Below, piece by piece: positions 1 to 32,364 of a stretch of DNA of 32,364 nt (its first letter is position 1; each line of letters opens with the position of its first letter). The DNA comes from an uncultured Acidobacteriota bacterium (lineage in GTDB: Bacteria; Acidobacteriota; Thermoanaerobaculia; Multivoradales; SZUA-115). The stretch covers positions 1-32,364 of the forward strand of contig CALMKX010000258.1 in assembly GCA_937867335.1 (NCBI GenBank), given 5' to 3'. The notes beneath the pieces are model-generated. The model was not told the DNA's origin. It was given only the letters and a program-made list of their open reading frames with translations, and made no database searches. The position numbers were made by a program, and so were the translations under genes.

Positions 1-1397
1 GTCTGCAGACCGCTCTTCACCGAGCCGATCGTCGTGCTCGCGGCGGCGAACACCAGCAGCGCCAACGGCATGGCGATGATGTAGAGCACCACCAGCTTCA
101 TCTCGGCTGCCTGGATCTTCTTGCCCAGGTACTCGGGCGTTCGACCGACCATCAGCCCGGCGATGAACACGGCCAGCAGTGCGTAGTGGAGGATGCCGAT
201 CAGGCCGACGCCGACACCGCCGGGCGAGATCTCGCCGAGCATCATGTGGATCATCGGCATCATCCCGCCCGAGGGCGTGAAGCTGTCGTGCATGCAGTTG
301 ACCGACCCGTTGGACGTGCCCGTCGTGCTGCCCGCCCAGAGGCCGCAGGCCGAGGGTCCGAAGCGGATGTCCTTGCCCTCCATGTTGCCGCCGACCTGTT
401 GGCTGGACTGCGCCTGGGTCCCGCCCAGCATGTCCAGCTTCGAGTTACCGCCCTGCTCGGCGAACACGGCGAACATGCTGAACGCCACCCAGAAGCCCGC
501 CATCACCAGCAACAGAACTCGGGCCTGCTTCCGGGAGCCGATGAGATGGCCGTAGGCGACGGCCATCGCCAGCGGAATCGCAAGGATCGCCCACAGCTCG
601 ACGAAGCCGGACAGACCGGTCGGGTTCTCGAACGGATGGGCCGAGTTGGTGTTGAAGAAGCCGCCGCCGTTGGTGCCGAGGTGCTGGATGGCGGCTTGCG
701 AAGCGACCGGCCCGAGGGCCAGCAGCTGTGGGCCGGAATCGGCGCCTCCGGCTTGGGTGGCCTCGAGGGGCGCCACGCTCGGGTAGGCAGCGAAGGTCTG
801 CGGCACGCCGAGCGCCACCAGGACGAGAGCGAGCACCAGACTGAGCGGCAGCAGGATGTAGAGCACCGAGCGGGTGAGGTCCACCCAGAAGTTGCCCACC
901 GTGGCCTGGCAGCGGCGACTCAGCCCCCGCACCAGGGCCACCAGCACCGCCATGCCCGAAGCCGCCGAGAGGAAGTTCTGCACCGCGAGGCCGAGCATCT
1001 GGCTCAGGTAGCTCTGGGCACTCTCGCCGGCGTAGGCCTGCCAGTTGGTGTTGGTGACGAAGGAGACCGCCGTGTTCAAGGCGAGGTCCGGAGCCACGGC
1101 GCCGAGGCCCTGAGGATTGGCCGGCAGCAGCCCCTGGCAGCGCTCGAGGGCGTAGAGGGCGAGCACGCCCACGGCGGAGAAGAGCAGCAGGGCCTTGGCG
1201 TAGGCCTGCCAGCTCATTTCGGCTTCGGGCACCACTCCGGCCAGGCGATAGAGCCGGTTCTCGAGCGGAGCGAGCCAGCGCCGCGGCCCCGTGGGCTGCT
1301 GCTGGTAGACCTTGGCCATGTAGAGCCCCAGAGGCCAGGCGGCCGCCACCAGGATGAGAGGGTAGAGCGCGAGCTGGAGAAGGCTGTTGGCGGTCAT
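1..1397 (-). CDS. kdpA: Potassium-transporting ATPase, KdpA subunit (3' end beyond window)
   Basis: This is the K+-binding and translocating subunit of the high-affinity KdpFABC P-type ATPase in the inner membrane. The reading frame from the ATG at 1397 gives about 465 residues before the left edge; the family is usually about 560-600, so the C-terminus and the fourth pore loop lie outside. Three KdpA pore-loop signatures are visible: TNTNWQAYAGE near residue 110, GTNGGGFFNTNS near residue 245, and a GTSNGSVN loop near residue 365. Each follows a hydrophobic helix, as in the duplicated K+-channel-like fold. The start overlaps the kdpF stop by four bases (ATGA), so the two are translationally coupled. 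kdpB and kdpC are expected further left (inference). The identification is secure. Confidence 0.96.
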   Translation of the reverse strand, partial: MTANSLLQLALYPLILVAAAWPLGLYMAKVYQQQPTGPRRWLAPLENRLYRLAGVVPEAEMSWQAYAKALLLFSAVGVLALYALERCQGLLPANPQGLGAVAPDLALNTAVSFVTNTNWQAYAGESAQSYLSQMLGLAVQNFLSAASGMAVLVALVRGLSRRCQATVGNFWVDLTRSVLYILLPLSLVLALVLVALGVPQTFAAYPSVAPLEATQAGGADSGPQLLALGPVASQAAIQHLGTNGGGFFNTNSAHPFENPTGLSGFVELWAILAIPLAMAVAYGHLIGSRKQARVLLLVMAGFWVAFSMFAVFAEQGGNSKLDMLGGTQAQSSQQVGGNMEGKDIRFGPSACGLWAGSTTGTSNGSVNCMHDSFTPSGGMMPMIHMMLGEISPGGVGVGLIGILHYALLAVFIAGLMVGRTPEYLGKKIQAAEMKLVVLYIIAMPLALLVFAAASTTIGSVKSGLQ

Positions 1398-1486
1398 TCG
1401 AAGCGCTCCGGGTAGAGCAGGGCGGCGATCAGGTAGATCGCGAGCGCGAGCGACAGGAGCAGGGCGAGGGCATAGAGAGCGCTCAT
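1394..1486 (-). CDS. kdpF: KdpF small stabilising subunit of the Kdp ATPase
   Basis: This 30-residue protein is a single hydrophobic helix. It begins MSALYALALLLSLA and ends LLYPERFE, matching the size and the conserved YPERF-type ending of KdpF, the lipid-facing peptide that stabilises the KdpABC complex. I chose the ATG at 1486 because a longer in-frame extension upstream has no KdpF character, and because this ATG overlaps the stop of the preceding 33-codon ORF (ATGA). Its own TGA overlaps the kdpA start. Two consecutive ATGA overlaps point to one tightly coupled translational unit. Confidence 0.88.
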   Translation of the reverse strand: MSALYALALLLSLALAIYLIAALLYPERFE

Positions 1487-1584
1487 CGCCGGGCCTCCGG
1501 CAAGAGCGAGGAACAGGCATCGACGAAACGCGCGGAGAGGGCGAAGAAGGCCAGCACTCCGGCAACCATCAGGACATCCACCAT
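1483..1584 (-). CDS. 33-codon membrane microprotein upstream of kdpF
   Basis: This short ORF starts at the ATG at 1584, or at the GTG one codon later, which is better spaced from a GGAGG at about 1588-1592. It encodes 33 residues: a hydrophobic helix (VLMVAGVLAFFALSARF) followed by a short polar tail. Its TGA overlaps the kdpF ATG by four bases. From memory, many kdp operons carry a similar 25-35-residue ORF just before kdpF, usually left unannotated. I infer it is an additional small membrane component or leader peptide of the Kdp operon. Support is the Shine-Dalgarno site, the coupling overlap and the helix composition; no homology search was possible. Confidence 0.55.
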   Translation of the reverse strand: MVDVLMVAGVLAFFALSARFVDACSSLLPEARR

Positions 1585-1652
1585 CCACCTCCCGGCCGCC
1601 CGAAGCAGGCGGCCATGGCAGGGATCTTGGCTCCCGGCGGGGCAAGGAGTCC

Positions 1653-1676
1653 GCAGCCGGCTCGAAAGCCGGCGGC
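1653..1676 (-). other. UUCG-tetraloop hairpin between kdpE and the kdpF/kdpA genes
   Basis: Positions 1656-1662 (GCCGGCT) and 1667-1673 (AGCCGGC) form a perfect 7-bp stem, with two more pairs beyond one mismatch. Read on the minus strand, the loop is TTCG, the very stable UUCG tetraloop. It sits about 32 nt after the kdpE stop and about 70 nt before the small ORF that precedes kdpF. No T-tract follows, so it is a poor intrinsic terminator. An mRNA-stability or processing element that separates regulator from pump expression is possible (inference). Confidence 0.5.
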
Positions 1677-1707
1677 AAGAAGGGGCAAAGACTTTCGAAA
1701 GGGGGGG

Positions 1708-2400
1708 CTACTCGGGCTCGGCCAGGAAGCGATAGCCCACCCAGGGCTCGGTGGCGATGTAGCGAGGGTTGGCCGGGTCCGGCTCGAGCTTGCGGCGCAG
1801 CGCCCCCACGTGGACCCGCACGGTGTCCGTGGTGGTGGCCGGGGCGCCCTTCCAGGCGAAGGCGATGATCTGGCGCAGGGTGACCGGCCGCCCGGCCCGG
1901 CTGGCCAAGAGCTCGAGGATGGCGAGCTCGGTGGGGGTGAGGCGCACCTCGCGCCCGTCCTGCAGCACCAGGCGGCGGCCGAGGTCGATCTCGAGGCCCG
2001 GAAAGCGCAGCACCTCGCGGGGGCTCGCGCCACCCCGGCGCAGCTGGGTGCGCACCCGGGCGAGGAGCTCCCTGGCCGAGAACGGCTTGGTGACGTAGTC
2101 GTCGGCCCCGAGTTCGAGAGCGCGCACTTTGTCGTCCTCCTCGGCGCGCACCGAGAGCACGATCACCGGCGTCTGGTCCACGGCGCGAATCGCCGCCAGG
2201 AGGCCGAAGCCGTCCATGCGGGGCATGGCGAGATCGGTGATCACCAGGTCGGGGGATTGCTCGACGAAGAGGCTCCGGGCCTCCTCGCCGTCTGCGGCGG
2301 GAAGGGCGTCGTAGCCGGCCAGGGCGAGCTCACGGGCGAGCAGCTGGCGGATCGACGGATCGTCGTCCACCACCAGCACCCGCGGCGCGGAGCGGCTCAT
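1708..2400 (-). CDS. kdpE: KdpE response regulator (OmpR/PhoB family)
   Basis: This 230-residue DNA-binding response regulator is the likely activator of the kdp structural genes downstream. The receiver domain (about residues 7-120) has the acidic triad at D12-D14, phospho-acceptor D56 in the VITDLAMP motif, and the conserved Lys in DDYVTKPF. The C-terminal winged helix (about 135-228) has the LTPTELAILELLA start, the VRVHVGALRRKLE recognition region and the closing GYRF motif typical of KdpE/OmpR. The ATG at 2400 overlaps the kdpD stop by four bases (ATGA), fixing the start and implying coupled synthesis of kinase and regulator. A longer open frame upstream on the same frame is a shadow of kdpD. 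Confidence 0.93.
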   Translation of the reverse strand: MSRSAPRVLVVDDDPSIRQLLARELALAGYDALPAADGEEARSLFVEQSPDLVITDLAMPRMDGFGLLAAIRAVDQTPVIVLSVRAEEDDKVRALELGADDYVTKPFSARELLARVRTQLRRGGASPREVLRFPGLEIDLGRRLVLQDGREVRLTPTELAILELLASRAGRPVTLRQIIAFAWKGAPATTTDTVRVHVGALRRKLEPDPANPRYIATEPWVGYRFLAEPE

Positions 2401-3887
2401 GCCGTGAGCTCCAGCGGCTCGGCGGCGGCCGGCAGGCTGAGGCGTGCCACGGTGCCGCCGCCGCTGCGCTCCAGGAGCGCCAGCGAGCCGCCGCAGGCCG
2501 TGGCGAAGCTCTGGGCGATGCGCAGGCCCAGACCGCCCGAGGCGCGGTCCCCTCCGTTTCCCGAACCGGGGCCGAAGTCGAGCCCTGAACCGCCGAACAG
2601 GCGCCGGATCCCCGCCGGAACACCTGGGCCGCGATCCCGCACCTCCAGGCGAATGCGGCTGGCAGAGTCGGGATCCCGCTCCGCCGCCAGGCCCAGAGGC
2701 TCGCGCTCCGGCGCCGCCCGAGCTGCGTTCTCGAGCAGATTCACCAGGGCCTCGAGGATCAGCGTGGGGTCTACCAGAAGCTCCGGGCAATGGAGCTCGA
2801 CGCTCACCTCCAAGGTGCGCGCCGCCAGCAAGGCCGAGAGGCTCTCCCGAGCGCCCCGGAACAGCTCCCCGGCCGGCACCGGCTCGGGCCGGGGCCTGGC
2901 CAGGCCGGCCTCCAGTCGAGCCAGGGCCAGGAGGTTGTCGATCCGGCGCGCCAGCCGACCTTGCTCCAGGGCCAGGCCGGCCACGCTGTCGCGAAGGTCG
3001 GCGCGGTCCGAGAGGTGCCGCTCGAGGTTCTCGATCTCGAGCCGCATGGCGGTGAGCGGAGTGCGGAGGTCGTGCGACACCGCGCGCAGCAAGGCCGTCT
3101 TCAGGTGCTCGCTTTCGGCCACGGCGGCGAGAAACGCACCCTCGGCGAGCAAGCGCTCGCGTTCCAGGGCCAGGGCCAACAACCGACCGGCCGGCGCCAG
3201 CACCGCCGGGCCGGCGAGCACTCCTTCGGCCACCAGCACGCCGCTCGCGCTGGTGCCCACCAGCAGGGGGATCAGAGCTCGTCTGCCACCCCCGGCCAAG
3301 GGCTCGAGCACCAGCTCGTGCCGGCCGAGGGCACGCTCCTGCGAGGCCGGCTCGACCTCGGCGATCGGGCCGCCGCCCTCCAGCGCGGGGCCCGCCGAGC
3401 CGGCCAGGTAGAGCCGGCCGGCCTCGGCGCCGATCGCCCTCAGGGTGATGGCGGTCGCCTCGGCGTGGGCGCCGGCCTCCTGGCGCACCGTGAACAGGCT
3501 GAAGCAGAGCTCGTAGAGGATCTCCACCTCCCGCCGCCGCTCGCGGGCCTGGGCGGCCTGGCGGCGGGCGGTGGCCACCAGCCGGCTGGCCAGGGTGGAG
3601 GCGGAGAGGAAGGCCAGCAGCGCCACCCAATTCGAGGGCTCGGCGATGGTGAGCGTGCCGAGCGGCGGCAGGAAGAAGAAGTTGAAGCAGAGCATCGCCG
3701 CCACCGAGGCCGCGGCGCCCACCACCCAGCCGCCCCAGCTGGCGAGGATCAGCACGGTGATGAGGAAGGCGAAGCCGACCGTGGTGGAGTTGGCGCCGCT
3801 CAGCCGGCAAGCCAGGGTCACCGCGGCCAGTGCCAGCGGCGTCGCCGGCCAGGCGAGGGCGGCGCGAGTCCTCGGAGTGGGCTTCAC
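2397..3887 (-). CDS. kdpD: KdpD-like sensor histidine kinase, short form lacking the N-terminal KdpD and Usp domains
   Basis: This is a membrane histidine kinase that pairs with KdpE. With the GTG at 3887 it is about 496 residues, against about 900 for E. coli KdpD. Residues about 12-110 hold the four-helix DUF4118 membrane unit, with the KdpD-like signature CFNFFFLPPLGTLTI. A GAF-like linker follows (about 125-265). Next are the HisKA H-box (AVSHDLRTPLTAMRLE, about 285) and HATPase motifs: N-box LVNLLENAARAA, G1 RDRGPGVP and G2 GGLGLRIAQ. The N-terminal KdpD ATP-binding and universal-stress domains are absent, because the frame meets the divergent lemA region. The start is uncertain: there is no Shine-Dalgarno site, but a TAGACT box lies 10 nt upstream. 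The gene order kdpD-kdpE before kdpFA is the reverse of the enterobacterial operon. Confidence 0.88.
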   Translation of the reverse strand: MKPTPRTRAALAWPATPLALAAVTLACRLSGANSTTVGFAFLITVLILASWGGWVVGAAASVAAMLCFNFFFLPPLGTLTIAEPSNWVALLAFLSASTLASRLVATARRQAAQARERRREVEILYELCFSLFTVRQEAGAHAEATAITLRAIGAEAGRLYLAGSAGPALEGGGPIAEVEPASQERALGRHELVLEPLAGGGRRALIPLLVGTSASGVLVAEGVLAGPAVLAPAGRLLALALERERLLAEGAFLAAVAESEHLKTALLRAVSHDLRTPLTAMRLEIENLERHLSDRADLRDSVAGLALEQGRLARRIDNLLALARLEAGLARPRPEPVPAGELFRGARESLSALLAARTLEVSVELHCPELLVDPTLILEALVNLLENAARAAPEREPLGLAAERDPDSASRIRLEVRDRGPGVPAGIRRLFGGSGLDFGPGSGNGGDRASGGLGLRIAQSFATACGGSLALLERSGGGTVARLSLPAAAEPLELTA

Positions 3888-3897
3888 GGCGGGGAGA

Positions 3898-3903
3898 AGT
3901 CTA
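3898..3903 (-). promoter_or_regulatory. Possible -10 box of kdpD
   Basis: On the minus strand a TAGACT hexamer lies 10 nt upstream of the proposed kdpD GTG at 3887. No convincing -35 hexamer and no Shine-Dalgarno site are visible, so transcription would start within a few nucleotides of the start codon. It belongs to the set of near-leaderless arrangements reported in the findings. Confidence 0.3.
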
Positions 3904-4065
3904 ATCCCCTCGCCCGGTCGAAGCTTCCGGCCGGGAATAGGCGGGGGTGGATGGCGTATCTTGGCCGGGCGATATACTGCCCGGAAGGAACTCGGCAAGG
4001 AGCGGTCTTCCGGCACTCGGTTTGGGCCGGATCGCGCGCTCAGGGGCCAAGGAGGGTCTCTGGTC

Positions 4066-4653
4066 ATGAGCAAAGGGTTGATCGGTTGCGGGGTCGTGGT
4101 GGCGGTTCTCTTGGTGCTCGGCCTCTGGGTGATGGGCGGCTACAACGGCCTGGTGAGCCTGGAAGAGGCCACCAAGCAGGCCTGGAGCCAGGTGGAGAAC
4201 GTCTATCAGCGGCGCAACGACCTGGTGCCCAACCTGGTCGAAACCGTCAAGGGCGCCGCCAACTTCGAGCGCGGCACCCTGGAGGCGGTGGTCGAGGCCC
4301 GGGCCAAGGTGGGCCAGGTGAACTTCAACGGCGTGCCCAACGCCCAGCAGCTCGGCCAGTTCCAGCAGGCCCAGGACGGCCTCTCCTCGGCGATCTCCCG
4401 CTTGCTGGTGGTTTCCGAGGCCTACCCCCAGCTGACCGCTACGGCCGGGTTCCGCGACCTCCAGGCGCAGCTCGAGGGCACCGAGAACCGCATCACCGTC
4501 GAGCGGGCCAAGTTCAACGATGCCGCCCAGGCCTTCAACACCGCCCGCCGGCGCTTCCCGCTGGTGCTGATCGCCAATCTGCTCGGCTTCCAGGAGAAGC
4601 CCTACTTCCAGGCCAAGCCAGGTTCCGAGACTCCTCCCAAGGTCCAGTTCTAG
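4066..4653 (+). CDS. lemA: LemA family membrane-anchored protein
   Basis: This 195-residue protein has an N-terminal signal-anchor helix (GCGVVVAVLLVLGLWVMGG) and a long helical domain outside the membrane. The LemA hallmarks are intact: YNGLVSLEEATKQAWSQVEN, then YQRRNDLVPNLVETVKG, and later ENRITVERAKFNDA, ending RRFPLVLIANLLGF and a short proline-containing tail. The biochemical role of LemA proteins is unknown. They are repeatedly found beside TPM-domain genes, as here, where two follow on the same strand. An AAGGAGG Shine-Dalgarno at about 4049-4055 fixes the ATG at 4066. The gene is divergent from kdpD; a TATACT at 3973-3978 may be its -10 element. Confidence 0.93.
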   Translation: MSKGLIGCGVVVAVLLVLGLWVMGGYNGLVSLEEATKQAWSQVENVYQRRNDLVPNLVETVKGAANFERGTLEAVVEARAKVGQVNFNGVPNAQQLGQFQQAQDGLSSAISRLLVVSEAYPQLTATAGFRDLQAQLEGTENRITVERAKFNDAAQAFNTARRRFPLVLIANLLGFQEKPYFQAKPGSETPPKVQF

Positions 4654-4664
4654 GCCGAAGGCCG

Positions 4665-5321
4665 ATGAACGTCCGCAGGTTTTTCCCGCCCGAAGCGCTG
4701 GAGGCCATCCATCGCGCCACCCTCGCCGCCGAAGAGAAGAGCGGCGGCGAGATCGTGGCCTACGTGGTGGGCCGGGCGAGCGACTACCACGAGGCATGCT
4801 GGAAAGCCGCCGCGCTCGGGGCCCTGCTGAGCGCGGCCCTGGCCGGGCTGCTCCACGAGCTGGGCGAGGTCTGGGGCGGCTGGGGCTTGGCCTGGATCAC
4901 CCTGCCGGTGCTTCTCGGTCTCGCTGCGGGCTATCTGCTCGCCCAAGCCTCCTACCCCCTGAGGTGCTGGCTCACCCCGCGTGCCACCCAGCTCCGCCGC
5001 GTTTCCCAGCGCGCCACCCAGGCCTTCCTCGAAGAGCAGGTCTTCGCCACGGTGGATCGCACCGGGGTGCTGATCTTCCTCGCTCTCCTCGAGCGCCGGG
5101 CGCTGGTCCTGGCGGATCAAGGCATCGCCGCCCGGGTGGCCCAGCAGGAATGGGATGCCCTGGCAGGAGGGCTCGCCCGGGGAGCAGGCCGAGGCCGAGC
5201 GGCCGAGGCGCTCCAGGCGGCGGTGGAACAGGCGGGGGATCTGCTCGCCCGCTACGGCGTGGAGCGGCGGGTGGACGATCGCGACGAGCTGCCGAGCCAG
5301 CCGAGGCTGCGCGATGAGTAG
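4665..5321 (+). CDS. TPM-domain membrane protein (first of two)
   Basis: This 218-residue protein begins 11 nt after lemA. The N-terminal part (residues 1-45: FFPPEALEAIHRATLAAEE, then SGGEIVAYVVG) matches the beginning of a TPM (TLP18.3/Psb32/MOLO-1) phosphatase-like domain. It is interrupted by two membrane helices at about 45-95, and the domain resumes with ERRALVLADQGIAARV. This split layout is typical of the cytoplasm- or membrane-facing partner of the LemA module. No clear metal or nucleophile residue can be assigned from the sequence. The last eight bases overlap the next gene, so the two are probably translationally coupled. Confidence 0.85.
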   Translation: MNVRRFFPPEALEAIHRATLAAEEKSGGEIVAYVVGRASDYHEACWKAAALGALLSAALAGLLHELGEVWGGWGLAWITLPVLLGLAAGYLLAQASYPLRCWLTPRATQLRRVSQRATQAFLEEQVFATVDRTGVLIFLALLERRALVLADQGIAARVAQQEWDALAGGLARGAGRGRAAEALQAAVEQAGDLLARYGVERRVDDRDELPSQPRLRDE

Positions 5322-6084
5322 GCTGCGCTCCTGCCTCCTGGCCCTCGTCGGCACGGCCGGCGCCCTGATGCTCTCGGCCTCGGGGGCCTCGGCCCGGGAG
5401 ATTCCCTACCTTTCGGGCCGCGTGGTGGACGAAGCGGGTCTGTTGTCGTCCGACGCCCGCGCGCGGATCGACGCCCGGTTGGCGGCGCTCGAGGAGGCCA
5501 AGGGCAGCCAGGTGGCGGTGCTCACCATCGCCAGCCTGGAAGGCGAGGATCTGGCCGACTACAGCCACCGGGTGGCCGAGACCTGGAAGCTCGGCCGCGC
5601 CAAGACCAACGACGGTGTGCTGCTCCTGGTGGCCAGAGACGACCGCAAGATGCGCCTGGAAGTGGGCTACGGCCTGGAAGGCGCGATTCCGGACGCCATC
5701 GCCCACCGCATCTTGGACGAGATCGTCCGGCCGCGGTTCCGCGAGGGGGATTTCGGTGGCGGCATCGAGGCCGGCATCGAGGCGGTGGACAAGCTCGTCC
5801 GCGGCGAGCCGTTGCCGGAGCCGAAAGCGCCGAGCGGCCGAGGTGTTTTCATCACCGCTCCCGTGCTGGTCTTGCTGGTGTTCTTGGTGATCTTCCTCCT
5901 GACCTCGTCGCGGCGGCCACCCGGCCGAGGGGGCGGTGGCTGGCGGTGGTCGTCCGGCAGCGGCTGGGGCGGCTCTGGCTGGAGCGTCGGCAGCTCGGGG
6001 GGCAGCGACTGGTCCTCCGGAGGCGGTGGGTTCTCGGGCGGCGGCGGCAGCTTCGGCGGCGGCGGCTCCTCGAGCGGCTGGTAG
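5314..6084 (+). CDS. Secreted/anchored TPM-domain protein with Gly/Ser-rich tail (second of two)
   Basis: This 256-residue protein has an N-terminal signal peptide (LLALVGTAGALMLSASGASA, cleavage after about residue 28) and a complete TPM domain (about 30-175). TPM features are the opening PYLSGRVVDEAGLLS, then TNDGVLLLVARDDRKMRLEVGYGLEGA, read in separate parts, and the closing FREGDFGGGIEAGI. A single helix (VLVLLVFLVIFLL, about 190-205) follows, and then an extremely Gly/Ser/Trp-rich cytoplasmic tail rich in GGGG and SSG runs. That tail is usual for this family and not a frameshift. The start overlaps the previous stop by eight bases. Together with lemA it forms a three-gene unit of unknown function, thought to act at the envelope. 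Confidence 0.9.
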   Translation: MSRLRSCLLALVGTAGALMLSASGASAREIPYLSGRVVDEAGLLSSDARARIDARLAALEEAKGSQVAVLTIASLEGEDLADYSHRVAETWKLGRAKTNDGVLLLVARDDRKMRLEVGYGLEGAIPDAIAHRILDEIVRPRFREGDFGGGIEAGIEAVDKLVRGEPLPEPKAPSGRGVFITAPVLVLLVFLVIFLLTSSRRPPGRGGGGWRWSSGSGWGGSGWSVGSSGGSDWSSGGGGFSGGGGSFGGGGSSSGW

Positions 6085-6091
6085 GCGGCCG

Positions 6092-6670
6092 TCAGGCCGG
6101 AGCGGGCGCTGGCTGCTCGCGAGGGGCCTTGCGCCAGGCGAAGTAGCCGGCGGTGGCGAGGCCCAGGAACAGGGCATAGAGCGCGGTGGTGGGGTAGAGC
6201 TGCTTGGCGTAGTAGACGCCGATGCCGAGCACATCGACCGCGATCCAGAAGAGCCAGTTCTCCAACACCTTGCGGGTGGTGAGCCACTGTGCCACCAGGC
6301 TCATCGAGGTGATCGCCGAGTCCCAGTAGGGCAGGGCGGCGTCGGTGTAGCGGGAGAGCAGCCAGCCGAGCGTTCCGGCCCCCAGCGCCGACACACCGCA
6401 CCAGGCGGCGAGCGCTCTGGGGCTGAGCTCCACCACCGTGAGCTCGCCCTGCTCTTCCTTCTTGCGGCTCCAGTTGAACCAGCCGTAAAGGGCCAGGACC
6501 ACGTAGATCACGTGCAGGCCCATATCCGAGTAGAGCTTGGCCTGGAAGAAGACGTAGACGTAGAGAGAGACCTGCAGCAAGCTCGCCGGCCAGCAGGCGA
6601 TATGCCGCTTCACCGTCAACCAGACCGCCGCGACGCCGAAGAGAGTGGCGAGAATCTCGATCTTCGACAC
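6092..6670 (-). CDS. pnuC: PnuC-type nicotinamide riboside/NMN transporter
   Basis: This 192-residue inner-membrane protein of about seven short helices has the PnuC pattern. It begins with IEILATLFGVAAVWLTVKR, has YGWFNWSRKK in the middle, and carries the diagnostic WLTTRKVLENWLFWI segment plus YYAKQLYPTTALYALF near the end. PnuC proteins move vitamin B3 ribosides by facilitated diffusion, with uptake driven by later phosphorylation. The start is a GTG at 6670; no good Shine-Dalgarno site is present. No NAD-salvage kinase (NadR/NrtR-like) or thiamine gene adjoins it, so substrate specificity cannot be read from context. The stop is 7 nt from the convergent TPM gene. Confidence 0.93.
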   Translation of the reverse strand: MSKIEILATLFGVAAVWLTVKRHIACWPASLLQVSLYVYVFFQAKLYSDMGLHVIYVVLALYGWFNWSRKKEEQGELTVVELSPRALAAWCGVSALGAGTLGWLLSRYTDAALPYWDSAITSMSLVAQWLTTRKVLENWLFWIAVDVLGIGVYYAKQLYPTTALYALFLGLATAGYFAWRKAPREQPAPAPA

Positions 6671-6743
6671 AGGGCGCGAAGCTTACCCCGGAACTTTTCT
6701 CGAAGCGACTGCCGCAGAGCTATGGCTCCGAGCCGCTCGCGCG

Positions 6744-7532
6744 CTACGGGCGGGCGAAGAGCTCGGAGTCGAAGGCCGGGTTGATCAGGACGGATTTCAC
6801 CGTGGCGAGCTGGAGCAGGACCCCGGACGCCACATCCTTGAGCGAGAAGGCGAAAGGCCGCCGCGTGCCCCCCACCGCGCGGAAATCGCTGAACGAGGTC
6901 TCCAGCCAGCGCGGCGCCACGTCGCGCTCCGGGCGGAACTTCCGGAGCTCGCGGGCGCGGGTGATCAGAAACGAGGCGGGATCGAGGTAGTAGAGCCCCA
7001 CGTAGCCATCCGGCAGGGTGCACTGGACCACCGGGAAGCGCTTGCCGCCGACCTCCTCGAAGTCTTTGAGCTCCAGGCGGCCTCCTCGGCGGGCGAGCTC
7101 GTGCAGGCCGAACAGCTGGTTCGGGTAGAGGGCCATGCGGCCGAGGTGCCGCAGGGTGTCGGTGGAGGCTTCGTCGGCCTGAGCGGCTCCCAGGGGCCAC
7201 TGCCAGCCGCGCAGGCCGTCGCGCGTCTCGGTGAGCACTCGCTGGCCGTCCACCAGGAGGTCCACCCGGGCGTGGCCCGTGCGGTCGAGCCGCCACAAGG
7301 CGTCGCCCTCGAAATCCACTTGCACCAGGTGGAGGTCGATCTCGATGCTGCTCACCGCCTCCACGGCCGCCTTGCCTCCCATGGCGGCGGCGTTGCGCTC
7401 CACCAGCTCGGAGAGGGTCGGCTCGCGCGGAGTGGAGGCTGCGAGGGGGAGCGCCGAGATCAGGCCGACGAGCGGCAGCGCGCGTTGCCAGGCGGCCACG
7501 CGGAGAAGGCGAAAGCCCGTACGATCAAGCAT
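6744..7532 (-). CDS. Exported LolA-like (outer-membrane lipoprotein-sorting fold) protein, function unknown
   Basis: With the ATG at 7532 the product is 262 residues. It has a signal peptide (basic start, then LPLVGLISALPLAAS) and no lipobox Cys. The N-terminal segment LVERNAAAMGGKAAVEAV followed by a run of alternating hydrophobic beta-strands resembles the family annotated as outer-membrane lipoprotein-sorting or LolA-like proteins. In that fold an opening helix precedes an open beta-barrel that can hold lipid. A Tyr-containing strand pair (GYVGLYYLDPAS) and the closing INPAFDSELFARP are consistent. The open frame continues upstream into non-coding AT-rich DNA, so I prefer this ATG. A nested AT-rich dyad lies immediately before it. 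The precise role is not known. Confidence 0.72.
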   Translation of the reverse strand: MLDRTGFRLLRVAAWQRALPLVGLISALPLAASTPREPTLSELVERNAAAMGGKAAVEAVSSIEIDLHLVQVDFEGDALWRLDRTGHARVDLLVDGQRVLTETRDGLRGWQWPLGAAQADEASTDTLRHLGRMALYPNQLFGLHELARRGGRLELKDFEEVGGKRFPVVQCTLPDGYVGLYYLDPASFLITRARELRKFRPERDVAPRWLETSFSDFRAVGGTRRPFAFSLKDVASGVLLQLATVKSVLINPAFDSELFARP

Positions 7533-7552
7533 AATATTGATTGTACAATATT
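7533..7552 (-). promoter_or_regulatory. AT-rich nested dyad and possible -10 box at the start of the LolA-like gene
   Basis: AATATTG (7533-7539) and CAATATT (7546-7552) form an inverted repeat. A second perfect palindrome, ATTGTACAAT, occupies 7540-7549. On the minus strand 7545-7540 reads TACAAT, a good -10 hexamer that ends 7 nt before the ATG at 7532, so the transcript would be leaderless. A repressor bound to the dyad would cover the start site. The local base composition contrasts sharply with the surrounding GC-rich DNA. Confidence 0.5.
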
Positions 7553-7736
7553 CACTATATCGAGATCCAGCCCCGAGCGATCGGCCTGCCCCGGTCCCGG
7601 CGGCGAGAATCCGTGTGCTAGCATCCCGCCACGTTCTTCGCCGAGCCGAACCCAGGGCGGCTGCCAACGCCGTTCCTGGTGGGCGTTCGCTCGGATGCCG
7701 AATTCAGCTCTTGGGCTTTTGTCTCTGGGGGGTTCC

Positions 7737-8273
7737 ATGCCGCATCGATTTCCCATGGAGGCGGTTCTCCGCGATGGGCGCCGCGTCCTGATCCGCCTCT
7801 TCACCGAGAAAGACTGCGAAGCTCTGTATCGGTTCTTCCACAGCCTGCCGACGGACGTCCGGCGTTTCGCCTGGGAGAACATTGACGATCCGGAAGTGGT
7901 GGCCGGCTGGGGCCGTCATCTCGACTACTCGAAAGTGCTGCCGCTGCTCGCCTGGGACGGCAACCGGATCGTGGCCGACGCTACCCTGCACCGCCGGGAC
8001 CGCGGCCCGCTGCGCCTGGCGGGCCGCATCAAGTGGCTGATCGATCCCGCCTATCGGGGCGCCGGCCTGGGCACGGCCCTGGTGAACACGTTCATGTCGA
8101 TCGCCCGGGAACAGGGCTTGCGCCACCTCACGTGCCTGCTCGCCGCGGACCTCGAGGCCGACGCCGTGACCACGCTCTCCGGCCTGGGCTTCACCCAGGA
8201 GCTCTACCAGGCCTACGGCGTGGACGCTGAAGGCGGCTCCCACGACATGGTGCGCCTGGCTCTCCGGCTGTGA
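7737..8273 (+). CDS. GNAT-family N-acetyltransferase
   Basis: This is a 178-residue single-domain GNAT acetyltransferase. The acetyl-CoA-binding motif A is visible as IDPAYRGAGLGTALVNTF (about 102-118), carrying the R-G-x-G-L-G-T loop. A preceding beta strand (IVADATLHR) and a C-terminal GLGFTQELYQAYGVD complete the fold. The N-terminal LRDGRRVLIRLFTEKDCEALYRFF resembles the GNAT domains of the Pat/AcuA-type protein-lysine acetyltransferase group, but without regulatory domains; the acceptor cannot be deduced. The ATG at 7737 follows a G-rich tract (7727-7732) that may serve as ribosome-binding site. It is divergent from the LolA-like gene and about 215 nt upstream of the TonB receptor gene. 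Confidence 0.88.
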   Translation: MPHRFPMEAVLRDGRRVLIRLFTEKDCEALYRFFHSLPTDVRRFAWENIDDPEVVAGWGRHLDYSKVLPLLAWDGNRIVADATLHRRDRGPLRLAGRIKWLIDPAYRGAGLGTALVNTFMSIAREQGLRHLTCLLAADLEADAVTTLSGLGFTQELYQAYGVDAEGGSHDMVRLALRL

Positions 8274-8362
8274 GCGGACGGCCTCGGCCTCGCGAGGTCG
8301 GAGAGGGAGCCAGCAGGGAAGATAGTGCCGGGATTCCGGGCGCAAGCCTGTGAGGGTTGCGC

Positions 8363-8368
8363 TAAGAT
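8363..8368 (+). promoter_or_regulatory. Candidate -10 element in the leader of the TonB-receptor gene
   Basis: TAAGAT lies about 120 nt upstream of the receptor ATG, in a 216-bp intergenic stretch with no gene. No convincing -35 hexamer is found 16-18 nt upstream. If it is real, the receptor mRNA has a long 5' leader. The leader contains CTGGC/GCCAG complementary segments near 8389 and 8421 but no recognisable riboswitch. Confidence 0.25.
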
Positions 8369-8489
8369 GTTGGTGCGATTTCGTCACAACTGGCGGGCCT
8401 CGGCTGCGTGTGGTGATCATGCCAGAGCGCCCAGCGAGCCGGTCACGTCGTGGAACAGAGCTTCGATGGCGAGGAAAGGAGCAGAAGGA

Positions 8490-11411
8490 ATGAAACGTTG
8501 GCTCGGAAGCGTGCTGGGTGTAGCCCTGTTGGCAGGCCTCTTGGCCCTGCCGGCCGGGGCCCAGCTGCAGTACGGCAACCTCTATGGCACCGTCACGGAC
8601 GCGGACGGCCAGGCGTTGCCAGGTGTGACCGTGACCGCCACCGGAGCCGCTGGCTCGCTGGTGCAGGTGACGGACGAAAAGGGGCAGTTCCGCTTCCTCA
8701 ACCTCTCGCCCGGCACCTACCAGGTGCGGGCTGAGCTCTCGGGCTTCTCCACGGTCGACATGTCGGACGTCGCGGTCACCCTGGGCGGCCGGGTGAATCT
8801 AGAGGTGAAGCTCACCCCGCAGCTCTCCGAGACGCTGACCGTGACCGGGGAGGCCCCGCTGCTCGACGAGCACCGCCAGAACCGGGGCTCGGTGGTCACT
8901 CCCGAGGAGCTCAACAAGCTGCCCACGGCGCGAGATCCGTGGTCCTTGCTGTCGCAGGCCCCGGGCGTGCAGGTGGACCGTATCAACGTCGGCGGCAACG
9001 AGAGCGGCCAGCAGTCGAACTTCCTGGGCGCAGGCTCGGGCGGTCGCGAGAACACCTTCGCCGTGGACGGCGTGATCCTGACCGACATGAACGCGGTGGG
9101 CGGCTCGTTCGTCTACTACGACTTCGGCGCCTTCGAGGAGGTGCAGTTCACGGTTTCGTCCACGGACGTCACCGTGGCCACCGCCGGTGTCACCTTGAAC
9201 CAGGTGACCAAGCGCGGCACCAACCAGATCCGCGGCAACGCTCGCTATCTGCGCACCGACGGCAGCCTGCAGTCCTCGCCCTCGCTGGCCAACGGCAACG
9301 AGATCGACAGTGTCTCCGAGTACGGACTCGACATCGGCGGTCCGCTCTACAAGGACCACCTCTGGCTGTGGGGCTCGTGGGGCGAGAGCGACATCCGCAA
9401 CCTGGTGCCCTCGGCCGGCGGCGGCCAGCAGCTGGACCGCACCAAGCTCAAGGACTACAACTTCAAGCTCAACTTCGCCGGCTCGCAGAACCTCTCCGGC
9501 GTGCTCCACTTCTGGACCAACAACAAGCTGAAGTTCGGCCGCGGCGCCGGCCCCACCCGTGCCCCCGAGGCCACCCTCGACCAGACCACGCCGACCGACA
9601 CCTACAAGGCCGAGGTCTCCTGGCTGCCGAGCTCGGATTGGGTGGTCAACGTGCTCGCCTCGCGCAGCGACGGCAAGTTCACCTTGACCCCCAAGGGCGG
9701 TCTCAACGCCGATGTCTACGACGATCCGGACGGCGTGCGGCACGGCAGTACCTTCGATTTCGACCAGCACGCGGTGATCGACCAGGGCCGTATTGATACC
9801 CACTACTTCCTCACCGCTGGCTCGAGCACCCACGAGCTCAAGTTCGGCGGCAGCTACCGGACCCAGGACAACGAGTCCGGCACGATCTGGCCGAAAGGCC
9901 GCCGCACCGTGGCGATCAGCGCTCAGGAGGCGGGAGCCACGCAGCTGGTGATCTTCCCCCGCGACCGCACCGTGGCGGCGAGCAGCGAGTACACCTCGCT
10001 GTGGGCTCAGGACTCGATCTCCCTCGACCGCTGGACGATCTCGGCCGGCTTGCGCTGGGACAAGCAGTCTGGCAAGAACAAGGCCACTACCAACGCCGGC
10101 AACGCTCAGGCCACGGACCCGGCCAATGGCGTCAACTACCTGCCGCCCTTGAGCTTCAGCGGCAACGACGCCGGTGGCTTCGAGTGGAGCACCATCGTGC
10201 CCCGCCTGGGCGTCACCTACGCGGCCGGTGAGAAGCGCAACACGCTGATCCGCGGCACTTTCTCGCAGTACGCCGAACAGCTGGGCCAAAACCCGCAGAT
10301 CTTCCGCGTGAACCCCACCGGCGGCTACAGCTACGCCTACTTCTACTTCACCGACGCCAACGGCAACTTGCTGCTCGACGACGCCGAGCGCAGCTCGCTG
10401 TCGTTCTACTACCCGTACGGCTTCGACCCGGCGAACCCCGGGGCGCTCACCACCCCGAACGTCAATGACAAGGACTTGAAGCCGGCGACCAGCGACGAGC
10501 TGACCTTCAGCCTGGAGCAGGGCATCGGCGCCAACTTCATGGTCGGCGGCACCCTCACCCTGCGCCAGACCCGCGACATCGCCGAGCAGCGGCCCTTCAT
10601 CGTCGACGGCACCGGGACCACCCGGCTCGCCACGCGGGACGACTACGTGCTGCGCACCAACGATGCCGGCCAGCCGGATCCCCTGGTGGCCAGGCTGCCC
10701 AACGGCACCCAGGTGGCGATTCCGATCTACGTGCTGCGCGATGATCTCTCGCCCACCGGCGGCTCGCTCTTGACCAACGGCGACCGCAAGACGAAGTACA
10801 CCGGCCTCTCCGTGTACTTCCAGCGCCGCCTGGCCAACAACTGGTCGGCCCGAGGGCACTTCACCTACTCGGACTGGAAGTGGGATATCGGGCCCGAGTT
10901 CCGCCGCTACGACGACCCAACAGATGTGGTCAACGACGGCCTCTTCTTCTCGGATTCGGACGACGTCTACGTGGAGCGCTCGGGCGGCAACAAGACCAGC
11001 GTGTTCACCGGTAGCAAGTGGAACTTCAACCTAAACGGCCTCTACCAGGTGGCGCCGTCGCGGCCCTGGGGCTTCGATGTCGGCCTGTCCCTGACCGGCC
11101 GACAAGGCTATCCGCGCCCGCCGCTGCGCAGCCGGGTGAGCGGCGGCGCCCTCGGTGGGCGCACCGTTCAGCTGTCGCGCAACCTGGACGATTTCCGCAA
11201 CCCCAACGTGATCACGCTCGACGCCCACCTGGGCAAGGACTTCACCTTCGGCGCCACCAAGTTGCAGCTGTCGATCGACGGTTTCAACTTGACCAACAAC
11301 GATCCGGTTCTGCAGCGTGAAGTGGATGCCCGATTGGGCCGCTACAACCAGATCGACGAGCGGCTCTCGCCGCGGGTGTTCCGAGTGGGCCTGATCGTGC
11401 GCTACAACTAG
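8490..11411 (+). CDS. TonB-dependent receptor with carboxypeptidase-regulatory-like domain (Oar-like)
   Basis: This 973-residue outer-membrane transporter has a signal peptide (GSVLGVALLAGLLALPAGAQ, about 1-24). A carboxypeptidase-regulatory Ig-like domain follows (about 28-108: GTVTDADGQALPGVTV, then GQFRFLNLSPGTYQVRAEL). The plug domain (about 125-245) has ETLTVTGEAPLLDE, ENTFAVDGVILTDMN and LNQVTKRGTNQIRG. A long beta-barrel rich in aromatic and Asn residues then runs to the end. The Ig-plus-plug layout is that of the Oar-like group, which is heavily expanded in Acidobacteriota. Substrates of this group are often glycans, peptides or proteins and cannot be named here. The ATG at 8490 has an AAGGAG site 8 nt upstream. 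No TonB/ExbBD or SusD partner is adjacent, and a strong terminator follows. Confidence 0.93.
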   Translation: MKRWLGSVLGVALLAGLLALPAGAQLQYGNLYGTVTDADGQALPGVTVTATGAAGSLVQVTDEKGQFRFLNLSPGTYQVRAELSGFSTVDMSDVAVTLGGRVNLEVKLTPQLSETLTVTGEAPLLDEHRQNRGSVVTPEELNKLPTARDPWSLLSQAPGVQVDRINVGGNESGQQSNFLGAGSGGRENTFAVDGVILTDMNAVGGSFVYYDFGAFEEVQFTVSSTDVTVATAGVTLNQVTKRGTNQIRGNARYLRTDGSLQSSPSLANGNEIDSVSEYGLDIGGPLYKDHLWLWGSWGESDIRNLVPSAGGGQQLDRTKLKDYNFKLNFAGSQNLSGVLHFWTNNKLKFGRGAGPTRAPEATLDQTTPTDTYKAEVSWLPSSDWVVNVLASRSDGKFTLTPKGGLNADVYDDPDGVRHGSTFDFDQHAVIDQGRIDTHYFLTAGSSTHELKFGGSYRTQDNESGTIWPKGRRTVAISAQEAGATQLVIFPRDRTVAASSEYTSLWAQDSISLDRWTISAGLRWDKQSGKNKATTNAGNAQATDPANGVNYLPPLSFSGNDAGGFEWSTIVPRLGVTYAAGEKRNTLIRGTFSQYAEQLGQNPQIFRVNPTGGYSYAYFYFTDANGNLLLDDAERSSLSFYYPYGFDPANPGALTTPNVNDKDLKPATSDELTFSLEQGIGANFMVGGTLTLRQTRDIAEQRPFIVDGTGTTRLATRDDYVLRTNDAGQPDPLVARLPNGTQVAIPIYVLRDDLSPTGGSLLTNGDRKTKYTGLSVYFQRRLANNWSARGHFTYSDWKWDIGPEFRRYDDPTDVVNDGLFFSDSDDVYVERSGGNKTSVFTGSKWNFNLNGLYQVAPSRPWGFDVGLSLTGRQGYPRPPLRSRVSGGALGGRTVQLSRNLDDFRNPNVITLDAHLGKDFTFGATKLQLSIDGFNLTNNDPVLQREVDARLGRYNQIDERLSPRVFRVGLIVRYN

Positions 11412-11434
11412 CGCCCACTGAGGGTTCGAAGTGG

Positions 11435-11463
11435 AAGCGCCGGGGGCGACCCCGGCGCTTTTT
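11435..11463 (+). terminator. Intrinsic terminator of the TonB-receptor gene
   Basis: AAGCGCCGGGG (11435-11445) pairs perfectly with CCCCGGCGCTT (11450-11460) around a GCGA loop, a GNRA tetraloop. The stem runs directly into a T-tract (11459-11463). It lies 24 nt after the receptor stop codon. It also separates this gene from the convergent mazF. Confidence 0.92.
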
Positions 11464-11487
11464 GCTTGTGGGAGGTTACTGCGGGCT

Positions 11488-11817
11488 TCAGGGCGCGAAG
11501 AGCTCGCGGAGCACGCCGAGGACTGCCGCTGCCTCCTCGGAGTCGAGGGAACCCAGGCGCCGAAGGAGACGAGCCTTGTCCACGGTGCGAATCTGGTCGA
11601 GGATGATCTGCCCCTGCTTGCCGTCGAAAAGACAGGGTACGCGACTGGGATAGGGTCGGCTCGCGGTGGTCATCGGAGCGATGATCACCGTGCGCAGAGG
11701 GCGGTTCATCTCGTCCGGAGAGATCACCAGGCACGGCCTGGACTTCTGGATCTCGCTGCCGATCGTCGGATCGAGGCCGACCAGGAACACGTCGAAGCGC
11801 CTTACTTCCACTCCCAC
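11488..11817 (-). CDS. mazF: MazF/PemK-family endoribonuclease toxin
   Basis: This is a 109-residue MazF-type mRNA interferase. Family motifs present are the opening RFDVFLVGLDPTIGSEIQKSRP with the conserved Arg of the active loop, CLVISPDEMN, the strand VIIAPMTT preceding the conserved Ser/Thr, and the end QIILDQIRTVDKARLL. Such toxins cleave single-stranded RNA at short sequence motifs and stop growth when released from the antitoxin. The ATG at 11817 lies inside the end of the antitoxin gene (16-nt overlap), the normal arrangement for co-translation. Length and motifs look intact, so the toxin is probably functional. Confidence 0.94.
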   Translation of the reverse strand: MGVEVRRFDVFLVGLDPTIGSEIQKSRPCLVISPDEMNRPLRTVIIAPMTTASRPYPSRVPCLFDGKQGQIILDQIRTVDKARLLRRLGSLDSEEAAAVLGVLRELFAP

Positions 11818-12059
11818 TCCTCGTCATCGAAAGAGTTGGAAACCTGGGCCTCTCCCTCCAGGAGGCGGTCGTCCCCCTTTCGTGCCATCTCGCGAAACGA
11901 AGCCTCCCAGCCGGCCCGTGGCAAGCGGACGGGCTCGATCACCAAGGAGTGGTTACGAACCGAGATCTCGACCGCGCCGCGGAGGCCGGTCTGCTCGAGA
12001 AGGGTCTTGGGGATGCGGACTCCCTGCGAGTTGCCGATACGGACGATGTGGGTTCTCAT
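11802..12059 (-). CDS. mazE: MazE-type antitoxin (AbrB/SpoVT fold)
   Basis: This 85-residue antitoxin has an N-terminal swapped-hairpin AbrB DNA-binding domain (RTHIVRIGNSQGVRIPKTLL, then ISVRNHSLVIEP). Its acidic, disordered tail (EAQVSNSFDDEEWEWK) is the type that wraps around MazF. The ATG at 12059 is preferred over a start 36 nt further upstream, because the MazE domain begins there and a GGGAG site lies 8-12 nt before it. The gene overlaps mazF by 16 nt. A clear promoter and a GTGATCAC palindrome lie just upstream, consistent with autoregulation. Confidence 0.93.
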   Translation of the reverse strand: MRTHIVRIGNSQGVRIPKTLLEQTGLRGAVEISVRNHSLVIEPVRLPRAGWEASFREMARKGDDRLLEGEAQVSNSFDDEEWEWK

Positions 12060-12074
12060 CTCTCTTCTCCCGGC

Positions 12075-12111
12075 GTGATCACATTGTAGGCACACTCGAG
12101 TCTGGCCTCAA
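12075..12111 (-). promoter_or_regulatory. Promoter and putative operator of mazEF
   Basis: On the minus strand TTGAGG (12111-12106) and TACAAT (12088-12083) are separated by exactly 17 nt, close to the sigma-70 consensus. The expected transcription start, near 12076, falls in the 8-bp palindrome GTGATCAC (12075-12082), a plausible MazE or MazEF binding site. The leader would be about 16-17 nt and contains the mazE ribosome-binding site. Confidence 0.72.
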
Positions 12112-12131
12112 GAGCGGCGCTCCGCCTCGGG

Positions 12132-12137
12132 TATGCT
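12132..12137 (+). promoter_or_regulatory. Likely -10 box directly upstream of the first sulfatase-fold gene
   Basis: TATGCT ends 8 nt before the ATG at 12146, so transcription would begin at or next to the start codon. There is no Shine-Dalgarno-like sequence in the intervening GC-rich bases. The same hexamer with nearly the same spacing precedes vapB at 29875. Confidence 0.45.
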
Positions 12138-12145
12138 CTTGGGCG

Positions 12146-14248
12146 ATGGCGAGAGCTCTTCTGCGCTGGCCCGCCCTGCTGCTGGCTTCGGTGTTCGGCT
12201 TGGTGGGTTGCTCGAGGGCCGGTCTGGCCGAGGGCCCGCCGGCGGCGCCTCCGGATCTGATCCTGATCACCATCGACACCCTCCGGGCGGACGCTCCGAG
12301 CTTCGCGGGAGTCCACCCCGGTACCACCCCCAACCTGGACAGGCTGGCCGCCAAAGGGCGGGTGTTCGACAACGCCCACGCCCACAACGTCATCACCCTG
12401 CCCTCCCACACCAACATCCTCACCGGCCTCTACCCCTACCAGCACGGCGTGCGGGAGAACAGCGGCTTCAAGCTGCGGCGTGACGTTCCCACTCTGGCCA
12501 CTTACCTGAAGGCCGCCGGCTACAAGACCGCTGCCTTCGTGGGCGCCTACCCCCTGGACTCGGAGTTCGGCCTGGACCGCGGCTTCGACGTCTACGACGA
12601 TCGCTTCCCGAAAGGCTCGAGACCCACCGAGTTCGTGCTGCCCGAGCGCCGGGGGGACGAGGTGGTGCGCCTGGCCCTCGCCTGGTGGCAGCAGCAGAAG
12701 GGCAGCCGCCGCTTCCTCTGGGTGCATCTCTTCGATCCCCATGCGCCCTACGATCCGCCGGAGCCTTTCGCCAGCAAGTTCGCCAAGGAGCCCTACCTGG
12801 GCGATGTAGCGGCCGCGGATTCCTTCCTGGCGCCGCTGCTTTCGCCGCACCTCGAGGGCAAGGAGCCGCCGGCGCTGATCGTGGTCACCGGCGACCACGG
12901 CGAAGGGTTGGGCGAGCACGGCGAGCTCACCCACGGCCTCTTCGCCTACGAGCCCACCCTCCACGTGCCACTCCTGCTCTGGGGAGTGGGGGTGCCCCCG
13001 GGGCGGGACCCCCGGCCGGCCCGACATGTGGACATTCTGCCCACTCTGCTCGGCGCGGCCGGCGTCAAGCCGCCCACGGCCGGGGCTTCGCGGCTGCCCG
13101 GGGCCTCCCTGCTGGGACCGGCGCCCAGCGGCCTTGCGGCGGATTCCTACTTCGAATCCCTCTCGGCCAGCTTGAATCGCGGCTGGGCGCCGCTCCGAGG
13201 GGTGATCCGGGACGGCAAGAAGGCGATCTTGCTTCCGTTGCCGGAGCTTTACGATCTGCCGCGCGACCCTCGCGAGGCCAGCAACCTTTTCGACGCCGAG
13301 CGGCGCCTGGCAGCGACGCTGCTGCGCTCGTTGCCCACCGAGTCCGAGTGGCCGCCGCCGCGGGGGGCGATCTCGGAGGAGGAAGCGAGGCGGCTCGCGG
13401 CGCTGGGCTACATCACCAGCACGGCGAGCACCAAGCCGAGCTTCGACGTGAAAGACGATCCCAAGCGGCTGGTCGACCTCGACCGCAAGATCCACGACCT
13501 CGTGGACCTCTACTCCCGGGGCAGGCTCGAGGAGGCCGTGAAGCTCGGGGAAGAGGTGGTCAAGGAGCGCCCGGAGATGCCGCTCGGCTATTCCCTCCTG
13601 GCCCAGGCCCTGCTCGAGAAGGGCGATACCGCGGCGGCTGTGAAGTTGATGCAGGAGGCCCGCAAGGGCGGCCGGGCCACCGAGAGCCTGCTGGTGCAGC
13701 TGGGCCTCTCGCTGGCCGAGCTGGGCCGGGCCCAGGAGGCGATCGAAGTGCTCGAGGGGCCGGCCGGCCACGGCAACCTCGAGGCCGGCAACGCGCTCGC
13801 CCAAACGCTTTCTGAAGCGGGCCAGCAGGAGGCGGCCCGGGAAACCCTCGCGAAGCTCCTGGCGGCCGATCCCGAGCAGCCGAAGACCTACGAGAACCTC
13901 GGCCTGGTGGCGCTGCGCCAAGGCCGCTGGCTGGAGGCGAGAGACCAATCGAAGAAGGCCCTTGAGCTCAACCCGGGCCTGCCCCTGTCCTGGAACAACC
14001 TCGGCGTGGCGCTCTACCGCCTGGGGCAGCCCGAGCCGGCCCTCGATGCCTGGGCGAAAGCCGTGGAGCTCGACCCCAAACTCTACGACGCTCTCTTCAA
14101 CCTTGGCTTCAAGGCAGCCGAGCACGGGCGCACCGCCCAGGCTCGAAAGGCTCTGGAGCAGTTCATCGCCAGCGCCCCGCGGGATCGCTACGGCCCGGAC
14201 ATCCGCGAGGCTCAGGGCCTGCTCGGCCAGCTGAGGGCGAAGGGGTGA
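12146..14248 (+). CDS. Sulfatase-fold lipoprotein with C-terminal TPRs, Thr at the catalytic position (first of pair)
   Basis: This 700-residue protein starts with a lipoprotein signal (lipobox LVGC, Cys22). An alkaline-phosphatase/sulfatase-superfamily domain spans about 36-420. Visible metal-site elements are ILITIDTLRAD (Asp44) and VVTGDHGEGLGEHG near 250-262. Around the nucleophile the sequence is VITLPSHTNILTGLYP. Aligned with the sulfatase motif C-x-P-S-R, the Cys is Thr84 and the Arg is His88, so formylglycine cannot form. Thr is the nucleophile in LtaS- and EptA-type transferases and in phosphatases of this superfamily. A TPR region follows (about 455-695, for example SWNNLGVALYRLGQPEPALDAW). 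Its stop overlaps the next gene by four bases. The substrate is unknown; phosphodiesterase or transferase activity is more likely than sulfatase activity (inference). Confidence 0.85.
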   Translation: MARALLRWPALLLASVFGLVGCSRAGLAEGPPAAPPDLILITIDTLRADAPSFAGVHPGTTPNLDRLAAKGRVFDNAHAHNVITLPSHTNILTGLYPYQHGVRENSGFKLRRDVPTLATYLKAAGYKTAAFVGAYPLDSEFGLDRGFDVYDDRFPKGSRPTEFVLPERRGDEVVRLALAWWQQQKGSRRFLWVHLFDPHAPYDPPEPFASKFAKEPYLGDVAAADSFLAPLLSPHLEGKEPPALIVVTGDHGEGLGEHGELTHGLFAYEPTLHVPLLLWGVGVPPGRDPRPARHVDILPTLLGAAGVKPPTAGASRLPGASLLGPAPSGLAADSYFESLSASLNRGWAPLRGVIRDGKKAILLPLPELYDLPRDPREASNLFDAERRLAATLLRSLPTESEWPPPRGAISEEEARRLAALGYITSTASTKPSFDVKDDPKRLVDLDRKIHDLVDLYSRGRLEEAVKLGEEVVKERPEMPLGYSLLAQALLEKGDTAAAVKLMQEARKGGRATESLLVQLGLSLAELGRAQEAIEVLEGPAGHGNLEAGNALAQTLSEAGQQEAARETLAKLLAADPEQPKTYENLGLVALRQGRWLEARDQSKKALELNPGLPLSWNNLGVALYRLGQPEPALDAWAKAVELDPKLYDALFNLGFKAAEHGRTAQARKALEQFIASAPRDRYGPDIREAQGLLGQLRAKG

Positions 14249-16425
14249 GGCGCTTGCTGCCGCTCGCCGGCTTGCTGCTCGCAGCCTGCGCGGGCAGTGG
14301 CAAGCCGGCGGAGGATCTCCGCCTGCCGGCCGGCACGCCGATCATCTTCATCTCGATCGACACCCTGCGCTCGGACCACCTTCCCGCCTACGGCTACACT
14401 CGCGTGGAAACGCCGGCCATCTCGAAGCTGGCCGAGCAGGGCCTGGTGTTCGAGCGGGCCTACTCGCACGTGCCGCTCACTCTGCCTTCCCATACTTCGC
14501 TGCTCACCGGCCTCTTGCCGGCGGCGAGCGGCGTGCGGGACAACGTGGGCTACCTGCTCGACACCCGGGGCGTGGACGCCGGCCGGGTGCCGTACCTCCC
14601 GCACCTGCTCAAGAAGCTCGGCTACCAGACCGGCGCCGGAGTCTCGGCTTTCGTGCTGCGCGGCAAGACCGGCCTCGCCCACGACTTCGACTTCTTCGAG
14701 GACTCGATCGAGTTCGTGAGCGGCACCGGCCTCGGTGGCCTCCAGCGCCCGGGGCGGCAGACGCTCTCGCTCGTCGAGCCCTGGCTCGAAAAGGCCGCCG
14801 GCAAACCGTTCTTCTTGCTCTTCCATCTCTACGAGCCGCACAGCCCCTACCAGCCGCCCTCGCCGTTCAAGGAGCGCTATCCCCTGGCCTACGACGGCGA
14901 GATCGCCTCGGCGGACCAGGTGGTGGGCCAGCTGCTGGCCGACCTCGAGCGGTTGGGGCTCTACGACCGGGCCTTGATCGCCCTCTTCTCGGACCACGGC
15001 GAAGGCCTCGGCGACCACGGCGAGGACGAGCACGGCGTGCTGCTCTACCGGGAAGCGCTGCAGGTGCCGCTCATCCTGCGGCTGCCGCGCGCCCAGGGGG
15101 CCGGCACGAGGGTGAAGGCCCCGGCCCAGCTCACCGACCTGGCGCCCACGGTGCTGCGCCTCCTGGGCCAGCCGCAACCGCCGGCGATGAAGGGCACGTC
15201 GCTCCTGGCGCTCGCAGCCGGGTCGGCGCCCGAGCGGCAGATCTTCTCCGAGACCTTCTACCCGCGCCTCCACTTCGGCTGGTCGGACCTCGCCTCGGCG
15301 ATCGACTCCCACCACCACTACCTGGAGGGGCCCACGCCGGAGCTTTTCGACCTCGAGCGGGATTCCGCCGAGCAGAAGAACGTGCTGCTCGAGGAGAAGC
15401 GGGCCTTCGCCGATCTGCGCCGGGCCCTGGCGAGCTACGACCGCAGCTTCAAGCCGCCGGGAGCGGTGGACCCGGAAGCCCGCGCGGCGCTCGCTGCCCT
15501 CGGCTACGTGGGTAGCGTGGCCGGAGAGGCCAAGGAGGGCCCGCTTCCGGACCCCCGCGGCCAGCTGCCGTTCTTGCGCCAGCTGCGGGGCGCTTTCGCC
15601 TTCCACGCCAAGGGCGAGTACGCCGAGGCGGCCAAGGCCTTCCGGGCGGTGCTGGCGGTGAACCCCACCATGGTGGACGCCCTCGAGTACCTGGGCCGGG
15701 CCCTGGAGCAGCTGGGGCAGCGCGAGGAGGCGCTGGCCACCTACAAGAAGGCGCTGGCGCTCTCCCAGGGGGCGCCGCACATCGCGCTCGCGGCGGCCTC
15801 GCTCTACCTCGAGATGGGAGATCTGAAGGCCGCGGAGGAACATGCCCGGCTGGCCCTGGTGGCCCATCCTTCGTTCGCCCACGGTGTGCTGTCGCAGATC
15901 GCCCTCGCCAGGAAGGACCTCGACGGCGCCGAGCGCGAAGCCCGGGAAGCGATGGCGGCGGGGGAGAACCGCATCGGGCCGGTGGTCACCCTGGCGGCGG
16001 TGCTCGAGGCCCGCGGGCGCTACGAAGAAGTGCTCGAGCTCACCGCCCAGGCCGAAGCGACGTACCGCAGTCGCGAAGCCCAGGACAAGGCGCTGCTGCG
16101 GGGCCTCTACCTGACCCGTGGCCAGGCCCTGGCGGACCTCGGCCGGCGCGAGGAGGCCGAGGTGGCCCTGCGCAAGGAAATCGAGCTCTTCCCCCAGGAC
16201 CCCCGGGCCTACTCCAGCCTGGCCATCCTCTGCGCCCTGACCGGCCGCCCCGGCGAAGTGCCGGACTTGCTCCGCCGGATGGTGGAGACCCGCCCCTCGG
16301 CCGGCAACTACGCCGAGGCGGTGAAAACGCTGCGCATCCTCCGTGATCCGGCCAGCGCCCAGGCCCTCCTCGCCCACGCCCTCAAGCTCTACCCCGGTAG
16401 CCCCGACCTCGCAGCGTTGCGCTGA
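14245..16425 (+). CDS. Sulfatase-fold lipoprotein with C-terminal TPRs, Thr at the catalytic position (second of pair)
   Basis: This 726-residue paralogue of the preceding product has the same architecture. The lipobox is LAAC (Cys15) and the sulfatase-fold domain spans about 30-420. Metal motifs are IFISIDTLRSDH (Asp39) and ALFSDHGEGLGDHG near 247-258. The nucleophile region is PLTLPSHTSLLTGLLP with Thr79 in the formylglycine position. A TPR-rich half (about 445-720) contains segments such as ALEYLGRALEQLGQREEAL. The start is a GTG at 14245 overlapping the upstream stop (GTGA), so the two are co-translated. The domain pairing and lipid anchors suggest both proteins work on the same envelope substrate or complex. 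The catalytic reaction remains unknown. Confidence 0.85.
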   Translation: MRRLLPLAGLLLAACAGSGKPAEDLRLPAGTPIIFISIDTLRSDHLPAYGYTRVETPAISKLAEQGLVFERAYSHVPLTLPSHTSLLTGLLPAASGVRDNVGYLLDTRGVDAGRVPYLPHLLKKLGYQTGAGVSAFVLRGKTGLAHDFDFFEDSIEFVSGTGLGGLQRPGRQTLSLVEPWLEKAAGKPFFLLFHLYEPHSPYQPPSPFKERYPLAYDGEIASADQVVGQLLADLERLGLYDRALIALFSDHGEGLGDHGEDEHGVLLYREALQVPLILRLPRAQGAGTRVKAPAQLTDLAPTVLRLLGQPQPPAMKGTSLLALAAGSAPERQIFSETFYPRLHFGWSDLASAIDSHHHYLEGPTPELFDLERDSAEQKNVLLEEKRAFADLRRALASYDRSFKPPGAVDPEARAALAALGYVGSVAGEAKEGPLPDPRGQLPFLRQLRGAFAFHAKGEYAEAAKAFRAVLAVNPTMVDALEYLGRALEQLGQREEALATYKKALALSQGAPHIALAAASLYLEMGDLKAAEEHARLALVAHPSFAHGVLSQIALARKDLDGAEREAREAMAAGENRIGPVVTLAAVLEARGRYEEVLELTAQAEATYRSREAQDKALLRGLYLTRGQALADLGRREEAEVALRKEIELFPQDPRAYSSLAILCALTGRPGEVPDLLRRMVETRPSAGNYAEAVKTLRILRDPASAQALLAHALKLYPGSPDLAALR

Positions 16426-16438
16426 GGGCAGCCCTCAG
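16422..16438. terminator. Palindrome containing both convergent stop codons
   Basis: CTGAGGG (16422-16428) and CCCTCAG (16432-16438) form a perfect 7-bp stem with a 3-nt loop. The TGA of the second sulfatase-fold gene (16423-16425) and the TGA of the convergent PIN gene (16435-16437 on the minus strand) both lie within the stem. There is no T-tract on either side, so termination efficiency is doubtful. A bidirectional end signal is the simplest reading. Confidence 0.45.
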
Positions 16439-16860
16439 GGGTTGAGGAACGGGGTTTCGACCCACAAGCTCCCGAACCGGCGACCGGCCTGAAAGTCCTC
16501 GGACCCCATCCGCTGGCAGTTGGCCGAGAGCGCAGCTTCAACGATCAGGGCGTCCCAGAACGAGAGCGAATCGGCGACGGTTCGCCGCATGGCCGAGATC
16601 AAGATCGCGGTCTCGAGCACCACAACGGGGAGGCGGGTCAGATCCTCGACAACGGCCAGCGCTTCTGCGGGCTCGAGCGGGGGTACCAGCTTCCTGGTGG
16701 CGACGCTGAGGAATTCCTGGAGAACCTGAGTGGAAAGCACGAGCTCGTGCTGACTTCCATGACTCGACAACAGCTCCTGGGATCGGAGCTGTTTTGCTGG
16801 AGAGGCCTTGTCGAAGAGGTAGACCAGGACGTTGGTGTCAACGAAGACCCGCTCGGTCAT
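16435..16860 (-). CDS. vapC: PIN-domain toxin, VapC family (first module)
   Basis: This 141-residue PIN-domain ribonuclease toxin keeps the acidic metal-binding residues: the N-terminal Asp in RVFVDTNVLVYLFD, the Glu in TQVLQEFLSVA, the Asp in LSFWDALIVEAAL, and acidic residues in the C-terminal GSEDF. VapC toxins cut tRNA or rRNA loops. The ATG at 16860 lies 23 nt inside the end of the upstream antitoxin gene, the usual toxin-antitoxin overlap. It converges on the second sulfatase-fold gene with the two stop codons embedded in one palindrome. It appears intact. Confidence 0.92.
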   Translation of the reverse strand: MTERVFVDTNVLVYLFDKASPAKQLRSQELLSSHGSQHELVLSTQVLQEFLSVATRKLVPPLEPAEALAVVEDLTRLPVVVLETAILISAMRRTVADSLSFWDALIVEAALSANCQRMGSEDFQAGRRFGSLWVETPFLNP

Positions 16861-17080
16861 GGAGCTCCTCGCGAGTCCAGCTTCGCCCCTCGCTCGAACT
16901 CGCGGCGCTCCGGGAGCGGCTCAGGACGCGCTCGATGGCCTGTCGCTGATCGGAGTTCTCTCGGGCCAGGCCTTCGAGAAAGCTCTGGACGAGCAGGGCG
17001 ACAGAACTGCCCTGCTCGCTCGCCCGAACCTGGGCCTGGCGCAAGATCTCTTCGTCGACGGGGATCATGAGAGTTGTCAA
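16838..17080 (-). CDS. Ribbon-helix-helix-type antitoxin partner of the PIN toxin
   Basis: This 80-residue small protein begins with a beta-strand and two-helix pattern (TTLMIPVDEEILRQAQVRA, then SVALLVQSFLEGLA) typical of ribbon-helix-helix antitoxins of VapC. A charged linker that would contact the toxin follows. I chose the TTG at 17080 because AGGAG (17087-17091 on the minus strand) lies 6 nt upstream. The ATG at 17068 has no ribosome-binding site and would remove the DNA-contacting strand. It overlaps vapC by 23 nt and lies 49 nt after the methyltransferase stop on the same strand. Confidence 0.82.
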   Translation of the reverse strand: MTTLMIPVDEEILRQAQVRASEQGSSVALLVQSFLEGLARENSDQRQAIERVLSRSRSAASSSEGRSWTREELHDRAGLR

Positions 17081-17129
17081 CGGAGTCTCCTCGCGATGCT
17101 GACCAAAAGGGTAGCGCGGGGCGTAGCCC

Positions 17130-18446
17130 TCAGGGCCAGATCTCGTCGATCAGCCCGGCCTTTTGCTTGAGGCGGAACCAGGCGTTGCGGGCTCGCCAGA
17201 AGCGGCTGGCTTCGATGGCGGAGAGGCGATGCTCGAGCTTGCCGATGGTGGTCTTGAGCTCGGCCTCGGTTTTCGCCAGTCGGGCGCGGAGTGCCTCCAC
17301 CTCGGCTTCGGCACCGACGCGCAGCGTCGACTCCAGGTTGTGACCCCAGAGGAAGCGCTCGCGGCCGCTGCGAGTCTGGACCTTGAGGTAGAGCAGGTGC
17401 GAGTGGAGAGGCGGCGGCAGGTCGTAGGGCACCACCACCTCCCAGCCGAAGGCCTCGGTGCCGGTCAAATTCAACACCTTGGCCACGTCCGGTCGGGGTC
17501 CGAAGTCCTCGCTGGTGCCCACCACCTGGCCGTCGATCATCACCGTGGCCCGCGCCGGGGGATCGTTCCAGCCCGGGTCGTAGCACCAGCCGCTCACCAC
17601 CAGCCGACGGTCCTCGCGGAACTGCACCCGATCTGGCATGCCCTCGATCGTGCCGTGGAAGGCGGGAGCATCGAGGCCGGGCACGTTGGCGTCCACCACC
17701 AGCCAGAGATCCTGGAAGTTGAGCAGGCCACGCGGGATCCGATGGGCCACGCTCCCGGGCGCCACTTCCTCGATCAGCCGGCGCACGAACTCTTCTTGCA
17801 CCCAGGTGGTGCCGTAGTCCTCGTGGTCGAGCACCTGGCTCTCGCTGGTGGACAGGAAGTAGAGATCTCCGGCCTTCGCCCGATGCTCCTCCACCAAGAG
17901 GCTCATGTCGTGGGTGGTGAAAGCGAGCAGGCCGCCCGGCCTCCGCAGGGCAGCGAGGCGGGCGAGCCAGGCCCGGAACGTGGGCTCGGGCAGATGGGTG
18001 AAGAGGGAGGTGACGAACACGGCGTCGAAGCCGCCGGGGTGCTCGAAGTCCTCCGCGCGGGTGGTCGAGGCGAGGGCGGTGACCCCGAACTGTTCGCGCT
18101 GGAAGGCCACGGCTTCGGGCACGATTTCGGCGATGGTCAGCCGCTCGGGCGGCAGCCGATGAACCAGGAAGCGGGTCGCCCGGCCGAAGCCGCTGGCGAA
18201 GTCGAGCATGCGCTCCACCTTCTCCCAGCCACCGAAGCGCCAGGCGATCGCCTGGTCGTAGGTGTCGACGATGCCCAGGGCTGTGGCGAAGTAGTGCAGC
18301 GCGCCGCGCAACGGGTCGCGGCCGTGGATCTCGGCGAGGTAGCCGAGCATCTCGTCGGCCGGGTGGATGGTGCGGTCGATCGGCCCCGGGCCCCGCCATT
18401 GGCTGGCCAGGAGCTGGTCGATCAGCGCTTCAACTTCCTCCGTCAT
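17130..18446 (-). CDS. Class I SAM-dependent methyltransferase with glycan-enzyme-type C-terminal tail, coupled to pilR
   Basis: This 438-residue protein has an N-terminal class I methyltransferase domain. Motif I is MLDFASGFGRATRFLV (80-95), an acidic post-I residue follows in LTIAEIVPEAV, and FDAVFVTSLFTHLPEP is a motif II-type strand ahead of a GGLLAFTTHD strand. A beta-rich middle domain (about 270-360) follows, then a predicted coiled coil (about 370-415) and an ASRFWRARNAWFRLK tail. From memory, that tail is common at the C-terminus of glycosyltransferases and methyltransferases of surface-polysaccharide clusters. The ATG at 18446 lies 17 nt inside the end of pilR, so synthesis is coupled to the pilus regulator. 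The acceptor is unknown; a pilin glycan or exopolysaccharide is possible (inference). Confidence 0.82.
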   Translation of the reverse strand: MTEEVEALIDQLLASQWRGPGPIDRTIHPADEMLGYLAEIHGRDPLRGALHYFATALGIVDTYDQAIAWRFGGWEKVERMLDFASGFGRATRFLVHRLPPERLTIAEIVPEAVAFQREQFGVTALASTTRAEDFEHPGGFDAVFVTSLFTHLPEPTFRAWLARLAALRRPGGLLAFTTHDMSLLVEEHRAKAGDLYFLSTSESQVLDHEDYGTTWVQEEFVRRLIEEVAPGSVAHRIPRGLLNFQDLWLVVDANVPGLDAPAFHGTIEGMPDRVQFREDRRLVVSGWCYDPGWNDPPARATVMIDGQVVGTSEDFGPRPDVAKVLNLTGTEAFGWEVVVPYDLPPPLHSHLLYLKVQTRSGRERFLWGHNLESTLRVGAEAEVEALRARLAKTEAELKTTIGKLEHRLSAIEASRFWRARNAWFRLKQKAGLIDEIWP

Positions 18447-19845
18447 GGGTATCCTCTTCGCCGTCGGGGCCTCTCCCGGTCACCAGGCCGGCTTTCTTCG
18501 CGTAGTAGCGGAACGAGCGGAAGCTCATCTTGAGCAGCTCGGCCGCCTGGGTCTGCACGCCGCCGGCGCGCTCGAGGGCCTGCTCCATGAGCCGCGCCCG
18601 CAGGCCGTCGAGGAAGGCTTCGAGGTCGAGGCCTTCCTCGGGCAGCTCGAGGCTCTCCACCCGCTCTTTGCGCCGGGAGAGCAGATGTCCGGGCAGGTCC
18701 CGGGAAGTGATCGTGGAGCCTTCGGAAAGCGCGAGCATGCGCTCGATCACGTTCTCGAGCTCGCGCACGTTGCCGGGCCAGTCGTAGCTCTCGAGCACCT
18801 TCATGGCCTCGACCGAGATGCGCCGGGGCTCCAGCCCCAGGACCTGGCTGTACTTGCGCAGGAAGTGGTCCACCAGGTAGGAGATGTCCTCTCGCCGCTG
18901 GCGCAGCGGCGGCAGATGGATCGGGATGACGTTGATGCGGTAGTAGAGGTCCTCGCGGAACTCGCCGGAGGCGATGCGCTCCTCGAGGTTGCGGTTGGTG
19001 GCGGTGATGATCCGCACGTCCACCTCTTCCTCGCGGTTGCCGCCCACCTTGCGCACCTTGCGATCCTGCAGCGCCCGCAGCAGCTTCACCTGCATGGCCG
19101 GGCTCATCTCGCCGATTTCGTCGAGGAAGAGAGTGCCGCCATCGGCCTCCTGGAACAGGCCCTTCTTGTCGCGCACGGCGCCGGTGAAGGAGCCCCGCTC
19201 GTGGCCGAAGAGCTCGGATTCGAGCAGATTCTCGGGCAGGGCGCCGCAGTTCACCGACAGGAAGCGGCGAGTCGAACGCGGGCTCGCGAAGTGCACGGCG
19301 CGGGCGATCATCTCCTTGCCGGTACCGCTTTCGCCGTAGAGCAGCACGGTGGAGTTGGTCTTCGCCACCCGCTCCACGATGCCGAAGATCTCCTGCATCC
19401 GCGGGCTCTTGCCGATGACGTTGGCGAAGGTGTACTTGCCTTCGAGCTCGCGGCGCAGGTAGACGTTCTCGTCCAAGAGCTCGGTGCGCTCGAGCGCCTT
19501 CTCGATCACCACCTTGAGCTCGTCGTTGTCGAAGGGCTTCGAGATGTAATCGTAGGCGCCGAGCTTCATCGCCTCGATGGCCGCCTTGGTGGAGGTGTAG
19601 GCGGTCATCATCACCACCGAGGTGTGGGGAGTCTTCTCCTTGATCTCCTTCAGCAGGTCGAGCCCGTTGCCGTCGGGCATCATGATGTCGCAGAGCACCA
19701 GGTCCGGCAGGGTGGCGGCGAGCACCTTGTGGGCCTCGCTCACCGAGCCGGCGGTGTGGATCTGATAGCCCTCGGGCTCGAGCAGGATGGAGAGGAAATC
19801 GAGCAGGCTGCGCTCGTCGTCGACGATCAGAATGGAGCCCTTCAT
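18430..19845 (-). CDS. pilR: PilR-type sigma-54-dependent response regulator
   Basis: This 471-residue NtrC-family activator has a receiver domain (1-120) with phospho-acceptor D53 in LVLCDIMMPDGNG and Lys in YISKPFDND. The AAA+ domain (about 142-370) has Walker A GESGTGKE (171-178), the sigma-54-contact loop GSFTGA (218-223) in place of the commoner GAFTGA, and Walker B GGTLFLDEIGEM. The C-terminal Fis-like helix-turn-helix includes AAELLKMSFRSFRYYAKKAGL split over its two helices, the PilR signature. The ATG at 19845 overlaps the pilS stop (ATGA). It probably activates pilin genes located elsewhere, since no pilA is in this window. Confidence 0.93.
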   Translation of the reverse strand: MKGSILIVDDERSLLDFLSILLEPEGYQIHTAGSVSEAHKVLAATLPDLVLCDIMMPDGNGLDLLKEIKEKTPHTSVVMMTAYTSTKAAIEAMKLGAYDYISKPFDNDELKVVIEKALERTELLDENVYLRRELEGKYTFANVIGKSPRMQEIFGIVERVAKTNSTVLLYGESGTGKEMIARAVHFASPRSTRRFLSVNCGALPENLLESELFGHERGSFTGAVRDKKGLFQEADGGTLFLDEIGEMSPAMQVKLLRALQDRKVRKVGGNREEEVDVRIITATNRNLEERIASGEFREDLYYRINVIPIHLPPLRQRREDISYLVDHFLRKYSQVLGLEPRRISVEAMKVLESYDWPGNVRELENVIERMLALSEGSTITSRDLPGHLLSRRKERVESLELPEEGLDLEAFLDGLRARLMEQALERAGGVQTQAAELLKMSFRSFRYYAKKAGLVTGRGPDGEEDTHDGGS

Positions 19846-21494
19846 GCCCGTCCCAGCGGGGCGAGCTCGGCGGTATCCGGCGGTACCGGCAGCTCCACCT
19901 GGATCGAGGTGCCGCGGCCGGGAGCGCTGTCCACCGACAGACGGCCTCCGTGCTCTTGAACGATGCGATAGACGATCGCCATGCCGATCCCGGTTCCTGA
20001 GTCGAAAGAAGATTGGAAAGGCAGGAAGAGGCGGGAGCGCTCTTCCTCGGTCATGCCCCGGCCTTGGTCCCGGAACCGGATCGTATAGGAACTCTGGCCC
20101 AGCTCGCCTTCGATCGCCAGCAGGCCTCCCCCCGGCATGGCCTTGAGGGCGTTCCTGGCGACATTCCAGAAGATCTGGCTGATCTGGTCCGGATCTCCGA
20201 GGAGGATCGTCGAAGGCGGATGGAGCTTGAGCTCCACCCGGTGGCGGGAGGAGATCTCCGGGCTGTTCTGCAGCAACTGGACGTTCTCGGCCAGGAGGCC
20301 GGCGATGTCGAAGCGCACGGTGGCGCGGTCTTTGGGCCGCACGAAGCGGAGGAAGCCCTTGATGGTGCGGTCCAGGCGTTGGCTCTCCTTGAGCAGGATG
20401 TCGAGCAGGCGCTGCTCGCCGCTGCCGGCCGACGAGCTCGCCGCCAGCATCTGCACCGAGCCGGAGATCGCCGCCAGGGGGTTGCCGATTTCGTGGGCGA
20501 GGCCGGCGGCGAGCTCGCCCACCGCGGCCATGCGATCCTTGAGCCGCAGCTCCTCCTCGAGCAGCCGCCAGCGGGTGAGGTCCTGGAAGATCACGATGTA
20601 GCCGCGTTCCCGGCCCTCGCCATCCATCAGCCGGGAGACCGTGAAGCCGATATCGACGCGACCGCTCGCGCGATCCAGGTGCTTCTCGGAGCGATAGCGC
20701 CGATCTTTGTCCGAGGCGTGGACCAGAGATTCCCACTCGGCCTGGGTGAACAGGCCGCTGGCGGTGATCGGCTCGCCCAAGAGGGTGCCCTCGCCGACGC
20801 CGAGGATCATCTCGCCGGCACGGTTGAGGGTGGTCACGGTGCCCGAAAGATCGGTGGTGGCGAGGCCGCTGGGCACGGATTCGATGATGTCCCGGTGGGC
20901 CACCTTGAGGGCGGCGAGGTCCTCCCGCTGCACCTCGAGGGCGTCCTCCACGAGCTTGACCCGCCGGGTCAGCAGCGAGGTCAAGAAGGCCACGCCGTAG
21001 AAGCCCACCAGGTGCACGAAGAGGGTGTAGGCCAGCCTCAGGGTGACGCCGTACTCGAGCGGCGGCACCTGACTCCGGATCCAGCCTTCGGAGAGGCCGA
21101 TCTGCAGCACCGAGTAGAGCAGGAAGGAGGCGCTCGCCACCACGATCGCCGCCCGCTGGCCGAGCAGCAGCGAGGCCACGATGATCACCACCACGTAGAA
21201 CGGCGAGAACGGGCTATCGCCTCCGAAGCGGTAGATCAGGCCGGTGGTCAAGAGCAGGTCGCCGACGAATTGGATCCAGGCCTGGAGCTCGGGCCGGCCG
21301 GTGAGCAGGCGCAGGTTCGCCAGATAGAACAGGGTCAGCACGCAGGTGATGCCGAAGAGCGCGCCGTAGAACTCGGGCACGTCCCCCGCGCCGGCGGCCG
21401 AGAGCCGGGAGAAGACGTAGGGCAGCGCCATGCTGGTCACCACCACCAGCCGCAGGGCGATGTACCAGGACAGTTGCCGTTCGAGGTGAGTCAT
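19842..21494 (-). CDS. pilS: PilS-type membrane sensor histidine kinase
   Basis: This 550-residue sensor begins with about six membrane helices (residues 10-185). A coiled linker and a PAS domain follow (about 205-310: IIESVPSGLATTDLSGTV). The HisKA domain has the phospho-acceptor His in LAAGLAHEIGNPLAAISG. The HATPase domain has ISQIFWNVARNALKAM (N-box), RFRDQGRGMTEEE (G1), FQSSFDSGTGIGMAIVYRI (F/G2) and GRGTSIQVELP. The layout matches PilS, which in Pseudomonas senses pilin levels in the membrane. I prefer the ATG at 21494 to a TTG one codon upstream; neither has a good Shine-Dalgarno site. It sits between pilC and pilR on the same strand. Confidence 0.92.
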   Translation of the reverse strand: MTHLERQLSWYIALRLVVVTSMALPYVFSRLSAAGAGDVPEFYGALFGITCVLTLFYLANLRLLTGRPELQAWIQFVGDLLLTTGLIYRFGGDSPFSPFYVVVIIVASLLLGQRAAIVVASASFLLYSVLQIGLSEGWIRSQVPPLEYGVTLRLAYTLFVHLVGFYGVAFLTSLLTRRVKLVEDALEVQREDLAALKVAHRDIIESVPSGLATTDLSGTVTTLNRAGEMILGVGEGTLLGEPITASGLFTQAEWESLVHASDKDRRYRSEKHLDRASGRVDIGFTVSRLMDGEGRERGYIVIFQDLTRWRLLEEELRLKDRMAAVGELAAGLAHEIGNPLAAISGSVQMLAASSSAGSGEQRLLDILLKESQRLDRTIKGFLRFVRPKDRATVRFDIAGLLAENVQLLQNSPEISSRHRVELKLHPPSTILLGDPDQISQIFWNVARNALKAMPGGGLLAIEGELGQSSYTIRFRDQGRGMTEEERSRLFLPFQSSFDSGTGIGMAIVYRIVQEHGGRLSVDSAPGRGTSIQVELPVPPDTAELAPLGRA

Positions 21495-21510
21495 CAAGGA
21501 TCGTCGAGCG

Positions 21511-21535
21511 AAAAAGCGCGGCGGCGAGAGGCCGC
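21511..21535 (-). terminator. Hairpin plus T-run in the pilC-pilS gap
   Basis: On the minus strand GCGGC-CTCTC-GCCGC is followed by CGCGC and then TTTTT (21515-21511). The core stem is only 5 bp, with partial pairing outside it, and the T-run is 5 nt from the stem. This weak intrinsic-terminator candidate could partly separate pilTC from pilSR transcription. Confidence 0.35.
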
Positions 21536-21544
21536 TCCGCGATC

Positions 21545-21579
21545 GCAGGCCCCCGTCCCGCGAACGGGAGAGGGCCTGC
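21545..21579 (-). other. Long imperfect hairpin with UUCG loop after pilC
   Basis: GCAGGCCC (21545-21552) pairs with GGGCCTGC (21572-21579). Inside it TCCCG (21556-21560) pairs with CGGGA (21565-21569) around CGAA, which reads TTCG on the minus strand. The structure lies 15-50 nt after the pilC stop. It is a second UUCG hairpin on a minus-strand intergenic transcript, like the one after kdpE. It may stabilise the 3' end of the pilTC message or be a dispersed repeat. Confidence 0.5.
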
Positions 21580-21593
21580 GCAGCGCGCCAATC

Positions 21594-22799
21594 CTAGCCG
21601 ACGTACTGCAGGAACTTGTAGAGCGGCAAGTACATCGAGGTCACGATCATGCCGATGATGCCGCCGAGCACGGTGATCAGCAGCGGCTCGATCAGCTTCA
21701 TCAGGCCGGCCACCGCGGTGTCCACCTCTTCTTCGTAGAAGTCGGCGATCTTCGACAGCATCTGATCGAGGGCGCCGGTCTGCTCGCCGACGTTGATCAT
21801 CTGCACGACCATGGCCGGGAACACCTTGGTGGCAGCGAGCGGCTCGCTGATCGATTTGCCTTCTTCGACGCTCTTGCGCACCGCCATCACGGCATCTTCG
21901 ATCACCGCGTTGCCGGACGTCTTGGCGGTGATCTCGAGGCCGTCCAGAATCGGCACGCCGGAGGCGGTGAGGGTGGATAGCGTGCGGCAGAAGCGCGCCA
22001 CCGCCACCTTCCTCAGCAGACCGCCGATGATCGGGATCTTGAGCAGGAAGGCGTCGAAGGCCTTGCGGCCGGCTTCGGTCTTCTTCCAGTTGAGGAAGAG
22101 CACGGTAAGGCCGGCGAGGGCGGCGAACATGAACAGCGAGTAATTGCCCACGAAGCGGCTGGCGCCGACCACCATCTTGGTGAGGAAGGGCATCTCGCCG
22201 CCGGCGGCGGTGAACAACTGGGCGAAGACCGGGATCACCCACTTCAAGATGACGAAAACCACGCCGATGGCGATCAGGATCACCGTCACCGGGTAGATCA
22301 ACGCGCTCTTCACCTGCTGGCGCAGTTTCACCACCTTTTCGATGTAGGTGGCCAGTCGGCGCAGGATCACGTCGAGAATACCGCCGGCCTCACCGGCGGC
22401 GATCATGTTGGTGTAGAGGTTGTCGAAGGCCTTGGGGTGCTTGCGCATGGCGTCGGCGAGCGAGGCGCCGGACTCGACGTCGGAGCGCACCTGGCGGATC
22501 ATGCCGGCGAAGACCTTGTTCTCCTCCTGGTCGCCCAGGATCTCGAGGCACTGCACCAGGGGCAGGCCGGCGTCGAGCATCACGGAGAACTGTCGAGTGA
22601 AGATGGCCACCCGCTTGGGAGGAACGCCGGGGGTGATCTTGGGAATGAGCGGGATCTCGCGGCCCCGCTCGCGGATTCTCATCACCTGGATCTGCTTGCG
22701 CCGGAGGGCAGAAAGCGCCGCGTCGCGACTCTCCGCCAGCTCAACGCCTTCGATCACCGATCCAGCGCGGTTGCGCCCGCTCCAAACGTAGCTCGGCAT
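21594..22799 (-). CDS. pilC: PilC, type IV pilus inner-membrane platform protein
   Basis: This 401-residue polytopic protein organises the inner-membrane pilus assembly machine. It has two GspF/PilC (T2SF) domains. The first, about 70-195, includes VAIFTRQFSVMLDAGLPL and FDNLYTNMIAAGEAGGILD. The second, about 270-395, includes VARFCRTLSTLTASGVPIL and ALDQMLSKIADFYEEEV. Hydrophobic segments lie at about 170-195 and 218-240 and in the C-terminal LLITVLGGIIGMIVTSMYLP. The ending YKFLQYVG is complete. The ATG at 22799 is 3 nt after the pilT stop, so the genes are almost certainly co-transcribed. Confidence 0.95.
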   Translation of the reverse strand: MPSYVWSGRNRAGSVIEGVELAESRDAALSALRRKQIQVMRIRERGREIPLIPKITPGVPPKRVAIFTRQFSVMLDAGLPLVQCLEILGDQEENKVFAGMIRQVRSDVESGASLADAMRKHPKAFDNLYTNMIAAGEAGGILDVILRRLATYIEKVVKLRQQVKSALIYPVTVILIAIGVVFVILKWVIPVFAQLFTAAGGEMPFLTKMVVGASRFVGNYSLFMFAALAGLTVLFLNWKKTEAGRKAFDAFLLKIPIIGGLLRKVAVARFCRTLSTLTASGVPILDGLEITAKTSGNAVIEDAVMAVRKSVEEGKSISEPLAATKVFPAMVVQMINVGEQTGALDQMLSKIADFYEEEVDTAVAGLMKLIEPLLITVLGGIIGMIVTSMYLPLYKFLQYVG

Positions 22800-22802
22800 G
22801 GG

Positions 22803-23915
22803 TTAGCTCCTTACCTCCGCCCTCATCATGGACGGCGCAGCCGCCTCCGGGCCGCGCGAGATCATCTCTTGAAGCTCGTCCGGAAAAGACGACCGTGCTA
22901 TGGCCGTCTGCAGGGAAATCAACCGCTTGAAGTACAGCGAGGCGAGCGATTGATTGAACGTAATCATTCCGTACTTGGCCTGACCGGTCTGCATCATGCC
23001 GTAGATCTGGTGGATCTTGTCTTCGCGGATCAGATTGCGGATCGCCGAGTTGGGCACCAGCACCTCGAGGGACAGAGCTCGGCCTCTTCCGGCCGCCCGT
23101 GGCAGCAGGGATTGGCAGATGATGCCTTCGAGCACGAAGGAGAGCTGCACACGGATCTGCCCCTGCTGGTGGGCGGGGAAAATGTCGACGATGCGGTTGA
23201 TGGTCTGGGCCGCGGAGTTGGTGTGCAGGGTGGCGAAGGTCAAGTGGCCGGTCTCGGCGATGCGCAGCGCCGCTTCCACCGTCTCGAAGTCACGCATCTC
23301 GCCGATCAGCACCACATCCGGGTCTTCGCGCAGGGCCGAGCGCAGGGCGTTCGCGAAGCTCAGGGTGTCGGCGCCCAGCTCGCGCTGGTTGACCACGCAT
23401 TTCTTGTGCGGGTGAAGGTACTCGATCGGGTCTTCGATGGTGACGATGTGCTCGTGCCGCTCGCGGTTCACCTTGTCGAGCATGGCGGCGAGGGTGGTGG
23501 ACTTGCCGGAGCCGGTGGGGCCGGTGACCAGCACCAGGCCGCGGGGCTTCTCGCACATCTTCTCGATCACCGGCGGCAGCCCGAGCTCGCGGAAGCCGCG
23601 GATCTCGAAGGGGATGCGGCGGAACACCGCGGCGATGGCGCCGCGCTGGTGGAAGACGTTCGAGCGGAAGCGGGCGAGGCCCTTGATGCCGAAGGAGAAG
23701 TCGATCTCGAGGTCTTCTTCGAGGCGGTGCTTCTGGTGGTCGGTCAAGATCGAGTAAGCGATCTGTTTGGTCTCGGTGGGGTTCATGGCCGGGTAGTTGA
23801 GCGGCCGGAGCGTGCCGTCTACCCGGATCTGGGGCGGGGATGCCGCCGTGATGTGAAGGTCCGAAGCTCCCTGGTCGACGGTCTCCTTCAGCAGCTGACT
23901 GAGCGTGAGCGCCAT
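22803..23915 (-). CDS. pilT: PilT, type IV pilus retraction ATPase
   Basis: This 370-residue hexameric secretion-type ATPase has an N-terminal PAS-like domain (1-110, with SDLHITAASPPQIRVDG). The RecA-like domain follows, with Walker A GPTGSGKST (132-140), Asp box TIEDPIEYLH (159-168), Walker B VVLIGEMRD (201-209) and His box TGHLTFATLHTNSA (222-235). The sequence GMITFNQSLASLY near 315 is characteristic of PilT/PilU rather than the extension ATPase PilB, which also has zinc-binding cysteines not found here. It is the first gene of the pilT-pilC unit, with an AT-rich promoter region upstream shared with the divergent ABC exporter gene. Its C-terminus carries a short Ala/Met extension. Confidence 0.95.
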   Translation of the reverse strand: MALTLSQLLKETVDQGASDLHITAASPPQIRVDGTLRPLNYPAMNPTETKQIAYSILTDHQKHRLEEDLEIDFSFGIKGLARFRSNVFHQRGAIAAVFRRIPFEIRGFRELGLPPVIEKMCEKPRGLVLVTGPTGSGKSTTLAAMLDKVNRERHEHIVTIEDPIEYLHPHKKCVVNQRELGADTLSFANALRSALREDPDVVLIGEMRDFETVEAALRIAETGHLTFATLHTNSAAQTINRIVDIFPAHQQGQIRVQLSFVLEGIICQSLLPRAAGRGRALSLEVLVPNSAIRNLIREDKIHQIYGMMQTGQAKYGMITFNQSLASLYFKRLISLQTAIARSSFPDELQEMISRGPEAAAPSMMRAEVRS

Positions 23916-23973
23916 CCTGTTGCCAACCCCCCTGGCCCGACGTCACGTCGCAGCCGACGCGAACGCGGACGCC

Positions 23974-24008
23974 TGGAACAATATAGAAGCCTGCCGATGA
24001 GTGTACAC
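23974..24008. promoter_or_regulatory. AT-rich divergent promoter region between pilT and the ABC exporter gene
   Basis: The strand-symmetric AATATA/TATATT near 23980-23986 can serve as a -10 element for pilT on the minus strand, with TTGTGT (24010-24005) as an imperfect -35 at a 19-nt spacing. A perfect 8-bp palindrome, GTGTACAC, occupies 24001-24008 and overlaps that -35. The assignment is tentative. Confidence 0.4.
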
Positions 24009-24163
24009 AACTTCGAGAAACTCTGCCCCGGCCGGCCCAACAGACTGGCAGCATGATACCGCCGAACCCGCCCGGCTGCAGGACCGGGCCGTCGGAGGTG
24101 GCTCGGCTCCTCGGCTCCCGCCGGGAGAAGTCCACTCTGACGGCGGGGCCGGGGGCTCGGTGC

Positions 24164-24169
24164 TATCGT
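24164..24169 (+). promoter_or_regulatory. Possible -10 box just upstream of the ABC exporter ATG
   Basis: TATCGT ends 6 nt before the ATG at 24176, with no Shine-Dalgarno site between. It resembles the spacing found before the first sulfatase-fold gene and vapB. No good -35 is visible, so the call rests on the repeated arrangement. Confidence 0.35.
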
Positions 24170-24175
24170 CGCGCC

Positions 24176-26020
24176 ATGGCCGGCATGCAGGAAGAAGAAG
24201 CCCTCGGCAGATCCTACGACTGGCGCTTGATGCGGCGGCTGCTCGGCTATGTCCGGCCCTATCGGGGCCAGGCCGGGGCGGCGGTGGGGCTGATCGTGCT
24301 CTCCTCGTTGATGCAGCTCGTCGGGCCGCTGGTGACGGCGGTGGCAGTGGACCTGTTCATGAGGCCCCCGGGCAGCGCGGAGAAGATCTCGGCGGTTTCG
24401 GCCTGGGTGGCCCAGGTGCTCGCGCCGCTGCCGAGCGCTCCGGTGGGCCTCGCCTGGGCCGGTCTCACCTTCCTCGGGGCCCTGGTGGCGACCTTCGTGG
24501 TGCTCTTCGCCCAGGGCTGGCTGATGCAGGAGATGGGGCAGAAGATCCTCTTCGACCTTCGACGAGAGATTTTCGGCCACTTCCAGCGCCTACCCGTGGC
24601 CTACTTCGACAAGAACCCGATCGGCCGCTCGGTGACCCGCGCCACCACCGACGTCGAGGCCCTGAACGAGGTGTTCACCGCCGGCCTGGTGCAGGTCTTC
24701 GGCGACGTGGTGCTGCTCCTGGGTATCGTGGTGGTGCTTTTCTGGCTCAACTGGCGCCTGGCCCTGGTGGCGTTCTCGATCGTCCCGTTGCTGCTCGCTT
24801 TGACCCTGTGGTTCAAGGCGAAAGCCCGCTACTGGTTCCGCGAGATCCGGGTGAAAGTGGCGCGTATCAATGCGTTCCTCTCCGAGCACATCGGCGGCAT
24901 GAGCGTAGTGCAGCTGTTCCGCCAGGAGGAAGGCGTGCGGGCCCGCTTCGGCGCGGTCGCCGACGATCACAGGCAGGCGAACGTCAAGGCCATCTTCTAC
25001 TACGCCGTGTTCTATCCCGGCGTGGAGCTGATCACCGCCCTCGGCACGGCGCTGATCGTGTGGTACGGCGGCGGCCAGGTGCTCACGGGAGCGCTTTCCT
25101 TTGGCGCGCTGGTGGCCTTCCTGCAGTACGCCCAGCGCTTCTACCAGCCGCTCGCCGACCTCTCGGAGAAGTACAACATCCTGCAAGGCGCCATGGCGAG
25201 CTCGGAGCGCATCTTCCAGCTGCTGGACCAGCCCGCCGGCCAGCAGAGCCCGGCCGACGCCTACCAGCCGGAGCCCGTGCGCGGCAGCCTCGAGTTCGAC
25301 CACGTGGTGTTCAGCTACAACCCCGGCGAGCCGGTGCTGCGGGACCTCTCCTTCCGCGTGGAGGCCGGCCAGACGGTGGCCGTGGTGGGGGCCACCGGCG
25401 CCGGCAAGAGCACTCTCGCCAACCTGCTGCTGCGCTTCTACGACGTGGACTCCGGCGCTGTGCGGGTGGATGGGCGGGACGTCCGCGAGTGGGCGGTACC
25501 GAAGCTCCGAAGTTCGATCGGCATGGTGCTCCAGGATGTGTTCCTGTTCTCCGGTTCGCTCGGCGGCAACATCGGCCTCGGCGCCCCCGAGATCGACGCC
25601 GAGCGGCTCCGTTGGGCGGCGCGGGAAGTGCGAGCCCTGCCGTTCATCGAGCGCCTGCCGGAGGGCTTCGACACCCCGGTACGCGAGCGCGGCGCCGGCC
25701 TCTCGGTGGGCCAGAAGCAGCTGATTTCCTTTGCCCGGGCGCTCGCTTTCGACCCCAAGATCCTGATCCTCGACGAAGCCACTTCCTCGATCGATACCGA
25801 AACCGAGCAGCTGATCCAGCAGGCCCTCGAGCGACTGCTGCGCGGGCGCACCAGCCTGGTGATCGCCCACCGGCTGTCGACCATCCAGAAGGCGGACCGC
25901 ATCCTGGTGCTCCACCACGGCCGCTTGCGCGAAGAGGGCACCCACCAGGAGCTGCTGGCCCTGAAGGGCATCTACTACCGGCTCTACCAGCTGCAGTTCA
26001 GCCAGCAGGAAGCGGCCTGA
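24176..26020 (+). CDS. ABC exporter half-transporter (MsbA/MdlB-like, TMD-NBD fusion)
   Basis: This 614-residue fused half-transporter would act as a homo- or heterodimer. An N-terminal exporter TMD of six helices (about 20-330) carries the coupling-helix region LPVAYFDKNPIGRSVTRATTD. The nucleotide-binding domain (about 365-600) has Walker A GATGAGKST (about 404-412), Q-loop GMVLQDVFLFSGS, signature GLSVGQKQ (LSVGQ instead of LSGGQ), Walker B ILILDEATSSID and switch His in VIAHRLST. The open frame extends 41 codons upstream, but that stretch lacks family character, so I prefer the ATG at 24176. The substrate may be lipid, drug or peptide and cannot be told. The stop is 10 nt from the convergent gamma-glutamyltransferase. 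Confidence 0.92.
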   Translation: MAGMQEEEALGRSYDWRLMRRLLGYVRPYRGQAGAAVGLIVLSSLMQLVGPLVTAVAVDLFMRPPGSAEKISAVSAWVAQVLAPLPSAPVGLAWAGLTFLGALVATFVVLFAQGWLMQEMGQKILFDLRREIFGHFQRLPVAYFDKNPIGRSVTRATTDVEALNEVFTAGLVQVFGDVVLLLGIVVVLFWLNWRLALVAFSIVPLLLALTLWFKAKARYWFREIRVKVARINAFLSEHIGGMSVVQLFRQEEGVRARFGAVADDHRQANVKAIFYYAVFYPGVELITALGTALIVWYGGGQVLTGALSFGALVAFLQYAQRFYQPLADLSEKYNILQGAMASSERIFQLLDQPAGQQSPADAYQPEPVRGSLEFDHVVFSYNPGEPVLRDLSFRVEAGQTVAVVGATGAGKSTLANLLLRFYDVDSGAVRVDGRDVREWAVPKLRSSIGMVLQDVFLFSGSLGGNIGLGAPEIDAERLRWAAREVRALPFIERLPEGFDTPVRERGAGLSVGQKQLISFARALAFDPKILILDEATSSIDTETEQLIQQALERLLRGRTSLVIAHRLSTIQKADRILVLHHGRLREEGTHQELLALKGIYYRLYQLQFSQQEAA

Positions 26021-26030
26021 GCGTTCGCGC

Positions 26031-27737
26031 CTAGCGCGGCGCGAGCTCGGTCACCACCCCGGCCTTGCCCGTGCCGCGGGGGTCCACGGCGGCCTCGAGC
26101 GTGCCGTCGGCGAGCCGGCGCACCGCGTTCACCCGTGATTTCTCGCTGGGCTTCGAGGGCACGATCCGGTGCCCTCGGCGCTCGAGCTCGCGGGCGGTCT
26201 CGGGGGAGAGGGCGGCGTCCTCCACCTCGAGCACGTCCGGCTGCCATTGGTGGTGCAGGCGGGGGCGGTCGAGGGCCGCCTGCAGCGAGTCGCCGTCCTG
26301 GATCACGTCGAGCAGCACCTGCAGCACCGCCGAGCTGATCCGCGAGCCGCCCCGCCCACCCAGCACCAGGGCCTCCGGGCCGGACCACGCGATGGTCGGC
26401 GTCATCGAGGAGAGCATCCGCTTGCCGGGGCGTACGGCGTTGGCGTCTCCCTGGATCAGCCCGAAGTCGTTCGGCCGCCCGGGGGCGGTGGTGAAGTCGT
26501 CCATCTCGTTGTTCAGGAAGCCCAGCCCGGGCACGTAGAGGCCGCAGCCGAAGAGGCCGTTGAGCGTGGTGGTGAGCGCCACCATGTTGCCCTCGGCGTC
26601 GATCACCGAGAGGTGGGTGGTGGCGTTCGGCTCGCGGCCGGGCTCGCCCTGGGCCAGCTCGGCGGCCGGGGTGGCCCGCTCGCGATCGAAGGAGAGGGCG
26701 AGGCGCCCCACGTACGGCGCAGCCAGGGCCTGGCCGGGGTCGAGCAGAGAAGTGGCCGGGTCCCCGAGCAGATAGCGCACCGCGTAGGACCGCTTCATCG
26801 CTTCCGTCAAAGCGTGGTCGCGCTCGGCGCCGAAGCGGGGGCCGGGGCCGTCGCGCTCGATCCGGCGCAGGATCTCCTCGGTCAAGGCCAGGATCAGCCC
26901 GCCGGCCGAGGGCAGCGGCATCGAGGCCGCCTGCCAGGAGCCGAACGAGAACTCGAGGGGCTTTCGCCATTGAGGCTGGTAGGCCGCGAGGTCTGCAGCG
27001 GTGAGGATGCCGCCGTAGCGGCGTGAGGCCTCCTCCACCTGCTGCGCTAGCGGGCCTTCCTGGATCGCCTTCGGCCCCCGCGCGGCGTAGGCGGCGAGGG
27101 TGGCGGCGAGCTCCGGCTGGCGCAGCAGGGCGCCGTGCTCGAGCGGCTTGCCGCCCGGCAGGAACACGCGGGCGGACTCGGCGAAGGGCTCGATCTGGGC
27201 CCGCTCTTCCACCAGGTAGCCGGCGAGGTGGAAGCTCACCCGATAACCCTCGGCGGCGAGCTTGCGGGCCGGCTCGACGACTGATTTCCAGGCCAGCCGG
27301 CCGAAGCGATGGTGGAGCTCGTAGAGGCCGGCGGGGGAGCCGGGCACGCCGGTCGCGAGCGGCCCGCGGAGCGAGGCCTTGGGGATGGGCTCGCCGTGCT
27401 CGTCGAGGTACATCCGGGCCTGGGCGCCAGCCGGCCCCACCTCCCGAAAGTCGAGAGCCGCGAGCTCCCCGCCCGCCGTGCGCACCAGGGCGAAGCCCCC
27501 GCCGCCCAGGTTGCCGGCCTCCGGGTAGGTCACCGCCAGGGCGAGAGCCGTACCCACCGCGGCGTCCACCGCGTTGCCACCCTGCTTGAGCAGCTCCACG
27601 CCCACGGCGGTGGCGAGCGGTTCGTCCGTGGCCACGGCTCCGCCCGAGCCGTGGAGCGCCGGTGGAGAAACCGCCGGCAGCGGCAGCGCCACCAGCGCCA
27701 GGGCCAGGCTGAGGGCGAGGATGCGGAAACGAGCCAT
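26031..27737 (-). CDS. ggt: Gamma-glutamyltransferase precursor
   Basis: This 568-residue exported Ntn-hydrolase has a signal peptide (LALSLALALVALPLPAVS), so it works in the periplasm. It cleaves the gamma-glutamyl bond of glutathione and related compounds. The N-terminal part has GGNAVDAAVGTALALAV and GNLGGGGFALV. Autoprocessing would occur before the catalytic Thr of NATTHLSVIDAEGN (about residue 373), giving large and small subunits. Further small-subunit motifs are LNNEMDDF, PGKRMLSSMTPTI and GGRGGSRI, the substrate-binding glycines. Length is normal. The ATG at 27737 has AAGGAGG 5 nt upstream. It is preceded by a long gene-poor gap and converges on the ABC exporter gene. Confidence 0.94.
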   Translation of the reverse strand: MARFRILALSLALALVALPLPAVSPPALHGSGGAVATDEPLATAVGVELLKQGGNAVDAAVGTALALAVTYPEAGNLGGGGFALVRTAGGELAALDFREVGPAGAQARMYLDEHGEPIPKASLRGPLATGVPGSPAGLYELHHRFGRLAWKSVVEPARKLAAEGYRVSFHLAGYLVEERAQIEPFAESARVFLPGGKPLEHGALLRQPELAATLAAYAARGPKAIQEGPLAQQVEEASRRYGGILTAADLAAYQPQWRKPLEFSFGSWQAASMPLPSAGGLILALTEEILRRIERDGPGPRFGAERDHALTEAMKRSYAVRYLLGDPATSLLDPGQALAAPYVGRLALSFDRERATPAAELAQGEPGREPNATTHLSVIDAEGNMVALTTTLNGLFGCGLYVPGLGFLNNEMDDFTTAPGRPNDFGLIQGDANAVRPGKRMLSSMTPTIAWSGPEALVLGGRGGSRISSAVLQVLLDVIQDGDSLQAALDRPRLHHQWQPDVLEVEDAALSPETARELERRGHRIVPSKPSEKSRVNAVRRLADGTLEAAVDPRGTGKAGVVTELAPR

Positions 27738-28298
27738 GGGAACCTCCTTCGCGATGCGGCCTGGACCAAGACTTCACTCAAACCCAGCTGAGACACAGAC
27801 TGGAGCACCACAGCCGCGGCTCCACGCTGGTGAGGAGAGCTCGGAGTCTCGCGCTGTGCCCGTTGCAGGATCCTCGGGGCAGACCTCGAATCCCCCCAGA
27901 GCTTCTTGCCAACTTCAGCGAGCGCACGCTCGACTTGAACAAGGACCGCGGGTAGCTCGCTTACCATAGCGCAGTGACCTGCCGAGGATTGCTCGCCGGC
28001 TCGGAAGGAGAGCCTTGAGCCGGTGTGGGCTGCCCCCGCCGCGGCACTGATTTGGGTAGCTCGAGGGAGACCTGGTCATGGATTTGAGAGAAGCTCCGGT
28101 GAAGCAGAGTGGGCTTAGCGGCCGGGCGAGGGCTCAGCATGGCCGCCGGCGGGAACTGGGCGATCGTTCAAGAGATCGAGGTCGAGATAGGGCAGGCCAG
28201 GAGAGCCTGGGAGGTGAGCTAGCGCACCCGTGCAATTTTGCATTTGATGTGCAAATTTGCAGGCCGGCGGTGTGGTTGTGAGCGGGGAGGCTCGGGAA
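27738..28298. other. Gene-poor interval with tandem dyads; possible decayed small genes
   Basis: About 560 bp without a convincing gene, long for this window. Open frames exist in several phases but lack recognisable domains. A minus-strand frame opening at 27967 begins MVSELPAVLVQVERALAEVG and loosely resembles the first helix of small nucleotidyltransferase (MNT) antitoxin-type proteins, but no GSRARG motif follows and the frame runs into ggt. A plus-strand frame at 28078-28281 is Arg-rich and low-complexity. The one striking structure is the pair of AT-rich dyads at 28231-28261, listed separately. Confidence 0.4.
28231..28261. promoter_or_regulatory. Tandem 12-bp operator-like dyads
   Basis: TGCAATTTTGCA (28231-28242) and the perfect palindrome TGCAAATTTGCA (28250-28261) differ at one base. 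They are separated by 7 bp, giving a 19-bp centre-to-centre spacing, close to two helical turns. Two equal dyads on one face of DNA are what a cooperatively binding dimeric repressor would use. They end 37 bp before the proposed start of the acyl-CoA-synthetase gene. No regulator gene is adjacent. Confidence 0.6.
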
Positions 28299-29819
28299 TT
28301 GAGCTCACCTCCCCTGCCCTGGGCTCCCGGAATCGCAGCGCACTCAGCGCGAATCGCCGTGGTGGACTCCCTCGGCGCCCGCACCTACGGCGAGCTGCTG
28401 GCGGCCTCCGCGGAGCGGGCCTCGGCCCTGCTAGGCCTCGGCTCGGACCTCGCCGAGGAGCCCATCCCCTTCCTCTGCCCGCCGGGCGTCGACTACGCCG
28501 CCACCCAGTGGGGGATCTGGCGGGCCGGCGGCATCGCCGTACCGCTGGCGCTCTCCCACCCGCCCGCCGAGTGGGCCCATGTCCTGACCGACACCGGGGC
28601 GCGGCGCCTGCTGGTGGCGGAGGAATTCCACCAGCGGACGGCGCCTCTCTGCCGCGAGCTGGCCGTGGAGCTGGTGCCGCTCGCGGCCCGGCCCGGCGCT
28701 AGCGCTGCGGCGAGCAGGCTGCCGCAGCTCGGCCCCGAGCGGCGCGCTCTCCTGCTCTACACCAGCGGCACCACCGGCAAGCCCAAGGGCGTGGTGTGGA
28801 CCTTCGGCATGCTCGGCTTCCAGCTCGAGACGCTCACTCGAGCCTGGGGCTGGCGGCCGGAGGATCGCGCCCTCCACCTGCTGCCCCTGCATCACGTGCA
28901 CGGCATCGTGAACATCCTCGGCTGCGCCCTCCACGCCGGGGCCTGCTGCGAGTTCCTGCCGCGCTTCGAGCCGGAGCGGGTGTGGGAGCGGCTCGCCTCG
29001 GGAGAGGTCACGGTCTTCATGGCCGTGCCCACGATCTACCACCGGCTGATCGAAGCCTGGGAAGCCGCCGAGGAAGCCACCCGGCAACGCTGGGGCGCGG
29101 CCGCGGCGAGGCTGCGGCTGTGCGTTTCCGGCTCGGCGGCGCTGCCGGTGAAGCTCTTCGAGCGCTGGCGGGAGATCGCCGCGGTGCCGCCCCTCGAGCG
29201 CTACGGCATGACCGAGATCGGCATGGCCCTCTCGAATCCGCTCGAGGGCGAGCGCCGGGCTGGCTCGGTGGGCCGCCCCCTGCCGGGAGTCGAGGTGCGG
29301 GTGGTGGAGGAGGATGGCACCCTGGCGGCGGCCGGGAGCCCCGGGGAGCTCCAGGTGCGGGGAGCGGGGGTGTTCCATGAGTACTGGCGCCGCCCGGCCG
29401 AGACGGCCGCTTCCTTCGCCGCCGGGGGCTGGTTCAAGACCGGCGATGTGGCCGTGCTGGAAGCTGGCGCCTTCCGCTTGCTCGGCCGCAGCAGCACGGA
29501 CATCCTGAAGACCGGCGGCTACAAGGTCTCGGCGCTCGAGATCGAAAGCGCCCTCGCCGAACATCCGGCCATCGCCGAATGCGCCGTGGTGGCCGTGCCG
29601 GACGAAGAATGGGGGGAGCGGGTGGGGGCGGCCGTGGTGCTCAAGCCCGGCGCTCGGCTGAGCCTCGAGGAGCTCCGCCAATGGGGAGCCGCCCACCTCG
29701 CCCCCTACAAGCTCCCCACCCGCCTGCTCGAGCTCGAATCCCTGCCCAGGAATGCCCTGGGCAAAGTGGTGAAGCCGGAGTTGGCGCGGAGGTTTGCCGG
29801 CCGCAGGGGGGCGCCTTGA
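28299..29819 (+). CDS. Acyl-CoA synthetase of the malonyl-CoA synthetase (MatB/ACSF3) type
   Basis: This is an about 506-residue ANL-superfamily adenylate-forming enzyme. The core motifs are complete: P-loop LLLYTSGTTGKPKG (about 150), LPLHHVHGIVNILGCALHAG, aromatic motif YGMTEIGMALSNP (about 300), GWFKTGDVA (about 378), hinge region GRSSTDILKTGGYKVSALEIE (in two parts, about 390-410), and catalytic Lys in LPRNALGKVVK (about 482). The HHVHG, GMALSNP and STDILKTGGYK variants are those of malonyl- or methylmalonyl-CoA synthetases, which make malonyl-CoA from free malonate. The start is unsettled: the frame is open from 28257, but TTG at 28299 has GGGGAGG 8 nt upstream and fits the family N-terminus. 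GTG at 28278 is an alternative. Confidence 0.9.
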   Translation: MSSPPLPWAPGIAAHSARIAVVDSLGARTYGELLAASAERASALLGLGSDLAEEPIPFLCPPGVDYAATQWGIWRAGGIAVPLALSHPPAEWAHVLTDTGARRLLVAEEFHQRTAPLCRELAVELVPLAARPGASAAASRLPQLGPERRALLLYTSGTTGKPKGVVWTFGMLGFQLETLTRAWGWRPEDRALHLLPLHHVHGIVNILGCALHAGACCEFLPRFEPERVWERLASGEVTVFMAVPTIYHRLIEAWEAAEEATRQRWGAAAARLRLCVSGSAALPVKLFERWREIAAVPPLERYGMTEIGMALSNPLEGERRAGSVGRPLPGVEVRVVEEDGTLAAAGSPGELQVRGAGVFHEYWRRPAETAASFAAGGWFKTGDVAVLEAGAFRLLGRSSTDILKTGGYKVSALEIESALAEHPAIAECAVVAVPDEEWGERVGAAVVLKPGARLSLEELRQWGAAHLAPYKLPTRLLELESLPRNALGKVVKPELARRFAGRRGAP

Positions 29820-29838
29820 GAGAGGCGAGCTCTCCCCG

Positions 29839-29867
29839 TTGCATCGCGGCATCAGCTGTCTTATGCT
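29839..29867 (+). promoter_or_regulatory. Sigma-70-type promoter of vapBC with leaderless start
   Basis: TTGCAT (29839-29844) and TATGCT (29862-29867) are 17 nt apart. The expected transcription start is about 29874-29875, exactly the ATG of the antitoxin, and no Shine-Dalgarno site precedes that ATG. This is the clearest leaderless arrangement in the window. Confidence 0.65.
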
Positions 29868-29874
29868 CTGATGC

Positions 29875-30126
29875 ATGAGGACGACGCTCACTCTGGAGCC
29901 TGACGTCGAGGCTCGCCTGAGGCAGCGGCTTGAGAACCACCGTGAGCTCGGCATGAAGGAGCTGGTCAACCGGTTGCTTCGGCTTGGGCTGGACCAGGAC
30001 GAAGCCGCAGTCCCGGCTCCGAAGCGCTTCCGGGTGCGCACTTTCGCGGCAGGTCGCTGTTTCTTCCCCAACTTGGACGACACGGAAGAGGCGCTCGCCT
30101 TCGCGGAAGGCGAAGACCACCGATGA
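29875..30126 (+). CDS. vapB: Antitoxin of the second vapBC module (ribbon-helix-helix type)
   Basis: This 83-residue protein starts MRTTLTLEPDVEARLRQRLE and continues MKELVNRLLRLGL, a ribbon-helix-helix DNA-binding fold. A Pro/Arg-rich linker and an acidic C-terminus (DDTEEALAFAEGEDHR) would block the toxin active site. Its stop overlaps the toxin start by four bases (ATGA). A promoter lies immediately upstream with its predicted start site on the ATG itself. Confidence 0.88.
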   Translation: MRTTLTLEPDVEARLRQRLENHRELGMKELVNRLLRLGLDQDEAAVPAPKRFRVRTFAAGRCFFPNLDDTEEALAFAEGEDHR

Positions 30127-30551
30127 TCCTGGTCGACGTCAATCTGCTGGTCTATGCCACGTTCGAGACTCTTCCGCAGCATCCACAGGCTTCTTCATGG
30201 CTTGAAGAGCGGCTCAGCGGCACGGTACGGGTGGGGCTGCCTTGGCCCAGCCTGCTGGGCTTCCTGAGGCTTGCTTCCAATCCCCGGATGTTCGAGCGCC
30301 CGCTACCGCTAGCGGATGCCTGGGAGGTCGTTACCGACTGGCTGAGCTGCGACTGCGTCTGGGTGCCTCAGCCCTCGACGTCGCACGCTCGGATCCTGGG
30401 CGAACTCATGGCTCTGGCAGGGCGCTCCAACTTGGTGCCGGACGCACACCTGGCCGCTCTCGCCATCGAGCATGGCCTCACCCTCTGCAGCACCGACGCG
30501 GATTTCGCGCGCTTTCCCGGCCTACGCTGGGAGAACCCCTTGTTGGGCTGA
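30123..30551 (+). CDS. vapC: PIN-domain toxin, VapC family (second module)
   Basis: This 142-residue PIN-domain protein has a metal-binding Asp in MILVDVNLLVYATF, where the usual DTN/DAN is DVN. The motif LVPDAHLAALAIEHGLTL, the terminal STDADFARFPGLRWENPL and a PWPSLLGFLRLASNPR segment are typical of the VapC subgroup that acts on rRNA/tRNA loops. It is different in sequence from the VapC at 16435-16860, so the two modules are not a recent duplication. Translation is coupled to the antitoxin by a 4-nt overlap. All expected acidic residues appear present. Confidence 0.92.
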   Translation: MILVDVNLLVYATFETLPQHPQASSWLEERLSGTVRVGLPWPSLLGFLRLASNPRMFERPLPLADAWEVVTDWLSCDCVWVPQPSTSHARILGELMALAGRSNLVPDAHLAALAIEHGLTLCSTDADFARFPGLRWENPLLG

Positions 30552-30563
30552 GCTCCCCCCCGC

Positions 30564-31436
30564 TCAGGCCATCACCGCCAAGGTTCCGAACAGCACCTCG
30601 AGCAGCCGCTCGTCGCCCTGGGCTTCGGCCCGGCGTCGCGCTTCCGGGCCGGGCAGGCCCTTGGTGAGGAGCAGCCAGGCGGTCTCCTCGCTCAGGCGGG
30701 CGCGGGCTGATGCGGCGCTCGCGGCTCCTCGGAAGAGCTGCCAGCCGCGCTCGGCCCCGGCTTCCCGCGCCGGCCCCACGGTGAAGGCGTAGGTCTCCTC
30801 GCCCTCGATCTCGAGAACGAGCGCCGAGCCCGCGGGCGCCTTGAGGGTGGCGAGGCGGTGGGGCAGGGCGCGGGCGAAGGTCTCGAACACCGGGCGGGAG
30901 AAGCGAGGGGCGGTGAGCGGGGGAGCGCCCACGGCCAGGCGGATCTGCGCCTGGTGGAGCCAGCGCTCGGTGAGCTCGCGGGCGACGTCGAACCAGCAGG
31001 CGGATTCCTGCTCGCCCGCCCAGGCTACGCCGAAGAGCGCCGGAGCGAACGGGTCGAGGCCCCGGAGATGGCGGTCGAGGCTGGCCTCCACCCCTTCGAG
31101 CAGCTCGATCAGGAGAGCGGGGCTCAGCCGCCGGGCCGCCACCACCCACTCAGCGTTCAGGCGGTTCAGGTAGGCCACCAGCTCGGCGTAGCTCGCAATC
31201 GGCGGGTCGGCAGCGGGGAGCGCGGCGCCATCCCGCTCGAGCGCCAGGCGGCGCAGGGCGGTGTCGAGCAGGTGGGCGGCAACATCCTTCACCGACCAGC
31301 CCGGGCACACCGTGGCCCGCCCCCAGGCCGCCGCCGGTAGCGCCTTGAGCAGCGCCAGCAGCTCCTGGCCGAGCTCCGCGAAGAGCCCGGCGGTGAGAAT
31401 CGGCCCGGCCGGCTCGAGTTGGGCGAGGGAGCTCAT
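30564..31436 (-). CDS. DinB-like/maleylpyruvate-isomerase N-terminal domain (TIGR03083-type) protein
   Basis: This 290-residue protein has an N-terminal four-helix DinB-like fold. Signatures are LPAAAWGRATVCPGWSVKDVAAHL (read in two parts, about 34-57), with the first metal-ligand His in VAAHLLD, and DVARELTERWLHQAQIRLAVG (about 148-168), holding the remaining His. The C-terminal part (about 190-285: GSALVLEIEGEETYAFTVG, WLLLTKGLP) resembles the SCP2-like domain that follows MDMPI_N in mycothiol-type isomerases. Members have thiol-dependent or unknown activities. I cannot assign a substrate, and the organism type suggested does not normally make mycothiol. A TATCAT box lies 8 nt before the ATG. 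Confidence 0.78.
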   Translation of the reverse strand: MSSLAQLEPAGPILTAGLFAELGQELLALLKALPAAAWGRATVCPGWSVKDVAAHLLDTALRRLALERDGAALPAADPPIASYAELVAYLNRLNAEWVVAARRLSPALLIELLEGVEASLDRHLRGLDPFAPALFGVAWAGEQESACWFDVARELTERWLHQAQIRLAVGAPPLTAPRFSRPVFETFARALPHRLATLKAPAGSALVLEIEGEETYAFTVGPAREAGAERGWQLFRGAASAASARARLSEETAWLLLTKGLPGPEARRRAEAQGDERLLEVLFGTLAVMA

Positions 31437-31444
31437 GGGGAGGG

Positions 31445-31450
31445 ATGATA
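31445..31450 (-). promoter_or_regulatory. Possible -10 box of the DinB-like gene
   Basis: On the minus strand TATCAT ends 8 nt before the ATG at 31436, with only pyrimidine-rich bases (CCCTCCCC) between and therefore no Shine-Dalgarno site. This is the same spacing as before the first sulfatase-fold gene. Confidence 0.4.
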
Positions 31451-31484
31451 GCGGGAGCGAGTGGCGAGAGCCTTTGAGGCTCCC

Positions 31485-32060
31485 TCACCCCGGCCCCCCT
31501 TTGATCGCTTTCACCGCGGCGACCACCACCAGGAACAGCAGCAGGTGGAAGCCGAAGGCTAGGACCACCAGCTTCGCCTGGGTGGCGAAGCCGGCGATTC
31601 GCAGGGCCGTGGCCGAGAGCGGCAGTGGCGGCTCGGCCAGGAAACGCTGGAGCTCCCGGTGCTGGAGCAGGTTCTCGCACCAGTCGGCGAGAGCCCCGAG
31701 GATGGGCGGCAGCATCACCCAGACGGCGGGGTGGGGGCGGCCCAGCCAGGCCCAGGCGAGGAGCAGGCTGGCGGCGAGGGCCCCGGCGTAGAAGAACGGG
31801 AAGATCAAATCCAGCTCCAGGAACCGCCGCTCGTCGCCGAGAGCTTCGCGGTCCAGCAGCCCCCAGTAGGCCTTCGCGGCCGACAGGTCGTAGCCCTTGA
31901 AGCGCAAGTTGAGAGGCTTGGCGTCCGGGCCGGGATGCTGCGCGAGCTGGGCCTGGACCACCGAGCGGTGGCTCGCCTTCTGGAGCACCGCGCCCACGCC
32001 GTAGAACACCAGGAAGGGCAGCAGCAGAATGCCGAGGGCCTTGAACACGGTGAGCAGCAT
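31485..32060 (-). CDS. Multi-pass membrane protein, unknown function
   Basis: This 191-residue protein has about four membrane helices. The first is at the N-terminus (ALGILLLPFLVFYGVGAVL). Two lie in the middle (PFFYAGALAASLLLAWAWLG and AVWVMLPPILGALADW), and one is near the C-terminus (LVVLAFGFHLLLFLVVVAAV). A soluble loop between the first two contains RFKGYDLSAAKAYWGLLD. The ADWCENLL motif at the end of the third helix recalls a family of small uncharacterised membrane proteins, but I do not recognise it with confidence. The ATG at 32060 has GGAGGGAG about 7 nt upstream. A longer open frame upstream lacks membrane or domain character. Confidence 0.75.
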   Translation of the reverse strand: MLLTVFKALGILLLPFLVFYGVGAVLQKASHRSVVQAQLAQHPGPDAKPLNLRFKGYDLSAAKAYWGLLDREALGDERRFLELDLIFPFFYAGALAASLLLAWAWLGRPHPAVWVMLPPILGALADWCENLLQHRELQRFLAEPPLPLSATALRIAGFATQAKLVVLAFGFHLLLFLVVVAAVKAIKGGPG

Positions 32061-32193
32061 GGTGGGCTCCCTCCGCGGGGCATGCGCGCCGGCCGGGGGC
32101 AGCCGGGGCAGTGTTGTTCGGCTTGGAGACGAGGGCCTCATTGTAGCGCCGTCGCCGCCCCCGGGCGGCTTCCCGCCTCGGGCGGATCTTGCG

Positions 32194-32199
32194 TACAAT
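32194..32199 (+). promoter_or_regulatory. Candidate -10 box of the rubrerythrin-like gene
   Basis: TACAAT lies 40 nt upstream of the GTG, preceded by TTGCG as a possible partial extended -10. No clear -35 hexamer is visible 17 nt upstream. Confidence 0.35.
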
Positions 32200-32239
32200 C
32201 CGGCCGTACCGACTTCGAGCCGCTTTGAAGGAGAAGAGT

Positions 32240-32364
32240 GTGTCCAGACTCCCACGGCAGATCGAGCATCTGAAGACCGGCTTCACCGCGGAGGCCGCCA
32301 GCGCCGCCCGCTTCCGGGCCTACGCCGCGCACGCCGAGCGCGACGGCCTGCCCAACCTGGCCCG
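32240..32364 (+). CDS. Rubrerythrin/ferritin-like protein, N-terminal fragment cut by window end
   Basis: About 41 codons are present from the GTG at 32240, with AAGGAG at 32228-32233, 6 nt upstream. The visible part, including FTAEAASAARFRAYAAHAER and then DGLPNLAR, is the characteristic first helix of rubrerythrin-like diiron proteins, where the Glu is an iron ligand. Rubrerythrins reduce peroxide in the cytoplasm using electrons from rubredoxin. The rest, including the other iron ligands, lies outside the window, so completeness cannot be judged. It is divergent from the membrane-protein gene at 31485-32060. Confidence 0.8.
   Translation, partial: MSRLPRQIEHLKTGFTAEAASAARFRAYAAHAERDGLPNLA

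Follow-up and report, generated by a model that had tools for sequence, protein, structure and literature searches.

A tandem pair of sulfatase-fold TPR lipoproteins with threonine at the formylglycine position, and the linkage of their family to Oar-like receptors in Acidobacteriota

What chemistry should be expected of two adjacent lipoproteins that match a sulfatase profile and carry threonine at the formylglycine position? The window, i.e., the whole 32,364-nucleotide stretch of DNA analyzed here (an uncultured Acidobacteriota bacterium; contig CALMKX010000258.1), contains gene A (12146..14248, + strand), encoding a 700-aa lipoprotein with a sulfatase-fold, Thr-type domain (residues ~34-430) and a TPR half (439-699), and gene B (14245..16425, +), encoding a 726-aa lipoprotein of the same build (domain ~29-430, TPR half 437-725). 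The GTG start of B lies within the stop of A (GTGA overlap, 14245..14248, +), and this overlap makes translational coupling of the two genes likely; a promoter and terminator scan of the A-B region gave nothing of use. Profile searches recovered PF00884 in A (3.8e-39) and B (1.9e-46), and many TPR models matched the second half of both proteins, where the AlphaFold2 models (pLDDT 91.3 for A and 91.6 for B) also place a TPR superhelix (13460..14242, +, in A; 15553..16419, +, in B). Only a signal sequence stands ahead of the domain in both proteins (domain from about residue 30-34 on), and an N-terminal multi-pass membrane domain is absent. The lipobox cysteines read from the sequence are Cys22 of A (LVGC; 12209..12211, +) and Cys15 of B (LAAC; 14287..14289, +), and the term lipoprotein is safe for these two, with a lipobox found by a crude regular expression in only 26 of 102 relatives. 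The original prediction had described just such an overlapping pair of two-part lipoproteins with threonines at residues 84 and 79; its coordinates, overlap and numbering are exact, its domain assignment agrees with the searches, and its lipoprotein call agrees with the lipoboxes read from the sequence.

Are A and B sulfatases? Their TLPSH segment aligned without gaps to the S/C-x-P-S-R motif of solved formylglycine (FGly) sulfatases, e.g., the S-G-P-S-R of 5g2v, and its context reads TLPSHTxxLTG as compared with C/S-x-P-S-R-x3-LTG in those enzymes. The replacement of Cys by Thr (Thr84 of A, 12395..12397, +; Thr79 of B, 14479..14481, +) and of Arg by His (His88 of A, His83 of B) was therefore read correctly from the start. 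The CxPSR Arg, the GK Lys and a third, later Lys of FGly-sulfatases are all missing; the G-Y-x-T-x3-G-K signature is present without its GK (GYKTAAFVGAY in A, GYQTGAGVSAF in B), and the His263 region stands where a Lys is expected. Position 84 was Thr in 109 of the 113 full-length relatives, gathered by a collection scan whose patterns left out the TLPSH motif, and the other four were two Ser, one Cys (a true sulfatase) and one sequence that is cut off. The loss of the FGly-type Arg and Lys and the prevalence of Thr uphold the earlier exclusion of formylglycine chemistry for this pair. Such chemistry is probably present in the organism in other proteins, since the best match to the formylglycine-generating enzyme (FGE) in the genome adjoins a CxPSR sulfatase (contig C198). 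Polysaccharide uptake commonly involves sulfatases linked to receptors, and the best fold and sequence matches of A and B are S1 sulfatases, both of which would suit an unusual sulfatase that does not require formylglycine. We nevertheless consider this very improbable, as Thr is not known as a source of formylglycine (PMC5066984) and A and B have lost the basic residues by which FGly-sulfatases are recognized. The true sulfatases of the genome keep CxPSR. The authors of the sulfatase classification had already described Thr in place of Cys for many PF00884 'sulfatases' in 2016, with Thr in 30 of 59 seed sequences, which should not be called sulfatases without evidence (PMC5066984).

The rest of the site is retained, including the metal-binding Asp motifs to which the original prediction had pointed. 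Conservation and an EptA profile alignment identify Asp44 of A (IDTLRAD; 12275..12277, +) and its counterpart Asp39 of B (14359-14361, +) as the predicted first metal ligand, and they similarly mark His194 and His199 (HLFDPH; 12725..12742, +, in A; same residue numbers in B, 14824-14841, +), which align with EptA His380 and His385. Further metal and substrate ligands are predicted in Asp250-His251 ... His263 (DHGEGLGEHGELTH; 12893..12934, +, in A; same residue numbers in B, 14992-15033, +), with a Lys near the last position in FGly-sulfatases. Among the 113 relatives, D44 was kept in 112, H251 in 112, D250 in 111, H88 in 110 and H263 in 110, and at least 109 kept each of D44, R47, D49, T84, H88, H194, H199, Y217, D250, H251, G252, E253, E260 and H263. 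Thr84 and Thr79 form the first residue of a helix (84-93 and 79-88, respectively) after strand 2 in the AlphaFold2 models, and the nucleophile of the superfamily sits at the helix following strand 2, i.e., Ser in alkaline phosphatase, Thr in ENPPs and FGly in arylsulfatases (PMC11677397). Together with conservation and the sulfatase alignments, this modeled position supports the proposal that Thr is the likely nucleophile. Because the site of Thr, Asp, His and Glu is kept in at least 105 of 113 relatives, A/B-type proteins are probably active enzymes. The sulfatase fold could instead have been reused for binding, leaving catalytically dead scaffolds on a TPR arm; we found no activity of any family member in the literature, and TPR-only proteins also adjoin receptors, but the nearly full conservation of nucleophile and metal ligands across 113 proteins makes this improbable, and where Thr is replaced, which is rare, it is by Ser, likewise a nucleophile.

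If A and B are enzymes, which members of the superfamily do they resemble? Among solved structures, the closest folds belong to S1 sulfatases and to phosphonate monoester hydrolases of the FGly type (Z 32-38); VIA-align superposed A on 6hr5 at Z 37.0 (rmsd 2.9, 335 aligned) and B at Z 38.4 (rmsd 2.7, 343 aligned). A and B share with these enzymes the fold (~335-380 residues), the order of strands and helices, the positions of D44, H199 and D250 and the C-terminal subdomain, whereas they differ from them in the Thr in place of Cys/Ser, His88 in place of Arg, the additional His194 and His263, the TPR half and the lack of an active-site Lys. EptA, LtaS and NPP were absent among the 50 structures listed by VIA-align and Foldseek, which is not evidence against kinship. 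Judged by these listings, A and B come closer in overall fold to sulfatases than to any of the three, which counts against the reading that we prefer below.

The residues of the site lead toward phosphotransferases. A profile of EptA/EptC, built with E. coli K-12 sequences, matched the family profile in hhalign with a probability of 97.5 (E 7e-12) and paired seven residues with E. coli EptA (D44:E244, R47:R247, H194:H380, H199:H385, D250:D455, H251:H456 and E253:E458), and H263 falls on EptA H468 under a gap-free reading of DHGExLGExGxxxHG. The same alignment sets T84 five residues from EptA T280, which again counts against the preferred reading, and support for the equivalence of the two threonines comes from the modeled helix-start position and the sulfatase alignments. 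A threonine of this kind serves MCR-1, whose Thr285 was observed phosphorylated and whose function is abolished by T285A (PMC5031297). EptA/MCR and LtaS resemble A and B in a Thr that is the probable nucleophile of A and B (judged by position), an SDHGESLGExGxxxHG-type motif, an HxxxxH motif and metal ligands, and differ from them in having Glu rather than Asp as first metal ligand, an N-terminal membrane domain, no TPR and a more distant fold. The kinship with LtaS and EptA that had been suggested is upheld for the EptA residue set and is qualified by the nearest solved folds listed and by the aligned position of the nucleophile. Similarly, NPP/type I phosphodiesterases (PF01663) have a T-[FYL]-P-[NS]-H-x3-L-T-G nucleophile motif, which A and B carry as T-x-P-S-H-x3-L-T-G and a paralogue of the same genome as TYPSHTTLITG. 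PF01663 matched residues 38-106 of A (1.3e-8) and 34-101 of B (9.5e-16), a partial match that stops short of the full domain, its best stretch reaching only ~66 of the 342 positions in the profile. A and B may thus be described as a sulfatase scaffold carrying a phosphotransferase-like site, judging from alignments and models; a phosphotransferase or phosphodiesterase pair, as first proposed, appears likelier than a sulfatase pair, although that proposal had left out the resemblance to NPPs.

Envelope transferases of the EptA/LtaS kind offer a possible, though tentative, account of the pair, in which A and B would attach a phosphate-linked group to a glycan, lipid or lipoprotein of the cell itself, and the linkage to receptors described below would be incidental or reflect modification of the receptor. 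The EptA-like residue set including H194, H199 and H263 is consistent with this, as are the lipid anchor and the occurrence of Thr-type paralogues without His88 among genes that look glycosyltransferase-like from their sequences (L028, L029 and L031). The strong linkage to receptors argues against it, and so does the lack of a transmembrane domain in A and B, given that the membrane domain is needed by EptA and LtaS, whose ligands have been listed, for transfer (PMC7576196); the same absence also weighs against a transferase role within the reading that we prefer.

A and B are not simple copies of one another. In a tree of 113 domains, made by a quick method with SH-aLRT support only, A fell within a clade of 13 members (support 98), and B within one of 18 (support 100). 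Some twenty columns are fixed differently between the A-clade and the B-clade, including D138/R, T262/E262 (next to H263), E269/R and K359/H. Members of both clades occur together at five further loci (L046, L049, L056, L085 and L112), as they do in the window, so that the conserved TLPSH gene pairs that one would look for across genomes do recur. The recurrence of the tandem and its two clades suggest division of labor rather than recent duplication. The separate clades, the fixed differences beside the predicted metal site and the recurrent tandem are new here.

The pair has many paralogues and belongs to a very large family. Of the 20 PF00884 matches in the genome (5.56 Mb in 391 contigs), eight are TPR paralogues like A and B, the two themselves included; seven of the eight have an intact TLPSH/TLPAH and one is cut off N-terminally. 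The other PF00884 proteins include four of Thr type without His, several true sulfatases with CxPSR, an LtaS-like membrane protein and an NPP-like phosphodiesterase. At E 1e-3, a family profile found relatives in 147 of the 149 genomes sampled from the phylum; most of these matches lay well beyond the threshold, and the weak ones may be other PF00884 branches. Named relatives come chiefly from Acidobacteriota, plus Planctomycetota and a few others, and the nearest of them make the Thermoanaerobaculia the probable class of the organism. Our literature search found no paper describing the TPR/sulfatase-fold family, which agrees with the original remark that a pair of this kind is uncharacterised, while Thr replacement in PF00884 in general had already been described (PMC5066984).

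Gene calls at the other loci came from a home-made codon-based predictor, which was good on the window and rough on starts, and several of these loci show features of their own. The proteins of L028, L029 and L031 (TIPSV, TGVSF and TSPAL) appear from their sequences to form a second uncharacterised Thr-type branch. In L023 (G000:C382), a TLPSH paralogue at 8346-10229 has its nucleophile-bearing N-terminal part out of frame, reflecting a frameshift, an assembly error or decay; intact relatives are found in L099, L107 and L121, with a related receptor gene adjoining in L099 and L121. The contig of L110 (CALQBK020000021.1), labeled as a Bifidobacterium breve MAG, carries two acidobacterial-type genes of the A/B family and is probably misbinned.

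Where do these proteins act? Upstream of A lies an Oar-like TonB-dependent receptor gene (8511..11411, +; CarboxypepD_reg 1e-17, Plug 3.3e-5). Two genes on the opposite strand stand between them, encoding a MazF/PemK toxin (11488-11817, -; PemK_toxin 2.5e-28) and MazE (11802-12059, -; MazE 4.3e-07), and this MazEF pair (11488..12059) is probably unrelated to A and B. With MazEF in between, the receptor and A/B are probably not one transcript in the window, which counts against the preferred reading. In a related genome, the comparable locus G029 C84 seemingly leaves no room for MazEF. Elsewhere in the window are a PIN-type (VapC-like) toxin gene (16435-16860, -, PIN 2e-12) and a second, putative one (30123-30551, +, with a small antitoxin-like gene upstream at 29875-30123), a type IV pilus block (18433-23915, -) with PilS-like kinase, sigma-54 regulator, PilC-like and PilT-like genes, and a potassium ATPase region (3-3887, -) with KdpA, a response regulator and a KdpD-like kinase of ~496 aa, from which the usual N-terminal KdpD/USP part is seemingly missing.

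The linkage extends well beyond the window. The genome has nine Oar-like receptors, and three further TLPSH loci (C283, C229 and C382) adjoin one. To avoid selection on the sulfatase, the same 15 genomes of the class were searched separately with a sulfatase profile and a receptor profile, and 27 of 65 sulfatase loci lay within 3 kb of a receptor compared with 1.8 expected from the densities, a roughly fifteen-fold excess that is not likely to be due to the receptor profile, which was partly built from family-adjacent receptors and may favor them, or to the assumption of even spread in the expectation. Linked loci occurred in 11 of the 15 genomes, and 31 of 37 neighbor pairs were on the same strand; the remaining 38 of 65 loci were away from a receptor, which counts against the preferred reading. 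In 79 named, separately gathered loci, the receptor share fell as the distance in genes grew: 24/154 (one gene), 9/118 (two), 3/99 (three) and 0/212 (four or more). A receptor gene followed by two sulfatase-fold genes, as in the window, recurs for example in G029 C84, and G067 C9 has the same order with three of them. We found no earlier report of this linkage, and it was missed by the original prediction, as were the two-clade nature of the pair and the size of the paralogous family.

Neighboring genes gave no substrate clue, as a Pfam tally of 98 adjacent proteins contained chiefly TPR, CarboxypepD_reg and GWxTD and no glycoside hydrolases among the top 25 families listed, and other neighbors were dropped as pointers to the substrate. 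A MurQ-like SIS-domain gene (L023:3371-4294) stands between a TPR-sulfatase gene and an Oar-like receptor, a single occurrence that possibly hints at amino-sugar phosphate substrates. Directly upstream of another Oar-like receptor, a TPR protein without a sulfatase domain (L128:1404-2033) opens with LQALGYLG, a linker that sulfatase-TPR proteins typically carry, and is perhaps a remnant of such a protein.

We therefore favor, with a probability of about 0.55, the reading that A and B are Thr-nucleophile metallo-phosphoesterases or phosphotransferases on a sulfatase scaffold, acting at the receptor, and not sulfatases, as argued from sequence comparisons and models. The domain build, the conserved residues, the missing FGly-type residues, the gene linkage and the recurrent tandem are observed; catalysis, metal, intermediate, partner, location and substrate are what we infer here. 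A and B would be exported, lipid-anchored metallo-enzymes of the alkaline-phosphatase superfamily. Mechanistically, Thr84/Thr79, activated by metal on D44, D250 and H251, would attack the phosphorus center of a phosphodiester or phosphomonoester and yield a phospho-Thr intermediate. H194, H199 and H263 would assist, in the manner of EptA, in holding the substrate or a second metal; the group would then be handed to water or another acceptor. As the two proteins come from distinct subfamilies and differ in residues next to the metal site, they probably serve two related substrates or two successive steps. The TPR superhelices may bind a partner, which gene linkage suggests to be the Oar-like receptor, and the pair would most likely process a phosphorylated ligand, glycan or lipid headgroup there.

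The arrangement recalls SusCD/RagAB, in which a TonB-dependent receptor with a CarboxypepD_reg-type domain is likewise linked to a TPR-fold lipoprotein, with the differences that the TPR protein of A/B carries an enzyme domain and that only some A/B-family loci are receptor-linked. Profile searches found no SusD/RagB (PF07980) in the genome or in A or B. The SusD-type protein RagB is also built of TPRs and forms a lid over its TonB-dependent barrel (PMC11817032). By analogy with that lid, we hypothesize that in SusD-less Acidobacteriota the TPR lipoproteins with a Thr-type phosphoesterase head might be outer-surface cutting 'lids' of Oar-like receptors, fusing capture with dephosphorylation or phosphodiester cleavage, with A and B as two heads on one receptor; this more specific idea is rather unlikely.

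Many such genes per genome, in a phylum that is among the commonest in soil and sediment, match a 'sulfatase' profile, so that degradation of sulfated glycans is easily claimed in error. If they are read as phospho-enzymes of the Thr type with a link to TonB-dependent receptors, a testable proposal follows, namely that Acidobacteriota use these proteins to deal with phosphorylated polymers or to alter the cell surface, and the A/B family is a possible partner family for a large set of orphan Oar-like receptors.
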